A stretch of DNA of 64,000 nucleotides from Aequorivita vladivostokensis (lineage in GTDB: Bacteria > Bacteroidota > Bacteroidia > Flavobacteriales > Flavobacteriaceae): contig NZ_JSVU01000004.1 in NCBI RefSeq assembly GCF_000952855.1, forward strand, positions 62,001 to 126,000, given 5' to 3'. Below are positions 1 through 64,000 of the stretch, piece after piece. The translations under genes and the position numbers were made by a program. The notes below the pieces were generated by a model that was not told the origin of the DNA, made no database searches, and saw nothing but the letters and a program-made list of their open reading frames with translations. Each line of letters starts with the position of its first letter. Positions within the stretch are counted from its first letter, which is position 1.

Positions 1-640
1 GTTTTTGAAGATCGGGCTTTATATGCGAACAGGATTGTGCGCCGTCGATAAGTACGGAAGCTCCATATTCGTGCGCTTTTTCAATAATTATTTCGATGGG
101 GTTGATGGTACCCAAGGCGTTGGAAATATGGTTTACGAAAACCAGTTTCGTTTTTTGGGAAAGCAATTTTTCATATTCCGAAAAAACCAAAACGCCTTCC
201 TCGTTCATTGGAATCACTTTCAAAATGGCACCCGTTTTTTCGCAGAGCATTTGCCACGGCACGATATTGCTGTGGTGTTCCATTGCGGAAACGATTATTT
301 CATCGCCTTTTTTTAGAATTTCAGAAAAACCATTTGCCACCAGATTTATTCCGTGGGTGGTACCCGCCGTAAAAATGATTTCGTAGGCTTCCTTCGCATT
401 AAAATGGGTTTGTATTTTTTTCCGAGCCGCCTCATAGGCATCGGTAGCTTCCTGCGAAAGGGTGTGCACGCCGCGATGAATGTTTGCGTTGTAACGGCTG
501 TAATAATCCACAATGGCATCAATTACCTGTTGCGGCTTTTGCGAGGTGGCCGCATTGTCCAAATACACCAGCGGATAGCCGTTTACCTTTCGGGAAAGGA
601 TGGGGAAATCATTGCGGATTTTCTGAAGGTTGAAGGACAT
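1..640 (-). CDS. sufS: Cysteine desulfurase SufS, N-terminal half (cut by window edge)
   Basis: PLP-dependent cysteine desulfurase that takes sulfur from L-cysteine and supplies it to the SufBCD scaffold. The minus-strand frame opens at an ATG at 640 (MSFNLQKIRNDFP) and stays open for 213 codons to the window edge. Family landmarks are visible: YLDNAATSQKP near residues 25-35, NIHRGVHTL near 54-62, the cofactor-stacking region MEHHSN near 123, and VLIDGAQS near 200. The PLP lysine, expected about 20 residues further on, lies outside the window. It is the last visible gene of the suf operon, about 95 bases after sufD, with an inverted repeat in the gap. A Csd-type paralogue is the alternative, but the operon argues for SufS. 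Confidence 0.93.
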   Translation of the reverse strand, partial: MSFNLQKIRNDFPILSRKVNGYPLVYLDNAATSQKPQQVIDAIVDYYSRYNANIHRGVHTLSQEATDAYEAARKKIQTHFNAKEAYEIIFTAGTTHGINLVANGFSEILKKGDEIIVSAMEHHSNIVPWQMLCEKTGAILKVIPMNEEGVLVFSEYEKLLSQKTKLVFVNHISNALGTINPIEIIIEKAHEYGASVLIDGAQSCSHIKPDLQK

Positions 641-679
641 TTAGTTATTTATAAATTTGAAATTTTAGGAAGCGGTTTT

Positions 680-727
680 ACCACGAATAAACGAACAGTT
701 AAGTTTAATTTTTCGTGCATTCGTGGT
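680..727. repeat. Inverted repeat between sufD and sufS
   Basis: Two 16-base arms (680-695, ACCACGAATAAACGAA, and 712-727) pair at 14 of 16 positions across a 16-base loop. This can fold into a hairpin in the sufD-sufS intergenic transcript. It resembles the REP-like palindromes scattered in Bacteroidota intergenic DNA. It could stabilise or attenuate the operon mRNA, but nothing in the sequence proves that. Confidence 0.6.
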
Positions 728-734
728 GATACTT

Positions 735-2048
735 TTACAACTCAAACCCCAAACTAACTCCAATTTTGTTGGCGATGAGTTTGTTAATTCGGCTTTTCAA
801 CTCTGGAATTTTTACGCTTTCCAAAACGGTGTTGGCAAAGGCGTACATCAATAATGCACGTGATTCTTTTAACCCAATGCCGCGGCTCCGCAAGTAAAAT
901 AAGGCGTCCTCATCAAACTGGCCAATGGTGCACCCGTGCGAGCATTTTACGTCGTCGGCAAAAATTTCCAATTGCGGCTTGGCATTTATCGTGGCTTTGT
1001 CGTCAATCAATATGTTGTTGTTCTGCTGAAAGGCGTCAATCTTTTGGGCATCTTTTTCAACGATGATTTTTCCGTTAAAAACCCCTGTGGACGATTCGGC
1101 GAAGAGCCCTTTGTAATCCTGGTGGCTTTCGCAGTTTGGCGCAATGTGGTGGACGAGGGTGTTATGGTCTGCGTGTTGTTTTCCTTCCAAAATGGTAATT
1201 CCCTTTAATGTGGAATCACAATTTTCTCCTTTTTGGTAAAAGTTGAGGTTGTTGCGGACCAAATTGCCGCCAAAGGCAAATGTATGCACGCGGCAAACCG
1301 TATCACGCTGTTGCGAAATATAGGTATTGTCAATCAGCGAAGCGGTAATTTCGTCATTCTGAATTTTATAATAATCCACATAAGCGCGCTTTTCAGCAAA
1401 AATCTCCGTAACCGAATTGGTAAGCACCTGGTTGCTGGAAAGACTTTGGTGGCGCTCGATAATTTGGACATGTGCATTTTCACCAACCACAATTAAATTT
1501 CTTGGTTGCAGGAAAATGGCAGCTTCATTTCCAGTGGAAAAATTGATGATTTCAATAGGTTTCTCCACCTCTTTATGCGCCGGAATATGAATATATGCGC
1601 CTTCCTTCGTGAAAGCCGTATTGAGCGCAGTCAGGCTGTCGCTTTTTGCGGCCTTATTGAAGTAGGCTTCAATCACGGGCTTGTATTTGCCCTTGTTCAG
1701 CGCTGCCGACATCAAGCAGACATCCAATGAGTCGTGCGTGGTTTCCGAAAGGAAAGAGCTGTAAACGCCGTCTACAAAAACCAATTTATAGGTATCAATT
1801 TCGTGCAGAAAATACTTGCGTACATTTTTAAGCTCTACGTTCCGTTCTTTATGTGAATAGACGCTATAATCAGGTTTCAACAGTGAATTGAGGGAGGTAT
1901 ATTTCCAAGCCTCTTCTTTTTTTGTTGGGAATCCTTTTTCCTCAAAGATTTTAATGGCGCTATTCCGCACATCGTGCAATGGCGAATCAAACTCCAAATA
2001 ATCTTCGAGGGCGATGTATGATGATAATAATTTGTCTTTAAAACTCAT
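735..2048 (-). CDS. sufD: Fe-S cluster assembly protein SufD
   Basis: Scaffold subunit of the cytoplasmic SufBC2D complex; it pairs with SufB through its beta-helix core and helps iron entry during cluster formation. The 437-residue length fits the family. The N-terminal helical region contains KKEEAWKYTSL near 43-53, the middle is beta-rich (EKPIEIINFS), and the C-terminal signature KCSHGCTIGQ starts near residue 368 and contains the conserved His and Cys. This is followed by the SRGIGLKESRALL helix that docks SufC. It lies downstream of sufC but is separated from it by a four-helix-bundle gene, which is unusual for suf operons. The start ATG at 2048 gives the normal N-terminus. Confidence 0.95.
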   Translation of the reverse strand: MSFKDKLLSSYIALEDYLEFDSPLHDVRNSAIKIFEEKGFPTKKEEAWKYTSLNSLLKPDYSVYSHKERNVELKNVRKYFLHEIDTYKLVFVDGVYSSFLSETTHDSLDVCLMSAALNKGKYKPVIEAYFNKAAKSDSLTALNTAFTKEGAYIHIPAHKEVEKPIEIINFSTGNEAAIFLQPRNLIVVGENAHVQIIERHQSLSSNQVLTNSVTEIFAEKRAYVDYYKIQNDEITASLIDNTYISQQRDTVCRVHTFAFGGNLVRNNLNFYQKGENCDSTLKGITILEGKQHADHNTLVHHIAPNCESHQDYKGLFAESSTGVFNGKIIVEKDAQKIDAFQQNNNILIDDKATINAKPQLEIFADDVKCSHGCTIGQFDEDALFYLRSRGIGLKESRALLMYAFANTVLESVKIPELKSRINKLIANKIGVSLGFEL

Positions 2049-2057
2049 GAAAATATT

Positions 2058-2085
2058 GTTTCAAGTTTCTTGTTTCAGGTTTCAA
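2058..2085 (+). repeat. Heptamer tandem array, left flank of four-helix-bundle gene
   Basis: Four consecutive 7-base units (GTTTCAA, GTTTCTT, GTTTCAG, GTTTCAA) fill 2058-2085, with a degenerate fifth unit running into the stop codon of the neighbouring gene. An array of the same kind in inverted orientation lies at 2500-2527, on the other side of that gene. Short tandem heptamers are known from other bacteria, for example the STRR repeats of filamentous cyanobacteria. Their role here is not known. Confidence 0.75.
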
Positions 2086-2086
2086 G

Positions 2087-2476
2087 TTATTTGAACTTGT
2101 TGCCCTTAAATTCATTTTTGTTCAGATATATGATAAAGTTCGCTATTCGTTTACTTAAGTTCAAATATCTATTAACCAGAGAAGATAATTCTTCTTCTGA
2201 AATATATTCAGAATCATAAATCCTATATAATTGCGAGCGAGATTCTCCCGCGGAACCTTTTGCAATTGATAGAAATTGTCTGAATTCTAAATTTCCGTCT
2301 CTTTCAAACCCTTCGGCTATATTGTCCATTACGGAGCCAGATGCGTTTTTTATCTGGTCTCTTAGTTTGTAATCGGTTTTCAGTTCAGTATTTTTTGATA
2401 ACTGGATTATTTCTTTGGAAAGAAGTCTTGCTTCTTTCCAAATATCTAAATCTTCGAACCGTTCAATTGTGGCCAT
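2087..2476 (-). CDS. Four-helix-bundle protein (S23/IVP-like family)
   Basis: A 129-residue, nearly all-helical protein of the TIGR02436 four-helix-bundle family, recognised from the start MATIERFEDLDIWKEA, the central SGSVMDNIAEGFER (near 47-60) and SIAKGSAGESRSQL (near 71-84). The family includes proteins encoded in intervening sequences of some 23S rRNA genes and the Avd accessory protein of diversity-generating retroelements. The biochemical role of stand-alone members is unknown, though a basic nucleic-acid-binding barrel is typical. No reverse transcriptase or template repeat is nearby. The gene is squeezed between sufD and sufC, and inverted heptamer arrays end almost exactly at its borders, so it looks inserted rather than functionally part of the suf operon. 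Confidence 0.85.
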   Translation of the reverse strand: MATIERFEDLDIWKEARLLSKEIIQLSKNTELKTDYKLRDQIKNASGSVMDNIAEGFERDGNLEFRQFLSIAKGSAGESRSQLYRIYDSEYISEEELSSLVNRYLNLSKRIANFIIYLNKNEFKGNKFK

Positions 2477-2499
2477 AAATTTTTAGTTTTTTTATCCAA

Positions 2500-2527
2500 C
2501 CAGAAACTTGAAACCAGAAACCAGAAA
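2500..2527 (-). repeat. Heptamer tandem array, right flank of four-helix-bundle gene
   Basis: Four consecutive 7-base units on the plus strand (CCAGAAA, CTTGAAA, CCAGAAA, CCAGAAA). Read on the minus strand they are TTTCTGG/TTTCAAG units, matching the left array at 2058-2085 in inverted orientation. It sits just upstream of the four-helix gene and just downstream of the sufC stop codon. Confidence 0.75.
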
Positions 2528-2532
2528 CTATT

Positions 2533-3282
2533 TTAAACCAATTCCTCCTTAATCCAATCGTATCCTTTTTCCTCAAGCTCGTAAGCCAGTTCCTTGGTGC
2601 CGGATTTTACAATTCTTCCGTTCATTAAAACGTGTACGAAATCTGGAACTATATAGTCCAAAAGCCGCTGATAGTGTGTAATTACAACTACAGCGTTGTC
2701 TTTGCTCTTCAATTTGTTAACGCCGTTGGCCACAACCTTCAAGGCGTCGATATCCAAGCCGGAATCGGTTTCGTCGAGGATGGCCAGTTTGGGCTCCAGC
2801 ATTGCCATTTGGAAAATTTCGTTCCGTTTCTTTTCACCTCCGGAGAAGCCCTCGTTCAATGAACGGGAAAGGAATTTGCGGTCAATTTCCAGCATGTCTG
2901 CCTTTTCCTTAATCATTTTTAGCATTTCGGATGCGGGCATATCGTCCATCTTTTTCGACTTGCGGGTTTCGTTGATGGCCGTTTTTATAAAATTGGTCAC
3001 CGAAACCCCAGGAATTTCCACAGGATATTGGAACGAAAGAAAGATGCCCTTGTGTGCTCTTTCCTCGGGATCCAATTCTGAAATATCCTCATTCTCAAAA
3101 GTGATGTACCCGCGGCTTACCTCATATTCTTCCTTGCCGGCCACCACCGAGGCCAAGGTACTTTTTCCTGAGCCGTTGGGGCCCATTATGGCGTGAACTT
3201 CACCGGCTTTTACTTCAAGGTTGATGCCTTGTAGTATGTCTTTTCCTTCAAATCCGGCGTATAAATCTTTTATTTTTAACAT
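2533..3282 (-). CDS. sufC: Fe-S cluster assembly ATPase SufC
   Basis: ABC-type ATPase that drives conformational change in the SufBC2D scaffold. I chose the ATG at 3282 (MLKIKDLYAG, 249 residues), not the in-frame ATG at 3309. The short form matches the usual SufC N-terminus and begins one base after the upstream lipoprotein stop, whereas the long form would overlap that gene. Walker A GPNGSGKST lies at 34-42, the Q-loop Gln near 85, the signature FSGGE at 146-150, Walker B LAILDE at 166-171 followed by the SufC-typical TDSGLD, and the switch His near 203. Tight spacing to its neighbours supports cotranscription. Confidence 0.95.
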   Translation of the reverse strand: MLKIKDLYAGFEGKDILQGINLEVKAGEVHAIMGPNGSGKSTLASVVAGKEEYEVSRGYITFENEDISELDPEERAHKGIFLSFQYPVEIPGVSVTNFIKTAINETRKSKKMDDMPASEMLKMIKEKADMLEIDRKFLSRSLNEGFSGGEKKRNEIFQMAMLEPKLAILDETDSGLDIDALKVVANGVNKLKSKDNAVVVITHYQRLLDYIVPDFVHVLMNGRIVKSGTKELAYELEEKGYDWIKEELV

Positions 3283-3283
3283 A

Positions 3284-3691
3284 TTAATTATTCTTTGCTG
3301 ATTCTTCAAATTTTATATCTGCTTCTGAAGGTTTATCGTTAACCCTCATAATTTCGGTTATTGTTATCACTTCATCCCACTCGCTGTCGCTATCGGTATT
3401 TTTTGAAATAGTTCCTCTTACCACTACGCCCACCATGTCGAAATCATTCTTTTTCACCTTGGCTACCTGTTGCGAGAGTTGGTTGGCCCTATCGTTGCGT
3501 TTTACGCCGTAAATAAAATTCGTTCCCATAAGTACCAAGGCACCATCGGAGTCAATAAAATCTCCTTTATAGGCTTTGATATTTTCAGGGGTTTCGGCAG
3601 CTATCTCAGTAGTTTCGGTGGTTTTTTCTTCGGAATTTTTACAGGAAAATACCACTGTGGTAAGCATTAACAACAAAACGATTTTTTTCAT
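3284..3691 (-). CDS. Putative lipoprotein inside the suf operon
   Basis: Not a protein I can name. It has 135 residues, an N-terminal signal MKKIVLLLML and a lipobox ending at Cys17 (VVFSC), so it should be a lipid-anchored envelope protein. A Thr/Glu-rich linker (residues 20-40) is followed by a compact domain of about 90 residues with alternating beta-like segments (ALVLMGTNFIYG, MVGVVVRGTIS, EVITITEIM), suggesting a small OB-like or beta-barrel fold; that is inference. It lies between sufB (45 bases) and sufC (1 base), so it is almost certainly cotranscribed with the Fe-S assembly genes although its product leaves the cytoplasm. Confidence 0.75.
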   Translation of the reverse strand: MKKIVLLLMLTTVVFSCKNSEEKTTETTEIAAETPENIKAYKGDFIDSDGALVLMGTNFIYGVKRNDRANQLSQQVAKVKKNDFDMVGVVVRGTISKNTDSDSEWDEVITITEIMRVNDKPSEADIKFEESAKNN

Positions 3692-3736
3692 AGGTTGTCT
3701 TATTTAGTTTTACTTGGTTCTTCAGATAATTAGGAT

Positions 3737-5185
3737 TTAACCCACAGAACCTTCGAGGCTGATTTCTAACAACTTTTGGGCCTCTACGGCAAATTCCATA
3801 GGCAGCTTGTTCAACACTTCCTTACTAAAACCATTTACGATCAGTGCAATGGCCTTTTCGGTATCAATTCCCCGCTGGTTGCAATAGAAAATTTGGTCTT
3901 CGCCAATTTTACTGGTCGTGGCCTCGTGTTCTATTTGGGCGGTTTTGTTTTTTGCTTCAATATAGGGGAAGGTGTGCGCGCCACAACTGTTGCCCATCAA
4001 CAAGGAATCGCACTGCGAAAAATTCCGCGCATTATCGGCATTGGGCATAATCTTTACCAGCCCGCGGTAACTGTTTTGTGATTTCCCTGCCGAGATTCCT
4101 TTGGAAATAATAGTGCTGCGCGTGTTTTTACCAATATGGATCATCTTTGTACCCGTATCTGCCTGCTGATAATCGTTGATCACGGCAATGGAGTAAAACT
4201 CGCCGATGGAATTGTCGCCTTTCAGAATACAACTTGGATATTTCCAGGTTACGGCACTTCCCGTTTCTACTTGGGTCCAGGAAATTTTTGCATTTTTCTC
4301 GCAAAGGCCTCTTTTGGTCACAAAATTGTAAACCCCGCCTTTTCCTTCCTTATCGCCAGGAAACCAGTTTTGGACCGTTGAGTATTTTATCTCGGCACCG
4401 TCCAGGGCAATAAGTTCCACCACGGCGGCGTGCAACTGGTTTTCGTCGCGGCTTGGGGCGGTACAGCCTTCCAAATAGCTTACGTAGCTGCCTTCATCGG
4501 CAATTACGAGGGTTCTTTCAAACTGTCCGGTTCCGGCCTGGTTAATTCTGAAATAGGTAGAAAGCTCCATCGGGCAGCGAACGCCTTTTGGGATGTAACA
4601 AAAGGAACCATCACTAAACACGGCACTGTTAAGGGCGGCGTAAAAATTATCGCGCTGCGGCACTACGGTTCCCAGATATTTTTTTACCAGTTCGGGATAT
4701 TTACGAATGGCTTCGGAAATAGAACAGAAAATAATCCCCTTTTCCGCCAAGGTCTTTTGGAAGGTGGTTGCCACGGAAACGGAATCCATCACAATATCCA
4801 CGGCAACCCCGGCAAGTTTTTTTTGTTCGTCCAGCGAAATGCCAAGCCGTTTGAAGGTGTCCAAAAGTTCGGGATCTACTTCGTCTATACTGTCGTATTT
4901 CGGCTTTTTATTTGGGGCGGAATAGTAGGAAATATTTTGAAAATCCGGCTTTTCATAGTGCACATTGGCCCAATCGGGTTCAATCATTTGCTTCCAATGG
5001 CGGAACGATTCCAATCGCCATTCGGTCATCCATTCCGGCTCTTCCTTCTTTTTTGAAATGGCGCGCACAACGTCTTCATTGATGCCAACGGGAAAGGTAT
5101 CGGACTCTATGTCGGTATAGAAACCATATTCGTATTCCTTGGTTTCCAGTTCTTTTTTTAAATCGTCTTCAGTGTATTTAGTCAT
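3737..5185 (-). CDS. sufB: Fe-S cluster assembly protein SufB
   Basis: Main scaffold subunit of the SufBC2D complex, on which the nascent cluster is built with sulfur from SufS. The 482-residue length is normal. Recognisable segments are [19 protein letters not shown] (near 99-117), [38 protein letters not shown], and the C-terminal [13 protein letters not shown] with the conserved Cys near residue 401, followed by [12 protein letters not shown]. The ATG at 5185 is followed directly by the family N-terminus. Heptamer repeats and a GC-rich palindrome separate it from sufA upstream. Confidence 0.96.
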
Positions 5186-5186
5186 C

Positions 5187-5214
5187 AGTTTTCAGTGTTC
5201 AGTGTTCAGTAAAT
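5187..5214 (+). repeat. Heptamer tandem array between sufA and sufB
   Basis: Four 7-base units (CAGTTTT, CAGTGTT, CAGTGTT, CAGTAAA) begin two bases upstream of the sufB start codon. The sequence differs from the arrays at 2058 and 2500 but the 7-base period is the same, so it probably belongs to the same class of repeat. It occupies the position where the sufB leader would lie. Confidence 0.65.
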
Positions 5215-5261
5215 CAGTTGTCGACTTTTTTTCAGTCGTTAGTAAAAAGCACGTCTGAGTT

Positions 5262-5283
5262 CCCCCTTGGGGGGATAGGGGGC
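5262..5283. repeat. GC-rich palindromic element downstream of sufA
   Basis: CCCCCTTGGGGGG followed by ATAGGGGG stands out in AT-rich DNA in the sufA-sufB gap. Similar CCCC(T)n..GGGG elements occur inside nadD (36328-36351) and, in weaker form, near 41620, which suggests a dispersed family. It could fold in the sufA-sufB transcript. Confidence 0.55.
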
Positions 5284-5289
5284 TTTTTT

Positions 5290-5619
5290 TTAAAGTGAAA
5301 AAGATTCTCCACAGCCACAAGTTCTATTTGCATTGGGATTGTTGAAAACAAAACCCTTTCCGTTTAGCCCGCCACTGTATTCCAGCGTGGTGCCTACCAA
5401 GTATAAAAAGCTTTTTTTATCTACGGCTATTTTTACGTCTTCTTCTTCAAAAAGTTTATCGTTTTCGCCCAGACTGTGGTCAAATTTCAATTCATAGCTC
5501 AAGCCCGAACATCCGCCGCTTTTAACCCCAACACGCACAAAATCATTTGCAATGTTGAAGCCTTCCTCGGCCATCAACTGGGCAATCTTGGTTTTAGCGC
5601 TTTCACTTACCTTAATCAT
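5290..5619 (-). CDS. sufA: A-type Fe-S carrier protein (SufA/IscA family)
   Basis: Small carrier that receives Fe-S clusters and passes them to apo-proteins. At 109 residues it has the family length. The three conserved cysteines are visible: Cys37 in SGGCSGLSY, and Cys101 and Cys103 in the C-terminal CGCGESF. It is the first gene of the minus-strand suf cluster, so the main promoter should lie just above 5619. The symbol sufA is chosen from operon context; HesB/IscA names are equally possible by sequence. Confidence 0.92.
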   Translation of the reverse strand: MIKVSESAKTKIAQLMAEEGFNIANDFVRVGVKSGGCSGLSYELKFDHSLGENDKLFEEEDVKIAVDKKSFLYLVGTTLEYSGGLNGKGFVFNNPNANRTCGCGESFSL

Positions 5620-5645
5620 ATATAGATTAATTCTAAATTAGACGG

Positions 5646-5653
5646 CAAATATA
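5646..5653 (-). promoter_or_regulatory. Candidate -7 box for the suf operon
   Basis: TATATTTG on the minus strand matches the Bacteroidota -7 consensus TAnnTTTG and would place the transcription start about 20 bases before the sufA ATG. A clear TTG-type -33 element is not visible at the right spacing, so support is weak. An 11-base palindrome, TCTAAATTAGA (5632-5642), lies next to the expected start site and could be an operator. Confidence 0.35.
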
Positions 5654-5774
5654 CATCAATTCGCACTTTTAACCATACGGAAGTGGGATTTTAAAACTAT
5701 AGAGCCATAGTTTTAAACAATAATTAACACCCCAAGTTTTTTGGGATTTTAGAAATTGAAAATTACTTCAGGAA

Positions 5775-6863
5775 TCAATTGGGATCCTGAAAATCGGGAT
5801 TATTGATAAATGAAGAATCGGAAAGTGAAAGTAGAAATGCCTTTAGGTCTGCTTTGTCAGATTCCGTTAAATGCACTCCGCCGCGGGAAACGGCTTTCAT
5901 AAGCGGATCAATGGTCCTTGAATACACAAGCCCCTCGCTGTAATGGTTTATCACCTCATCCAAGGTTGCGAAACGGCCATCGTGCATATAGGGTGCGGTA
6001 AAAGCAAGGTTGCGCAGCGATGGCGATTTAAAAAGCCCATCGTGATTGGGGTCTCCCGTCACCTCTCCCAAGCCTTTATCGGTAATTATCGCGTCCAGGC
6101 CATTATTGTGAAAAGCGTTATCGGTCCACAGGGGGCTATTGTCGTTGCCATGGCAATGGAAACAGTCGCCTCGGGACTCGTCCATAAATATTTGGAAGCC
6201 GTTCAATTCCTGGGGTGTAAGACTGCCTTCACCCAACAGATATTTGTCAAAAGGTGAGTTGGCAGAAATGAGCGTCCTCTCAAACTGGGCAATTGCCTTG
6301 GCGGTCAATTCTTTGGTAATATTGCTGGTGCCAAAGGCTTTGTTGAACATTTCTGGATAGGCCGCATGGCTTTGTAAACTGGCGACTGCATTTTCCCAGG
6401 TGTTGTGCATTTCAACTGGGTTTTCCACGGGTCCGAGGGCTTGCTCCTCAATACTGTTGGCGCGTCCATCCCAGAAAAACTTATCTGTGGTGCTCCAGGC
6501 CATATTGTAGATGGGCATAGAATTTCGGGTGCCCTCCAGACCGTCTATTCCAACGCTGAAACGATTGGTATCGGAAAATGAATTACTTGGTTGGTGGCAG
6601 GAGGCACAAGCCTGTGTGCCATCGCCCGAAAGTATCGGGTCGAAGAAAAGTTTTCGGCCTAAGGCCACTCCCTCGACGGTTTGGGGATTGTCCGCAGGAA
6701 TATTGGGTGGCGGCAAAAGGCGTTTAAAAATAGGGGGAACGGCCAGGGGTTTTGGTGTTGGCACGTAATCTTCGTTGGGATCTATGGGATCCGGATCGCT
6801 GGATGAACAAGCGATAAATAGGCTTAAGATTAACACGCCGAAGAAATATTTAAGAATTTTCAT
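5775..6863 (-). CDS. Di-heme cytochrome c peroxidase family lipoprotein (MbnH/MauG-like)
   Basis: A 362-residue di-heme enzyme of the bacterial cytochrome c peroxidase/MauG superfamily. A lipobox ends at Cys19 (LFIAC), so it should be anchored in the envelope. Two c-type heme motifs are present, CASCH at 86-90 and CFHCH at 234-238, plus the family segments KFFWDGRA (near 128-135) and TAPYMHDGRF (near 289-298). It lies 20 bases after an MbnP-like gene. In Methylosinus, MbnH oxidises a tryptophan of MbnP to kynurenine to create a copper site, so this pairing suggests MbnH-type activity rather than simple peroxide removal. That assignment is by context; a classical peroxidase is the alternative. 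Confidence 0.85.
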   Translation of the reverse strand: MKILKYFFGVLILSLFIACSSSDPDPIDPNEDYVPTPKPLAVPPIFKRLLPPPNIPADNPQTVEGVALGRKLFFDPILSGDGTQACASCHQPSNSFSDTNRFSVGIDGLEGTRNSMPIYNMAWSTTDKFFWDGRANSIEEQALGPVENPVEMHNTWENAVASLQSHAAYPEMFNKAFGTSNITKELTAKAIAQFERTLISANSPFDKYLLGEGSLTPQELNGFQIFMDESRGDCFHCHGNDNSPLWTDNAFHNNGLDAIITDKGLGEVTGDPNHDGLFKSPSLRNLAFTAPYMHDGRFATLDEVINHYSEGLVYSRTIDPLMKAVSRGGVHLTESDKADLKAFLLSLSDSSFINNPDFQDPN

Positions 6864-6883
6864 GGCAGTTCCTTCATTTTAAA

Positions 6884-7645
6884 TTATTGTGAAATAGCAC
6901 CAATGCTAAAAACGCTTGCACCGTTATCGTGCATATATTTTTGTGCTGCATAGTTCATCATTAGATCGGTATCATATACGTTTAAATCCCAAGTATAGGG
7001 GTTTTTGTACCATTCTGAAACATCCATTTTAATCTCGATGGAAGTATCGCCAGAAATAGTGACGTTTCTCTCGAAATCAAAACTCAAATAGTTCTGTTCA
7101 AAAACGCCTTCGCTCACACGGGCGGTTCCGTGATGGTAGGCATAGGACTGTAACGCACCATTGGCATCTTCATACTTCCCTTCCATTTGCATAAAATGGT
7201 ATCCCCCGCCCAGCATGTCGGGCCAGTTCCAACTTGCGGCATTCAGGTCTGGATAGGCGCCGCTCACGTTATCGGCTTCATTAAAACCATAGATAAAGGA
7301 AATTCCAGTATACTCGCCCGTGGGCACCCTTAAAGTTGGATTAAGTTTCAGGGAATTTACGTCCGTAACATCTATTAATTGATAATCATCAAACTTAATG
7401 GTTGAACCGTCTGCCTTATGAAGTTCAATACCGGAGATAAGATATCGCAATTTGGAAATGGTCAAGGTAGTGCCGAGGGCATTTGTGTATGAAGATGCTC
7501 CATTGAAATTGGATGCGGTAACAGGATCACCATCCCAATTCTGGGTAAATTCAAAGGTAACGGCGGCATCTACGGCTACATCATCGTCGTTGTTACAACC
7601 AATTATGGCAAAAGCCAGGGCAAATAGGAAAGCAATTTTTTTCAT
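6884..7645 (-). CDS. MbnP-family lipoprotein (putative copper-binding)
   Basis: A 253-residue protein with signal peptide and lipobox Cys17 (AIIGC), then an acidic Asn/Asp spacer and a beta-rich domain. Landmarks of the MbnP family (PF20243) are LTISKLRYLISGIEL (61-75), IYGFNEADN (118-126), the Trp pair SWNWPDMLGGGYHFM (138-152) and YHHGT (170-174). In the characterised homologue one Trp is converted to kynurenine by the partner peroxidase and the protein then binds copper with high affinity. Trp139 and Trp141 are the obvious candidates by position, but I cannot align the modified residue with certainty. The partner gene is directly downstream, so the two should be made together. Confidence 0.82.
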   Translation of the reverse strand: MKKIAFLFALAFAIIGCNNDDDVAVDAAVTFEFTQNWDGDPVTASNFNGASSYTNALGTTLTISKLRYLISGIELHKADGSTIKFDDYQLIDVTDVNSLKLNPTLRVPTGEYTGISFIYGFNEADNVSGAYPDLNAASWNWPDMLGGGYHFMQMEGKYEDANGALQSYAYHHGTARVSEGVFEQNYLSFDFERNVTISGDTSIEIKMDVSEWYKNPYTWDLNVYDTDLMMNYAAQKYMHDNGASVFSIGAISQ

Positions 7646-7672
7646 AAAGATATGAGATGTGGTTTATATGGT

Positions 7673-9025
7673 TTACTTTATTTTAATCACTAAAAAATCT
7701 TTCGAGCCTTTGTTTGAAGGAATGTCCAAATCATCGCTCTCGCTATTGCCTACAACCAAAATTTTATTGTCGGTCGTTTCAATTGCTTCTGAAGCAAAAT
7801 CAAGGCTCGAGCCACCTATGGTGTTTTGGAATTTTAAGTTTCCGCTTTGGTCTATAACAAAAACCCACACATCGTTTACACCGTTGTTAGTTTTCAGATC
7901 GCCATCAGAACTACGGCTGTGTCCCGAAAGAATGTAATCTCCATTGCTGCGCTGTACGATGCTGTGTGCGGTATCAAACTGGGAACCGCCAAAGGATTTT
8001 TGCCAAATTTTACTTCCGTTGTCATCAAATTTTACCAACCAAGCATCTGCGTTGCCGCGTGGTGCGGTTACATCTTGATCAGCACTTCTGGAATCGCCAA
8101 CCATAATATAGTTGCCATCTTGGGTTTTAATGCTGGCGTATGAATTATCGATCTCATCTCCACCAAAGGATTTGGTCCACAGCAAATCGCCATTGGCTTT
8201 AAGGCGTACTGCCCAATAATCGTAGCTTCCTTTTGGGTCGGTTTTATCGAAATCCTCACTTTCGGAGGTGCCAGTCATCAAAAAGCCGCCGTCATCGGTT
8301 TCCAAGGCGTCGTAGCTTCGGTCATTATTGGTTCCGCCAAAATAACGTCTCCATTGGATAGTGCCAGTTGCATTCAACTTAATTCCCCAAAATTCACCAA
8401 CCCCGTGCAGTACCCCCTTTTGTAAATCATTCCCGGCACCCCCACTGGCAGATACATCAAAATACCCAGTGACGAAATAGCCGCCATCTGAGGTTTGAAA
8501 AGCTTTAAAAGCCTGATCGCTACCGGAAAATCCAAATGTTTTTTCCCAAAGGATGGTACCACCGTTATCTACTTTAACCACCCAATAATCCTGGAATCCT
8601 GCATTTTCATAAATATCGCCATCGCTGCTAGTGGTGTAACCGGTCAATAAATAACCCCCGTCATTGGTTTTAGTTATTCTGGAGGCGTTTTCGTCATCGC
8701 TTCCGCCATAGGTCTTGCTCCAGATGATTTCTCCGGTTTTCGAAAGTTTCAATAACCAAAAATCGCTATCGTTTCCGGCTCTGTCCGTAATATCGCCATC
8801 GGAACTTCGGGTGGTACCCAGAACCATATAATTACCGTCCCCAGTTTCAACTACGGAAACTGCTTCGTCAATGCCGCTTCCACCATAGGTTTTTATCAGC
8901 TCTATTTCACCATTTATCTCGGATTCGGGTCCTGGGCCATCATCCTTTCCGCAGGAAAATAATACTAGCGCTATTGCAAGCAAAAGTGGAACGGCTTTGT
9001 AATTGGGGCTTTTAGTAATTAGCAT
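7673..9025 (-). CDS. Seven-repeat beta-propeller lipoprotein
   Basis: A 450-residue protein with an N-terminal hydrophobic segment and a lipobox at Cys25 (VLFSC). After a Gly/Pro/Asp linker come seven repeats of 50-70 residues, each with a GGSxxDxA-type opening (GGSGIDEA, GGSDDENA, GFSGSDQA, GGTNNDRS, GGDEIDNS, GGSQFDTA, GGSSLDFA), then DGGYLLTG-like and DYWVVKVD-like strands. This is what a seven-bladed propeller predicts. No catalytic motif is evident; a binding or scaffold role is likely. It sits between the LVIVD-repeat gene and the MbnP gene with gaps of about 20-30 bases, so it belongs to the same operon. Confidence 0.78.
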   Translation of the reverse strand: MLITKSPNYKAVPLLLAIALVLFSCGKDDGPGPESEINGEIELIKTYGGSGIDEAVSVVETGDGNYMVLGTTRSSDGDITDRAGNDSDFWLLKLSKTGEIIWSKTYGGSDDENASRITKTNDGGYLLTGYTTSSDGDIYENAGFQDYWVVKVDNGGTILWEKTFGFSGSDQAFKAFQTSDGGYFVTGYFDVSASGGAGNDLQKGVLHGVGEFWGIKLNATGTIQWRRYFGGTNNDRSYDALETDDGGFLMTGTSESEDFDKTDPKGSYDYWAVRLKANGDLLWTKSFGGDEIDNSYASIKTQDGNYIMVGDSRSADQDVTAPRGNADAWLVKFDDNGSKIWQKSFGGSQFDTAHSIVQRSNGDYILSGHSRSSDGDLKTNNGVNDVWVFVIDQSGNLKFQNTIGGSSLDFASEAIETTDNKILVVGNSESDDLDIPSNKGSKDFLVIKIK

Positions 9026-9044
9026 AATGGGGATATCTGGATTT

Positions 9045-10454
9045 TTAGTCTATTAATAATCCTTTTGTCGTAGTTGAATTTATCTTCATTACATACATTC
9101 CCGATTGAAGGTTAGAAATATTGATCTTTTCCGAAAGACTGTCGCCAAAGTTAAGAGCCATTACCTTTTGGCCCAAGACGTTGAAGATTTCAATGGTTGA
9201 AATTGGGTCCACTTTTGAAAACACCTCCACTACATCCGTTGCCGGATTTGGAGTGATGGCAAAGTTTGAAATTGTGTTTTCATTTACACCCAAAAGCGGA
9301 TCCCTAACTATAAATAGACCGCTATTGATATCGCTTATCACGATATTACCACTGGCAAAGAATGGATAAACGCTCCAGGCGCCATCAAAGCGGGCAGAGT
9401 TACTAGAAGGATAGGTGTCAAAAAATTTGGTCTCCACCATGTTTTCCCCTTCTACATCACTAATATCAAAAACTCTTAGGCCGGCACGATAACTGGCAAG
9501 ATAGAATTCATTTCCTTTTACGTAGCCATTATGGTCAATGGCGGCAACAGTTGCTTCGTATTCAAAATGGACCACAGGATTGTCAAGGTCGGTTACGTCA
9601 AAAATGATGGTACGCGTATTAAAACCGGAGTTGGCCTCGTCCAGTTCGTCGCCAATAATAAAGTAGCGCTTGTCCTCGGTTAACCAACCTTGGTGCGTAT
9701 AATCAACACTTCCGTAAAAACCGTTTGAGATACCTATTGGGTTGTTTTTGTCGGTTACGTCAACAATTGAAATTCTATCCTCATTGCTTCCGAAAAAGAT
9801 CTCACGGCCCGTGTAATCTGAATCGGGACCATCGTAAATAACCACCTGTGCATCGTGGCAGTAATAATCATTGCTGAAACCCCCTTCACCCACTGGGTTT
9901 ATAGGGTCTTGGATATTTACAAAATGCGGCCCGCCATTGAAAGACACCGTTCCCACGGCATAGGCATATCCAGTCTCTTCGTTTATCACAATGTTGTGGG
10001 CATTACCAAAACCGTTATAGTGGGCATCTTCGGTAAAAGTTTCTGGCGCATTGGATACACTTCGCAAGCGCGTTAAATCGAATACCTGCATGCCATGTCC
10101 TCCAGCTTCACTAACAATAAAGGCATGGTCATTGTAAACTTTTATGTCTCTCCAAGAACTAGGATCGGTATGGGTAGGAAGTTTACCCAGATACACAGGG
10201 TTTACTGGGTCTGTAATATCCACGAAGGCTGTACCGTTGCCCAGACCCATCAAAGCGTATTCCTTTCCATCCAAAGGGTCTGTCCACCCCCAGGAATCAT
10301 TGCCCCTGTCTGAGCCGAAAGTGCCCAGGCTGATTCGCGATAATAAATCTAAGCCACTGCAGGGATATTGACCCGCCATTCCATTAACACAAGGTGTCTG
10401 TGCGAAGGAAAAAGTTGCTAAAAAAAGTGCTAAAACTGGTAATATTTTTTTCAT
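9045..10454 (-). CDS. Choice-of-anchor B family protein with T9SS sorting domain
   Basis: A 469-residue secreted protein. Residues 1-18 form a signal peptide (MKKILPVLALFLATFSFA). The body has LVIVD-type repeats (AFVDITDPVNPVYLG, HFVNIQDPINPVGEG, ISIVDVTDKNNPIG, IIFDVTDLDNPV, LRVFDISDVEGEN), each beta-strand rich, as in the choice-of-anchor B family (TIGR04312). The last 75 residues form a type A T9SS C-terminal domain (ITPNPATDVVEVFS, then IFNVLGQKVM and SGMYVMKI), so it should be exported by the type IX system and attached to the surface. It is first in the operon with the propeller lipoprotein, MbnP and the di-heme enzyme. Its molecular role is unknown. Confidence 0.85.
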   Translation of the reverse strand: MKKILPVLALFLATFSFAQTPCVNGMAGQYPCSGLDLLSRISLGTFGSDRGNDSWGWTDPLDGKEYALMGLGNGTAFVDITDPVNPVYLGKLPTHTDPSSWRDIKVYNDHAFIVSEAGGHGMQVFDLTRLRSVSNAPETFTEDAHYNGFGNAHNIVINEETGYAYAVGTVSFNGGPHFVNIQDPINPVGEGGFSNDYYCHDAQVVIYDGPDSDYTGREIFFGSNEDRISIVDVTDKNNPIGISNGFYGSVDYTHQGWLTEDKRYFIIGDELDEANSGFNTRTIIFDVTDLDNPVVHFEYEATVAAIDHNGYVKGNEFYLASYRAGLRVFDISDVEGENMVETKFFDTYPSSNSARFDGAWSVYPFFASGNIVISDINSGLFIVRDPLLGVNENTISNFAITPNPATDVVEVFSKVDPISTIEIFNVLGQKVMALNFGDSLSEKINISNLQSGMYVMKINSTTTKGLLID

Positions 10455-10490
10455 TTATTGATATTATATGGTTTAAAAAACGGCTAAATG

Positions 10491-10523
10491 TAAACATATT
10501 ATAACCTCTTCTACAAACGCAAA
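10491..10523 (-). promoter_or_regulatory. Candidate promoter of the MbnP/MbnH cassette
   Basis: On the minus strand TTTG (523-520 of the local 10 kb block) is followed after 21 bases by TATGTTTA (10498-10491), a one-mismatch fit to the Bacteroidota -33/-7 pair TTTG and TAnnTTTG. Transcription would begin about 30 bases before the first gene of the cassette, and no other good site is visible within the cassette's short intergenic gaps. Confidence 0.45.
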
Positions 10524-10626
10524 AGGTTAAATATTAGTATTGTGATTTTTTAAGCAATGTTTTATTTGACTTTTATATTGGTTTTCGAAGATGTACTTTT
10601 GCCAAAATTCCTAAGAAATCTGAACC

Positions 10627-11682
10627 ATGTTTGAAAATAAGGACAGCTCCCATACAAGTATTGAAAATTTAGGTGAATTTGGCCTGATTGATCATTTAAC
10701 CAAAAATTTCAAAATAAAACAAAAATCGACTGTTAAGGGAATAGGCGATGATGCTGCCGTTATAGCCTGCGACCCTAAGGAGGAATTGGTAATAACAACC
10801 GATTTATTGGTGGAAGGCGTCCATTTTGATTTGAGTTACGTACCATTGAAGCATTTGGGATATAAGGCAGTGATCGTTAATCTATCCGATGTGTACGCCA
10901 TGAATGCTGAACCCACCCAAATTACGGTAAGCGTGGCCGTATCAAACAGATTTCCAGTGGAAGCTTTGGAAGAACTATATGCTGGCATCCAGGCCGCGGC
11001 CCAATTGTACAATGTGGATGTAGTAGGAGGCGACACCACCTCATCCACCACAGGCTTGTTAATAAGCATTACTGCCTTGGGAACCGTAAAGAAAGGTGCC
11101 GCCGTATATAGAAGTGGCGCTAAGGAAAACGATCTGCTTGTTGTAACTGGGGATCTTGGTGCGGCATATATGGGACTTCAGGTTTTGGAGCGCGAAAAGG
11201 AGGTTTTTAAAGTGAACCCAAATTCACAGCCCGATCTGGAACCGTATTCGTATTTGGTGGAAAGACAATTGAAACCCGAGGCCCGTAAGGATATTACTAA
11301 TTTATTAAAAGAATTGGAGGTGAGACCAACAGCGATGATTGACATTAGCGATGGCCTGTCTTCCGAAATTATCCATATCTGCAAAAATTCCGAAGTGGGT
11401 TGTAATTTATATGAAGATAAAATCCCGCTGGATCCGCAGGTTATTGCTACCTGTGAGGAGTTTAATTTGGATAGCACCACCATCGCCTTAAGTGGTGGTG
11501 AGGATTATGAGTTGCTTTTCACCATTAGTACCGAAGATTTCCCAAAAATAAAGGGTAATCCCCATTTAACGGTCATTGGTCATATAACCGACGAAAAAGA
11601 AGGTGTGCATTTAATAAGCCGTGCGGGAACTAAAATACCTCTGATTGCACGCGGGTGGAATGCGCTGAAGAATGAGGAATAA
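10627..11682 (+). CDS. thiL: Thiamine-monophosphate kinase ThiL
   Basis: Phosphorylates thiamine monophosphate to the active cofactor thiamine diphosphate. The 351-residue length fits. Motifs are GIGDDAAVI (near 38-46), the metal-binding TTDLLVEGVHFD (near 57-68), VVGGDTTSS (near 131-139), DISDGLSSEI and SGGEDYELLF. The gene stands alone, divergent from the MbnP cassette; a TACTTTTG box at 10594-10601 lies about 25 bases upstream of its start. Confidence 0.95.
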   Translation: MFENKDSSHTSIENLGEFGLIDHLTKNFKIKQKSTVKGIGDDAAVIACDPKEELVITTDLLVEGVHFDLSYVPLKHLGYKAVIVNLSDVYAMNAEPTQITVSVAVSNRFPVEALEELYAGIQAAAQLYNVDVVGGDTTSSTTGLLISITALGTVKKGAAVYRSGAKENDLLVVTGDLGAAYMGLQVLEREKEVFKVNPNSQPDLEPYSYLVERQLKPEARKDITNLLKELEVRPTAMIDISDGLSSEIIHICKNSEVGCNLYEDKIPLDPQVIATCEEFNLDSTTIALSGGEDYELLFTISTEDFPKIKGNPHLTVIGHITDEKEGVHLISRAGTKIPLIARGWNALKNEE

Positions 11683-11754
11683 CCTTTTTACAAGGCAATA
11701 CAAATCTGCTTTCCTTTGAAAGGAAACAGAATTATCAAAAATAGTGTGGGCTTT

Positions 11755-12000
11755 TTAATGAATTGAAAGCTTTTTCTTTTTCATAAAAAACGTAGAAAGG
11801 CATTCATTTATCTCACGTTGCCTGCGGGTAAGCAGTTCAAATTTACCTGAATAACTGTTTGAGACTTCCTTGCCGCAACAAGCACATTTATATTCATTAA
11901 TGTGATCGGTAATTTTACGGGTAACAATGTAATCATGGCCAAACGCACTGCATACAAGGCTCAAGATTGGAGGTCGGCTTTGGGGCGTAACTTTATCCAT
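11755..12000 (-). CDS. Small zinc-ribbon-like protein, unknown function
   Basis: An 81-residue protein not assigned to a named family. It has a Cys/His pattern CSAFGHDY (Cys17, His22) and CACCGKEV (near 39-46) that could bind zinc, followed by a basic helix (TRRQREINECL) and a Lys-rich C-terminus. The composition suggests a cytoplasmic nucleic-acid-associated protein, but that is inference. It is monocistronic, convergent with thiL and 62 bases from the next minus-strand gene. Codon usage looks like the rest of the window. Confidence 0.7.
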   Translation of the reverse strand: MDKVTPQSRPPILSLVCSAFGHDYIVTRKITDHINEYKCACCGKEVSNSYSGKFELLTRRQREINECLSTFFMKKKKLSIH

Positions 12001-12062
12001 CTTAACAAATAATTTGGGGTTAATGATTCAATATTAACGTTTTTTTAGATAAAGTGCAAATT

Positions 12063-12842
12063 TTATCCGATTAAATGCAAATATTCCGCAACGGTTTCTT
12101 CATTTTCTATCATGCTCATATGGCCGCCCTCAATTATTTTTACTGAAGCATCGCATTGGTCGAATATCCGTTTTGTATCCCAAACCGGTAAAATGGGATC
12201 TTCCTTTGCCAATATCGCGTTTTTTGGTTTAGTGAAATTTTTTAAAACTGCCGATCTGTCCTTTCGGTCCCGCATACCTTTAATGGCGGCGGTTACTCCT
12301 TCTACGGGGAATGCGAATGCTTCCTTTTTTAAAATTGCGATCCTCTTGTCAAATCTTTCGCGAGAGGATTCGGCAAACAGATTGCCAATGGCCATGCTGA
12401 TATAGGCTTGCGGATTTTGGCGGATAACCTTTAAGGCGCGATTGCGGTTTTCCCTTCGCTCCTCGGAATCGGCTTCGGGTGTTGAATTAAGAAGTATTAA
12501 TTTTTCAACTTTTTCTGAAAACATTTCAGCATAAGCCAAAGCAACATAACCACCCATAGAATGGCCGATGAACGTTGCTGACGAAATTTTCAATTGTTGA
12601 AGTAATTCTTGCACTACTTCGGCCATAAGCTCCATAGTATGTATTTCTGCAATAACCCCGCTTTTCCCGTGGCCGGGAAAATCCATCGTTATTAAGGTAT
12701 TCTTTTTTGAAAACTCTGGGATTAGGGGATTCCACATATTGGAACTTTCCAAAAACCCGTGGAGAAGAACCTTTGCTGGCCCTTTTCCGAAGGTTTCAAA
12801 ATGAATTGGAGTATTTTTGAATTGAAACATCATATTTTGCAA
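12063..12842 (-). CDS. Alpha/beta hydrolase
   Basis: A 259-residue serine hydrolase of the alpha/beta fold. The oxyanion HG motif is near 28-29 (LLHGFLESSNMW), the nucleophile elbow GHSMGG has Ser95, and the catalytic His is near 241 in GGHMSMIENEE; an acidic residue lies in the AKEDPILPVWD stretch. There is no signal peptide, so it acts in the cytoplasm. The substrate is not predictable; similarity is to BioH/MenH-type or esterase-like members. An alternative start is the Met-Met pair at residues 4-5. Confidence 0.88.
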   Translation of the reverse strand: MQNMMFQFKNTPIHFETFGKGPAKVLLHGFLESSNMWNPLIPEFSKKNTLITMDFPGHGKSGVIAEIHTMELMAEVVQELLQQLKISSATFIGHSMGGYVALAYAEMFSEKVEKLILLNSTPEADSEERRENRNRALKVIRQNPQAYISMAIGNLFAESSRERFDKRIAILKKEAFAFPVEGVTAAIKGMRDRKDRSAVLKNFTKPKNAILAKEDPILPVWDTKRIFDQCDASVKIIEGGHMSMIENEETVAEYLHLIG

Positions 12843-12843
12843 A

Positions 12844-12877
12844 AGACCCCAAAGATCTTAAAAGAACTGTGGGGTCT
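12844..12877 (-). terminator. Hairpin terminator after aminopeptidase P gene
   Basis: AGACCCCA (12844-12851) and TGGGGTCT (12870-12877) form an 8-bp stem; on the minus strand it is followed by TTTT. It sits between the aminopeptidase stop and the hydrolase start, so it should separate the two transcripts. Confidence 0.5.
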
Positions 12878-12969
12878 GAACTTTTTATTATTTCTTCAAA
12901 TGAAGTTTATATTATTAATTTCACCTTCGTACCTGCCTGCTGTAGACACGTCGGTAGGGTTAGAAGGGC

Positions 12970-14259
12970 TTAATTCATCAAGTCCTCTATTTCCTCTGCC
13001 TCAATAGGAATGTTACGCATCAAATTAAATGGCTCGCCCTTTTTTTGGATAACTACATCGTCTTCCAATCGGATGCCGAAACCTTCCTCCGGAATATAGA
13101 TTCCCGGCTCAACGGTGAAAACCATATCTTCGGTCATCTTTTCCCACAGGATACCATAGTCGTGCGTATCCAGCCCAATGTGGTGGCTGGTGCCGTGCAT
13201 AAAGTATTTTTTGTAGGCAGGCCAGTTTGGATCTTCGTTTTTCACATCAGCCTTGTCCAAAAGTTTTAAATCCAAAAGGGCTTTCGTCATTAGTTTGCCC
13301 ACTTCTTCGTGATATTCCTTCCAATAATTTCCGGGAACGAGCATTTTTGTAGCATTGTCTTTTACCTTTTTTACGGCATCGTACACCTCGCGCTGCCGCT
13401 TGCTGAATTTTCCGCTTACGGGAATGGTGCGCGTCATATCGCTGGAATAGTTGGCATACTCAGCACCTACATCCAAAAGAAGCAAATCACCTTTCTTACA
13501 TTGTTGGTTATTCTCTATATAGTGTAGCACGTTCGCGTTATTTCCACTGGCAATGATGGGGGTATAGGCAAAACCACGGGAACGGTTTCTTAAAAATTCA
13601 TGCATGAATTCAGCTTCGATCTCGTATTCCCAAACGCCGGGTTCTACGAAATTAAGGATTCTTCTGAACCCTTTTTCCGTGATATCACAGGCTTGCTGTA
13701 GGATGTCTATTTCAATTTTATCCTTTACGCTACGCAGGCGTTGCAAGATAGGATTGCTTCGCTCCCAACTGTGCGCCGGAAATTTTTCCTTTGTTTTCTG
13801 GATAAAGCGATCTTCGCGGGTTTCGGTTTCCACACTTTGGCGATAATGCTCATTGGTGTTGAAATAAATACGCTCTGCCTGCGTCATTACTTCAAAGAAA
13901 ATTTTATCAAATTCCTTTAGCCAATAAATAGATTTAATGCCGCTTACCTCGGTAGCCTTTTCCTTAGTGAGTTTTTCGCCTTCCCAAACGGCAATGTGGT
14001 CGTTGGTCTCGCGCACGAACAGCATTTCGCGGTGTTCCTTGTTTGGTGCATCGGGAAAAAGAACCAGAATGGTTTCTTCTTGGTCGGCACCGGTTAGGTA
14101 AAAAATATCGCGTGCCTGCTGGAATGGCATGGTGCTATCTGCGCCAATGGGATAAATATCATTACTGTTAAAGACCGCCACACTCTTTGGCTTCATTTGG
14201 GCCATAAAGTTTTTGCGGTTTTTTATAAAGAGTTTGCTGGGTATTTGATCGTATTTCAT
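12970..14259 (-). CDS. Xaa-Pro aminopeptidase (aminopeptidase P, M24B family)
   Basis: Metallopeptidase that removes N-terminal residues preceding proline. It has 429 residues with an N-terminal domain (residues 1-170) and a C-terminal pita-bread domain. The five metal ligands can be seen: Asp in LLLDVGAEY, Asp in SSDMTRTIPV, His in HGTSHHIGLDTHD, Glu in TVEPGIYIP and Glu in IRLEDDVVI. No signal peptide is present, so it is cytoplasmic. The gene is followed by a hairpin at 12844-12877 and stands upstream of the hydrolase. Confidence 0.93.
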   Translation of the reverse strand: MKYDQIPSKLFIKNRKNFMAQMKPKSVAVFNSNDIYPIGADSTMPFQQARDIFYLTGADQEETILVLFPDAPNKEHREMLFVRETNDHIAVWEGEKLTKEKATEVSGIKSIYWLKEFDKIFFEVMTQAERIYFNTNEHYRQSVETETREDRFIQKTKEKFPAHSWERSNPILQRLRSVKDKIEIDILQQACDITEKGFRRILNFVEPGVWEYEIEAEFMHEFLRNRSRGFAYTPIIASGNNANVLHYIENNQQCKKGDLLLLDVGAEYANYSSDMTRTIPVSGKFSKRQREVYDAVKKVKDNATKMLVPGNYWKEYHEEVGKLMTKALLDLKLLDKADVKNEDPNWPAYKKYFMHGTSHHIGLDTHDYGILWEKMTEDMVFTVEPGIYIPEEGFGIRLEDDVVIQKKGEPFNLMRNIPIEAEEIEDLMN

Positions 14260-14481
14260 AATGTAGTTTTCTGAATTTTTTCAAAATTAATTATTATAAA
14301 GTTATCCTGTAGCGAGAATGGGTTAAAAGTGTGCCAATGTATTTTTAAATGTTGTTTATTTCATTAAAATTCAATACTTTACATAGTATTTTTGAAAGAA
14401 TGGAGATTTATTGCACGCAATACGCAAAAGTTTAGGTAGGGTTTTTCTCGATAGTCTTGTTTAAATAAAAAACCAAAAGTC

Positions 14482-16755
14482 ATGAAAATAAAGCTACTCA
14501 TCAATTTGATTTTAATTTCTCTTAGTGCGCAACTGTTCGCCCAAGATCCCAACTGGAGCTACATCCGTAGGGAAAATACGGGTATTGGTGGAGCACTTCA
14601 TTTTGTTGTGCAAGGGGATGCCTTTGGAAATATCTGGACCGGGGGCTACGAGTCTTCCGACGAAGGCAGTTTGGTGCGCATTGCTACTACAGACACTGTT
14701 TATACCAATTGGTCCACCTATTCAGATGAATATTTACCGAATGGATTGATTTATGACATTGCCTTTGACAGTATAGGTATTATATGGGTCGGGTCTGAAG
14801 CCGGTATAACTACTTCCGGCGATGGACTCATTTGGACCCATTATGACACTAGCAACACACCTTTTTTAAGCACCAATGTTGAAGGTATAGCCATAGGCGC
14901 CGGCAATACCGTCTGGACCGTAAATACCGATACCGACCCGGACTTGGGTGGTGTGGGTTATTTTGACGGTACGGATTGGAGCTATTACACCTCCACAAAT
15001 TCGGGCCTTCCCCCGGGAATCAATTTAAGGGATATAGCCATTGATGACAACGATGTAAAGTGGATAGCCTCAAACAATGGTCTTATATCTTATGATGGCA
15101 CTACTTGGCAACATTATACCTCAGCAAATAGCGGCCTTTCGGCAGATAATGTTTGGGAAGTTGCCATTGATGACCAAAACAGGGTTTGGGCCTTGGTGGG
15201 CAGTGCGGTCGATATTTTTGATGGCACAGACTGGACGCAGATCAACGAGAGCGATTGGCCCATTACAAATGTGCAAGGACGTTCGCTAGCCCTTCACGGC
15301 GACCAGGTTATCATAGCCGAAGGTTCCAGCTCTCGCGTTTTATTGTTTGACGGCACTACTTGGACTTCCGAATATATGAATTTAAGCATGTTCGATTCAT
15401 ACATAGACAATGATGGCACATACTGGGTATCGGGTTACGGCGTGGTGGCAAAGAATGACGGTACGGGCTGGATTCAATATACAGCTTACAATACTGGACT
15501 GCCAACCAATTTCAACGAAGATATTTTTATTGATAGTCAAGGTCGCAGATGGTTTGCCAATGGCAACGGTGGGATCCAGGTTTTTGATTGCCCAAATTGG
15601 GAAGTATATGGCCCTGAGAACGGGGGTTTATTCCCAAATCCGCAGACATTATATTCCACTACCATCGGAACCTCAATTACTGAAGATGCCGATGGCGATA
15701 TTTGGTTTTCATACACTGGCACCTCGGGCTATATCATTCATGTTCCGGACGGTAATTATTGGGACTATGCCGCCTGGACTACTTATGACAATACCAATTC
15801 CACCCCGGCACTTCAATTTATTGAAGAATTAAATGCCACAGATGACGGTAAATTGTTTGCTCTTACTGACAATAATGCTATTATGTTTGATAAGGTTGCC
15901 GACACTTGGACTGTCTGGAATATGTCTAACGGATTGTCCGGTCCTCCATATAGTCTGGGGTCTCGTGGTAATACCATGTATGTGGGTAGTTACCAAGGGA
16001 TAGATGTATTTGAAAACGGATCGTGGACCAATATAGACTTATCTCCTCAAGGTATCGAGCACGTACTTCACGTTGCTTTTGATGCCAATGACCATATGTG
16101 GTTGGGTACCACCACGGGATTGTGGAAATATGACGGCACCATCTGGACCAATTGGAACGAAAGTAACAGCAACATAGCCGCAGACTATGTGACCGCCATC
16201 GATTTTGATGCAGACAACAATATTTACTTAAGTGCCCACAATACACAAATATTTCCCTATTACGGCGGAATCTCATATTTTGATGGCACGGGAAATACCT
16301 TTACTACATTGTTGGACGGAAGCTCCCCACTTGCGCACAAACAGGTGGAAGATATAGCCGTAGATTCCTTCGGAAATATTTGGACACTTACACAAAGCGA
16401 AGGTTTTAGTATTTATAATCCAAACGGGATTGATGGGTTTGATTGTATAGACCGAACCCTACAAAGAACCCTGGGCGTGAATGACGCGGATTTTAATGAA
16501 CAAATGGATGGTTTAAATTACCCAAATCCTTTTTCTGAAACTACTACCATAGTTTTCTATTCAACGGATGCCAGTCCCGTTTCTATTGAGGTGTTTGATA
16601 TAATGGGAAGAAATATAAAAACTTTGAATTTAAAACAGGTTTCCTTAGGAAAAAACAGCTTCTTGCTTGATTTGGCCTCACAGGCAAACGGTGTTTATTT
16701 TTGTAAAATTACATCTAACAAGAAAAGCCATACCATCAAGCTCTTAAAGAATTGA
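14482..16755 (+). CDS. T9SS-sorted two-component-regulator-type propeller protein
   Basis: A 757-residue secreted protein. Residues 1-20 are a signal peptide (MKIKLLINLILISLSAQLFA). The body has many Reg_prop-like blade repeats: IIWVGSEAGI, VKWIASNNGL, RVWALVG, RRWFANGNGG, DIWFSYTG, HMWLGTTTGLWKYDG and NIWTLTQSEG, each with a Trp in the outer strand, often followed by YDGTTW. The last 80 residues are a type A T9SS sorting domain (NYPNPFSETTTI, VFDIMGRNIKTL, ending KLLKN). It should be displayed on or released from the surface. There is no kinase or regulator domain, so signalling is unlikely. The gene is monocistronic. Confidence 0.87.
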   Translation: MKIKLLINLILISLSAQLFAQDPNWSYIRRENTGIGGALHFVVQGDAFGNIWTGGYESSDEGSLVRIATTDTVYTNWSTYSDEYLPNGLIYDIAFDSIGIIWVGSEAGITTSGDGLIWTHYDTSNTPFLSTNVEGIAIGAGNTVWTVNTDTDPDLGGVGYFDGTDWSYYTSTNSGLPPGINLRDIAIDDNDVKWIASNNGLISYDGTTWQHYTSANSGLSADNVWEVAIDDQNRVWALVGSAVDIFDGTDWTQINESDWPITNVQGRSLALHGDQVIIAEGSSSRVLLFDGTTWTSEYMNLSMFDSYIDNDGTYWVSGYGVVAKNDGTGWIQYTAYNTGLPTNFNEDIFIDSQGRRWFANGNGGIQVFDCPNWEVYGPENGGLFPNPQTLYSTTIGTSITEDADGDIWFSYTGTSGYIIHVPDGNYWDYAAWTTYDNTNSTPALQFIEELNATDDGKLFALTDNNAIMFDKVADTWTVWNMSNGLSGPPYSLGSRGNTMYVGSYQGIDVFENGSWTNIDLSPQGIEHVLHVAFDANDHMWLGTTTGLWKYDGTIWTNWNESNSNIAADYVTAIDFDADNNIYLSAHNTQIFPYYGGISYFDGTGNTFTTLLDGSSPLAHKQVEDIAVDSFGNIWTLTQSEGFSIYNPNGIDGFDCIDRTLQRTLGVNDADFNEQMDGLNYPNPFSETTTIVFYSTDASPVSIEVFDIMGRNIKTLNLKQVSLGKNSFLLDLASQANGVYFCKITSNKKSHTIKLLKN

Positions 16756-16870
16756 TTGAAAATATTGGTCTTTTATTCGCTTTATAATTGTTTTTGTAGT
16801 TTCTATATCAACCCATTTTTCGAATTGCTTTCAACGGCTACTGAATGGTGCGTATCCCCCATAGTATATA

Positions 16871-17858
16871 CTATACAGAATGTTGTAGGGAGCATTTCAT
16901 TCTTTCACTAAATTTTTTAGGCTCGTCCACATGGAATCCAAGTATAATAAATTTCTTTTTGATGCCATAAAGACCCATTAATTCATTCTCCTTTTTCAAG
17001 TGAAGTATTACATTGTGACTTTCAAGTTCTCCAAGTGGCGAGAGTGTTTTGGTCAATTTGTCTTTTGCTAGTGATTTTTGGGAAAGTTCAATTTTGTCAA
17101 CATCAGAAAAGGGGATTTCAACTTCATTTAAAATACCATATTTTAAAGTAATACTCTCTTGATTGATAGTAATAGGTCTTTGTGTCAGCGATTTCGCGAA
17201 TCCAAAAACTTGGATAGCTGAGTAAATACTTAATGCTGTTAAAATCCAAGCGGCAATTAAACTCCAGCGTGTAAGTAAAAAATGAATAGCAATTGTCTCG
17301 ATACCAATAATTAGAATGAAGGCATAAAAAAGAGCTGGTGTTCCACTTCTTTTGTGATAAGAAAATTCATTATCATTAAGTTTTTTGGTTTTCCAATTTA
17401 TGAAACCATAATAGAAAACCGCAACTTCAGTTGCAAAAGGCAATACAAGTTTTTTTGGAAGAATATCATAACAAGTACTTTTAAGGGCGTTAAAGAAGTC
17501 CGGTGTAGAACCTTGCAATCTTTATTACGAAAGTCAATATTGAAATTTCAATTATTGGCAAGGCCCAAGTTTTGAAAATTGACAAATAGGTTTGACTTTC
17601 TGGGGGCAGAAAATATGAACCAATTATAAGCCCGATTATCATCACAGGAATAACCGTAGTATTCGGAATTTTGGATTTTCGTATTAGCAGAAAGTAAACA
17701 AGTGGAACTGTCAAAAGTAAGTCAGTCGTTATTGCAAAGCTTAAAGTATCATTCCCGTTTAGAAAGGAAGATTTCATTAGCAAAATTAGCGTCCCTAAAA
17801 GAACAAGCGGAACACCAAATTTGATAAGATTCCGATTGATATTTATTGTTCTGATCAT
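16871..17858 (-). pseudogene. Frameshifted PH-like membrane protein gene
   Basis: Two reading frames read as one protein. The upstream part (17858 to 17490, start MIRTININRN) holds three or four membrane segments and ends at a stop just after FVIKIARFYTGLL. The downstream part begins within 29 bases of that, in another frame (SPDFFNALK-like text after a TTG at 17518), and contains two more membrane segments and a C-terminal PH-like region (ITINQESITLKYG, EIPFSDVDKIEL). The downstream frame has a TAA immediately before the TTG, so it has no good start of its own. A one-base indel near 17510-17525 would fuse them into a protein of about 325 residues. A sequencing error cannot be excluded. Confidence 0.6.
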
Positions 17859-17945
17859 CTCGGTTTTTTTAATGAGAAAAAACCATAAGATGATTTTTCC
17901 CATAATACAGTTATACTGTTTATCTTCAAATATAATACAAAACCC

Positions 17946-18056
17946 TTATTTACAGATAGCCGCCTGCAACGTTTCCACCTTGGTTTGCAGTATTTTATTC
18001 TCCTCTTCCATCGCGGCTCCAGTGGGTCTTTGGCGTTGGTGTAACTTCGTTTTCAT
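17946..18056 (-). CDS. Possible 36-residue coiled-coil peptide beside the 21-bp array
   Basis: A minus-strand frame from ATG at 18056 to TAA at 17946-17948 encodes 36 residues: a basic N-terminus (MKTKLHQRQRPTG) and a leucine-zipper-like helix (MEEENKILQTKVETLQAA). It is more GC-rich than the flanking DNA. The start codon sits two bases from the 21-bp repeat array, which lies upstream of it. It may be a genuine micropeptide, the remnant of a larger gene, or chance. Confidence 0.35.
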   Translation of the reverse strand: MKTKLHQRQRPTGAAMEEENKILQTKVETLQAAICK

Positions 18057-18057
18057 C

Positions 18058-18309
18058 TGTATGGTTTTTTATTAGATCGTTATGCTATTTAATTAGTCTG
18101 TTGTGGCGTTTAATTAGTCAAACTAATAATTTTATTAGTCAAACTGATAATTTTATTAGTTAAACAGATAATTTTATTAGTCAAACGTATACTTTAATTA
18201 GTCTTATATACCATTTAATTAGTCTGTTATGGCATTTAATTAGTCTTCCGTATAATTTTATTAGACTGTTATAGTGTTTTATTAGTCCGTTATACTATTT
18301 TATTAAACA
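18058..18309. repeat. Twelve-copy 21-bp phased tandem repeat
   Basis: Twelve consecutive units of exactly 21 bases fill 252 bases (unit boundaries at 18058, 18079, 18100 and so on to 18289). Each unit has a conserved core TTTTATTAGTC or TTTAATTAGTC and a variable 6-9-base segment (GTTATG, AACTGA, AACAGA, TATATA and so on). No indels occur between copies although the bases vary. All frames on both strands are interrupted by stop codons, so it is not coding. 21 bp is two helical turns, so the cores lie on one face of the DNA. The rest of the 17.9-18.5 kb gap (18310-18492) shows no gene. Confidence 0.9.
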
Positions 18310-18492
18310 ACAGTGATATTAGACGAAAAATAGACTCTTTTAAAAAAGTTCTGGAAGCAGATATCGGTTTCTAAAAAATAGTCGCTTCGGAAATAGGACG
18401 GTATGTTTCCATTTCGCTAAAAATTTCAAAAAAAGGGAGGCGTTCTTCTCAGGTTTTAGTAATTTCATAGGAAGTAAAAAAAATCAGTTCCC

Positions 18493-18948
18493 ATGAAAAC
18501 TTCAAAAAGACTGGACCAGGCCCTTCAAAAACTTTATACCGCTTTTCATAACAACACCTTAAACCCCGAGTGCTGCAAGCAATGCGCCGTGGGCAATATT
18601 TGTGACGGTACCGATAGCTGGAAGCACCTGAGCAATGGGCACGGGATGTTTCAACTCAGTTATGTGGGGCGCGTGCACCAAAGCCTGGGACGGCGGTTCA
18701 ACGGATATACGCCCTTGGAACTTCTAAACATAGAGGCCGAATTTTTAAAAGGCTGCGGCTACACCTTGCCCCTGCACCACAAAAATGCCAAGCCCAAAAA
18801 CCCCACCGACAAGGAAACACTTTTTGGAGGGCTCGCCGCAGCCATTGCCTACCTGTGTAAGCTGGAAGGCATCTCCAACGTAATGGATCCCGCCGATTTG
18901 CTGCGCAAGGCGAAAGCGGTAAACCCACAAGTGGAGGCCGAAGTCTAA
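18493..18948 (+). CDS. Conserved Cys-rich protein, unknown function
   Basis: A 151-residue protein. Flavobacterial relatives are often labelled Na+-translocating NADH-quinone reductase subunit F, but nothing here supports that: no FAD or NAD motif, no ferredoxin Cys spacing and no membrane segment. What is visible is a cysteine cluster CCKQCAVGNIC (Cys 27-37) that could hold metal, a long helical middle, and LFGGLAAAIAYLCKLEG near the end. It is followed 22 bases later by a VTT-family membrane protein gene, probably in one transcript. DNA here is more GC-rich than the repeat region upstream. Confidence 0.75.
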   Translation: MKTSKRLDQALQKLYTAFHNNTLNPECCKQCAVGNICDGTDSWKHLSNGHGMFQLSYVGRVHQSLGRRFNGYTPLELLNIEAEFLKGCGYTLPLHHKNAKPKNPTDKETLFGGLAAAIAYLCKLEGISNVMDPADLLRKAKAVNPQVEAEV

Positions 18949-18969
18949 AAAACAAATTCCCACCCCTGT

Positions 18970-19680
18970 ATGCAGCAAAAAGACGTTGCGGATCTTTCCG
19001 TAAAAAAGAGCAAGGCGCCCTTATATGCCTCCGTGGCGATTCTTGCCGTCTTGTTGTTTTCCTATTTTGCGATTCCGCAGGTAAACCAGTTTCTTAATGA
19101 AGCGTGGCAAGTGCTTACCAGCAACGATGAAACCCGCATAAAAAATTGGGTGAGCGATTTTGGGTGGATGGGCCCGGTGGTAATTATCCTCGCGATGATT
19201 GTCCAAATGTTTCTCTTGGTAATCCCCTCCGTCCTGCTCATGATAGTTTCCATCTTGGCCTACGGACCGGTTTGGGGGAGTGTTATCATTCTTATTGCGG
19301 TGTTTTGCGCCTCGTCCGTTGGATATTTTATAGGAAAATTTTTGAGTGCCGAATTGACCGCGCGCCTTTTGGGGAAAGGAACCACCGAAAAAATGACCGA
19401 TTTCCTGAACAACTATGGCTTTTGGGCAGTTTTTATCACACGCCTAAACCCGTTCCTCTCCAACGATGCCATCAGTTTTGTGGGCGGCTTGTTGCGCATG
19501 CGATATTGGAAATTTATTTCGGCAACGCTATTGGGCATTGCGCCCCTCACCTTCCTAATAGCGATAACGGGCCAAAACACCGAATCCCTAAAATCCGGCC
19601 TGCTGTGGGGGTCGCTGGCCAGTCTGGTATTATTTGGAATTTACATTTGGTGGGACAAAAAACAGAAGAAGAAAAACTAA
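18970..19680 (+). CDS. TVP38/TMEM64 (VTT/DedA-like) membrane protein
   Basis: A 236-residue integral inner-membrane protein of the VTT (SNARE-associated) family. Hydrophobic segments lie near 18-36, 68-95, 98-115, 150-165, 180-205 and 210-228. The VTT signature is visible in IPSVLLMIVSILAYGPVWG (near 85-103) and the re-entrant FITRLNPFLSNDAISFVGGLLRM (near 154-176). The family is linked to lipid scrambling or polyprenyl-phosphate transport, but the substrate is not known here. The start MQQKDVADLS follows the Cys-rich gene closely. Confidence 0.88.
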   Translation: MQQKDVADLSVKKSKAPLYASVAILAVLLFSYFAIPQVNQFLNEAWQVLTSNDETRIKNWVSDFGWMGPVVIILAMIVQMFLLVIPSVLLMIVSILAYGPVWGSVIILIAVFCASSVGYFIGKFLSAELTARLLGKGTTEKMTDFLNNYGFWAVFITRLNPFLSNDAISFVGGLLRMRYWKFISATLLGIAPLTFLIAITGQNTESLKSGLLWGSLASLVLFGIYIWWDKKQKKKN

Positions 19681-19683
19681 AAA

Positions 19684-19717
19684 ATCCCTCCAAAGACAAA
19701 ACCACCTTTGGAGGGAT
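19684..19717 (-). terminator. Terminator hairpin between convergent genes
   Basis: ATCCCTCCAAAG (19684-19695) and CTTTGGAGGGAT (19706-19717) make a perfect 12-bp stem with a 10-base loop. On the minus strand it is followed by TTTTTT, so it terminates the gene at 19739-20239; it may also slow transcription from the other side. Confidence 0.75.
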
Positions 19718-19738
19718 ATAATTAGGAAGGAAGTATAA

Positions 19739-20239
19739 TTATACTTTTAAATCGCCCTGTACGCCTAAGTCTGGCTCGTTGCCGGTAACGGCGCCCTTTG
19801 CCATTTTTAATAGGGAAAGTACTTTTCCATTTTTGGTGTCCCAATAATGGGCGTCTTCGGGCACCACCTTAATTGCCGTAATCATAGGGTCATCCTCGCC
19901 ATCAAACCATGCATCGTCACCACTACCGTATAATTCCTTAATTCTGTTGCGGTCCGTACTTATGTGTGCACGACCGTAAATACTCAGAAACTCAAAGTTG
20001 CCCTTATCGGCATAGATAAGTTGGGTCTTGTTTTCCTTTTCAAGGTTCTGGTTGTGCTCACTGGTTTTATTGCTTAAAAACCAAATGTTGCCTTCGTCAT
20101 CCACTTCTTTCGTGCTCATAGGGATAACGTGGAACGGCTGATTTTTTAAGTTGGTAGCCATCATAGTAAAATCTATGGACTCGGCCATTTCCTTAATTTT
20201 CTTTTTGGCTTCGGTACTGTAAAGATTTTTTGTGCTCAT
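19739..20239 (-). CDS. Pyridoxamine 5'-phosphate oxidase-fold general stress protein
   Basis: A 166-residue split-barrel flavin-binding-like protein. Features: an N-terminal helix (EAKKKIKEMAES), DFTMMATNLKNQPFHVIPMS near 23-42, IWFLSNKTSEHNQNLEKENKTQLIYAD near 51-77, and FEFLSIYGRAHISTDR near 82-98. These match the general stress protein 26-like branch of the PPOX superfamily, not the classical PdxH. The role could be flavin or heme handling; it is not settled. The gene is monocistronic with a strong terminator downstream. Confidence 0.85.
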   Translation of the reverse strand: MSTKNLYSTEAKKKIKEMAESIDFTMMATNLKNQPFHVIPMSTKEVDDEGNIWFLSNKTSEHNQNLEKENKTQLIYADKGNFEFLSIYGRAHISTDRNRIKELYGSGDDAWFDGEDDPMITAIKVVPEDAHYWDTKNGKVLSLLKMAKGAVTGNEPDLGVQGDLKV

Positions 20240-20334
20240 AGTTTTTTATTTTGAAGATACTAAACAATGTGGGGACAGCCTTTTAAGGAAATCATAAAGT
20301 TTAGATTTTTTGGAAAAAGAATAAACAAAATGAA

Positions 20335-21615
20335 TTATTCAGCAGTATATGCAATACGCCAAATATGGTTGGTAGTATCATCGGTAATCAACATGGACCC
20401 ATCGGGAAGCAGCGCTGCCCCTACCGGCCTGCCACGCACCTCGTCCTTTTGTGGGTCAACTATAAACCCAGTAAGAAAATCTTCTGGTTTACCGGCAGGT
20501 TCCCCATTTTTGAACGGAACGTACACTACTTTGTAACCAGAAAGAATATCCCTATTCCAAGAGCCGTGCTGTACCACAAATGCCCCATTTCTATATTTCT
20601 GCGGAAAAGCGTCTGCCGTGTAAAATAGCAATCCTAAGGAAGCGGTATGCGAGCCGAGATCAACCTCGGGCACAATGGGCTGCTGTAATTTTATATTGGG
20701 TGGAATAGGCACTCGAGGATCTAGATGATTTCCCCAATACATATAAGGCCATCCATAGAAACCACCTTCCTGCACGGAGGTTAAGTAATCGGGCACTAGA
20801 TTATCGCCCAGGCCGTCCCGTTCATTAACGGTAGTCCAGAGTATTTGTGTAGTTGGCTCCCAATCCATTCCCACTGGGTTTCTTAAGCCAGTGGCATATA
20901 CTTTTAGGCCACTGCCATCGGGATCCATTACAAGAATGTTTGCTTTCAGTAGCTCGTGCTCCATTCCCTTTTCGCCTATATTATCACCGCTGCCCACGGC
21001 TATATAAATTTTGGAATTATCGGCATTGGCAAGTATGTTCCGCGTCCAGTGCTGGTTTACCTTTCCTGCGGGCAAATCTGCAATCTTTTTGCCCTTTGCC
21101 GTAATATTGGTCTGTCCCGGCACATATGGATAGCGCAAAATGGCATCGGTATTTGCTACATACAGCCAATTATCAATAACCAACATTCCAAAAGGTTGGT
21201 TGAGGCCATCCTCTTTAGTAAGCAAAGTTTGCCGTAAATCAGGCATACCATCATTATCGGTATCCCGAAGGAGCGTAATTACGTCAGCGCTTTTTGCGAG
21301 ATTATTGGAGCCCCCTGCCCCTATTATTGTAGCACCAATTTGCTTCAGAATGCTGTAATTGCTATTACTTTCTGCAACCAGCACATCGCCATTGGGAGTT
21401 ACGTACATCCACCTGGGGTTTTGAAAACCATCTGCGTATTTCGTAACGGTGAAACCCGCGGGAGCTTTAGGTGTTTGGCCATCTTCCCAACCTATAACAT
21501 TGGAATAATTGGAAACGGGCTTGGTTGCATAAGGATCGGGCAATTTCTTTTGTGTTTCAACCTGTGAAAAAATTGAAAGCGGCAACAGCAACACAATTAA
21601 GAGAAACCTTTTCAT
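20335..21615 (-). CDS. PQQ-dependent sugar dehydrogenase-like secreted protein
   Basis: A 426-residue protein with signal peptide (MKRFLLIVLLLPLSIFS) and a six-bladed propeller of the GSDH/sorbosone dehydrogenase family. Blade landmarks are RWMYVTPNGDVLVAES, NQPFGMLVIDNWLYVANT, HWTRNILANADNSKIYIAVGSGDN, DPDGSGLKVYATGLRNPVGMDW, EGGFYGWPYMYWGNH and LLPDGSMLITDDTTNHIWRI. In the family, PQQ binds in the centre and oxidises sugar aldehydes; whether this organism makes PQQ is not shown here. It is likely periplasmic. Confidence 0.87.
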   Translation of the reverse strand: MKRFLLIVLLLPLSIFSQVETQKKLPDPYATKPVSNYSNVIGWEDGQTPKAPAGFTVTKYADGFQNPRWMYVTPNGDVLVAESNSNYSILKQIGATIIGAGGSNNLAKSADVITLLRDTDNDGMPDLRQTLLTKEDGLNQPFGMLVIDNWLYVANTDAILRYPYVPGQTNITAKGKKIADLPAGKVNQHWTRNILANADNSKIYIAVGSGDNIGEKGMEHELLKANILVMDPDGSGLKVYATGLRNPVGMDWEPTTQILWTTVNERDGLGDNLVPDYLTSVQEGGFYGWPYMYWGNHLDPRVPIPPNIKLQQPIVPEVDLGSHTASLGLLFYTADAFPQKYRNGAFVVQHGSWNRDILSGYKVVYVPFKNGEPAGKPEDFLTGFIVDPQKDEVRGRPVGAALLPDGSMLITDDTTNHIWRIAYTAE

Positions 21616-21639
21616 ACTTTGAATATTTATAATTAGTCA

Positions 21640-23034
21640 TTAGTTTTTAAGACGCATTATGGCTTTCTCATTTACAAACTCCTTCATCCCGAAACCACCG
21701 TGCTCACGGCCATATCCAGAATTCTTCACGCCGCCAAAGGGCATATTTGGCTGTGCAAGGCCAAAGCTGTTGATAAAAACCATTCCTGTATCGAAATATT
21801 TACTGGCCAGGTCTATGGCTTTCTTCTCGTCTTTAGAGAATATTCCCCCGCCCAGACCATATCTGCTGTCGTTGGCAATGCGCATGGCATCATCCTCATC
21901 TTTAGCACGGATAAGCGACGCCACGGGACCAAATAGTTCATCATCATAGGCAGGCTGTCCCGGTTTTACATTATCGAGGATCGTAGCCGGATAAAAGAAT
22001 CCGTTGCCTTTGGGCATTTCGCCACCACAAAGAATTTTGGCTCCTTTCTTCACACTCTTTTCCACTTGCTCATGAAGCGTCTCGCGAAGATCCTTCCGCG
22101 CCATCGGACCAATTTTTGAATCTTTGTCGGTTGGGTCGCCGTGAGTTATTTTTTTCATCTGCTCCACATAAGCATCGCGGAATTCATCATAAATTTTATC
22201 TACCACAACAAAACGTTTTGCGGCCACGCAAGTCTCACCGTTGTTATAAATTCTTCCTCTCACACACATCTTTACCGCCAGTTCCAGATCTGCATCTTCC
22301 AGAACAATATAGGCATCGTTACTGCCCAGTTCCATAACGGTCTTTTTTAGCGCGGCCCCAGCCTTTTTGGCAATGGTACGCCCTGCATCGGGACTTCCAG
22401 TAAGGGTAACACCCCGCACCAATTCATGCTTTATAATCTTATCGCTCTGATCGTGGGTTATTTTTAAAACTGTAAATAGGTGTTTGGGCAAGCCGGCATC
22501 TTCGTAAATTTTCTGAAGCATAAGGCTTGTACCGGTAACGTTTTCGGCATGTTTCAACAAAATACCGTTTCCGGCCATAAGGTTTGCTATGGAATATCGA
22601 ATTACCTGATACACGGGAAAGTTCCACGGCTGGATGCCATAAATTACACCAATGGGAGAATAGGTAATCAACCCTTTGCCACCGTCGGGCAGTTCGCGCT
22701 CCTCATCCTTCAGGGTTTCAGGACCGTTGGCCGCCGTCCAGTCGCAGATACCTGCACAAAGCTCAACTTCTTGTTTGCTTTGTTTTAGGAGTTTCCCCAT
22801 TTCGGTAGTCATCAATTCTGAGAGTTCCTCTGCATTTTCCTTTAGGCCCTTCCCGATGGCCTTTATTATCTTTCCACGCTCCTTGTGGGAAACTAAACGC
22901 CAATCCATAAAGGCGTCGTGGCATTTTTTCACCGCATCGTCCGCCTGCTTATCGGTCATCAAAGAATATTTCTTGATTGTCTTCCCTGTTGAGGGATTAA
23001 TAGTTTTCAGGTCTTTTTGTTGTTCTTTTTCCAT
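21640..23034 (-). CDS. NAD(P)-dependent aldehyde dehydrogenase (succinate-semialdehyde type)
   Basis: Oxidises an aldehyde to the acid with NAD(P). At 464 residues it fits the short SSADH branch. Motifs: the cofactor region FPVYQVIRYSIANLMAGNG near 139-157, catalytic Glu in MELGSNDAYIV near 240, and catalytic Cys in NNGETCVAAKRF near 272, with the C-terminal PFGGVKNSGYGREHG. The closest named activity is succinate-semialdehyde dehydrogenase, but other aldehydes are possible. No GABA transaminase is adjacent. The gene lies 25 bases upstream of the sugar dehydrogenase on the same strand and may share its transcript. Confidence 0.88.
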   Translation of the reverse strand: MEKEQQKDLKTINPSTGKTIKKYSLMTDKQADDAVKKCHDAFMDWRLVSHKERGKIIKAIGKGLKENAEELSELMTTEMGKLLKQSKQEVELCAGICDWTAANGPETLKDEERELPDGGKGLITYSPIGVIYGIQPWNFPVYQVIRYSIANLMAGNGILLKHAENVTGTSLMLQKIYEDAGLPKHLFTVLKITHDQSDKIIKHELVRGVTLTGSPDAGRTIAKKAGAALKKTVMELGSNDAYIVLEDADLELAVKMCVRGRIYNNGETCVAAKRFVVVDKIYDEFRDAYVEQMKKITHGDPTDKDSKIGPMARKDLRETLHEQVEKSVKKGAKILCGGEMPKGNGFFYPATILDNVKPGQPAYDDELFGPVASLIRAKDEDDAMRIANDSRYGLGGGIFSKDEKKAIDLASKYFDTGMVFINSFGLAQPNMPFGGVKNSGYGREHGGFGMKEFVNEKAIMRLKN

Positions 23035-23075
23035 AATTTTTTTCTTTTTGATGAATATATTGTTTTGGGCAATAA

Positions 23076-23104
23076 TTGTGTCTTAAGAAACTGTTATACT
23101 TTTG
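23076..23104 (+). promoter_or_regulatory. Candidate promoter of the GNAT gene
   Basis: TTG (23076-23078), 18 bases, then TACTTTTG (23097-23104) fits the Bacteroidota -33/-7 arrangement. The start codon follows about 47 bases later. Confidence 0.5.
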
Positions 23105-23151
23105 TTGCCCTTTGCTGAATTTCATTTTTTTACATTTTTACCAATGCCATT

Positions 23152-23730
23152 ATGAAAAACCTCAACACAGAAGCTATCCGCCCAGCCAAAAAAACCGATT
23201 ATACCCAAGTGGCGCCCTTAATCGTGCAGGCCATGGAGGATCTGGCCTGTACTTTTGCCAATACTGAAGAAGCTGCGGAAGCTATTCCTTTGTTTGAATA
23301 TTTCTTTCAGAAAAAAGCCAACCAGTATAGCTTTGAACACACTTTGGTTTATGAGGAAGAGGGAGAAATCCTGGGATCGATCACCTTTTATGATGGTAAG
23401 TTATTGCCGGAATATCGCGCTCCATTTCTAAAATATATTGCTGAAGAGTACAACGCCACCAATATTACTATTGAAGACGAAACCATTCCCGGGGAGGTGT
23501 ATATTGATACCGTGAGCGTCGCGCCAAACCATCAGGGAAAGGGGATTGGCAAGAAATTATTGGCTACCGCGATTGCCCAATCCAGAGTGGAAGGCCATGA
23601 AAAGATTGGTCTATTGGTAGATTTTAAAAATCCCAATGCCAAAAAATTATACCTCGCCCTAGGTTTTGAGGCCATTGGCCAAAAGCAACTGGGCAAAGAA
23701 CGTTATGAGCACTTACAGCTTAAACTTTAG
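23152..23730 (+). CDS. GNAT family N-acetyltransferase
   Basis: A 192-residue acetyltransferase. The acetyl-CoA binding motif A is clear at VAPNHQGKGIGKKLLATAI (near 123-141), preceded by the beta-4 strand GEVYIDTVSV and followed by KNPNAKKLYLALGFEAIGQ (near 162-180), the C-terminal motif B. The N-terminal part starts EAIRPAKKTDYTQVAPLI. No substrate can be deduced; small molecules or protein N-termini are both possible. It is convergent with recO and has its own promoter candidate at 23076-23104. Confidence 0.9.
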   Translation: MKNLNTEAIRPAKKTDYTQVAPLIVQAMEDLACTFANTEEAAEAIPLFEYFFQKKANQYSFEHTLVYEEEGEILGSITFYDGKLLPEYRAPFLKYIAEEYNATNITIEDETIPGEVYIDTVSVAPNHQGKGIGKKLLATAIAQSRVEGHEKIGLLVDFKNPNAKKLYLALGFEAIGQKQLGKERYEHLQLKL

Positions 23731-23744
23731 CACCTTCCATTAAG

Positions 23745-24464
23745 TTATGAAAATAATTGGTTGAGAACCGCCAGCGATTTCGGTTTTTGATAGCCCTGCA
23801 CGTGAAAGCTGTAATATGCAAGCATAAGTTCAAGCAATTCCTTTCGCTCATGTTTGCTGATTTTAACGGTGCTTAGTGTCTCAAAGTCTATTTTGAAGAA
23901 ATATTTAAAGTTTTCAACCCGCTCGCCATCTACACAATAATTGGAAGTATTTGTTTCCTGAAAATTTCCTTCCACAATATTGAAATAGTTTTTCTCAATA
24001 GCCGTGGCGTCTGGGTAAAAACCCAAATACATACTTAGTTGCAATAAAAAGAAAATATGGAAATTAGCGACCTCATCATGACCGTCCAGCCACTGGAACG
24101 CATTTTCCAAAAAAACAAAGAGTTCATTATTGGTTTCTTCCTCACGGATACAGTTTTTCAGCATTTCAGCCAAGAACATAACCAATCCTGATTTTACAAT
24201 ATCGGTATGCAGGGTTTTATATGGAAAGGAAATTTTGGCTTCCTTAATATATTCCAAAGTGCCTTTGTTTTTGTGCTCGGCGATAAGTTCCAACTGGGTG
24301 AGCGGCTGAAAGAAGGATGCCTTCAGTTTGCCTTTCCTGGTCTTCATTATATTGCGGAGCAAATAGCTCTTAATACCCGCCGTTTCCGTAAAACAACTTA
24401 CAATAAGATGTGCTTCGGAATACTTAATTGCTGAAAAAACAATGGCTTTGGTGGCAACGACCAT
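23745..24464 (-). CDS. recO: DNA repair protein RecO
   Basis: RecFOR-pathway mediator that anneals ssDNA and helps load RecA at gaps. It has 239 residues with an N-terminal OB-fold (KAIVFSAIKYSEAHLIVSCFTETAG) and a helical C-terminal domain (PDATAIEKNYFNIVEGNF). The zinc-finger cysteines of some RecO proteins are absent, as in many Bacteroidota. The ATG at 24464 overlaps the porZ stop codon by one base (TAATG), so translation is probably coupled. Confidence 0.9.
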   Translation of the reverse strand: MVVATKAIVFSAIKYSEAHLIVSCFTETAGIKSYLLRNIMKTRKGKLKASFFQPLTQLELIAEHKNKGTLEYIKEAKISFPYKTLHTDIVKSGLVMFLAEMLKNCIREEETNNELFVFLENAFQWLDGHDEVANFHIFFLLQLSMYLGFYPDATAIEKNYFNIVEGNFQETNTSNYCVDGERVENFKYFFKIDFETLSTVKISKHERKELLELMLAYYSFHVQGYQKPKSLAVLNQLFS

Positions 24465-26776
24465 TAACGGATTATCATTATTTTTGAAACCTTCGTTTCA
24501 ACGTTATCTTCAGTGGTAACGAGCACCAGATACACGCCCGATCGCACTTTATATCTTCCAAAAGCAGTGGTGTCCCAAAGCACGCTTCCGCCTTGAGAGG
24601 TTTCCTCAAAAACCAGGCTACCGGTGATGTCGGTAATTTTAACATTGGCCTGCGCCGTGAGGCCGTCAATAGTTACGTTTCCATTAAATCCGGGCCGTAC
24701 AGGGTTGGGAAAAGCGTGAACGTTCTCCAAATTGTCTCCGGGTGCGGTAGCGGTTCCCCGATAGGCCACCAAGCCTTGCGTGGTCGCAAAATATACTACC
24801 CCGGTAAATGGATCTATCGCTATATCCTGTACGTTATTGGTAGGTAAGGGCGAATTATCTTTTGTAAAGCGCAGCAAGGTTTCCTGTCCGTTTGGCGATA
24901 GATAGAAGGCACCCGAGGTGGCTGTTGCAATCCACTTATTGTTTGACCCATCTACTTCAATATCGGTAATTGATTGTTCAAAAAGTAGTTCTTGTGGCAC
25001 TCCATCTTCCAATATAATAATTGATTGTGAATCTGGAGTGGTGCCCTCATCAAAAAAACTTCCGGGACTATACAACACCCGTAATCCTTTCAGGGTGCCG
25101 ATCCATAATCTGTTCTGCGCATCAAAAGCTAGGGCCCTGACGTTATTTGTAGGCAAATTACCCGCCCCGGGATTATCGGAAATCTTATTGAACTTGTTGA
25201 GCGTTGGGCTATAACCAATTAACCCGTTGCTGTATGTGCCAATAAAAATGTTTCCTTCCCTACTTATCGCCAACTTATTTAAAGCGAGCTCTGAAAGGGG
25301 ACTGGGCAAGATATCCGTGATATCGGTTTTCTGGAATTGTCCATTTGGCGTTAACTTAATAATGCCTTCATCGGCTTTGGTCTGAACAAACCAGAGATTG
25401 CCCTGACGATCGAATTCGGAACCAAATATTCTTATACCATTGTCAATATTGCCGTTCGGGGCGGTTACAATAATTCTATCAAGTGGACTATTGGTTTCGT
25501 TGTAAAGTATGGTGGGCTCTTCATTTACAATTTTAAGGAGTCCTTTTTCAAATGAACTTATAAAAACTTCCTCGGGTTTTTCGGGGTTGATAGTAACCTT
25601 CACCAGATCGGTAGGCTCTCCACCTACCGCAGCACTCAGTTCCTCATAACGTATGTTGTTCCAAAGTGTATCCTTTAAATGACTTATACCAAATCTAGAA
25701 AGTGGATACGGATTGAAATCTATGTCCACCTCGCCGAAAGCGACCCAAAGTTGACCGGGTGATGCATCCAAAGCATAAGGCCTATTTCTAATAGGCCCAT
25801 TGGGAAGAATTTGGGTAGCCTGCATACCTCCAAAAGGCACTATTAAAAGCCCATCCTCCTTGGTGCCGATGTAAAAATTGTTACCAAAACCATAACCGGA
25901 AAGTAAATCGAGGTCGAAGTCCAGAACGGTACTTGCCGCCGCCTCCTGTACAAAACCATCAGAATAAGCCTGAATGGAGGATTTTGTAGTAATGGTCAAT
26001 AAATTATCTGCTAATCGAAATTTAAGTACTTCAGAATTGAAATTCTGGACTGCGCTGGTAATTCCATCTGGCGTAAAGCGCAAAATGGTGTTTGATCTAT
26101 TGGAAGCGAAAAGCTCGTTTCCTAATTTTTCCGCAGCCCTAAATCCGCCGCCTATTATGGTAGTCCAGTTTTGATAATCTATCAAATTATCATCGGCCAC
26201 AAGAGCCCTGCGCATTCCACTGGTAGAACTGGCAGCAAAAATATAAGGTTCCTGCACGACAGTCTGGACAATATCAATTTGGCTACCGCCGTCGCCGATA
26301 AAATAGGTATCACCAAATTCAAGTCGGGCCAAATCAAAAACCGATATTCCGTACTGGGTGGCAATGTAAACCTTATCGTTGTATTCGGTAAAGTTGTTGA
26401 TGCGTTTTTTATCTGGGGGAATGGTTTGTTTTTCTAAAATATCAACTACTTTTAAAACGTTTTCTTCACCTTCTTTAATAATCTCCATCAGCCCATTTTC
26501 GTAGCCGATTACCAATAAATTGAAAGTATCGCTATAGTGTATGGTTGTAATGGCATTACCAGAAAGCCCATTAATGGTTGAGTACGTTTTTATCTGCTGC
26601 GTGGCAAGATCGTAGGTGAATACGGCATTTTCAGCCCCCACAAAAATTTTATTGTCACCTTGTGAAATATCTTTTATGGAAACATAGGAGAAATGACCCG
26701 TCCAGCGGTCCTCAAAATTCTGGGCGCCTGCCAGAAAGGGAAGTATAATTAGCAAAGCAATTGCCCACTGCTTCAT
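24464..26776 (-). CDS. porZ: T9SS surface attachment protein PorZ-like propeller
   Basis: A 770-residue secreted protein with three parts. There is a signal peptide (MKQWAIALLIILPFLAGA), then two seven-bladed-type propeller regions with repeats such as IKTYSTINGLSGNAITTI, GNIFIGTYSNGLIGY, RLWIGTLKGLRVLY and VYFATTQGLVAYRG, and a C-terminal domain (NVHAFPNPVRPGF, ending VSKIMIIR). PorZ delivers A-LPS to the attachment complex that anchors T9SS cargo. I took the ATG at 26776, not 26803, because it starts directly at the signal peptide. The neighbourhood with recO is typical. A generic Reg_prop protein is the alternative. Confidence 0.8.
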   Translation of the reverse strand: MKQWAIALLIILPFLAGAQNFEDRWTGHFSYVSIKDISQGDNKIFVGAENAVFTYDLATQQIKTYSTINGLSGNAITTIHYSDTFNLLVIGYENGLMEIIKEGEENVLKVVDILEKQTIPPDKKRINNFTEYNDKVYIATQYGISVFDLARLEFGDTYFIGDGGSQIDIVQTVVQEPYIFAASSTSGMRRALVADDNLIDYQNWTTIIGGGFRAAEKLGNELFASNRSNTILRFTPDGITSAVQNFNSEVLKFRLADNLLTITTKSSIQAYSDGFVQEAAASTVLDFDLDLLSGYGFGNNFYIGTKEDGLLIVPFGGMQATQILPNGPIRNRPYALDASPGQLWVAFGEVDIDFNPYPLSRFGISHLKDTLWNNIRYEELSAAVGGEPTDLVKVTINPEKPEEVFISSFEKGLLKIVNEEPTILYNETNSPLDRIIVTAPNGNIDNGIRIFGSEFDRQGNLWFVQTKADEGIIKLTPNGQFQKTDITDILPSPLSELALNKLAISREGNIFIGTYSNGLIGYSPTLNKFNKISDNPGAGNLPTNNVRALAFDAQNRLWIGTLKGLRVLYSPGSFFDEGTTPDSQSIIILEDGVPQELLFEQSITDIEVDGSNNKWIATATSGAFYLSPNGQETLLRFTKDNSPLPTNNVQDIAIDPFTGVVYFATTQGLVAYRGTATAPGDNLENVHAFPNPVRPGFNGNVTIDGLTAQANVKITDITGSLVFEETSQGGSVLWDTTAFGRYKVRSGVYLVLVTTEDNVETKVSKIMIIR

Positions 26777-26837
26777 AATATATATGGTTTTGAATATTAA
26801 CACGCTAAAATACTATTTATTGCGGTACTGGAATGAA

Positions 26838-26887
26838 AAAGCCTTTCCATATCTTTTATTGCTAAAAAAGATCAACGGAAAGGCTTT
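26838..26887 (-). terminator. Terminator of gdhA
   Basis: AAAGCCTTTCC (26838-26848) pairs perfectly with GGAAAGGCTTT (26877-26887), and an inner ATCTTTT/AAAAGAT pair extends the stem. On the minus strand the hairpin ends in TTTTTC. It lies 24 bases after the gdhA stop codon. Confidence 0.7.
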
Positions 26888-26910
26888 ATCCTTATTTTGA
26901 TTTGTGATAT

Positions 26911-28257
<1,347 letters not shown>

Positions 28258-28510
28258 TTAAAATTTTATTTTACTTTTAGCGAATTTCCGTCGGCAATGG
28301 TTTGTAACAATGGGTTTTATCTAAAATAGCGATTAGGAATTTGAAGAAAAACGTACTTTAAAAAACCATTTACATAAGGAAGGAGCAAATATAAGCGTTA
28401 TGATAAAAACTGGGCGCCAAATTTTTACAAATTAGCTAAATAGCTTCATTAAATTTCCCTGTTAAATATGTTTTTATATATTTGTTGTGTCTCAATCTAA
28501 ACCTATATAT

Positions 28511-29314
28511 ATGATGAATACCAGATTTTTGCTATTGGTATTTTTCTTGTTGGTTTTTTCTAAACAAGAAGCTTACAGCCAGTTTGGCTTTTCACACGAA
28601 GTGGGTTTAATTACAGGACCTGTAGTTTTTTATTCAGATTTTGGCCAACGGAACAATTTTGAGACTAATGCAAAGAATACTGGGTTCGGGGTAGGACTTA
28701 TCCATTACCTCAACTTCTCTTACCGCGCCGATTGTAACTGCTATACCCGGGATACGTATTTTAACGATCATTTTAAAATACGCAATGAAATTGATTACCA
28801 CAAAACAAATTTGGAGCATTTTGGGCGGTGGGTAGAGCCGGACCAAACATCACTCTTTGCAGATCAGCTACGTGCAATGAGCGGTTCAGTTACCGTTATT
28901 GAGGTGGGTTCGCAACTTGAATATTTTCCTTTAAGCATTCGTGATTTTGCAGCAGGAGGCTACAAGATTGCACCATTTATCAGCTTGGGGGTTCATTGGG
29001 TAAATTTTGATCCTGAAATTAAATCTTCTCTCGGGCCATTAAACAGCCCCATCTCCACCCCTGATAAATATTTCAACGCGTTCCAGCAAGATCCGGCTTC
29101 AACTTGGGCAGTAGTAGGGAGTGTGGGAATCAGATATAAACTTACGGATTTGAGCGACCTAATGCTTGACGGCCGTTGGCATTATTACTTCTCTGATTGG
29201 GTAGACGGTCTTAACCCGACTTTTGAAAATAACGGAACTACGCCAGTTCCCGAAAACAAAGCCAATGAATGGATCTATTGGTTAAATGTGGGCTATATCT
29301 ATTACATAAATTAA
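28511..29314 (+). CDS. THC0290_0291-type outer-envelope protein
   Basis: A secreted beta-rich protein of 267 residues from the ATG at 28511 (an earlier ATG-like start at 28487 would add residues before the signal peptide). The signal peptide MMNTRFLLLVFFLLVFSKQEAYS is followed by alternating aromatic strands (FSHEVGLITGPVVFYSDFG, GVGLIHYLNFSY, KIAPFISLGVHWVNF, WIYWLNVGYIYYIN). The ending in an aromatic residue suggests an outer-membrane barrel. The family is seen in marine flavobacteria and has no known function. A bidirectional terminator follows. A TATATTTG box at 28477-28484 lies 27 bases upstream of the start. Confidence 0.75.
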   Translation: MMNTRFLLLVFFLLVFSKQEAYSQFGFSHEVGLITGPVVFYSDFGQRNNFETNAKNTGFGVGLIHYLNFSYRADCNCYTRDTYFNDHFKIRNEIDYHKTNLEHFGRWVEPDQTSLFADQLRAMSGSVTVIEVGSQLEYFPLSIRDFAAGGYKIAPFISLGVHWVNFDPEIKSSLGPLNSPISTPDKYFNAFQQDPASTWAVVGSVGIRYKLTDLSDLMLDGRWHYYFSDWVDGLNPTFENNGTTPVPENKANEWIYWLNVGYIYYIN

Positions 29315-29332
29315 ATTATTTCAAATTATATT

Positions 29333-29366
29333 AAAAAGGCTCGGATTAATAACTCCGAGCCTTTTT
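29333..29366. terminator. Bidirectional terminator
   Basis: AAAAAGGCTCGG (29333-29344) and CCGAGCCTTTTT (29355-29366) are a perfect 12-bp inverted repeat with T-tracts on both strands, between convergent genes ending at 29314 and 29392. Confidence 0.85.
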
Positions 29367-29391
29367 CTTTATTTAATATTTAAGGGAATCG

Positions 29392-30534
29392 TTACCCGAT
29401 TGCCTGCTTTAAATCTGCAATCAAATCTTCAACGTCCTCAATGCCTACGGAAAGACGTATCAACGAATCAACTACACCAATTTTTTCGCGCTCTTCCTTC
29501 GGGATGCTGGCGTGCGTCATACTTGCGGGATGTCCCGCAAGGCTTTCCACGCCGCCAAGACTTTCCGCCAAGGTGAAAATCTTCAACTTTTCAACTATTT
29601 TGATGGCTTCTTCGTAATTATTCCCTTTAGTAACGAAGGAAATCATTCCGCCGAAATCCTTCATCTGTGCCTTTGGGATGGCGTGGTTCGGATGGTTTTC
29701 AAAACCGGGCCAATATACTTTTTCGATTTTAGGGTGGTTCGCCAAAAATTCAGCCACTGCTTTTCCATTCTCGCAATGGCGCTGCATTCGGATGTGAAGC
29801 GTTTTCAACCCTCGCAAAACCAAAAAACAATCCTGTGGCCCGCAAATGGCGCCACTGGCGTTTTGGATAAAGTATAACCTTTCCGCAAGTGTTTTGTCCT
29901 TTACTACCAGAGCGCCCATAACCACATCGCTATGGCCGCCGAGGTATTTTGTGGCACTGTGCATCACAATATCGGCACCCATATCCAATGGCTGTTGTAA
30001 ATAGGGCGTAGCAAAAGTGTTGTCCACGGCAAGCAAAACATTGTGCTTTTTTGCAATGGAAGCCGCTTTTTTAATATCGATTATGTTCATCATCGGGTTG
30101 GTTGGTGTTTCTACCCAAATGAGTTTTGTTTTATCATTTACATATTCCTCAATTTTATCGGCGTTTTCCATTCCTACAAAGTGAAACTTTATGCCAAAGC
30201 CTTCAAAAATCTTGGTAAACAACCGATAGCTTCCGCCATAAAGATCATTCGTAGAAATTACCTCATCGCCGGGTTTTAATAGTTTCATCACCGCATCAAT
30301 TGCTGCAAGACCGCTTCCAAAAGCTAGGCCAAACTCTCCGTTTTCAATACTTGCAACAGCACGTTCCAAAGCCGCACGCGTGGGGTTTCCGCTGCGCGAA
30401 TATTGAAATCCCTTGTGCCCACCAGGCGTAGTCTGTGAATAGGTGGAAGTTTGATAAATGGGCGGCATAACCGAACCATAGGCCGGATCTACATTGTGCT
30501 GCCCGCCGTGTATTGTTTTTGTGTTGAATTTCAT
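29392..30534 (-). CDS. Cystathionine gamma-synthase / transsulfuration PLP enzyme
   Basis: A 380-residue PLP enzyme of the Cys/Met metabolism family. PLP-lysine is Lys196 in HSATKYLGGHSDVVMG; other family motifs are QYSRSGNPTRAALE (near 44-57), FGSGLAAIDAV (near 72-82), WVETPTNPMMNIID (near 140-153) and SLGGVESLAGHPASMTH near the C-terminus. Related sequences are annotated as cystathionine gamma-synthase or gamma-lyase, and the two cannot be separated reliably by eye. It lies alone on the minus strand. The reaction is cystathionine formation from O-succinylhomoserine plus Cys, or its cleavage. Confidence 0.88.
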   Translation of the reverse strand: MKFNTKTIHGGQHNVDPAYGSVMPPIYQTSTYSQTTPGGHKGFQYSRSGNPTRAALERAVASIENGEFGLAFGSGLAAIDAVMKLLKPGDEVISTNDLYGGSYRLFTKIFEGFGIKFHFVGMENADKIEEYVNDKTKLIWVETPTNPMMNIIDIKKAASIAKKHNVLLAVDNTFATPYLQQPLDMGADIVMHSATKYLGGHSDVVMGALVVKDKTLAERLYFIQNASGAICGPQDCFLVLRGLKTLHIRMQRHCENGKAVAEFLANHPKIEKVYWPGFENHPNHAIPKAQMKDFGGMISFVTKGNNYEEAIKIVEKLKIFTLAESLGGVESLAGHPASMTHASIPKEEREKIGVVDSLIRLSVGIEDVEDLIADLKQAIG

Positions 30535-30692
30535 AAGAAAATGGTCTTTTTTAAAGTAAGAATCCCAAACGCCAAAACTATATTTCAGGTTTTAATATAA
30601 CTTTTGCAATCGCTGATTTTAAAGTTATTACTTTTGAATAGCAAATGTAAGGGTTTCGTTTGCTAAAGCTAACCATCTATTCCTTTTAACGT

Positions 30693-31451
30693 ATGAACAG
30701 CAAAATTACGGTTGTGGCATTGATTGCACTAATTGTCGTGGGATGCGACCGAGAGAAAAATATTGAGATCTCTTCTGAAAGTTTTACGGAAAAGGAACTT
30801 GCAATATGCAAAAACAGCAAATGTCCCGAAGTTACCATAAACTATGTGGAGGTTTTTGGCGATGATGAAATTTCCGAAAGAATTAATACGAAAATAAAAA
30901 ACTTTATCTTTTCGTCTTTATTGATGGGGGAAGACACCATTCCCACAGCCAAAACCATTCAAGAAGCGGCAACAAATTTTATTGAAACCTATAATGCTGA
31001 TAAAGCCCAGTTTCCAGATATGGCCGGGGAATATTTTGCGGAAATCTCGGTCAATGAAATTTATTCCTCAAAAAAACATATCTGTTTCGAAATGCGCCAA
31101 TACCTTTTTACCGGCGGGGCCCACGGCTATGGCACCACTTCATTTTTGAACATTGACCCAAAAACCGGAGAGGAGCTTACTTCAGAAGAGCTTTTTAAAA
31201 ACAACAAGGAATTTACGGCTTTCGCAGAAAAGAAGTTTCGCGAAGAACAAAAAATAGCAAAAGACCAATCCATTAATGAAAACGGCTTCTGGTTTGAAAA
31301 TGATGAATTTTATCTACCGGAAAGTGTCGGTTTTACGCAGGATAGCTTAATATTCGTTTACAATCAATACGACATTGCAAGTTATGCAGACGGCCCCATT
31401 GAATTGAAAATTGCGATGAAAGAAGCCGAACCTTTCCTCAGTATTGATTAA
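30693..31451 (+). CDS. DUF3298/DUF4163 (RsiV-like) lipoprotein
   Basis: A 252-residue envelope protein with lipobox at Cys18 (IVVGC). The middle (near 40-130) matches the DUF4163 style and the end (near 140-240) the RsiV-like DUF3298 domain: YLFTGGAHGYGTTSFLNIDPKTGEEL, FYLPESVGFTQDSLIFVYNQYDIASYADGPIELKI. RsiV in Bacillus binds lysozyme, but this protein has no anti-sigma segment, so a ligand-binding role is only a guess. It is followed 9 bases later by the ArsC-like gene. Confidence 0.82.
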   Translation: MNSKITVVALIALIVVGCDREKNIEISSESFTEKELAICKNSKCPEVTINYVEVFGDDEISERINTKIKNFIFSSLLMGEDTIPTAKTIQEAATNFIETYNADKAQFPDMAGEYFAEISVNEIYSSKKHICFEMRQYLFTGGAHGYGTTSFLNIDPKTGEELTSEELFKNNKEFTAFAEKKFREEQKIAKDQSINENGFWFENDEFYLPESVGFTQDSLIFVYNQYDIASYADGPIELKIAMKEAEPFLSID

Positions 31452-31460
31452 TTTTGAACT

Positions 31461-31817
31461 ATGCAAAAAGTATATTATTTATCAAGTTGTGATACCTGCA
31501 AAAGGGTAATGGACGAAATAAAAATTCCCTCGTCATTTATAAAACAGGACATCAAAGTGCAGGGCATCACCGAGGAAGAATTGGACGAACTTTTTAATCT
31601 TACCGATAGTTATGAGGAGCTATTCAGCCGAAGGGCGAAATTGTACCAAGAGCGCAATTTAAAAGAAGAGAATTTGCTCGAGGAAGATTACAAAGGGCTT
31701 ATTTTGGAACATTACACTTTTCTGAAACGCCCGGTAATCGTAAACAATGATGAAATCTTCATAGGCAGCAGCCCAAAAACTGTTGCAGCCGCAAAAAAAT
31801 CTATTCATAACAATTGA
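31461..31817 (+). CDS. ArsC/Spx-family thioredoxin-fold protein
   Basis: A 118-residue protein of the arsenate reductase (ArsC)/Spx/MgsR family. The active-site CDTC motif is at Cys10 and Cys13, giving the CxxC pattern of the Spx-like branch instead of the single Cys of classical ArsC. LFNLTDSYEELFSRRAKLYQ and the cis-Pro loop FLKRPVIVNNDEIFIG (near 87-102) also fit. The function could be redox reduction or regulation; no arsenic resistance genes are nearby. It overlaps the next gene (TTGA). Confidence 0.85.
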   Translation: MQKVYYLSSCDTCKRVMDEIKIPSSFIKQDIKVQGITEEELDELFNLTDSYEELFSRRAKLYQERNLKEENLLEEDYKGLILEHYTFLKRPVIVNNDEIFIGSSPKTVAAAKKSIHNN

Positions 31818-32716
31818 CCAACCCACGCATTTTTGCACTTTTGGCCGCAACCACGGCGAGTACCATCTATGGTATAAACCACACTATCGCCAAAGGATTG
31901 ATGCCAGATGTAATCCAGCCCTTTGGATTTATTTTGTTGCGGGTTTCGGGCGCAGCATTAGTCTTTTGGGTCATTAGCCTTTTCTTCCCTTCGGAAAAAG
32001 TTGAGCGCCGCGATTGGTTTCGTTTTATAATCTGCGCTTTCTTCGGAATGGTTTTGAATATGCTCGCCTTCTTTAAAGGATTGAGTCTTTCCACGCCCAT
32101 CAACAGTTCGGTAATAATCACAATTTCCCCAGTTTTGCTATTGGTGCTTTCCGCTTTTATTTTAAGGGAAAGAATTACTTGGGTAAAAAGCCTCGGGATA
32201 TTTTTGGGACTTGGCGGGGCTTTGGTTTTAATTCTTTTTGGGTTGAAAGCGCAGCCGAACGCTCCAAATATCCCGCTCGGCAATTTGCTTTTTATCATAA
32301 ACGCTACTTCCTATTCCGTTTATTTGATTTTGGTGAAACCATTGGTTCCAAAGTACAGTTCCATTACTTTGATGAAATTTCTATTTCTCTTTGCGTTTTT
32401 AATAAACCTGCCAATCGGCATTTCAGAATTCTCGGAAGTAAATTGGACCAACCTGCCTTTTGAAGCTATTTGGAAACTTGCTTTTGTGGTTATCTGCACC
32501 ACGGTTATGACCTATCTTTTGAATATTTACGCCCTAAAACAATTGAGCCCTTCCACCATTGGCGCGTTTATTTATTTGCAACCTGTAATAGCGGTACTTT
32601 TCGCAGTAATAGTTGGCGCCGATAGTCTAACCGCTTTGCGAATAGGCGCCGCAGCATTAATCTTTTTGGGCGTTTATCTTTCCACTATAAAGCGCGCCCG
32701 TAAAATTTCCGACTAA
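31814..32716 (+). CDS. EamA-family transporter (DMT superfamily)
   Basis: A 300-residue inner-membrane protein with about ten hydrophobic segments in two EamA repeats (near 5-135 and 150-290). Landmarks: NSSVIITISPVLLLVLSAF and TIGAFIYLQPVIAVLFAVIVG. The start is a TTG at 31814 that overlaps the stop of the previous gene (TTGA); no ATG precedes the first membrane segment, so this start is likely. The substrate is unknown; the family exports amino acids and metabolites. It ends against the thioesterase gene with a 4-base tail overlap. Confidence 0.88.
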   Translation: MTNPRIFALLAATTASTIYGINHTIAKGLMPDVIQPFGFILLRVSGAALVFWVISLFFPSEKVERRDWFRFIICAFFGMVLNMLAFFKGLSLSTPINSSVIITISPVLLLVLSAFILRERITWVKSLGIFLGLGGALVLILFGLKAQPNAPNIPLGNLLFIINATSYSVYLILVKPLVPKYSSITLMKFLFLFAFLINLPIGISEFSEVNWTNLPFEAIWKLAFVVICTTVMTYLLNIYALKQLSPSTIGAFIYLQPVIAVLFAVIVGADSLTALRIGAAALIFLGVYLSTIKRARKISD

Positions 32717-33186
32717 AGATCCTTTGGCCGCTGGCTGTACTTTCGGGTGTTTTCTTTGGTAAGAATTCTGAAATCGTCTGTCTTTTCCAACGCATTGAAT
32801 ATTTCGTAAAATTTCTTCGGAAGACCTACCAGTTTTCTTTCCGTAAGATCAATCCAAGCTCCCATCATTTCGCAACGGGCATAGTTTTTACCGTTTTCAT
32901 CATAAAAATTGTGCAGGAATTCAAAATACATTCCATCTTCCGAAAGACCTTTCAACTGCAATGAAACCGTAACAGGCTTCCCGGGAAAAAACTCTCGGAA
33001 ATAATACATATGCTCATAAAATGCCACGGGGCCCAAGTTGTATTCGGCCAAATGCCGCTGATCCATGCCTCTCTCCAGCATAAAGCTCATCCGGGTGTGG
33101 CTCATGTAGTCTATATAGGCACTGTTGCGCAGGTGGCGGTTGGCATCCACATCGCTCCAGCGTATTTCAAATTGTTTTGTGTACAT
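32713..33186 (-). CDS. Acyl-CoA thioesterase (4HBT family)
   Basis: A hotdog-fold thioesterase of 157 residues if read from the ATG at 33186 (MYTKQFEIRWSD). An earlier in-frame ATG at 33228 would add 14 residues not seen in the family. The active-site segment SDVDANRHLRNSAYIDYMSHTRM (near 9-31) has the catalytic Asp and Asn/His of the 4-hydroxybenzoyl-CoA thioesterase group. The likely reaction is acyl-CoA hydrolysis in the cytoplasm; the chain specificity is unknown. Confidence 0.86.
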   Translation of the reverse strand: MYTKQFEIRWSDVDANRHLRNSAYIDYMSHTRMSFMLERGMDQRHLAEYNLGPVAFYEHMYYFREFFPGKPVTVSLQLKGLSEDGMYFEFLHNFYDENGKNYARCEMMGAWIDLTERKLVGLPKKFYEIFNALEKTDDFRILTKENTRKYSQRPKDL

Positions 33187-33340
33187 CTTCAAACTTTTAT
33201 GCAAATTTAAAGTACTTTTGTTATGCAAGCATAGTAAATATGTTTAGTTTCTGTTAAATGTTTTAAAGCGACACTTTGGATTCTGTAGTTGCTATTGATG
33301 CTATTGTTTTTGGTATTTTGCTTGTAATTTTTAAATAACT

Positions 33341-34297
33341 ATGCCTTTAGTTTCCAGTAAGTTTGAGCCTCCCATAATTTTTAGAAACGCACACTTCGCT
33401 ACAATTTATTCCGCGAAGCTCCGTCCGTCGCCAAATTTGATGCAACAGCGCGAACGCCTGCAATTGCCCGATGTCGATTTTATGGATATCGATTGGTCTT
33501 TTTCCGAAGAAAATTCACGGAAAGTTGCAATCCTGCTCCACGGTTTGGAAGGAAACGCCCAGCGAACCTATATGAAAGGGCAGGCAAAAATCCTGAACCA
33601 AAACGGGTGGGACGTTGCGGCCATAAATTTTCGCGGTTGCAGTGGGGAGGCCAATCTTTCGTATCAATCGTACAACGCAGGAAAAACGGACGATTTGGAA
33701 GTCGTCATCAATTCTATTTTGATAAAAGATACATACAGTGAAATAGCGCTCGTAGGTTTCAGTTTGGGCGGGAATCTGCTTTTGAAATATTTAGGCGAGC
33801 GGGAATCTTTTCCGAAGGAAATAAAAAAAGCCGTCGCCATTTCCACGCCCTTGAGTTTAAAAGGTTCTTTGGAATCTTTGAATGAATTCTCAAACTGGGT
33901 TTACCGCAACTCCTTTTTGACAAATCTTCGGAAAAAGTACAAAACGAAAATGAAGGAGTTCCCCGAAAAAATGACGGCTTCAGATTACAAAAAAATCACC
34001 TCCCTTTTGGAATTTGACAACGTTTATACGGCGCCGGCTCACGGTTTTAAGGATGCGTTTGATTATTACGAAAAGAACAGTAGCTTGCAATTTCTTCCGA
34101 AAATTCAAATTCCGGTCCTTGTTTTAAATGCCGAAAATGATAGCTTTCTTTCTTCGGAATGCTACCCCAAAGATTTGGCTTCAAAAATGAAAAACCTTTT
34201 TCTCGAAACGCCAAAATACGGCGGGCACGTAGGTTTTCACCAAACCAATAAATTGTATTACAGTGAAAAACGCACCATGCAATTCTTGAATGAATAA
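33341..34297 (+). CDS. YheT-like alpha/beta hydrolase
   Basis: A 318-residue hydrolase of the YheT/Alp family. The catalytic Ser is Ser141 in VGFSLGGNLLLKYLGE, the oxyanion HG is at LLHGLEGNAQRTYM (near 66-79), AAINFRGCSGEANLSYQSYNAG (near 93-114) is the family fingerprint, and the catalytic His lies in GGHVGFH close to the C-terminus. The physiological substrate is unknown (a lipid ester is possible). No signal peptide is present. It precedes the yicC-gmk-nadD group. Confidence 0.9.
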   Translation: MPLVSSKFEPPIIFRNAHFATIYSAKLRPSPNLMQQRERLQLPDVDFMDIDWSFSEENSRKVAILLHGLEGNAQRTYMKGQAKILNQNGWDVAAINFRGCSGEANLSYQSYNAGKTDDLEVVINSILIKDTYSEIALVGFSLGGNLLLKYLGERESFPKEIKKAVAISTPLSLKGSLESLNEFSNWVYRNSFLTNLRKKYKTKMKEFPEKMTASDYKKITSLLEFDNVYTAPAHGFKDAFDYYEKNSSLQFLPKIQIPVLVLNAENDSFLSSECYPKDLASKMKNLFLETPKYGGHVGFHQTNKLYYSEKRTMQFLNE

Positions 34298-34378
34298 TTG
34301 GGTTTGAAAACCCTCACCCCTGAGACCCACAACCTACCACCTAATTTTATTACCTTTGCCCTTCATTAAAACAGGAAT

Positions 34379-35236
34379 ATGATCCAATCCATGACGGGCT
34401 ACGGCAAAGAAGTTGTTCAGTTGCCTTCCAAAACCATTACCATTGAAATCAAATCTTTAAACAGCAAGGGGCTCGACCTCAACACGCGTGTACCTTCGGC
34501 TTACCGGGAAAAGGAGCTTGAAATCCGCGATTTGCTCGCAAGATCATTACAACGTGGAAAAGTGGATTTTTCACTTTATATTGAAGTGACGGGTGAGGAG
34601 GTAACCACGCAGCTGAATGAAGGCGTTGTAAAGCAATATATAAAGCAATTGGCAAACGTGGTAAACGGTGATCCCGTTGAACTTTTAAAAATGGCAGTGC
34701 GCATGCCCGATGCCTTAAAAACCGAACGCGAGGAAATTGACGAGAAGGAATATAAAGCTATTTTAAAAGGAATTGACAAAGCGCTGGAAGCCATAAACGA
34801 ATACAGGACCGATGAAGGTTTGGTTTTGGAAAACGACTTTTTTGAGCGTTCCAAAACTATTTCAAAATTGTTGGAAGAAGTGATTGCTTTGGATCCCGAA
34901 AGAATTGACGGCGTAAAGGAAAGATTGCGCAAGGCGGTTGCGGATTTAAAGGAAAAAGTGGACGAAAACCGCTTTGAGCAGGAATTGATCTACTACCTTG
35001 AAAAATACGACATCACCGAGGAAAAGGTTCGCCTTAAAAACCATTTGGAATATTTTGAGGAATCCTTAAAATCGCACGATTCCAACGGAAAAAAATTGGG
35101 TTTCATTACACAGGAAATTGGCCGTGAAATCAACACCATTGGCAGCAAGGCAAATTATGCGCCTATGCAGCAAGTAGTGGTGCAGATGAAGGACGAACTT
35201 GAAAAAATTAAGGAACAATCGCTAAACGTTTTATAG
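34379..35236 (+). CDS. yicC: YicC/YloC family endoribonuclease
   Basis: A 285-residue protein with the family N-terminus MIQSMTGYGKE, an internal RLRKAVADLKEKVDENRFEQEL helix and the C-terminal KLGFITQEIGREINTIGSKANYAPMQQ block. YicC proteins are now known as endoribonucleases in E. coli. Here it is the first gene of a typical yicC-gmk-nadD cluster; gmk starts on the next base after its stop codon, which indicates cotranslation. Confidence 0.94.
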   Translation: MIQSMTGYGKEVVQLPSKTITIEIKSLNSKGLDLNTRVPSAYREKELEIRDLLARSLQRGKVDFSLYIEVTGEEVTTQLNEGVVKQYIKQLANVVNGDPVELLKMAVRMPDALKTEREEIDEKEYKAILKGIDKALEAINEYRTDEGLVLENDFFERSKTISKLLEEVIALDPERIDGVKERLRKAVADLKEKVDENRFEQELIYYLEKYDITEEKVRLKNHLEYFEESLKSHDSNGKKLGFITQEIGREINTIGSKANYAPMQQVVVQMKDELEKIKEQSLNVL

Positions 35237-35809
35237 ATGGAAGGAGGGAAATTGATTGTTTTTTCGGCCCCTTCCGGCAGTGGGAAAACCACTATCGTAC
35301 AACATTTGCTGAAACAGGAGGACCTCAACTTGGAATTTTCGGTTTCGTGTACAAGTCGCGAGCCCCGTGGCGATGAAAAGCACGGCGAGAACTATTATTT
35401 CATCTCGTTGAAGGAATTTAAGCAGCACATTAAAAATGGCGATTTTTTGGAGTGGGAAGAAGTGTACCGTGACAATTTTTACGGGACGCTGAAAAGTGAA
35501 GTGGAACGCATTTGGAGCCACGGAAAAAATGTGATTTTTGATATTGACGTTGCTGGCGGACTTCGGATTAAGAAGAAATATCCGGAAAAAACGCTGGCAG
35601 TTTTCGTAAAACCGCCCAGTATCGACGAGCTGAAAATTCGACTTAAAAAACGCAAAACCGAGAGCGATGAACGCATCAATATGCGTATTGCAAAGGCTTC
35701 GGTGGAATTGGCGACCGCGCCGCAATTCGACAAAATCATTAAAAACCACGATTTGGAAACGGCCTTCAAGGAAGCGCATGATTTGGTGGAAGATTTTATA
35801 AAATCATAA
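35237..35809 (+). CDS. gmk: Guanylate kinase
   Basis: Phosphorylates GMP to GDP with ATP. The 190-residue length is normal. The P-loop SAPSGSGKTTI lies near 10-20, the GMP-binding SCTSREPRGDEKHGENYYF near 38-56, and the LID region RKTESDERINMRIAKA near 137-152. It begins immediately after yicC. Two palindromic REP-like units follow before nadD. Confidence 0.95.
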   Translation: MEGGKLIVFSAPSGSGKTTIVQHLLKQEDLNLEFSVSCTSREPRGDEKHGENYYFISLKEFKQHIKNGDFLEWEEVYRDNFYGTLKSEVERIWSHGKNVIFDIDVAGGLRIKKKYPEKTLAVFVKPPSIDELKIRLKKRKTESDERINMRIAKASVELATAPQFDKIIKNHDLETAFKEAHDLVEDFIKS

Positions 35810-35823
35810 AAATAATCCCGTAC

Positions 35824-35897
35824 AGACGCGCGGCCGTGCGTCTCAGATGCGGGAACGTATCCCAAATATAAACGTGCAGACGCACGGCGGTGCGTCT
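35824..35897. repeat. Two REP-like palindromes between gmk and nadD
   Basis: Two near-identical 20-base hairpin units lie at 35824-35843 (AGACGCGCGGCCGTGCGTCT) and 35878-35897 (AGACGCACGGCGGTGCGTCT), 54 bases apart in direct orientation. Both are palindromic and GC-rich in AT-rich surroundings. The second ends 12 bases before the nadD ATG, so it would fold in the leader of nadD. Such units are known to be dispersed in Bacteroidota and other genomes. Confidence 0.7.
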
Positions 35898-35909
35898 CTA
35901 CAGATAAAA

Positions 35910-36503
35910 ATGGCAAAAAAAACAGGACTCTACTTCGGCACTTTCAACCCCATTCACGTGGGGCATTTGATCATTGCCAACCACATGGTGGAGTTCAGTG
36001 ATTTGGATGAGGTTTGGTTTGTGGTTACGCCACACAATCCACATAAAAAGAAAAAAACGCTTTTGGAAGACCATCATCGGTTAGCGATGGTGCGGATTGC
36101 CGTGGAGGAGTATCCGAAGCTACAGGCCAGCAATGTGGAGTTTGACCTGCCACAGCCCAATTATACAGTGAATACTTTGGTGCATTTGGAAGAAAAATAT
36201 CCCGAAAAAAATTTCAGTTTGATTATGGGCGAAGACAATCTGAAAAGTCTTCACAAGTGGAAAAATTATGAGGTAATTTTAGAACGCTATTCAATTTATG
36301 TTTATCCGAGAATTTCGGAAGGAAACACCCCCCTGCACCCCTCAAGGGGGGAAAAACTCCCGCAAATTAAAATAGTTGATGCGCCAATAATTGAGCTTTC
36401 TTCAACATTTATTCGCAAGGGCATAAAAGCTGGGAAAAATATTCGGCCTATGCTTCCGGCGGAAGTTTGGACGTATTTGGATGAGATGAATTTTTATAAA
36501 TAA
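35910..36503 (+). CDS. nadD: Nicotinate-nucleotide adenylyltransferase
   Basis: Converts nicotinate mononucleotide and ATP to NaAD in NAD biosynthesis. I chose the ATG at 35910 (MAKKTGLYFG, 197 residues), because an upstream in-frame ATG at 35847 would translate the REP-like hairpin. Motifs: GTFNPIHVGH (10-19) and the C-terminal ELSSTFIRKGI (162-172). Residues 139-149 (NTPLHPSRGEK) are encoded by a palindromic, GC-rich element and look inserted between the normal ISEG and PQIKIVDAP stretches; the frame is preserved. Confidence 0.92.
   Translation: MAKKTGLYFGTFNPIHVGHLIIANHMVEFSDLDEVWFVVTPHNPHKKKKTLLEDHHRLAMVRIAVEEYPKLQASNVEFDLPQPNYTVNTLVHLEEKYPEKNFSLIMGEDNLKSLHKWKNYEVILERYSIYVYPRISEGNTPLHPSRGEKLPQIKIVDAPIIELSSTFIRKGIKAGKNIRPMLPAEVWTYLDEMNFYK
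36328..36351. repeat. Palindromic element inserted in frame in nadD
   Basis: CCCCCC (36328-36333) and GGGGGG (36346-36351), with CCCCTCAAGGGG nested at 36338-36349, form a hairpin inside the coding sequence. The C/G runs are unlike the surrounding codons. The element resembles the 5262-5283 palindrome in the sufA-sufB gap. Confidence 0.6.
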
Positions 36504-36546
36504 TTCCGTTTTACTTTTAAAAATCCAGTTTTACGGAAATGAAAAA

Positions 36547-36577
36547 CCGCCCCACCAAACTAACACTTGTGGGGCGG
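36547..36577 (-). terminator. GC-rich hairpin downstream of nadD
   Basis: CCGCCCCAC (36547-36555) pairs with GTGGGGCGG (36569-36577). The T-tract is on the minus-strand side, although no minus-strand gene ends here, so it may be a terminator of an unseen short minus-strand RNA or simply a nadD stabilising hairpin. The rest of 36504-36754 shows no gene. Confidence 0.45.
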
Positions 36578-36754
36578 CCTCAACTAAATAACCAACCAAA
36601 ATCATTGAAACTACTTTCGAAATGATTTGAAGTTTCATCTCAATAATCAAAAGCCATAACGCCGACTACCTTGAAAACATTGTGCCGCCAATCTTAAGCT
36701 ACTGTTAAATGTTTTGGAACTATTTGTGTACTTTTGAAATAAGAAATTAAATCA

Positions 36755-37759
36755 ATGTCAGAAAAACTAAAATTTGCAGTCTTTGGCGGTGGAAGTTGGG
36801 CCACAGCCATCGTGAAAATGCTTTGTGAAAACCTTGAGGAGGTTTGTTGGTATATGCGGAGTAAGGAAGCTGTAGATTTCATAAAGAAGCATCGCCATAA
36901 CCCCAATTATTTAAGCTCTGTTGAATTCAATCTAAGTCAACTTAAGTTGAGCAATGATATTAATGAAACCGTGCGGTGTGCCGATTGCCTGATCTTTGTT
37001 ATTCCATCCGCCTTCCTTCATAAGGAATTGGAAAAGCTAACCGTTTCCTTGGAAGACAAAATTGTATTTTCAGCCATAAAAGGAATTGTTCCAGAAACCA
37101 GCCTTATTGTGGGCGATCATTTCAATACGCATTTTAAAGTTCCGTTCAATAATATTGGGGTCATCTCTGGACCCTGCCATGCCGAGGAAGTAGCATTGGA
37201 AAGATTGTCCTATTTAACCATTGCCAGTGCGGATGATGAAAAGGCTAAGCTGGTGGCCAATGTACTGGGTAGCGATTACATAAAATGCACTACCAGTGAC
37301 GATGTATTGGGGATAGAATATGCCGCAATGCTCAAAAATATTTACGCGGTGGCAGCTGGAATTGCACACGGGCTCGGGTATGGTGACAACTTTCAAAGTG
37401 TATTGATGAGCAATGCCATCCGCGAGATGAAAAAATACGTGAAAAAGGTTCACAAAATGAAGCGTGACATCAACGATTCTGCTTATTTAGGCGATTTATT
37501 GGTTACCGGATATTCTGTTTTTAGCCGAAACCGTTTATTCGGAACAATGATTGGGAAAGGCTATACCGTTAAAAGCGCACAATTGGAGATGAGTATGATT
37601 GCCGAAGGGTATTATGCTACCAAGAGCGCCTATAAACTGAACCAACAAAAAGGCAAGAAAAAAGCCAAGACCCCCATAATAAATGCAGTTTACGAAGTGC
37701 TCTACGAAAATAAAGACCCTAGAAAAACATTTAATAAACTAACTGAAAAGCTAGATTAA
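36755..37759 (+). CDS. gpsA: NAD(P)H-dependent glycerol-3-phosphate dehydrogenase
   Basis: Makes sn-glycerol 3-phosphate from dihydroxyacetone phosphate for phospholipid synthesis. The 334-residue length is normal. The Rossmann GGGSWATAIVKML is near 11-23, the substrate region VISGPCHAEEVALER near 133-147, and the catalytic lysine segment GIEYAAMLKNIYAVAAGIAHG near 186-206. A TACTTTTG box (36729-36736) precedes it, and a bidirectional hairpin follows. Confidence 0.95.
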   Translation: MSEKLKFAVFGGGSWATAIVKMLCENLEEVCWYMRSKEAVDFIKKHRHNPNYLSSVEFNLSQLKLSNDINETVRCADCLIFVIPSAFLHKELEKLTVSLEDKIVFSAIKGIVPETSLIVGDHFNTHFKVPFNNIGVISGPCHAEEVALERLSYLTIASADDEKAKLVANVLGSDYIKCTTSDDVLGIEYAAMLKNIYAVAAGIAHGLGYGDNFQSVLMSNAIREMKKYVKKVHKMKRDINDSAYLGDLLVTGYSVFSRNRLFGTMIGKGYTVKSAQLEMSMIAEGYYATKSAYKLNQQKGKKKAKTPIINAVYEVLYENKDPRKTFNKLTEKLD

Positions 37760-37765
37760 AAAAAG

Positions 37766-37790
37766 AGCTCCTCAAATTGAGGAGCTTTTC
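37766..37790. terminator. Bidirectional terminator
   Basis: AGCTCCTCAA (37766-37775) and TTGAGGAGCT (37777-37786) pair, with T/A tracts on both sides, between the convergent gpsA and prolyl oligopeptidase genes. The sequence continues TTTTCTTTT. Confidence 0.75.
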
Positions 37791-37792
37791 TT

Positions 37793-39955
37793 TTATTGCT
37801 TTATTTCCTTATTGATATTTTCAGGCAATTCTTCATAACCCATATTAAACAGGGTAAATCCAAATATATCCGCATACTGCTCGATAGTCTTGCTCACGGG
37901 TGTTCCCGCTCCGTGACCGGCATCGGTTTCAATTCTAATTAAAACGGGGTTACTGCCCGTTTGTTTAGACTGAAGTTCTGCAGCAAATTTAAAACTGTGC
38001 GCTGGCACTACCCTATCATCGTGATCGCCAGTAGTAATTAAAGTTGCGGGGTATTCCACACCTTCCTTTACATTATGCAATGGCGAATAGCCTTTTAAAT
38101 ATTCAAACATTTCTTTGCTGTCTTCCGCGGTTCCGTAGTCGTACGCCCAACCTGCACCTGCGGTGAAGGTGTGGTAACGAAGCATATCCAATACACCCAC
38201 TGCCGGAAGAGCCACTTTCATCAATTCGGGGCGTTGCGTCATGATAGCGCCCACAAGCAAGCCTCCATTTGAGCCGCCACGAACCGCGAGATAATCACTG
38301 GAAGTATAATTGTTTTCTATTAAATATTCAGCGGCAGCTATAAAATCGTCAAACACGTTTTGCTTTTTCATCTTAGTGCCGGCATCGTGCCATTTTTTTC
38401 CATATTCCCCGCCTCCGCGAAGGTTGGGTACGGCATAAATACCGCCCTGCTCCATCCAAACCGCGTTTGCTATGCTGAAACTTGGCGTCAAACTTATGTT
38501 GAAACCACCGTAGCCATATAGAATAGTTGGATTTTTGCCGTCCATTTTCAATCCTTTTTTGTGAGTAATGATCATCGGGATTTTGGTACCATCTTTTGAA
38601 TTATAAAAAACTTGGTGGCTTTCAAAATTTTCAGGGTTGAAGTCAATTTCAGGTTTTATGAACAACTCAGAATTTCCGCTTGCAATATCATATTTATAGA
38701 TGCTGCCGGGAGTAACATAATTTGTGAAGGAATAGTACAGTTCCTTTTCTTCCTTCTTTGTATCAAAACCACCTGCCGAACCAACGCCAGGAAGTTTTAC
38801 CTCTCGGATCAATTTTCCATCATAGTCATATTGTAATACCTTTGAAACGGCATCTACCATGTAATTTGCAAAGATGTTTCCACCTCCGGTACTAGGCGAA
38901 AGTACATTTTCTGTTTCAGGAATAAAATCTACCCAATTATCTGGAGTAGGATTATTGGCATCTACGGTAACTATCTTCCTATTTGGTGCATTTCTATTGG
39001 TAACTATATATAATTTTGAACCTACGTTTTCCAAAATAGAGGTATCAGAGTCGGTATCATCCAAAATAGTTACGAACGCAGCGCCGGGCTTTGTTAGATC
39101 CTTTATAAATAGTTTATTCCCCGAAGTTGAAGTACTTGCTCTAATTATAAGATAATTGTTGTCCTCGGTAACACTCGCATTTATGTACCGGTGCTTTTCC
39201 TCTGGGGTGGCACCAAAAATTACCTTATCCTCGCTTTGAGGTGTTCCCATTTTGTGATAATACACTTTATGCTGATCTGTTTTTGCGGAAAGCTCACTAC
39301 CTTTTGGCTTGTCATAACTGGAATAGTAGAATCCATCCTCACCCTTCCACGAAAGGCCACTGAACTTGATATCCTTTAGCGTATCGCCTACCAATTCCTT
39401 GGTTTCGGTATTCATTACAAGTACCTTTCGCCAATCGCTTCCACCTTCGGAAATGCTATAGGCCAGTTTGCTACCGTCTTTGGAAAAACTTGTTTCGCCC
39501 AATGAAATGGTGCCATCTTCCTTAAAAGTATTGGGATCTAAGAATACTTCGGCAGTACTTGGGTCTTCCCCAGTTTTGTAGCGATATAGCACATATTGGT
39601 TCTGAAGACCGTCATTTTTGTAGAAATAAGTATAGTCGCCTTCTTTAAACGGGGGCCCCACTTTTTCATAGTTCCATAAATCGGAAAGCCGTTCCTTTAA
39701 TTCTTCCCGAAACGGAATTTTATTCAAATAATCAAAAGTCACCTCGTTTTCGGCCTTTACCCATTCAGCGGTCTCGGCACTTCGGTCGTCTTCCAACCAA
39801 CGATAGGGATCCTTTACTTCTTCACCGAAGTAGGTATCAACGGTATCAACTTTTTTTGTTTGAGGATAGGTCACGGAAATAACTTCTTTTTTTGGTTCTT
39901 CCTTACAGCCCACAAAGGCAAGTACAAGGATTGCTGGAACAATTGTAAATTTCAT
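37793..39955 (-). CDS. Prolyl oligopeptidase family serine peptidase (lipoprotein)
   Basis: A 720-residue S9A peptidase. An N-terminal lipobox ends at Cys17 (LAFVGC), so it is anchored outside the cytoplasm. The N-terminal propeller (residues 70-450) is followed by the alpha/beta hydrolase domain. The nucleophile is Ser562 in [11 protein letters not shown], the acid near 647 in GDHDDRV, and the His near 681 in DAGHGAG. It should cleave short peptides after proline in the periplasm. It is convergent with gpsA and has its own transcript. Confidence 0.93.
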
Positions 39956-40020
39956 ATTATTGATTTTTTCGAAATGTAAATGTAATGTTTTTACTTAAAA
40001 GGAAATATTGCAATATGTAA

Positions 40021-40043
40021 AAGGCTTCCGCAAAGAAGCCCTT
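40021..40043 (-). terminator. Terminator after the DoxX-like gene
   Basis: GGCTTC (40023-40028) and GAAGCC (40035-40040) flank a 6-base loop; the minus-strand side ends in TTTTA. It lies 22 bases downstream of the DoxX-like stop codon. Confidence 0.5.
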
Positions 40044-40064
40044 AAATACTGCGTACAGTTGAAT

Positions 40065-40445
40065 TTAATGAAATAAGGGTTTATAAACTTTCCAATGCTT
40101 ATAAATCAAAATAACATTCAATATAGTTATTACCAAGGCCACAAGAAGACCTGGTGTATCCAAAAATAAATGAAATAATAAGATATTAACCGTAATGGGG
40201 GCCAACAAAAGCAATGCAAACGAAACCCACTTGTTAATAAGCAAAAGCAAACCGATAAAGATTTCCAAAATTCCAATGACTTTTAGAATGTAGCCTGTGC
40301 TGCTAAGCGAATCGATAAAAATTGCCGCATCTCCCGTATAAATATGTGTAGGCATAATGTGAAGATTAATCAATTTGCTTAGTCCAAAAAAAAGTAATCC
40401 CAAGCCTAAAATGATTCTCAGGATTTTAGTAAATGTTGAATTCAT
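40065..40445 (-). CDS. DoxX-like membrane protein
   Basis: A 126-residue protein with four hydrophobic helices (near 8-26, 48-66, 70-90 and 95-112). Landmarks: ILGLGLLFFGLSKLINLHIMP and GILEIFIGLLLLI, as in small DoxX-type proteins of Bacteroidota. Function unknown; relatives are linked to redox or thiosulfate oxidation, but nothing in this context supports that. It stands between the oligopeptidase and asd genes. Confidence 0.75.
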   Translation of the reverse strand: MNSTFTKILRIILGLGLLFFGLSKLINLHIMPTHIYTGDAAIFIDSLSSTGYILKVIGILEIFIGLLLLINKWVSFALLLLAPITVNILLFHLFLDTPGLLVALVITILNVILIYKHWKVYKPLFH

Positions 40446-40564
40446 AGGCTTTACGTTTAAGGGTTAATCCTTTAAAGGTACTGAAAAATAAAAAACGCAC
40501 CTTTAAATAAAGTTCGTTTTTTTAACAAATTTTTAAAAAAATTCTTAGTTTTTCTCTTAAATGC

Positions 40565-41554
40565 TTAAACGAGCTTATTGTTTACCAAGTATTCTGCAAT
40601 TTGAACGGCATTGGTAGCAGCGCCTTTCCGAAGGTTATCGCTCACAATCCACATATTCAACGTATTGGGTTGTGACTCGTCCCGACGAATTCTTCCCACA
40701 AACACTTCGTCTTTGTCGTGCGCGTACATAGGCATCGGGTAAGTGTTGGTATCTGGATTGTCCTGAACGGTTATGCCCGGAGTTTCGTGCAATATTTTTC
40801 GAACATCGCCCAATTCAAAATCGTTTTCAAACTGCACGTTTACCGCTTCGCTGTGGCCACCGGCCGTAGGAATTCTCACCGCCGTGGCAGTAACTGAAAA
40901 TGTACGGTCATCCAATATTTTTTGGGGTTCGCGGGCCAGTTTCATTTCTTCCTTTGTGTAACCATTTGCTTCAAAAACATCACAATGCGGAAGCGCGTTT
41001 TTATGGATTGGGTACGGATAGGCCATTTCACCTTTTACTCCCGCCATTTCATTCTCCATTTGCTGTACAGCCTTTAGGCCCGTTCCCGAAACAGATTGAT
41101 AGGTAGAAACCACCACCCTTTTCATTTTATACTTTTTATGAAGTGGCGCCAAAGCCATCACCAGCTGTATGGTGGAGCAATTGGGGTTCGCGATTATTTT
41201 ATCTTCTTTTGTAAGTAAGTGGGCATTGATCTCCGGAACGATAAGCTTTTTATCGGCTTCCATGCGCCACGCTGAAGAGTTATCTATTACGGTAGTGCCA
41301 ACCTCAGCAAATTTGGGTGCCCATTCCAAGGAAGTGTTTCCGCCAGCCGAAAATAGGGCGATATTGGGTCTTGCCGCAACAGCCTCCTCTAAACCGATTA
41401 CTTTATGGTTTTTTCTTTTAAAGGAAATTTCCTTTCCTACAGATTTTTCCGAAGCTACCAAAAGCAGTTCATCAATGGGGAAATTGCGTTCGTCCAACAC
41501 TTTCATCATTACTTCGCCAACCATCCCGGTGGCACCTACCAAAGCTAATTTCAT
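40565..41554 (-). CDS. asd: Aspartate-semialdehyde dehydrogenase
   Basis: Reduces aspartyl phosphate to aspartate semialdehyde, the branch point to lysine/diaminopimelate, methionine and threonine. It has 329 residues. The Rossmann GATGMVGEVMMKVL lies near 8-21 and the catalytic Cys126 in NPNCSTIQLV; VSTYQSVSGTGLKAVQQ and RIPTAGGHSEAV also fit. It is the last gene of a minus-strand group tdk-alr-mscL-asd, though hairpins between the genes may divide it. Confidence 0.95.
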   Translation of the reverse strand: MKLALVGATGMVGEVMMKVLDERNFPIDELLLVASEKSVGKEISFKRKNHKVIGLEEAVAARPNIALFSAGGNTSLEWAPKFAEVGTTVIDNSSAWRMEADKKLIVPEINAHLLTKEDKIIANPNCSTIQLVMALAPLHKKYKMKRVVVSTYQSVSGTGLKAVQQMENEMAGVKGEMAYPYPIHKNALPHCDVFEANGYTKEEMKLAREPQKILDDRTFSVTATAVRIPTAGGHSEAVNVQFENDFELGDVRKILHETPGITVQDNPDTNTYPMPMYAHDKDEVFVGRIRRDESQPNTLNMWIVSDNLRKGAATNAVQIAEYLVNNKLV

Positions 41555-41619
41555 TGTTTTATAATTTTAGGCAAAAGTAATTTATAGTAAGCTATTATTT
41601 CTGAATAAAAAGCAAAAAA

Positions 41620-41645
41620 AACCCTCTCCATTTTGAAGAGGGGTT
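41620..41645 (-). terminator. Terminator after mscL
   Basis: AACCCTCT (41620-41627) and AGAGGGGTT (41637-41645) form a stem with one bulge; the minus-strand side ends in TTTTTTT. It also resembles the GC-rich palindromes at 5262 and 36328. Confidence 0.55.
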
Positions 41646-41679
41646 AGGTTAGAATATGTAATGCAGCGGTGGCTGTAAA

Positions 41680-42090
41680 TTATTTTTTTCTGAGTTCGTC
41701 GCGAATCTGCATCAGTAAATCCTTTTCAGAGGGCCCTGGATCTGGCGCAGGAGCTTCTTCTTTTTTCTTGCGTACTTTTCCGTAGGCTTTCACTATCAAG
41801 AACAATACAAAACCAACGATAATTAAATTGATGATAGAGTTTATCCATTTTCCGTACATAATGGCATTCTCCGGCTTGGTAATCTCTCCATCGGGAGCAA
41901 CCACGGCCTCTGAAAGCACTACTTTTAAATCGGCGAAGTCAACACCTCCGGTAAAATTACCTACTATGGGCATCATCACATCATTGGTGAAACTTGATAC
42001 AACAGTGCCTACTGCAGCGGCAAGTAGAACAGCTACGGCAAGGTCTACCACATTGCCGGTCATAATAAAATCCCTAAATTCTTTTAGCAT
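41680..42090 (-). CDS. mscL: Large-conductance mechanosensitive channel
   Basis: A 136-residue channel protein that opens under membrane tension and protects from osmotic downshock. The first helix begins at FIMTGNVVDLAVAVLLAAAVG (near 8-28), followed by TNDVMMPIVG; the second helix is NSIINLIIVGFVLFLIVKAY near 84-103, and the C-terminal helix is Lys/Glu rich. The start codon and length are normal. It lies between asd and alr. Confidence 0.95.
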   Translation of the reverse strand: MLKEFRDFIMTGNVVDLAVAVLLAAAVGTVVSSFTNDVMMPIVGNFTGGVDFADLKVVLSEAVVAPDGEITKPENAIMYGKWINSIINLIIVGFVLFLIVKAYGKVRKKKEEAPAPDPGPSEKDLLMQIRDELRKK

Positions 42091-42168
42091 GTTGATTGGT
42101 TTTAGAAGTTAATAGCCACTAATTTACTTAAAAAGAATTCATTTTCTCAAATAATTTCCCAAAAGGGA

Positions 42169-43278
42169 TTAATTCCTACAAACAACCCGTTTCACTCTTT
42201 GTGAAACTGCGGTAATCAATTCATAGGAAATAGAATTTATCGCGGCCGATAATTCCTCAGCAGTGGAAGAAGGTCCAAATACAATGGCCTCATCACCTTC
42301 CTGACATTCAATACCGGTAACATCAACCATAATCATATCCATGCAAACATTGCCGAGAATATGGGCTTTTTTCTCATGTATAGTTACCCATCCCTTGCCT
42401 TTTCCGTAGGAACGCGGAATTCCGTCCGCATGCCCAATGGGAAGCGTTGCCGAACGCGTAGTTTTCCCTGCAACAAAGCCACGGTTGTAGCCTACGCTTT
42501 CATCCTTCTGCACGGTATGTATTTGCGAAATAACCGTTTTCAGCGTGCCTACGGGTTTTAAATGTTTGTTTTCCGCCGGGTCATTGCCATAGCCATAAAG
42601 ACCTATTCCCGTGCGTACCATATCAAAATGGGCTTGGGGATAGTTGATGATGCCCGAAGTGTTTGCGCAATGCAACAAAGGTTTATATCCCAATTTTGCG
42701 ATAATTTCTTCTGAAATTTTTCTGAAATCGTCAATCTGCCCCGTTGTAAATTCCTTCAGCTTTAAATCTTCACTTGCAGCAAGATGCGAAAAGACCGATT
42801 TCACCTTCACACTTTGAGATTTTGAAAGTGTTTCCACGATAAAATCCAAATCCTTTTCCACGAAACCCAAGCGGTTCAAGCCCGTATTGAATTTTAAGTG
42901 AATTGGATACTCCTTCTGCTTTTTTCCTTCCGCGAAAGCGATAAATTCCTCCAGCATTTTTCTGGAATAGATACTGGGTTCCAAACAGCGGTCCACAATG
43001 ATTTCAAAATTTACCGGAAGCGGGTGCAACACCAAAATGGGGGTTTCAATGGAAGCATTCCGTAGCGTTTCGCCCTCATTGGCATAGGCCACGGCAAAAT
43101 AATCAGCGCCCAAAGCGGCAAGTTCCTTGGCAATTACAACGGAGTCACTTCCGTAGCCAAACGCCTTTACAACTGCCAAAACTTTGGTTTCGGGCTTTAA
43201 TTTTGAAGTAAGATATTTATAGTTATTGTCGAGCGCATTGAGGTCAATCTCCAACAAGGTTTCGGTGGCTTTGGGCAT
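42169..43278 (-). CDS. alr: Alanine racemase
   Basis: Interconverts L- and D-alanine for peptidoglycan. I chose the ATG at 43278 (MPKATETLLE, 369 residues), as an earlier start would extend into the tdk coding sequence. PLP-lysine is Lys38 in AVVKAFGYGSD, and the C-terminal Tyr region is VGYNRGFVAGK near 271. The gene starts two bases from the tdk stop codon, as expected for cotranslation. Confidence 0.93.
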   Translation of the reverse strand: MPKATETLLEIDLNALDNNYKYLTSKLKPETKVLAVVKAFGYGSDSVVIAKELAALGADYFAVAYANEGETLRNASIETPILVLHPLPVNFEIIVDRCLEPSIYSRKMLEEFIAFAEGKKQKEYPIHLKFNTGLNRLGFVEKDLDFIVETLSKSQSVKVKSVFSHLAASEDLKLKEFTTGQIDDFRKISEEIIAKLGYKPLLHCANTSGIINYPQAHFDMVRTGIGLYGYGNDPAENKHLKPVGTLKTVISQIHTVQKDESVGYNRGFVAGKTTRSATLPIGHADGIPRSYGKGKGWVTIHEKKAHILGNVCMDMIMVDVTGIECQEGDEAIVFGPSSTAEELSAAINSISYELITAVSQRVKRVVCRN

Positions 43279-43279
43279 A

Positions 43280-43957
43280 TTAGGCTTGTTTACCGGTTTC
43301 TTCGGCCTGTCCGTCGTGGCGGGAAGCTTTGTTATCAATAATTTGCTGGGCATCCTTCACTTCCAGTTTTACCACTTTGTCGCGCAGTTGTGCCTTATAA
43401 AATGCGGCGCGGCTCAAAGGTTCATATTCCTCTGTTTCACCGAGCAGGACTAGGGCCTCGCTCTTTGCCTTTCGGTAGCTGTAATGGGCAAGATTTCCCG
43501 TTCGGGTACAGATGGCGTGTACTTTGGTAACATATTCGGCCGTTGCCATTAAGGCGGGCATGGGACCAAAGGGATTGCCTTTATAATCCATATCCAAGCC
43601 TGCGACTATCACGCGCACGCCGCGATTGGCGAGGTCGTTACAAACTTTTACGATTTCGTCATCAAAAAACTGGGCCTCGTCAATGCCCACCACATCGCAG
43701 TTATCTGCCAAGATTGGAATGTTTGCGGCAGCGGGAACGGGCGTGGAGCGAATTTGGTTACTGTCGTGGCTGGTCACCGCATCCTCGGCATAGCGCGTGT
43801 CTATGGAAGGGGTAAAAATCTCTACCTTTTGGCGGGCAAACTGGGCGCGTTTCAGCCTTCGGATAAGCTCTTCGGTCTTTCCTGAAAACATGGAACCGCA
43901 GATTACCTCAATCCAGCCAAATTGTTCTTTCTGATTTACGGTATTTTCAAGAAACAT
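43280..43957 (-). CDS. tdk: Thymidine kinase
   Basis: Phosphorylates thymidine in nucleoside salvage. It has 225 residues with P-loop [11 protein letters not shown] (near 21-31) and [15 protein letters not shown] (near 88-102). The zinc-binding CxxC of E. coli Tdk is missing; here the loop reads [15 protein letters not shown], as in several Bacteroidota. Its role should be unaffected. It is the first gene of the tdk-alr-mscL-asd group. Confidence 0.93.
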
Positions 43958-44142
43958 AGTTTAATTTTACGCGAAACATTGGGTACTAATTAAATTTCCA
44001 AACGATTTGTCCAACTTGAAGATTGTTTGAAATCTCCATAAAATGGTAGATTTGAACAAGAAAACAAAAATAGTTGACGTTTACATAAAGGATGCGTAAA
44101 TTTATAAAAACAAAATAGAAATTCCGGTTAATTTAAAAAGAT

Positions 44143-44934
44143 ATGAAGAAGAAACTCCGCGAGCAAATATCAGGTCTCGCAAAGCAACTTATTGAGGAAG
44201 AGAAAACATTTAATGCCGCTTCGGTAAAGGGATTGGTGATCGAGCTGCATGAAAAATTGGCCGTTTTGGAATATCTTGAAAATCAAATTGGGGAACCTTC
44301 AGAAGAACCGCTTGCCGAATCGCTCGATTCCAAAAGTTTCCGGGAAGAAAACTGGTTTACCGAGCCCGAGCCCGTGCCACAGCCAGAGCACAAAGAAGAC
44401 CTCATTGAGCCTTTGATGGAAAAAATAAAGGACATCGTAGCCCAGATGCCCGAGGAAAGCGAGCGCATTGATGAGCTTTTGGATGAAATGCTTCCGAAAA
44501 ATCACGAACATTCAACTGCCGAAGTAAGGGCAAAGCCATCTGTAAAATACACTAAGAACGATTTGGAGGAATTTGCTTCAAATTATCAGCAGATGCCGGA
44601 ATTTGAAAGAAAAGCACCCGAGCTTTTTCCAAAATCAGTTGAAGGAACCCCGGCGAGTAAAACCATGACCGAATCGCGCGCAAAATCGCTCAATGACACC
44701 ATAAACAAAGGATTGAATATTGGCTTGAACGACCGTTTGGCATTTATAAAGCACCTTTTTGAAGGCCAGTCCGAGGATTATACCCGCGTGCTTTCCCAGA
44801 TAAATACGATGGAGAGTTTTGAGGAAGCGCAAAATTTCATTAATGAAAAAGTGCGGCCCGATTACAACCATTGGCTCAATAAAGATGAATATTCCGAAAG
44901 ATTTTTGAATATCATTGAAAAGCGTTTCAACTAA
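44143..44934 (+). CDS. Conserved flavobacterial protein, unknown function
   Basis: I do not recognise a named family. The 263-residue protein is highly charged: N-terminal helix KKKLREQISGLAKQL, a Pro/Glu-rich linker (residues 50-85, including EPEPVPQPEH), and an ordered C-terminal half (TINKGLNIGLNDRLAFIKHLFEGQSEDY, near 187-214) that is conserved in related flavobacteria. There is no signal peptide or membrane segment, so it is likely cytoplasmic. It precedes a DoxX-like gene and rsmI with short gaps. Confidence 0.7.
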   Translation: MKKKLREQISGLAKQLIEEEKTFNAASVKGLVIELHEKLAVLEYLENQIGEPSEEPLAESLDSKSFREENWFTEPEPVPQPEHKEDLIEPLMEKIKDIVAQMPEESERIDELLDEMLPKNHEHSTAEVRAKPSVKYTKNDLEEFASNYQQMPEFERKAPELFPKSVEGTPASKTMTESRAKSLNDTINKGLNIGLNDRLAFIKHLFEGQSEDYTRVLSQINTMESFEEAQNFINEKVRPDYNHWLNKDEYSERFLNIIEKRFN

Positions 44935-44945
44935 ATTTTCAAAAT

Positions 44946-45302
44946 ATGACAGCCCAAAAAACCATCTACTGGATAGCCACAGGGCTGCTCAGTGCACTTT
45001 TTCTCTATTCGGCATTTCTATTTTTAACAGACACGCTCGTCATTCAAGGCCATTATCAGGATTATCAATACCCTTCCTACTTGGTGGTGCCTATGGCCAT
45101 TGCAAAAATTTTCGCAATTTTGGTTATTCTTTTCCGAAAGCCAAAATGGGTTATGGAATGGGCGTATGCCGGTCTGTTCTTCGACCTTGTATTGGCCTCC
45201 TTTGCGCATTATCGCTTGGGCGATCCAAACCTTACGTTAACGCTGTTGGGGATTTTATTTTTATTGATTTCCTATTTCTTCGGAAAAATTGTACGTCCAT
45301 AA
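44946..45302 (+). CDS. DoxX-like four-helix membrane protein
   Basis: A 118-residue protein with four membrane helices (near 7-27, 45-63, 70-88 and 95-113). Landmarks: LLSALFLYSAFLFL, PMAIAKIFAILVILF, and AYAGLFFDLVLASFAHY. It resembles the DoxX/YphA group; the function is unknown. It sits 3 bases before rsmI and 11 bases after the unknown gene, so they are likely cotranscribed. Confidence 0.75.
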   Translation: MTAQKTIYWIATGLLSALFLYSAFLFLTDTLVIQGHYQDYQYPSYLVVPMAIAKIFAILVILFRKPKWVMEWAYAGLFFDLVLASFAHYRLGDPNLTLTLLGILFLLISYFFGKIVRP

Positions 45303-45305
45303 ATT

Positions 45306-45980
45306 ATGTCGGGAAAACTTTACTTAGTGCCCACGCCCATTGGCAATTTAAAGGATATGACCTTGCGCGCCATTGAAGTGCTGAAGGAAGTAGATTTAAT
45401 TCTTGCAGAAGATACTCGCAACAGTGGAAAACTGCTGAAACATTTTGAAATCGACACCCAGATGCACTCCCACCACATGCACAACGAGCACAAAACGGTG
45501 GAAGGCATTGTAAAGCGAATTCAAGGTGGTGAAAACATCGCGCTCATTAGCGATGCGGGCACCCCGGCCATTAGCGACCCCGGATTTTTATTGACCCGAG
45601 CCTGCGTGGAAGCTGGCATTGAAGTGGATTGTCTGCCCGGTGCCACCGCTTTCGTTCCGGCGCTTGTAAATAGCGGTTTCCCGAACGATCGATTTGTTTT
45701 TGAAGGTTTCCTTCCGGTGAAAAAAGGAAGGCAAACCCGGCTCGAACTTTTAGCCGAAGAGACCCGAACCATCATTTTTTACGAATCACCGCACAAGCTG
45801 CTGAAAACGCTTGCACAGTTTGTGGAATATTTCGGCGCCGAAAGACAAGTTTCCGTTTCACGCGAACTCACGAAACTGCACGAAGAAACCGTTCGCGGCA
45901 CTGCCGAAGAAGTTTTAAAACACTTTGAAAACAAGCCGCCTAGGGGGGAGATCGTGGTGGTAGTTTCGGGAAAAAAATAA
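45306..45980 (+). CDS. rsmI: 16S rRNA (cytidine1402-2'-O)-methyltransferase
   Basis: A SAM-dependent rRNA methyltransferase of 224 residues, acting on cytidine 1402 in the decoding centre. Family motifs LVPTPIGNLKDMTLRAIEVL (near 7-26), ILAEDTRNSGKLLKHF (near 33-48), LISDAGTPAISDPG (near 79-92) and PGATAFVPALVNSG (near 109-122) are all present. It is the last gene of the plus-strand trio. Confidence 0.95.
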   Translation: MSGKLYLVPTPIGNLKDMTLRAIEVLKEVDLILAEDTRNSGKLLKHFEIDTQMHSHHMHNEHKTVEGIVKRIQGGENIALISDAGTPAISDPGFLLTRACVEAGIEVDCLPGATAFVPALVNSGFPNDRFVFEGFLPVKKGRQTRLELLAEETRTIIFYESPHKLLKTLAQFVEYFGAERQVSVSRELTKLHEETVRGTAEEVLKHFENKPPRGEIVVVVSGKK

Positions 45981-45983
45981 AAC

Positions 45984-46230
45984 CTATTCCATAACCAGAC
46001 TAGTGGATTGCTGGATCAAATTTAAATAATAAGATGCTTTTTGTGGATCTATCGTCACGTCAACGGTATCGGAAAGTTCCATATTGGCATCAAAAACATA
46101 AAAAAATATTTTTCTCATTCGGATGATTGCGTTTTCCAAAGGAAAATTGGATATTTTCAAAAGCATCATAAAAAACCATCATTTCGAGTTCCTTTCCTTC
46201 CCAATTCTTTTTAAATTCGGCAATTGCCAC
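45984..46230 (-). pseudogene. Disrupted coding remnant downstream of the YwqK-like gene
   Basis: After the TAG that ends the YwqK-like gene (46231-46233) the same frame continues with a coherent stretch (VAIAEFKKNWEGKELEMMVF, then YDAFENI) and then loses sense. A second frame, 46169 to 45984, continues it (NFPLENAIIRMRKIFFYVFD and on to a stop). This implies a 1-base shift near 46145-46155. It could be a lost C-terminal extension of the YwqK-like protein or a separate GTG-started gene. A sequencing error cannot be excluded. Confidence 0.5.
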
Positions 46231-46725
46231 CTATCCTTCTTTATAATAGCGTTTATATTCTACTCCGTTTTCCATTTTGAGTTTTGCCTTAACATCGCCA
46301 AACTTGTCATAAATTACTTTTTCACCAACCATTTTTCCCTTTTCGTAACCAACTTCAGAGAGTAATTCACCTGATTCATAAAACTCCCTTTGGATTCCAT
46401 CCTGTCTGCCGTTTTTATAGTTGTATCCCTTGGTAAGTTGTCCATTTGCATTGTAGGAAGCATAAACGCCATTTAAGAAACCGCGCTTGGTTTGGAACTC
46501 TTCGGAAGGTTTTCCTTGATGAACCACAACAAAATGCCCAGTCATTAATTCCTTGTCATTATCATAATATAATTTTATATCATAGTTGTTGCGAACAGCC
46601 TCAAAATCATCGTAAGTTATTGTCTGTTTAGAATTCATCCGAACTTCATCAACAGCGTCTATCACTTTATTACAGGAAAATAGAAGTACTGAAAATGATG
46701 AAAATAGTATTAATTTTTTAACCAT
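46231..46725 (-). CDS. YwqK-type repeat lipoprotein
   Basis: A 164-residue protein of the MORN/YwqK antitoxin-type family, read from the ATG at 46725 (MVKKLILFSSFSVLLFS), which makes a lipoprotein with Cys18. The repeats have the family form GxxxGxxxxYxxxG: GVYASYNANGQLTKGYNYKNGRQDGIQREFYESGELLSEVGYEKG. The label antitoxin is misleading; these are envelope repeat proteins with no proven toxin here. The stop is followed in frame by the possible remnant described at 45984-46230. Confidence 0.8.
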   Translation of the reverse strand: MVKKLILFSSFSVLLFSCNKVIDAVDEVRMNSKQTITYDDFEAVRNNYDIKLYYDNDKELMTGHFVVVHQGKPSEEFQTKRGFLNGVYASYNANGQLTKGYNYKNGRQDGIQREFYESGELLSEVGYEKGKMVGEKVIYDKFGDVKAKLKMENGVEYKRYYKEG

Positions 46726-46738
46726 TTTTATGCTATTA

Positions 46739-47222
46739 TTAAATATGTTTCCCTTTATTCCACCCATGCTTGCCAAGATACTGCTCCCCACTTTCCACAG
46801 CGCCCTCTTCAATAGCAGTTCCCATAGAGTCGTTCCAGCGGTTTAAATAACCAAAAAGCGAAATAACGCCAAGCATTTCCACAATTTCGCCTTCGTTCCA
46901 ATATTTGTAAAGTCTTTCTTTAATTTCATCATTCACAGCATTTGGCACTTGGCTGGCAGCCAAAGAAAAGTCCAAAGCGGCACGTTCCGCTTCCGAAAAG
47001 GCGGGATGGGTTCTGTATTCCCAAATGTTGTCAAGCTGTTCCTGCTCCGCTCCGTAGCGTTCCGCAGCGCGGATGGCGTGCGCTTGGCAATAGCGGCAAC
47101 CTGTGGCATTGCTGCTTATCCAAGCAATCATTCTTTTTAAAGCCGAGGGTTTCGTTGAAAAATTCAGCCAATTGTTTGGTTTCGGCGTCGTGGTTTGGGG
47201 AAAGCGGTGTTACTAATGGCAT
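46739..47222 (-). pseudogene. CMD/AhpD-like peroxidase-related gene with internal deletion
   Basis: The N-terminal part, from ATG at 47222, reads MPLVTPLSPNHDAETKQLAE and on to FFNETLGF, the start of a carboxymuconolactone decarboxylase/AhpD-like protein. It stops being coherent near 47142. The C-terminal part (MIAWISSNATGCRYC, then QAHAIRAAERYG) continues in another frame from 47131. From memory of the family, about 36 residues should lie between; their absence with a frame change fits a deletion at a GCTTT-like junction. The CxxC active site is kept in the C-terminal part. Confidence 0.7.
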
Positions 47223-47307
47223 CGGTAATTTTTAGAATATTTTATCCGAAGATAGGAATTGCCGATGGCAAATTCCAAATCACAAACTCCAAATTTCAAA
47301 AAAGCGT

Positions 47308-48795
47308 TTAATTCTTCAGCAGTCTAAAAACGCCGTTCTGGGTTTTCAGAAAATAAACCCCACTTTGGGCGGAAGAAAGATTTATCAGTGATTTCTTTCC
47401 AGTCAATTCACCCGTTGTAATAATTTTTCCGGTTATATCTGTTATTTGATAAGCTGAATTTTCAGAAAAAGATTTCTGTTCAATATTGAAAATTCCGTTT
47501 GATGGATTTGGGTAAACATCTGTTATTTGGTTTTTAAACTCAGGGACAGACAAAGGATTGTTGTTGTGACGGAGCATTACAATGTCTTCTTCACCATTGT
47601 ACCACAATGTATAACCAATAGTCACAATCTTTCCGTCTTCCTGCATCATACTTTTTGAGTTGTAAAATTCTACAGATGGTGATGCCCCGGTAAAAGAATT
47701 ATCCAGGGTTCCTCCCGAAAAAAATCGTGATAGCACATAAACACCCCCTCCTTCAAAACAATCGGGAAGCCTGCCTCCAATGAGCATTCTTTGATTTTGC
47801 TGAACTATCAAGTCAGAAATATAAAGTCCTGAAATTGGAAGTAAAACCGTTCCATTGTTTCCAAAGTTAGTGTCTGGTGTACCATCATTTAAATATTTTA
47901 AAAAGAAAGGCTGCATAACTGGCTCGAAAAGATCTACACATGCCCCACAACTTCCGGCAATAATTATTTTATTATCATTTGTAAAATCAAGACTTGCCGT
48001 ACTAAAATTCATGGGATTTAAAGCATCAATATTTTTAACTGTAACCCCAGCATTTCCAAAATTTGTGTCCAAATAGCCGTCTGGCAGCAATTTCATCAAA
48101 AAAACATCAGTATCTGCATTATTATCAAGAGTCCCTAAAACAAAAATATTTCCCTGATTATCCACTTTTGTTTCCCGAATTGTAAAACTTTCTCCAGTAT
48201 AATCTGAGACCGCTGTACCGTTTACACCAAATAATAGATTTAACGTGCCATCGCTAAGATAATGTGAAATAGAAACTTCATCGTTAGCAGAAAATCGGAA
48301 TAATAAAAAAGAATCATCCTCTAAGTGCATCATACTATAATTCCCTGGAATGGAAACCGTACCATTGGTGCCAAAACTATTGTCCAATTCACCACTATTC
48401 AAATATCTCGCAACAATAAAAACTGTATTTGATCCTTGATCTTGGTTTCCTGCGGCTACAATTTTATCTTGATTATCAACAAATAAAAAATCATATCCGT
48501 AAAAACCACTCCCAAAATTCGCTGAAACTATACCATCAATTCCAAAAGAAGAGTCGACAGAACCATCTTCCAGAAACCTAACAAGTATTTTGTCATTTAC
48601 ATTATTTATATTTTTGGATCCCGATAAGATTAATTTTCCATCGTTTTGTTCCACAATTGTATATGCAAGGTCTTGACTATTATCTAAGTCTATCACTATA
48701 ACTCCCCCATCCCCAAAAGAAGTATCAAAACTCCCATCCTGCGCAAAAGATACAAGAGAAGCCATTCCAGCCAAAAAAAGTAAAAGTGTTTTCAT
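47308..48795 (-). CDS. Delta-60 repeat T9SS-sorted surface protein
   Basis: A 495-residue secreted protein with signal peptide (MKTLLLFLAGMASLVSFA) and seven delta-60-like repeats, recognisable by DGSFDTSFGDGG, DGSVDSSFGIDG, SGELDNSFGTNG, DGTLNLLFGVNG, DGYLDTNFGNAG, DGTPDTNFGNNG and GGTLDNSFTG. The last 75 residues (ITDVYPNPSNGIFNI, ITDITGKIITTGEL, then SGVYFLKTQNG) are a type A T9SS domain. No enzymatic motif is visible. The gene is monocistronic and sits beside the decay patch. Confidence 0.87.
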   Translation of the reverse strand: MKTLLLFLAGMASLVSFAQDGSFDTSFGDGGVIVIDLDNSQDLAYTIVEQNDGKLILSGSKNINNVNDKILVRFLEDGSVDSSFGIDGIVSANFGSGFYGYDFLFVDNQDKIVAAGNQDQGSNTVFIVARYLNSGELDNSFGTNGTVSIPGNYSMMHLEDDSFLLFRFSANDEVSISHYLSDGTLNLLFGVNGTAVSDYTGESFTIRETKVDNQGNIFVLGTLDNNADTDVFLMKLLPDGYLDTNFGNAGVTVKNIDALNPMNFSTASLDFTNDNKIIIAGSCGACVDLFEPVMQPFFLKYLNDGTPDTNFGNNGTVLLPISGLYISDLIVQQNQRMLIGGRLPDCFEGGGVYVLSRFFSGGTLDNSFTGASPSVEFYNSKSMMQEDGKIVTIGYTLWYNGEEDIVMLRHNNNPLSVPEFKNQITDVYPNPSNGIFNIEQKSFSENSAYQITDITGKIITTGELTGKKSLINLSSAQSGVYFLKTQNGVFRLLKN

Positions 48796-48976
48796 AATTC
48801 CAAAATTTAAAGGTTAGTAGGGGAGAATATTCCCACAAGATAATAAATTATTGAATACAAAAAACTCTTAAACAGTTATCGTAATTTTGTAATTTTATAG
48901 CTCTCCCCTTTATTCTAAATACAGCATACGCAAGAGTTGGAATTTAGAATCTTTAAACTTGGAATTTACAAAGTAT

Positions 48977-50668
48977 ATGCGCTGGACCCTAAAACCAAAA
49001 CCCGATCCCGAAAAAGTAAAGTCTCTTTCAAAAGCATTAAAGGTGGAGCCCATAATCGCTTCGCTTTTGGTACAGCGCGGCGTGGAAACTTTTGAGGAAG
49101 CCGAGAAATTTTTTCGTCCAAGTTTGGGAGATCTGCATGATCCTTTTCTGATGAAGGATATGTACAAAGCCGTTTCAAGAATTGAAAAAGCAATCGAAAA
49201 CGAGGAAAACATTTTAATCTACGGCGATTACGATGTGGATGGAACAACAAGTGTTGCCTTGCTTTCGTCCTATTTAAAAAGCTATTACCCCAACGTTTCA
49301 ACCTATATTCCCGATAGATATGACGAAGGTTACGGCATTTCGTATAAAGGAATTGACTTTGCCGAAGACAATGATTTTTCACTAATAATTGCTTTGGATT
49401 GCGGCATAAAAGCTATCGATAAAGTGGCGTATGCTTCTGAAAAATATATCGATTTTATAATCTGCGATCACCACCGTCCGGGGAAGGAAATTCCTAAAGC
49501 CGTTGCCGTGCTCGACCCAAAACGCGAGGATTGCGAATATCCTTACAAAGAACTCTGCGGATGCGGCGTTGGTTTTAAATTGATCCAGGCATTAGCCGCA
49601 AGGCGAGGCTTGCAAATTGACGATTTACTGCTGTATTTAGATTTGGTTGCGACCGCAATTGCGGCAGACATTGTACCAATCACTGGCGAAAACAGAATCC
49701 TCGCGCACTACGGACTTAAAGTAATAAACAGCAATCCGCGCACGGGAATGCAAGCAATTCTTAAACAAATAAAAAAACAAACTCTCACCATTACCGATGT
49801 GGTTTTCATAATCGCCCCACGCATAAACGCTGCAGGAAGAATGAAACACGGCAATCACGCCGTTACTTTACTCACTGAAACCGATTTAGAAAAAGCGGAA
49901 AATTATGCCGCCGAAATTGAAAGTTTTAATACAGATCGCAGGGATGCTGACAAACAAATTACCGAGGAAGCCCTTCAGCAAATAATCCAAAATAAGGAAG
50001 AAGAACGAAAAACCACGGTTGTGTATCAAGAAAATTGGCATAAAGGCGTTATTGGTATCGTGGCTTCCCGCTTGACGGAAACGTATTACCGGCCCACGTT
50101 AGTCTTTACCAAAAGTGGCGAAAAGCTCGCCGCCTCGGCCCGTTCTGTTAAAGGTTTTGACGTTTACAACGCTTTGGAAAGCTGTGCCGAACACATTGAA
50201 CAGTTCGGCGGGCATATGTATGCCGCAGGTTTAACGCTGTTTGAAAAAGATTTTGAAAATTTTAAAAATGAATTTGAACGCGTGGTTTCAGAAACCATCG
50301 ATCCGCATTTACTCACGCCCGAAATTAAAATAGATGCTGAAATAGATTTGGAAGACATCACCCCAAAATTCTATAGAATTTTAAAACAGTTCGCCCCTTT
50401 CGGTCCGGGAAATATGACACCAACATTTATGACCCAAAACCTAAAAGACACTGGCTGGGGAAAATGTGTGGGTGTAGACAAAACGCATCTTCGCGTTGTT
50501 GTGAAACAGGGAAATTCAAATCAATTTACGGGAATCGGTTTCGGGCTGGCAGATAAACAGGATATTGCCTGTAACGGAAAACCCTTTAACGCAGTCTATT
50601 GCATTGATGAAAATGAATGGCAGGGGAATGTTAGTCTGCAATTACGGTTAAAGGATATTCGGGAATAA
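48977..50668 (+). CDS. recJ: Single-stranded-DNA-specific exonuclease RecJ
   Basis: A 5'-3' ssDNA exonuclease used in recombination and mismatch repair. Read from the ATG at 48977 (MRWTLKPKPD, 563 residues), as the earlier ATG at 48959 gives an unusual N-terminus. DHH-family motifs: YGDYDVDGTTS (82-92), ALDCGIKAID (139-148) and CDHHRPGKE (163-171), then GRMKHGNHAV, and a C-terminal OB-like domain. The gene is divergent from the delta-60 gene. Confidence 0.93.
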   Translation: MRWTLKPKPDPEKVKSLSKALKVEPIIASLLVQRGVETFEEAEKFFRPSLGDLHDPFLMKDMYKAVSRIEKAIENEENILIYGDYDVDGTTSVALLSSYLKSYYPNVSTYIPDRYDEGYGISYKGIDFAEDNDFSLIIALDCGIKAIDKVAYASEKYIDFIICDHHRPGKEIPKAVAVLDPKREDCEYPYKELCGCGVGFKLIQALAARRGLQIDDLLLYLDLVATAIAADIVPITGENRILAHYGLKVINSNPRTGMQAILKQIKKQTLTITDVVFIIAPRINAAGRMKHGNHAVTLLTETDLEKAENYAAEIESFNTDRRDADKQITEEALQQIIQNKEEERKTTVVYQENWHKGVIGIVASRLTETYYRPTLVFTKSGEKLAASARSVKGFDVYNALESCAEHIEQFGGHMYAAGLTLFEKDFENFKNEFERVVSETIDPHLLTPEIKIDAEIDLEDITPKFYRILKQFAPFGPGNMTPTFMTQNLKDTGWGKCVGVDKTHLRVVVKQGNSNQFTGIGFGLADKQDIACNGKPFNAVYCIDENEWQGNVSLQLRLKDIRE

Positions 50669-50688
50669 CATTTATTTCATTTTTGGTT

Positions 50689-50722
50689 GTTGTAGGGACA
50701 GAGCATGCCCGGTCCCTACAAC
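50689..50722. repeat. REP-like hairpin downstream of recJ
   Basis: GTTGTAGGGAC (50689-50699) and GTCCCTACAAC (50712-50722) are an 11-bp perfect inverted repeat with a 12-base loop, between the convergent recJ and lpxH genes. Its sequence does not match the hairpins at 35824, so it is another palindrome class. Confidence 0.65.
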
Positions 50723-50735
50723 CTAAACAATTTAA

Positions 50736-51497
50736 TTATTTTGAATTGAATTGTTTTAATTCAAATTTTTCGCCATCAAAAACCCCGTAGGTATAATGGT
50801 TTATCCAATCGCCAAGATTATAATAGGTTGAATTTTCGCCTACCTTAATTTCCATCGGCAAATGGCGGTGGCCAAAAACAAAGTAATCAAAATGTTTGTT
50901 TTCCAGTTTTCGTTTTGAGTATTGGGCAAGCCATTCTTTTTCCTCGCCCAAAAATTCTTTGTCCTCATCACCAGAAATCAACTTGTTTTTTACTGAAAGA
51001 TGCTGCGCCACGCGAACGCCAATATCTGGATGCAACCACCTAAAAAGCCATTTTGAAAACGGATTGATAAAAACTTTTTTCATCCGCTTGTACCCTTTGT
51101 CTCCCGGACCTTTTCCGTCGCCGTGGCCAATGAAGAAATGTTTATTATTGAAAATAAATTCTTTCGGGTCGTGATAAACGGGAATATTGAGTTCTTTTTC
51201 AAAATAATCGTGCATCCACAGATCGTGGTTTCCCACAAAAAAGTGAATTTGGATGCCGCTGTCGCGAAGCTCCGCCAATTTTCCCAAAACGCGTACAAAA
51301 CCTTTTGGCACCACGGTCTTGTATTCAAACCAAAAATCGAAAAGATCGCCAAGTAGGAAGATTGCTTCGGCATCGTGTTTTATGGTGTCGAGCCATTTCA
51401 CAAAAATCTTTTCGCGCGGCAAGCTTTCGGCCTGTGTGGGCGCGCCAAGATGGTTATCGCTAGAAAAGTATATTTTTTTGCCTTGCGGGATTTGCAT
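50736..51497 (-). CDS. lpxH: UDP-2,3-diacylglucosamine diphosphatase
   Basis: Metallophosphoesterase that cleaves UDP-2,3-diacylglucosamine in lipid A synthesis. It has 253 residues. The metal-binding motifs are SSDNHLG (Asp14, His16), GDLFDFWFEY, FFVGNHDLWMHDYF, GHGDGKGPGDKGYKRMKK and FGHRHLP. The first motif has Asn where the classical family often has Leu. The gene is monocistronic and convergent with recJ. Confidence 0.88.
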   Translation of the reverse strand: MQIPQGKKIYFSSDNHLGAPTQAESLPREKIFVKWLDTIKHDAEAIFLLGDLFDFWFEYKTVVPKGFVRVLGKLAELRDSGIQIHFFVGNHDLWMHDYFEKELNIPVYHDPKEFIFNNKHFFIGHGDGKGPGDKGYKRMKKVFINPFSKWLFRWLHPDIGVRVAQHLSVKNKLISGDEDKEFLGEEKEWLAQYSKRKLENKHFDYFVFGHRHLPMEIKVGENSTYYNLGDWINHYTYGVFDGEKFELKQFNSK

Positions 51498-51544
51498 GGA
51501 GCAAAGATAGTGAAAGTGAATTGTCGGAGTACTTTTTTATTAAG

Positions 51545-51578
51545 TTGTATGTTTTGTTATAACAATGTAGTAACTTTG
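51545..51578 (+). promoter_or_regulatory. Candidate promoter and operator of the toxin-antitoxin operon
   Basis: TTG (51545-51547) and TAACTTTG (51571-51578) are spaced 23 bases, at the wide end of the Bacteroidota range. Between them lies a perfect 12-base palindrome TTGTTATAACAA (51554-51565), a reasonable binding site for the AbrB-type antitoxin. Confidence 0.5.
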
Positions 51579-51594
51579 TGTAAATTATTCAAAA

Positions 51595-51849
51595 ATGGAA
51601 GCGAAAATAATAAAGGTTGGTAATTCAAAAGGAATCATTATACCAGCCAAATTTCTGAAGCTCATCGGCCTCGAGGAAAAAGTTGCCATCGAAATTGAAG
51701 ATGACAAAATGATCATTACCGCAGCAAAATCAAAACCTCGTGAAGGATGGGAAGAAATGCTGGCAGAAGATGTGGCAAAATATGGGCAGCCCGAAAGATT
51801 GATGCCGGATTTTTTTGAGGAAGAAAATAATACGGATTGGGAATGGTAA
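51595..51849 (+). CDS. AbrB/MazE-type antitoxin
   Basis: An 84-residue antitoxin with an N-terminal swapped-hairpin AbrB DNA-binding domain (KIIKVGNSKGIIIPAKFLKLIGL, near 4-26) and an acidic C-terminal tail (MPDFFEEENNTDWEW) that would block the toxin. It is expected to repress its own operon through the palindrome at 51554-51565. The stop codon overlaps the toxin start by 7 bases. Confidence 0.85.
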   Translation: MEAKIIKVGNSKGIIIPAKFLKLIGLEEKVAIEIEDDKMIITAAKSKPREGWEEMLAEDVAKYGQPERLMPDFFEEENNTDWEW

Positions 51850-52163
51850 AACAGTATGATATCTATTGGGCAAATCTGGATCCAACCTTGGGAAGCGAAA
51901 TAAAGAAAAGTCGTCCGTGCGTTATCATTTCCCCCAATTTTTCAAATAATATTTTGAACACAGTTCTTGTAGCGCCCATCACATCTACCCTTAGAAATTT
52001 TCCGATGCGAATTGAGATTACTTTAAAAGGAAAAAGAGGGCAAATCGCATTAGATCAAATAAGATGCATAGATAAGTTGCGATTAGGCAACAACATGGAT
52101 AGTTTAAACAAAAGATCCATCAAGGAATTAAAAGCAATTCTTTCGGAATATTTGATTGAATAA
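51843..52163 (+). CDS. MazF/PemK-type endoribonuclease toxin
   Basis: A 106-residue toxin of the CcdB/PemK fold, read from ATG at 51843 (MVKQYDIYWANLDP). Family motifs: YWANLDPTLGSEIKKSRPCVIIS (near 7-29), VAPITSTLRNFP (near 44-55) and GQIALDQIRCIDKLRLG (near 67-83). The pair with the antitoxin is clear from the overlap and order. Cleavage specificity is unknown. Confidence 0.87.
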   Translation: MVKQYDIYWANLDPTLGSEIKKSRPCVIISPNFSNNILNTVLVAPITSTLRNFPMRIEITLKGKRGQIALDQIRCIDKLRLGNNMDSLNKRSIKELKAILSEYLIE

Positions 52164-52166
52164 TTG

Positions 52167-52616
52167 TTAATTATCCCCCGCAAACCACTCCGCATAACTG
52201 CTATCGGTTTCCTGTAGTCGTAAGGAGTGAAGCATTATATTTTTAGGAAGACGCTTTTTTATTTTTTCAGAAAAATCAATCACCATCATTTCGCTGGTGG
52301 GCTGATAATCTACCAAAAGCACGCTGTGGCCGCGGTCGCTCAGTTCCTTTGCCAATTCTACGTGGGGTGTATTTTTATTGAAAACGGTAGCGTGGTCAAA
52401 AACATCGACGATTTCTTCCTTTACAATTTTTTTTAGGTCGCCAAAATCGATTACCATCCCGAATTTTACGTTATCGTTATCAGAAATCGGGGTGCCGATA
52501 ACAGTTACCGAAAGCTTATAACTATGCCCGTGCACATTTCTGCATTTGCCGTCGTAGCCGTAAAGCGCGTGGCCGGTTTCAAAAGAAAAAATCTTGGTAA
52601 TGCGTATCTGTTTCAT
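52167..52616 (-). CDS. queD: 6-carboxy-tetrahydropterin synthase
   Basis: Queuosine/7-deazaguanine pathway enzyme, also similar to 6-pyruvoyl-tetrahydropterin synthase. Read from the ATG at 52616 (MKQIRITKIF, 149 residues); an earlier in-frame start would add a 56-residue segment with no family homology. Zinc ligands are visible: His16 (ETGHALYG), His29 and His31 (NVHGHSY), with Cys25 nearby. VIDFGDLKKIV and VFDHATVFN are also typical. Other que genes are not in the window. It is convergent with the toxin gene. Confidence 0.9.
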   Translation of the reverse strand: MKQIRITKIFSFETGHALYGYDGKCRNVHGHSYKLSVTVIGTPISDNDNVKFGMVIDFGDLKKIVKEEIVDVFDHATVFNKNTPHVELAKELSDRGHSVLLVDYQPTSEMMVIDFSEKIKKRLPKNIMLHSLRLQETDSSYAEWFAGDN

Positions 52617-52708
52617 TGTATAAAGTTGGGGCAACAAAGATACAATTTTATACGCCCACGATTTAAAATGTAGCTTTTGAAAAAAGCAGGCGTTGTTTTC
52701 ACTAAAAC

Positions 52709-52742
52709 CACACGTGGTTTTGAGTAAAAGCACACGTGGTTT
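52709..52742. repeat. Direct repeat of CACACGTGGTTT upstream of the oxygenase gene
   Basis: CACACGTGGTTT occurs at 52709-52720 and 52731-52742, a 22-base period, each preceded by TAAAA. The core CACGTG is palindromic. The position in the divergent queD/oxygenase spacer makes an operator role possible, but the regulator is not known. Confidence 0.5.
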
Positions 52743-52830
52743 CTCCCTGGAGAAGCTTATCTTTATAATTAATGAAAAAACCAATCGGTTTCTGCACTAT
52801 ATTTGCCCACTTTTTTAAAGATATATAAAA

Positions 52831-53466
52831 ATGACCGAAGAACTTTTTGAGCAACTGCAATTTGTTGAAAACCCGCTGTTTGAAACTATCATTGACGATC
52901 TTCTCCAGCAGCAATACAGCATTGTGAACGATTTTTTTTCTTCGGAAGAAGTGGAGATTTTGCGCGGTTCATTGCTCGCAAAATACGAAGCGGACCGTTT
53001 CAAAAAATCTGCCATCGGCAACCGAACCAATGAGGAAATCGACAAAAGCATCCGCGGCGATTTTATTCTTTGGATGGACGAAAAGAATGCCAACGAAGCC
53101 GAAATTCTCTTTTTCAAAAAAATAAACGAGTTGGTCAATTACCTAAACAAAACCTGCTTCTTGGGAATTCTGCACAAAGAGTTTCACTACGCGGTATATC
53201 CAACCGGCACTTTTTACAAGCGGCATTTGGACACGTTTCAAAACGACGACCGCCGAAAGCTTTCCATAGTTTGCTATCTGAACGAAGACAATTGGCTGCG
53301 CGAAAATGGTGGCGAGCTCACCATCTATACAGATAAGGAAGATCTGGATATTTTACCGCTTCCGGGGCGAGTGGTAATTTTTGAAAGCCAAGTTTTAGAA
53401 CACGAAGTGAAGGTGGTAAAAGCTTCGGAACGTATGAGCATTACGGGCTGGCTAAAAACGCGGTAG
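52831..53466 (+). CDS. 2OG-Fe(II) oxygenase (prolyl hydroxylase-like)
   Basis: A 211-residue dioxygenase. The 2-His-1-carboxylate triad is His132, Asp134 (RHLDTFQ) and His191 (VLEHEVKVV), with Arg201 as the likely 2-oxoglutarate anchor. The central part, FHYAVYPTGTFYKRHLD and GGELTIYTD, resembles the prolyl 4-hydroxylase-type (PHD/OGFOD) branch. It hydroxylates a protein or small molecule that is not predictable. It is divergent from queD. Confidence 0.87.
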   Translation: MTEELFEQLQFVENPLFETIIDDLLQQQYSIVNDFFSSEEVEILRGSLLAKYEADRFKKSAIGNRTNEEIDKSIRGDFILWMDEKNANEAEILFFKKINELVNYLNKTCFLGILHKEFHYAVYPTGTFYKRHLDTFQNDDRRKLSIVCYLNEDNWLRENGGELTIYTDKEDLDILPLPGRVVIFESQVLEHEVKVVKASERMSITGWLKTR

Positions 53467-53509
53467 TTTTTGGAATCTCACCCTGAAGTCTAAAAGCTTA
53501 AATCAATCA

Positions 53510-53869
53510 TCAGAGATATATCTTATGTTCGCGGCAATAGTCCGCAATATAACTCTGTAGATTTTCTACCGCATTTTTAAAATTTACACGTTCACTTTCC
53601 CCAAAACGTTCCGCTTCCAAATCCCTTTTTAATTCCATCGAAATGCTTTCACGAATTTCGCGCACGAGAATTTTTAGGTATTTCTCTTTGCTCATTTCTG
53701 AAACCTGCTGCAGATCAATCAAGGCTTCGCAGACTTCTTCATATTCGGAAACCAGCTCTTTTACCGAATTATTTTCAAGTAATTCGGGATTGTTTCTAAA
53801 TATTTCGGAAGGGGTTTTCAATTCAAAATAATTATTTATTTCTGATTTTTTTATAGACCACAGCTGCAA
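53510..53869 (-). CDS. Unknown helical protein, start uncertain
   Basis: A 119-residue, mostly helical charged protein (KELVSEYEEVCEALIDLQQVSEMSKEKYLKILVREIRESI is split here as LVSEYEEVCEAL, IDLQQVSEMS and KYLKILVREI). The only start before the family-like part is a TTG at 53869, inside a possible 32-residue membrane peptide ORF. No ATG is available before residue 60. It might be the soluble part of a membrane-anchored protein whose anchor is the overlapping ORF, joined by a lost frame. No function is known. Confidence 0.5.
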   Translation of the reverse strand: MQLWSIKKSEINNYFELKTPSEIFRNNPELLENNSVKELVSEYEEVCEALIDLQQVSEMSKEKYLKILVREIRESISMELKRDLEAERFGESERVNFKNAVENLQSYIADYCREHKIYL

Positions 53870-53930
53870 TTACCAATACTGCCAATATCAAAAAGAGCCC
53901 AGGCCCGCCAAAGAATTTTAACCAATCCAT
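53832..53930 (-). CDS. Possible 32-residue single-pass membrane peptide
   Basis: From ATG at 53930 to TAA at 53832-53834 a minus-strand frame encodes MDWLKFFGGPGLFLILAV and a further hydrophobic stretch with a basic end (YKKIRNK). One membrane helix is obvious. It overlaps the start of the unknown gene (53510-53869) in another frame. It is either a small membrane protein or the N-terminal anchor of its neighbour after a frame loss. Confidence 0.5.
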   Translation of the reverse strand: MDWLKFFGGPGLFLILAVLVIAAVVYKKIRNK

Positions 53931-53945
53931 TTTTTGTGATTCGTG

Positions 53946-54047
53946 TCCCGATAGTCATCGGGATGTGATTTGTTAATCGTTAATTGTTAATTCGAAATCC
54001 ATCGCTTCCTATTTCCTGTTTCCTGTTTCTTGTTTCTTGTTTCTTGT
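53946..54047. repeat. Repeat cluster with hairpin and two heptamer arrays
   Basis: TCCCGAT/ATCGGGA (53946-53963) is a perfect 7-bp inverted repeat. It is followed by three GTTAATC/GTTAATT units (53972-53992) and six TTCCTGT/TTCTTGT-type units (54006-54047), both with a strict 7-base period. The array lies between the unknown gene and the MATE transporter gene and has no coding potential. It belongs to the same class as those at 2058, 2500 and 5187. Confidence 0.7.
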
Positions 54048-54059
54048 TTCGTAAAAGTA

Positions 54060-55394
54060 TTAATTTTCTATCAGCGGAATATATTTTCTTCGGAATTTAA
54101 CCATCAAAGCAACCGCGCGGTATGCCACCCAAACAATAAGTGCCGTCCAAATACCTATCAGGCCCCAATCCATATATTTCGAAAAATAAAGCACAGGAAT
54201 GAAGCCGAAAAGAGTTGCTCCCAAAAGTACATTTCGCAGGTAGCCCATTTCACCCAACCCCTTAAAGATAGAGTCGAGCGTAAACGCCATAGCATTGAAT
54301 GGTAAACAGATGAGCACCATAAAAAACATACCGTAAAATATGGAAAGTACCTTTTCATCTTTGTTGAAGAGTAAGCCCAGTGGTTCGTAAAGCAGCAATC
54401 CAAATAATACTAGGCCAGCAGCTACGGCGAGGTTGTAGCCGTTCACTTTTTTAGTTAGCTTCCAAAGCGAACTGTAATTGCGTTCCCCCAACAATTTGCC
54501 GCTGAGAATATTACCCGCTGCGCCATACCCGTCAATGAAAAACGCAGTGAAAATCCAAATATTAAAAGCGATGGTGTGGGCGGCAATATATTCCTTCCCC
54601 AAGGCGGCGGCTTCACGGGTAGCCAAGATTAAGGCCGTATTTAATGCCACCGAGCGTAAAAAGAGGTTGAAGCTCATGCTCACCAATCGTTTTATTTCTG
54701 GATGCAGGGGAAATTTCAGCTTTAGGGAAATTTCGGTTTTCTTTAAAAGTAGCACAAAGGCAATGACCGCCATTACCGTTTGAGAGATGAGGCTGGCCCA
54801 GGCAGCGCCCTTTATGGCCATTGGCATTATAAATCCCTCAATGCCATAGACTAAGGCGAAATCCAACCCGATGTTCAGTACAGCGCCTATGGTGGCAATT
54901 ATCATAGGCCAAAATGTATTCTGTAGCCCGCGAAACAATCCAAAGACCGCGAATGTAAAAAGCGTGAGCGGAAACCCCCAAACCCGAATGTTGTAATAAT
55001 CAATACTAGAGGTGAGCACCAGCCCTTCGGCATTTAGGAGTTTAAAGATTTCTTCCACAAAAAAATAAGTAGAAAAAAGTACGATAACACTGAGGGCAAT
55101 ATTGAAATAAATAGCCTGCGCTGGAAAGTTGTGAAGTTCATTTAATTTGCCGGCGCCCAGATTTTGTGATACAATTGCAGAAATAGCGCTTCGGGTTTGC
55201 GCCAAAATCCAGATTAAAGCAGACAAAAACGAACCCACGATACCCACTGCGGCCAAGGATTCAATTCCAAACTCGTTAATATTTCCCACCACGGCAGCAT
55301 CTGTTGCCGAGAGGACCGGCTCGGCGATTCCAGAAATGATTGCCGGAATGGCGAGTTCTTGGATACGTTTGAAGGAAATATCTGTTTGTAGCAT
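54060..55394 (-). CDS. MATE family efflux transporter
   Basis: A 444-residue, twelve-helix inner-membrane transporter of the MATE/DinF type. Landmarks: ISGIAEPVLSATDAAVVGN near 19-37, SAIVSQNLGAGK near 73-84, and the second repeat in AAHTIAFNIWIFTAFFIDGYGAAGNILSGKLLGE near 270-303. It probably exports drugs or organic cations using a Na+ or H+ gradient; the substrate cannot be given. A heptamer repeat cluster follows it. Confidence 0.9.
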   Translation of the reverse strand: MLQTDISFKRIQELAIPAIISGIAEPVLSATDAAVVGNINEFGIESLAAVGIVGSFLSALIWILAQTRSAISAIVSQNLGAGKLNELHNFPAQAIYFNIALSVIVLFSTYFFVEEIFKLLNAEGLVLTSSIDYYNIRVWGFPLTLFTFAVFGLFRGLQNTFWPMIIATIGAVLNIGLDFALVYGIEGFIMPMAIKGAAWASLISQTVMAVIAFVLLLKKTEISLKLKFPLHPEIKRLVSMSFNLFLRSVALNTALILATREAAALGKEYIAAHTIAFNIWIFTAFFIDGYGAAGNILSGKLLGERNYSSLWKLTKKVNGYNLAVAAGLVLFGLLLYEPLGLLFNKDEKVLSIFYGMFFMVLICLPFNAMAFTLDSIFKGLGEMGYLRNVLLGATLFGFIPVLYFSKYMDWGLIGIWTALIVWVAYRAVALMVKFRRKYIPLIEN

Positions 55395-55541
55395 CGTGAA
55401 ACGGCAAAACTAAGCAAAATGAAAAAAGGCAATGGAAGGGTTTTGGGATAAAATATATAAATTTGGTTGAAATGTTAAAGCGTTATATATTCAATGGCAA
55501 TTAATATTAATTTTACACTTAATTAAATCAAGTTTCAAAAT

Positions 55542-56336
55542 ATGAAAAATATCTTGGTGCCCGTAGGTTCTTCGGCAAACGCAATCAGCAACTTGCAGTA
55601 TGCCATCGACTTGGCAGAATCAATACAAGCTAATGTGTATGTGGTTTCTGTTTTTCAGGAGCTTTCCAAGGTTGGTGGTCTTTCAAAAGTGAATACTATT
55701 TTAAAGGAAGAGTCGGAAAACCGTTTGGATGAAGTGGTTTCACAAGTAAATAAAAAAGGCGTACAAGTGATTGCACACCCCGTAAAAGGTGATGTGTTGG
55801 AAGGCATTGGGCGTATAAGCAAGCAAGTGCCCATTGATTTAATGGTGCTGTCTCCACGAAGCAATTCAATAAAGGAGGAAGTGTATTTGGGAAAAACTTC
55901 TGGCAAATTGCTAAAACAGACAAACATTCCAATCTTGGTAGTACCCGAAGGAGCAAAATTCCAACCGCCAAAGACGATGTTGATGGCTTTTAAAAATGGC
56001 ACTTTTGAAAACGACAATCTATTGGAGGCCGTCCGACAGTTTAAACAGAGTTTTGGAACCGAAGTAAACGTACTTCACGTGGAAACGCCTGAAACTACTG
56101 AGGAAATGAAAAATGTAACTCCTAATTTAAAGACTATCCAAAATTCATATACACAGGTTGAGGCGGCAACTACCTTTCAGGCCGTAATAGAATACTTTCA
56201 GCAGTTTAACCCAGATATGCTCTGCGTAATACGCAGAAAACGTGGTTTCTTTAAGAAGCTTTGGGAAAAGAACGAAATCCATAAACGGGAGTTTCACACG
56301 AGCAAACCTTTGCTAGTACTGCCGGTACAGGATTAG
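55542..56336 (+). CDS. Universal stress protein, two Usp domains
   Basis: A 264-residue cytoplasmic protein with two Usp-like halves. The first, near 1-137, begins MKNILVPVGSSANAISNLQYA and ends with GKTSGKLLKQTNIPILVVP. The second, near 145-262, is more divergent and ends KREFHTSKPLLVLPVQD. Such tandem USPs are common in Bacteroidota and often bind ATP. The role here is unknown. A strong terminator follows at 56359. Confidence 0.87.
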   Translation: MKNILVPVGSSANAISNLQYAIDLAESIQANVYVVSVFQELSKVGGLSKVNTILKEESENRLDEVVSQVNKKGVQVIAHPVKGDVLEGIGRISKQVPIDLMVLSPRSNSIKEEVYLGKTSGKLLKQTNIPILVVPEGAKFQPPKTMLMAFKNGTFENDNLLEAVRQFKQSFGTEVNVLHVETPETTEEMKNVTPNLKTIQNSYTQVEAATTFQAVIEYFQQFNPDMLCVIRRKRGFFKKLWEKNEIHKREFHTSKPLLVLPVQD

Positions 56337-56358
56337 GTAGAGGTTTTCACAATAAAAA

Positions 56359-56385
56359 AGCCACCGCGGAAACGGTGGCTTTTTT
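56359..56385 (+). terminator. Terminator after the universal stress protein gene
   Basis: AGCCACCG (56359-56366) and CGGTGGCT (56373-56380) form an 8-bp perfect stem followed by TTTTTT. It lies 22 bases after the stop codon. Confidence 0.85.
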
Positions 56386-56386
56386 G

Positions 56387-56462
<76 letters not shown>

Positions 56463-56507
56463 TTGCTGTTTAGGATGCCAAAAATAGTAATTTTTTTAAT
56501 ACAAGCT

Positions 56508-57350
56508 TCATTTTAAAAAAGCAATTGTAGTTTTAACTGCAGAATTTAATTCATTTGGCAACATCTCTTCTTGCCAAGGATGTTTTGAATTGAAAACATG
56601 GTCTGCCCCCTCAATTACGGCCAACTCACTTTGTGGATTCCAGGAATGTATTGCTTTTGCCTCCTTCGTCGAAACCGTGGGATCCTCACTCCCGTGGACA
56701 ATAAGAAGTGGGACCTTTAACGATTTTACCGCTCTACGAATGGAAAACCGCTCCTCGTTCTCTTTAAAATCCCGATAGAATTGAAATTTATGTGGCAACA
56801 TTTGTTTGGTCCGGCTGTTTTCTACATAGGTAACGCCAGTTTCTTTCCATTGTTTAAAAGACTCAGACTCTTCTTGAAATCGAGCTTTAAAATCGCTTAC
56901 ACTTGCCCAGGTAACCACTTTATTTATTCGGTCATCCGCTTCTGCTTTAATCAGCGCTATTCCGCCGCCACGGCTATGGCCAATTAGAGAAATTGATGAA
57001 CTTTCACTTGGGATATCTTCGTTGCCTTTTTCAATATAATTTAGAACCCTGTCCAGATCTTCGAGTTCCAAACTGAAATTATTTGCAGCAAAAGCCTCCA
57101 AATCTGGAAAATCAATCGGGTTTTCCACGGTACCGCCGTTGTGCGAAAAATTGAATTTCACGAAGCAGAAACCTGCATCTACAAAGGCTTCAGCCACCAA
57201 ATGCCAAGCGCCCCAATCCTTAAATCCTTTGTAACCGTGACAGAAAATTACCAATGGCTGTGGCTTTTCCGTTTTATTGTAATAAACATCGTAAAGGATT
57301 GGCTTTTTATTTTCTGAAGTGAGCACTCTGTTTTTTCTAATTATCATCAA
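56508..57350 (-). CDS. Alpha/beta hydrolase (S9/dienelactone-like)
   Basis: A 280-residue hydrolase. The nucleophile elbow GHSRGGG (near 124-130) has Ser126, the oxyanion region is FCHGYKGFKDWGAWHLV (near 36-52), and the acid and His are likely in HGSEDPTVSTKEA and GADHVFNSKHPWQ. The enzyme should be cytoplasmic, as there is no signal peptide; the substrate is unknown. The ATG at 57350 overlaps the addB stop by four bases (ATGA), so the two are translated together. Confidence 0.87.
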   Translation of the reverse strand: MMIIRKNRVLTSENKKPILYDVYYNKTEKPQPLVIFCHGYKGFKDWGAWHLVAEAFVDAGFCFVKFNFSHNGGTVENPIDFPDLEAFAANNFSLELEDLDRVLNYIEKGNEDIPSESSSISLIGHSRGGGIALIKAEADDRINKVVTWASVSDFKARFQEESESFKQWKETGVTYVENSRTKQMLPHKFQFYRDFKENEERFSIRRAVKSLKVPLLIVHGSEDPTVSTKEAKAIHSWNPQSELAVIEGADHVFNSKHPWQEEMLPNELNSAVKTTIAFLK

Positions 57351-60073
57351 TCTATTTCTTTTTCAGTGAAAGGAAGTTGTGGATCACAAATTTCCAGAAT
57401 AAGTTTTTTTAATTCAATAGTAAAAGTCTCTAAAGTTTCGGCCGTTATTTGTTGGTCCCGTTTGCTGTATGCGGATGTTTTGGTTCCAAATTTCAGAAAT
57501 CCACTTGCCAGGTTCTTGAATGAAATTATTCCCGCTTCAGCCCCGTGAATCGGCAGGTCTTTGTTCATCATTAAAGCGTATGTCAGCACTTGAAAGGCCT
57601 TGCTGAATTTATAATCTTTGCTCAACTCTTCCCAATCCATTATTTCCACATCGCCTTGGTTTACCAGACCTGTTTTATAATCAATGATTCGCAATTGTCC
57701 GTTGTACTCGTCCACCCTATCAACCTTGCCGTGGATTTTTACGGGAAAATCCAACTCCGGGATTGGAATTTCCAAAGTTAAATCGGTTTCAATTTTACGT
57801 ATTTTTATAGTGTTTCCCGCTTCCACCTCGGCAATTTCTCGATCTATAAAGTTTGAAATATAGCGCTTTGCAACTTCAAAAATGATGAGGTTTTTTCCTT
57901 TTGAGAACGTTCCTCCCCGAAATGTTTTTTTAAATTGTGCAGTTACTTCGTCGTGTACACGATTTTTCATCCCCACGAGATCGTCAACCGCAAGCAGTGA
58001 ATTTTCCAGGGGTTGATAGAATTTTTCCAAAGTGTCGTGTATTATGGTTCCCAAGGTGTTGGCAGCCACGGTTTCTTCAACTTCTTCAAATTCACTCAAC
58101 CTTAAAATCTTTTGAAAATAGAATTCCAATGGATTTCGGATATAGCTAGTAAGGGCAGAGGGCGAAAATCCCTTGGCGGCAATCTCGCGCAGCCTTTGCA
58201 TTACACTTTCCGTTTTTTGGATCTGCTTTAGTGATTGCGGCGCTATTTGAACTTTTGGTGCCAGCACTTTCTTTTCGATGGTGTGGTTTGGATGCTTTTC
58301 TATTTCCAACTGCCGAATAAATCGGCTCTTTTCACCTGTATTTATTCCTTCGGAATGGTTGTTATACAGCAAGGTTATATTTTTTGCGCGATGCAGCAAT
58401 CGATAGAAGTGATAGGTATAAATAGCATCTTTTTCGGGGAAAAGCGGCAGATTAAATTGTTGTTTCAGATCGTACGTGATGAAAGAGGCATTTGATTTAC
58501 CAGAAGGAAAAATTCCTTCGTTTACCGAGGTGATTATAACATTTTCAAAATCGAGCACCCGCGTTTCCAAAACCCCCATTACTTGCAGTCCCCCATACGC
58601 GTCGCCCTCAAAATCTAACGATGTGGTTGCGGTTAGTTCTGAAAAAAGGGTGAGAACGCTCTTAACGGATTTCAGATGTGTATATTTTTGATTAAGCGCG
58701 TCAATTTTGCCAAAAATATCATAGAGATGATGTAGCACTATCCTATCAATGGAGGCCGTTTCGTATTTGTTTTGCAGTTTTTCGATAATTCGTAAGGAAG
58801 ATTTTATTGCCATTTCACTCTTCTCTCTCCAATTATTAAAAAGTAGTTCTAACCCGTCGGCATTGGAAGGTTCTGACATTTCCAACAAATCCTGAAAGGA
58901 AATATGCGTAATGTTATTTTGAACTAATTTTTGAGCGAGCTCACCGGCATCGGGCAAAAGATTTCTACCGAGCGGATGATTAACAATTGAAAGAATATCT
59001 TTATAATACAGCGTTTCGGTATTGCGCTGATGAATTGCGAAAAGTCTTTCGAAAAATCCCACAGCAGGAAAATTGCCAACGGAAACGCCCATTGTAAGAT
59101 TAAGGGCCTTTACATTTGAAGGCAGCGAATAAAGTAAGGGAACTAACAGATTTTCGTCACCTAACACAATGGCCGTCTTATTTATTTCTTCGGGAGAAAG
59201 CGTGGCTAGCACTTCACCCACATACTTAGCCTGTCCGATATTTTTCTGAACTTCTATAAATTTAAAGTGCTTTGCCTTTTCGAAGTTTTGGGCGACAATG
59301 ATAGGGGCGTTGTCCTTAAAGAATTTCCAATTTTTTATATATTTTCTAATGAAATACGAAGCACTGTGTTTTGAATCTTCATAAAAAGTACGGTCTGCAT
59401 CCCAATAAATCTTGGTGTGGCCAGTTTCCAATAGTTCTTGGATAATGTGCTGTTCCGCCGTGTTTAGTGCATTAAATCCAAGGAAGATATGTGGCTTTCT
59501 TCGATTGTGGTTAATATAATGTTCAATATTTGAAGAGGCCTCTCGATAAACCATTCCCTGATAACCTAAATGCTCCTTTAAAAGTAAGGATTGGATATTG
59601 CTATAGAAGAGTGGGAGACTTTCCCAAAACTGTATATAGTTATTAATAAGTTCGGTCTTTTCATCCTTTACACCCCATCTTTCCATGGTTTTAATGCTGG
59701 CCAAATAACTAAAAAAGGAGGCGGGTTCTACTAGGTGTCGATCAATCTCGTTGAAATCGTTTAACAGCGTTCCTGCCCAAGTGGAATAGGTTTCAAAATC
59801 GTCCTTTTCAGGAATGCTTTCCGTATTGAGATAGGCTTCATAACTCTTAAACAAAAGCTCTGTATTGTCTATAATTTCAAGATTTGACATTTCCGTAACG
59901 AATTCCTCTATGCTGCAGATTCTGGGCGCGAAGAAAGTTTTATGGGAATTCTTTTTCAATTCATTTAATAGAAACCCGCCTGCCCTTTTACTTGGCAATA
60001 CAAAGGTTATTTCGGATATATCGGCAGAAGTAGATTGAATGTGGGCCAGGGCTTCTTGAAGAAATGTTATCAT
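57347..60073 (-). CDS. addB: AddB-like PD-(D/E)XK nuclease/helicase subunit
   Basis: The 908-residue partner of AddA in double-strand-break end processing. The N-terminal half is a degraded helicase (ITFVLPSKRAGGFLLNELKK near 22-41), and the C-terminal part is a RecB-type nuclease with GKVDRVDEYNGQLRIIDYKTG (near 783-803) and QVLTYALMMN near 828. The four-cysteine Fe-S cluster of Bacillus AddB is not visible. addA lies about 2.8 kb upstream, separated by ompA and kbl, so addA and addB are not adjacent. Confidence 0.87.
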   Translation of the reverse strand: MITFLQEALAHIQSTSADISEITFVLPSKRAGGFLLNELKKNSHKTFFAPRICSIEEFVTEMSNLEIIDNTELLFKSYEAYLNTESIPEKDDFETYSTWAGTLLNDFNEIDRHLVEPASFFSYLASIKTMERWGVKDEKTELINNYIQFWESLPLFYSNIQSLLLKEHLGYQGMVYREASSNIEHYINHNRRKPHIFLGFNALNTAEQHIIQELLETGHTKIYWDADRTFYEDSKHSASYFIRKYIKNWKFFKDNAPIIVAQNFEKAKHFKFIEVQKNIGQAKYVGEVLATLSPEEINKTAIVLGDENLLVPLLYSLPSNVKALNLTMGVSVGNFPAVGFFERLFAIHQRNTETLYYKDILSIVNHPLGRNLLPDAGELAQKLVQNNITHISFQDLLEMSEPSNADGLELLFNNWREKSEMAIKSSLRIIEKLQNKYETASIDRIVLHHLYDIFGKIDALNQKYTHLKSVKSVLTLFSELTATTSLDFEGDAYGGLQVMGVLETRVLDFENVIITSVNEGIFPSGKSNASFITYDLKQQFNLPLFPEKDAIYTYHFYRLLHRAKNITLLYNNHSEGINTGEKSRFIRQLEIEKHPNHTIEKKVLAPKVQIAPQSLKQIQKTESVMQRLREIAAKGFSPSALTSYIRNPLEFYFQKILRLSEFEEVEETVAANTLGTIIHDTLEKFYQPLENSLLAVDDLVGMKNRVHDEVTAQFKKTFRGGTFSKGKNLIIFEVAKRYISNFIDREIAEVEAGNTIKIRKIETDLTLEIPIPELDFPVKIHGKVDRVDEYNGQLRIIDYKTGLVNQGDVEIMDWEELSKDYKFSKAFQVLTYALMMNKDLPIHGAEAGIISFKNLASGFLKFGTKTSAYSKRDQQITAETLETFTIELKKLILEICDPQLPFTEKEID

Positions 60074-60086
60074 AGCCTAAAAATAA

Positions 60087-60115
60087 GAAACGCCCCCGAA
60101 ATTCGGAGGCGTTTC
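60087..60115 (-). terminator. Terminator after ompA
   Basis: GAAACGCCCCCGAA (60087-60100) and TTCGGAGGCGTTTC (60102-60115) pair with one mismatch and a one-base centre; the minus-strand side continues TTATTTTT. It lies just downstream of the ompA stop and before the addB start. Confidence 0.75.
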
Positions 60116-60146
60116 CACATTATTTATTATAATCTATCTGTTGAAA

Positions 60147-61529
60147 TTATTTTTCCAAAGAAATTTCAACACGACGGTTTTGTTGTCTTCCAGCTGCAGT
60201 GTTGTTAGTTGCAATTGGTCTTTCTTCACCAAAACCTTCAGATCTTAGACGATCATCATCCATTCCGATATTCACAAGATAATCGTGAACAGAAGCAGCT
60301 CTTTCTTTAGAAAGCTTCATGTTGTAGGCATCGCTACCACGGCTATCAGTGTGTCCTTCGATTAGGAACTTAGCGTTTGGATATTCTTTCATAATATCGG
60401 CTATGCTCTGAAGCGCAGAATAAGATTCTTTTCTGATGGTTGCTTTGTCATAGTCAAACAAGATAGTTTTAGAGTAGTCGTTCAATTGCTTGATAACTTC
60501 TACAGAAACTTCTGGACAACCTTTGTTGGCAACTGTACCAGGTACATCTGGACACTGATCATCTTTGTCAAGAACGCCATCGCCATCTCTATCTGGCCAA
60601 GGGCAACCGTTGTTAGCTTTTGGACCTGCTTCGTTAGGACAAGCATCGTCTTTATCAGCGATACCGTCACCGTCAGCATCAGGACATCCGTTAAGAGCAG
60701 CTAAACCAGCTACAGTAGGACATTCATCAAGATGATCTGGCACTCCGTCACCGTCAGTATCAGGACATCCGTTAAACTCAGCTAAACCAGGAGTGTTTGG
60801 ACATTCATCAAGTCTATCTTCAATTCCGTCACCGTCAGTGTCAGGACATCCGTTAAATTCAGGAAGACCTGGAGTTTCTGGACATTCATCATCTTTGTCG
60901 TAGATACCATCACCGTCAGTATCTTTTCCACCAAATTGGAATACAATACCAGCAGAGTGCTGGAAGTGAGTGATTCCATAAGTATCTTCAAATGCGTGCT
61001 TATAAGTTGACTGCAAGTTAAGTGCTAGGTAATCGTTGAACCAGAATTTAACACCCGCAAGTGCATTACCAGTACCAAATCCGATATCATCTACCCAGGT
61101 ATAACCACCACCAATACCGATAGATGGATCAAACCAGCCACCGCCAAAAGCGTTTCTGAAGCTGTATTTAATCTCCCCATCTGCTGAATAGTAGCTAAGA
61201 TCAGCTGCAGGGGCATCTCCTATTTTATCAATACGGTTGATAGAACCCGCTGCTGTAAAAACAAAACCACCACCCATATAGCGGCTGATAGCAAGTCTTG
61301 ATACTGAAGGCAGGATGTTCCAGTGATCGTTCGCATTAAAGTATTCATCAAAATAGTCTCCTCGTAGGGAAGGATCAATACGTCCTTTATCGCTTGTTCC
61401 GACTGGATAAACGTCAACAGCGTTTACACCAACCTCAACAGCCCAAGGATTGTTTTCGTCTTGTGCGTTCGCCACCCCGATTCCCATAAAAAGGACAGCA
61501 GCAACTAATAATCTGTTAAGATGTTTCAT
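60147..61529 (-). CDS. OmpA family outer-membrane protein with TSP3 repeats
   Basis: A 460-residue protein with signal peptide ([22 protein letters not shown]), a predicted outer-membrane barrel (residues 25-205), five or six Asp-rich thrombospondin type 3 repeats ([19 protein letters not shown] type, about 205-335) that likely bind calcium, and a C-terminal OmpA peptidoglycan-binding domain ([34 protein letters not shown], then RVEISLEK) from about 348. It links the outer membrane to peptidoglycan. A strong Bacteroidota promoter precedes it at 61565-61595. Confidence 0.93.
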
Positions 61530-61564
61530 ATTCGATTGTTTAATTTTTAAGTGTTAATTAAGAG

Positions 61565-61595
61565 CAAAAGTAAGTTGTTAAATATTATAAACAAA
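61565..61595 (-). promoter_or_regulatory. Promoter of ompA
   Basis: On the minus strand TTTG (61595-61592) is followed after 19 bases by TACTTTTG (61572-61565). This is an exact fit to the Bacteroidota -33/-7 consensus (TTTG, N19, TAnnTTTG). Transcription would start about 30 bases upstream of the ATG, fitting an abundant outer-membrane protein. Confidence 0.7.
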
Positions 61596-61654
61596 AGCAA
61601 ATCTAATAAAATTTTCCTAAAGTCGTTGCTATTGATACGCAAATAAAGGATTTG

Positions 61655-62851
61655 CTAATCAATAACTCCCAATTTTTTTCCAATCTTGGTAAAGGCCGTT
61701 ATTGCTTTGTCCAAATGCTCTTTCGTGTGCGCTGCCGAAAGCTGAACGCGGATTCGGGCTTTTCCTTTCGGAACCACAGGAAAGAAAAAACCAATTACAT
61801 AAATACCTTCCTCCAAAAGCAAGTCGGCCATTTGCTGTGAAAGCTTGGCATCGTAGAGCATTACTGGCACAATTGCACTTTCACCATCTATTATATCAAA
61901 TCCCGCAGCTTTCATTCCCTTTTTGAAGTAGGCGGTATTCTCCCAAAGTTTATCCCGTAGCGATGTATCGTTGGAAAGCAGATCAAATACCTTTATTGAG
62001 GCCCCAACGATTGCAGGAGCTAATGAATTTGAAAATAGATACGGCCGCGAACGCTGGCGAAGCATTTCAATAATTTCTTTCTTCCCAGTAGTATAACCAC
62101 CCATAGCCCCACCCAAGGCTTTTCCAAGTGTTCCCGTAATTATATCTATACGGTCCATAACTCCTTTTTCTTCTAAGGTGCCTCGGCCCGTTTCCCCGAT
62201 GAAGCCGGTAGCATGGCATTCGTCAATCATTACCAGGGCATCATATTTATCAGCAAGGTCGCATATCTTGTCTAATGGAGCTACCAAGCCATCCATTGAA
62301 AACACTCCGTCCGTAACAATAATTTTGAAGCGAGCCCCTTTTTCATTTGCAGCAATAAGTTGATTTTCCAAATCTTCCATATTGCTATTTTCATAACGAT
62401 AGCGTGCTGCCTTGCAAAGACGAACTCCATCTATAATGGAGGCGTGGTTCAAAGAATCTGAGATAATGGCATCCTCTTCGCCAAGCAACGGCTCAAATAC
62501 TCCTCCGTTAGCGTCGAAACAAGCCGCGTAAAGTATGGTATCTTCGGCGCCATAGAATTCTGCAATCTTTCGCTCCAACTCTTTATGGATGTCCTGTGTA
62601 CCACAAATAAAACGAACGGATGACATTCCAAATCCATGGGTGTCCATCGCATCTTTTGCAGCTTGAATTACCGCCTTGTGGGAAGACAGTCCCAAATAAT
62701 TATTGGCACAAAAATTTATAACCTTTTGGCCGGTTGAAATAGTTATTTCCGCATCTTGGGGTGATGTAATAATGCGTTCCCTTTTGAAAAGACCGTTCTC
62801 TTTAATTTCTTCTAATTCGTTCTGTAAGTGTTCCTTTATTTTTCCGTACAT
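61655..62851 (-). CDS. kbl: Glycine C-acetyltransferase (2-amino-3-ketobutyrate CoA ligase)
   Basis: PLP enzyme that converts 2-amino-3-ketobutyrate and CoA to glycine and acetyl-CoA in threonine degradation. At 398 residues it has the family length. [13 protein letters not shown] is near 46-58, [21 protein letters not shown] near 204-224, and the PLP-lysine lies in [14 protein letters not shown] near 241-254. No tdh (threonine dehydrogenase) gene is in view. An AONS (BioF-type) enzyme is less likely because of the Kbl-specific N-terminus. Confidence 0.93.
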
Positions 62852-62876
62852 AATTGCGCTTTTTAATGTTTCAAAA

Positions 62877-64000
62877 TTAAGCTTTATTTATTACTATTCC
62901 ATCCGAGAGGCTATATATAAGCATTTTTTCTGAAACCGTGATTCCCATATCCTGTAAGGCATTGGCATAATCCCTCAATTGATCATTATGGTGAATTTTT
63001 GGGCTACCTGTTTTATAATCAATTAAAATTGCATTGTTTTCAGTGCTTATATTTATTCTATCCGGTCTCAAAACCAGACCTTCTTTGGTGATTATGCTGC
63101 GCTCGTTATGCACACTACCTGTGCCATCAAACAGGTTTTTAAGATCGGGATGTTGGACGATTTGACACACCGTATTTTGCAGATTTTCAAATGTCTCCTT
63201 CGGCACTATGGCTCGCTCTTTCAATTCCATTAAAACCCGTTCTGCATCTTCTTGGGTGAATATTTGCGCCATAGTTTCGTGAAGCAGATTTCCGGTAGTG
63301 ATTGCAGCCATTGTATGTGTTTCCAAGGAAATTTCTTCCGAAGAAACCATTTTTAAACCATGATTCGCTGGACTGCTTGACAGATATAGTGGCTCAATTT
63401 GGGAAACAGTTTTTTTCTTCTTTGAAATTTTCTCAGAATCTTTTCCAAATTCATAGATCATTTGGTCGCCATTCCATCTATTTTTATGCTTCAAAAACTC
63501 CATGAAAAGATGGTTGTAGGTGGAAGGAACCCCATCCTTCGGCTCTTTGGGCATTTCAGCAAAAACATACAGTTTCTCAACCGCACGGGTTAAGGTCACG
63601 TAAAGTAAATTTATATTGTCAAGTTCCAGTTGGCTTCTGTGGCCAAGGTATAGTTGTTCCCCAATCGGGCCGTAGTTTGCTATTTCAGTTTTATAATTTA
63701 TCTGTCCTTTTTTAAAACCAAAGTCATCATTTTGCAAAGGATACCAGAGCTTGTCATACTTACCATCAAACAACTGAATGTCCGCAAACGGAAAAATAAC
63801 TACTGGAAATTCGAGCCCCTTGGCTTTGTGGATTGTCATCAATTGCACTGCATTGGTACCTTCCCCGGCAGGAATGGAAGCACTTTCCTTTTTCGTTTCC
63901 CAATAGTCCAAAAACGAAATTTTATCTGCTTGGGGCTGCTGCTCAAATTCATAAACCAAATCCATAAACCCAAAAAGATATGCGTCTGCAAGTTCGGCTA
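62877..64000 (-). CDS. addA: AddA/RecB-like UvrD helicase-nuclease, C-terminal part (cut by edge)
   Basis: The C-terminal 374 or so residues of a UvrD-type helicase with a RecB nuclease domain; the reading frame is open to the window edge. Helicase motif V lies in [20 protein letters not shown], and motif VI in [16 protein letters not shown]. The nuclease signature is AILIDYKTG, then [13 protein letters not shown] with the QxxxY motif. It is likely AddA, the ATP-driven partner of AddB. kbl starts 25 bases after its stop. Confidence 0.88.

Follow-up and report, generated by a model that had tools for sequence, protein, structure and literature searches.

Gene organisation

The analysed window, a 64,000-nt stretch of the Aequorivita vladivostokensis genome, holds four minus-strand genes in the order C, b, P and H (Table 1). 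Their order and tight spacing are as a first-pass annotation had claimed, with gaps of 19, 27 and 20 bases in the ORF listing. The set is flanked in the window by thiL and Fe-S genes rather than by copper genes; the names thiL and sufB are presumptive. Upstream of C lies a candidate promoter with the TTTG/TAnnTTTG pattern, which we take to be the Bacteroidota consensus. This block is mostly, not wholly, conserved when the window is compared with 17 Aequorivita loci, a set in which some loci come from one genome counted twice. No known RNA elements were detected at gathering scores in positions 1-14000 of the window.

Table 1. Features of the four-gene locus and its flanks (positions in the window)
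Feature	Position	Strand	Basis
C: choice-of-anchor-B seven-bladed propeller, T9SS type A tail	9045-10454	-	469 aa ORF
b: seven-repeat propeller lipoprotein, type found with MbnP/MbnH	7673-9025	-	450 aa ORF
P: MbnP, GGGYH subfamily (W139, W141, H150, H171, W219, M229)	6884-7645	-	253 aa ORF
H: MbnH/MauG-type di-haem enzyme lipoprotein (C86xxCH90, C234xxCH238, W131, Y308)	5775-6863	-	362 aa ORF
WNW codons in MbnP, W139 = candidate kynurenine site	W139 7229-7231, W141 7223-7225	-	sequence and alignment with canonical MxWxW
Candidate Bacteroidota promoter upstream of C	10484-10517: TTTG 10514-10517, TACATTTAG 10484-10492	-	
thiL, left neighbour; synteny marker outside the system	10627-11682	+	
109-aa Fe-S_biosyn protein, right neighbour; synteny marker outside the system	5290-5619	-	
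sufB, right neighbour; synteny marker outside the system	3737-5185	-	

A lipobox cysteine is present in 59/63 rows of the middle propeller b, 63/63 of MbnP and 61/64 of MbnH. In addition, b and MbnP carry residues, acids in the case of b, like those of an outside-facing export signal, a rule of consensus resemblance only. The tail of C scores 44.7 against the T9SS type A model (cut-off 23), and SprA, a T9SS protein, is encoded in the same genome.

Conservation in the Flavobacteriaceae

The cassette, for which a family-wide search had been suggested, recurs: of the 110 MbnP loci in 199 Flavobacteriaceae genomes, at least 65 have a listed TIGR04312 gene in the same orientation at a distance of 1.4-3.1 kb. 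Among the matches listed, this adjacency holds in 65 of the 70 family genomes with both genes, and within the genus in 20 of the 21 MbnP-bearing genomes. The family sample comprises 71 genomes with both genes, 34 with TIGR04312 only and 28 with MbnP only. TIGR04312 matches fall at no fewer than 150 places in 102 of the 105 bearing genomes, and the three with no listed place (G114, G198 and G234) affect both the adjacency and the both/only counts. Loci bearing the P-H pair are the commoner state (65 genomes versus 34 with TIGR04312 only). Outside the family, the adjacency was found in none of the 16 phylum genomes (one of which, G377, has an MbnP match only under the cut-off) and none of the 10 order genomes holding both genes. 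Chance or general adjacency is ruled out by the family count set against 0 of these 26 genomes.

The examined set consists of the window, 55 more of the 65 adjacent family pairs and 8 loci from the genus; as these were chosen for adjacency, gene order among them is no unbiased count. The order is C, b, P, H in a thiL/suf neighbourhood, with C as the multi-copy member (1-5 copies), and thiL and sufB flank the stretch in 62 of the 64 loci, window included. The C of L145 and the MbnP of L112, both missed by simple ORF calling, were placed from the match lists. The locus is thereby conserved in flavobacteria and joins two surface propellers to MbnP and MbnH. No prior description of such a cassette was found among the titles listed from the open literature, a search outside which lay the MbnP study of Manesis et al. 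(PNAS 2021). The term 'metallo-mystery pair' gave no match in the same literature. The neighbourhood analysis of Manesis et al. may already mention propeller neighbours.

The propeller C

C scores 565.5 bits against the choice-of-anchor-B model TIGR04312 (cut-off 100). Its earlier description as a T9SS-exported LVIVD-repeat protein stands as regards the type A tail, while the LVIVD label is only loosely right, Pfam giving no LVIVD match at E 0.01. No description of the function of the 'choice-of-anchor B' family was found in the open literature.

Candidates for the axial ring of C are W55, W101, H153, H200, H254, H308 and W360, with the acids D103, D201 and E270. The four His, W101 and the three acids occur in 98/98 cassette rows and W55 in 97/98; in relatives outside the cassette, the same residues and W55 are kept in 24/24 and W360 in 23/24. 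In the AF2 model (pLDDT 91.7), the four invariant His are placed at axial strand starts. The best Foldseek match is 5hrm (E 9.7e-12), with which C shares the fold at 14-17 % identity and a non-significant sequence search E of 0.22; the Foldseek and VIA rows are mostly generic propellers, with Z tied with 5hrm. According to the title of Mabanglo 2016, the seven-bladed propeller of 5hrm, the Sphingobium TCM1 phosphotriesterase, has a binuclear metal centre. The His set of C is metal-site-like in the predicted model, a candidate site, and C is probably a metal-dependent cell-surface enzyme.

The MbnP/MbnH pair

P scores 121 bits against PF20243 (MbnP, cut-off 27) and has the MbnP fold, which, with the lipobox, bears out its annotation as an MbnP-like lipoprotein. 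Against TIGR04052 it reaches 19.8 of 140 bits, and three canonical-type flavobacterial MbnPs are also under that cut-off (55.1, 47.9 and 42.9). H is a di-haem enzyme, as annotated, with 205 bits against CCP_MauG (PF03150) and two CxxCH motifs. Its best NCBIfam model listed is TIGR04039 (MbnH), at 265.6 bits and under the curated 362.85; it also matches 6e1c (E 3.8e-55), which we take to be the MbnH of Methylosinus trichosporium, and is paired with an MbnP gene. C86/C89/H90, C234/C237/H238 and W131 are present in 64/64 MbnH rows and Y308 in 63/64. W131 and Y308 presumably correspond to MauG Trp93 and Tyr294, as judged from alignment ends, not direct alignment. The sole Y308 exception is an extra, distant di-haem protein of one locus (L067).

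The WxW motif is found in the window with its first Trp, W139 and W141 lying where the first-pass annotation had placed them. Of the two residues, W139 is kept in 52/58 cassette-type MbnPs and W141 in 18/58, the second Trp being lost in 40/58 and the first being Phe in 6/58. On the tree the W139F rows correspond to three changes at most. In their MbnH every haem and Trp/Tyr residue checked is intact, so kynurenine at this position cannot be general. The Met of MxWxW, which we assume to be a copper ligand, is invariant in 14/14 canonical-type rows; neither the MbnP of the window nor the cassette-type rows displayed have it. H171 is present in 63/63 rows, H150 is a new invariant His in 58/58 cassette-type MbnPs, and W219 occurs in 58/58 of these and in 0/5 canonical-type MbnPs at the same locus. 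Judged by sequence, P is a divergent MbnP subfamily, and copper binding and kynurenine are plausible predictions for it. The supposed Bacteroidota version of a kynurenine/copper module is partly supported: the MbnP fold and MbnH partner hold, and the W139F rows tell against kynurenine at that position as a general trait.

MbnH might act elsewhere, converting W219 of MbnP or a propeller Trp to a quinone-like or kynurenine cofactor. Both the distribution of W219 and the Phe at W139 beside an intact MbnH speak for such a target, as does MauG, which works with methylamine dehydrogenase, an enzyme whose large subunit is a propeller. However, the residue comparison by P-H state revealed no Trp gained in C or b together with P-H, and we regard this reading as decidedly unlikely; the same result leaves the suggested modification system with more than one substrate unsupported.

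Six cassettes carry a canonical-type P-H pair. In the trees, five of the P proteins fall within the isolated pairs (support 98) and the six H group together (support 92); two P-H lineages occupy the same locus. A 330-346 aa protein, at a guess a membrane barrel, adjoins isolated P-H pairs in 8/14 cases and none of the 64 cassette loci, as if the propellers replaced it. The MbnP of Methylosinus is a copper protein, and with this possible barrel so often beside isolated pairs, surface propellers could be pictured as binding copper and handing it inward through MbnP. Such copper capture is nevertheless very unlikely: there is no transporter among the four genes, the 330-346 aa partner is missing from the cassettes, and b and MbnP have outside-facing signal-like residues. 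No direct support was found for the surface-to-periplasm copper route put forward earlier.

Two types of propeller b

The best solved relatives of b are CylK chains (E 1.3e-27), and its Trp/Asp repeat motif at 90, 148, 213, 271, 329, 387 and 443 fits seven blades, in agreement with its annotation as a seven-repeat propeller lipoprotein. Twenty-three P-H-free loci were examined (from 22 of the 32 listed genomes with TIGR04312 and without MbnP, plus G233, where MbnP lies elsewhere), and 21 of them have a C-b pair without MbnP/MbnH; such pairs occur in the same thiL/suf neighbourhood. The type of b agrees with P-H presence or absence in 83/83 loci. R313 is found in 64/64 P-H-linked and 0/21 P-H-free rows, H169 and H171 in 21/21 P-H-free rows and 0/64 others, and P-H-free b carries extra His at 145, 169 and 171. 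The b of the window, with D311 and R313 and no H169/H171, is of the P-H-linked type.

In the b tree, built without 25 of the 27 type-specific columns, P-H-free rows form one side of a branch (support 91), whereas the thiL+sufB tree (without L111 and L160; topology test without L147 and L164) rejects their grouping with a p-AU of 9e-6. The C tree does not clearly reject it (p-AU 0.057; test without L153 and L164, where no b was called); for this tree, its test and the C residue comparison by P-H state, only the C copy next to b was used. On starred branches, the match of b type and P-H amounts to no more than 4 independent contrasts (p 0.125 in a sign test), and since b adjoins P-H, their co-inheritance may be plain linkage. 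The root of the b tree is a midpoint, not inferred, and puts P-H-free b inside the P-H type; P-H may therefore be ancestral and lost, not added.

The thiL-suf place is stable, and linkage alone could keep neighbours together there and match the b types, P-H having no functional tie to the propellers. Such a positional accident seems highly improbable given two distant P-H lineages at one place, b types that match P-H against the genome tree, and the absence of both MbnP and TIGR04312 from 6 of the 28 genus genomes.

The methanethiol oxidase MtoX has a propeller fold. P-H might build or load the active site of C, by analogy with the role proposed for SCO1 and MauG-like genes in the case of the Cu-dependent MtoX (SBP56). 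In PMC5739008, genes for an enzyme with four conserved His for Cu, a copper protein and a MauG-like protein adjoin one another (mtoX-SCO1-mauG), and conserved Trp is proposed as a TTQ cofactor; C likewise combines four invariant His at axial positions with Trp in the ring, and it is the multi-copy member. The cassette differs in having another propeller family, MbnP for SCO1 and two propellers, and none of the four proteins matches SBP56 or SCO1 in Pfam or NCBIfam at E 0.01. Moreover, the C family occurs without the P-H pair too: W55, W57, W101, the four His and W360 are kept in 22/22 P-H-free rows, the His also in all relatives outside the cassette, and P-H presence is tracked by b, not C. 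Maturation of C is thus unlikely.

Comparison with known systems

Compared with MbnP (7l6g) and MbnH of Methylosinus trichosporium, the cassette P is mostly without the second Trp, is without the MxWxW Met and has the new invariant residues H150, W219 and M229. The companions differ as well, being surface propellers in the cassette and methanobactin or TonB-transport genes for the pairs in the accessible part of PMC3621798. According to that part, the conservation of MbnP/MbnH pairs reaches well past the methanobactin producers, their role there being called unclear, and CorA is not markedly similar in sequence to MbnP; Bacteroidetes are not mentioned in that paper. As given in the available text of PMC3912023, the copper site of CorA consists of two His, kynurenine and water. 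CorA/MopE with CorB/SACCP resembles what is proposed for the cassette in its surface-associated copper protein, kynurenine and di-haem enzyme alongside, and differs in that propellers are not mentioned in that text. The two-His site of P is proposed by analogy with CorA.

Proposed function

The reading we tentatively prefer, and consider quite possible, is a two-propeller surface locus (C and b) in which MbnP/MbnH forms a metal-handling arm that is optional and cooperates with b. MbnH would oxidise W139, with kynurenine as the probable product, after which MbnP may bind copper via H171 and H150, a putative CorA-like site replacing the His-plus-Met of Methylosinus MbnP. Once loaded with copper, MbnP would donate metal to b or act as its redox partner, and b in turn would work with C, probably a metal-dependent surface enzyme. 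In P-H-free loci, the extra H145, H169 and H171 of b may do the metal work alone. In a bolder and rather doubtful version, the four-His enzyme C and its partner propeller b form a surface metalloenzyme system that relies on either of two metal arms, each able to replace the other. One arm would be a b with His of its own; the other would join a His-poor b to a copper protein with a two-His/kynurenine site and to its di-haem maturase.

For the family, MbnP/MbnH gains a fixed partner in at least 65 genomes of the sample, and loci that have the pair can be compared with natural ones that lack it. With the Trp-to-Phe MbnP rows, whether kynurenine is needed can be tested directly. If true, the arm swap at one locus would mean that protein-derived kynurenine is used as a module outside the copper uptake of methanotrophs.

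Gene content and layout of the cassette

The first-pass annotation had described four genes in one tight minus-strand operon, an observation borne out by the open reading frames, the intergenic gaps and the family matches. The cassette, consisting of a choice-of-anchor-B propeller (C), a middle propeller lipoprotein (b), MbnP (P) and a MbnH/MauG-type di-haem enzyme (H), is a real, conserved module. Its parts belong to known families, with P and H as divergent members below the curated NCBIfam scores, and no description of the C-b-P-H module was found in the literature searched. The genome has a single MbnP and matches TIGR04312 twice; it also encodes the T9SS protein SprA. A second CCP_MauG match (L186, C5:50629-51063) falls within an open frame of 609 aa, outside the cassette.

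Genes of the cassette in the window
Feature	Position	Strand and order	Assignment
Cassette, four genes	5775-10454	minus	intergenic gaps 19, 27 and 20 bases
C	9045-10454	minus, transcribed first	TIGR04312 choice-of-anchor-B, 565.5 bits; T9SS type A tail
b	7673-9025	minus, transcribed second	repeat propeller; closest solved relatives are CylK chains
P	6884-7645	minus, transcribed third	PF20243 MbnP
H	5775-6863	minus, transcribed fourth	CCP_MauG; top NCBIfam model is MbnH

Besides the window, 63 loci with adjacent genes were fetched, and the order C (one to five copies), b, P, H holds throughout; the MbnP of one of them, L112, was located by a separate search only, not by ORF call. Four or five tandem C genes precede a single b-P-H at L068, L095, L083 and L094. 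Two extra genes separate P from H at L091 (L091:10756-14171); these ORFs of 929 and 209 aa have starts resembling, by eye, a sensor and a response regulator. Upstream of C, the genus shares a promoter-like block that is conserved for the most part. The flanking genes, which we take to be thiL and sufB, both lie within the stretch in 62 of 64 cassette loci (window counted), while neither is found at 14 isolated MbnP loci.

Location of the proteins and a candidate metal site in C

A lipobox Cys followed within six residues by two or more acids occurs in 51/59 rows for b (CGKDDG in the window), 62/63 for P and 54/61 for H, as uncontrolled raw counts. This pattern is similar to the lipoprotein export signals C-X-K-(D/E)2-X and SDDFE given in PMC5080379, and the C proteins split roughly into T9SS-exported ones and lipoproteins. 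Because of these signals, all four proteins are probably outside, which speaks against the route first proposed for the cassette, in which surface propellers take up copper and pass it inward. The first-pass interpretation stands in part.

In C, four histidines (H153, H200, H254 and H308) and W101, D103, D201 and E270 are present in 98/98 cassette rows and in 24/24 rows that come from non-cassette loci, among them remote ones. The histidines lie at or beside strand starts in a model with pLDDT 91.7, and we take these strands to be the inner ones. Foldseek ranks 5hrm first (E 9.7e-12), a Sphingobium phosphotriesterase that, going by the title of Mabanglo 2016, reportedly has a binuclear metal centre. 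VIA places 5hrm level with generic propellers (Z 30.6), its alignment being the longest (332 residues) and its identity the highest (17 %) among the rows shown, which also include a hydrazine synthase chain. A sequence profile of C again puts 5hrm first, not significantly (E 0.22). We infer that C holds a metal site.

Methylamine dehydrogenase and hydrazine synthase are precedents for pairing a four-His copper enzyme with a MauG-like gene; H matches the hydrazine synthase gamma model weakly (E 4.9e-7), far below its cut-off. Another is mtoX-SCO1-mauG, where, according to PMC5739008, a four-His copper enzyme lies beside a MauG-like gene.

Distribution

Within the genus, MbnP occurs in 21 of 28 genomes. 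In 20 of these, TIGR04312 is 1.7-1.9 kb away and on the same strand; the MbnP of the sole exception (G007) sits on a contig of 6.6 kb. Neither family was matched in 6 of the 28, and second, isolated copies make up 2 of 23 MbnP loci. The family sample (199 genomes) yielded 110 MbnP loci across 99 genomes. At least 65 loci, in 65 genomes, adjoin a listed TIGR04312 place, three further places lying outside this list. The genome table gives both families in 71 genomes, TIGR04312 only in 34 and MbnP only in 28. Among other-family genomes with both, no same-strand pair within 20 kb was seen in the phylum sample (0/16, one counted as MbnP-bearing by a weak match) and none within 9 kb in the order sample (0/10), though contig breaks could hide some; the closest in the order control was 9.5 kb apart on opposite strands (G045). 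The cassette also turns up in some metagenome bins whose labels read Flavobacteriaceae, Flavobacterium or Bacteroidetes. Because adjacency is seen in the family and not in these controls, the cassette is characteristic of Flavobacteriaceae and those bins, not a general property of MbnP or TIGR04312.

Six cassettes (L067, L075, L091, L110, L111 and L112, the last contributing H only to the pair tree) have P-H pairs that cluster with the isolated, canonical ones instead of the main cassette type (support 98 for five P, 92 for six H). The thiL/sufB place has therefore gained or swapped its pair on at least one further occasion. Main-type pairs without propellers in the fetched stretch occur at L135, L136, L137, L140 and L141. 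A neighbour of 330-346 aa accompanies 8/14 isolated MbnP loci, L135 and L136, and 0/64 cassette loci; this CDLC-bearing protein is common to isolated pairs of both lineages (L098:9671-10663 and L135:4746-5786, BLASTP E 5e-25). A further neighbour at L098, of 108 aa, contains a CNGKCHL motif. At L104:7506-10588, a protein combining a YHYH domain (PF14240) and a T9SS tail comes after the pair, a further secreted partner for MbnP/MbnH. In L144, from an uncultured bacterium, a divergent GGGYH-type MbnP adjoins MbnH, with no propeller called within the fetched stretch.

Propellers without the pair

Twenty-three fetched loci have TIGR04312 but no adjoining MbnP. Since b is present in 21 of them, C in 22 by gene call (in L145 by TIGR04312 match) and both thiL and sufB in 19, C-b can stand without P-H at the thiL/sufB place. 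The own genome's second TIGR04312 protein (L165, C8:74928-76037, about 1031 aa) has no b, P or H called around it in the 16 kb fetched, and similar long paralogues recur in the genus.

In a residue screen of loci with and without P-H, C differs at N370 only, whereas b differs at 27 positions. R313 (64/64 with, 0/21 without) and D311 (59/64, 0/21) mark one b type, H169 and H171 (0/64, 21/21) and H145 (13/64, 21/21) the other. Type and P-H presence agree in 83/83 loci. This agreement could arise from linkage of neighbouring genes with no functional tie; independent contrasts on starred branches number only four, which all point the same way (p 0.125).

The thiL+sufB tree requires at least seven P-H state changes, five forced by starred branches (five changes when two b-less loci are omitted), and rejects a single P-H-free group (p-AU 9.2e-6). 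In the b tree, built after removing 25 of the 27 type-specific columns, a single branch (support 91) separates the P-H-free rows from all others. Given these two trees, b and P-H have travelled or been retained together, in disagreement with the genome background. The C tree has seven changes, two forced by starred branches (five without the b-less loci), and does not clearly reject a single P-H-free group (p-AU 0.057), so C may have moved partly along with them. As the P-H-free b type is nested inside the other under midpoint rooting, the four-gene state, which is also the commoner one, may be older than the P-H-free state.
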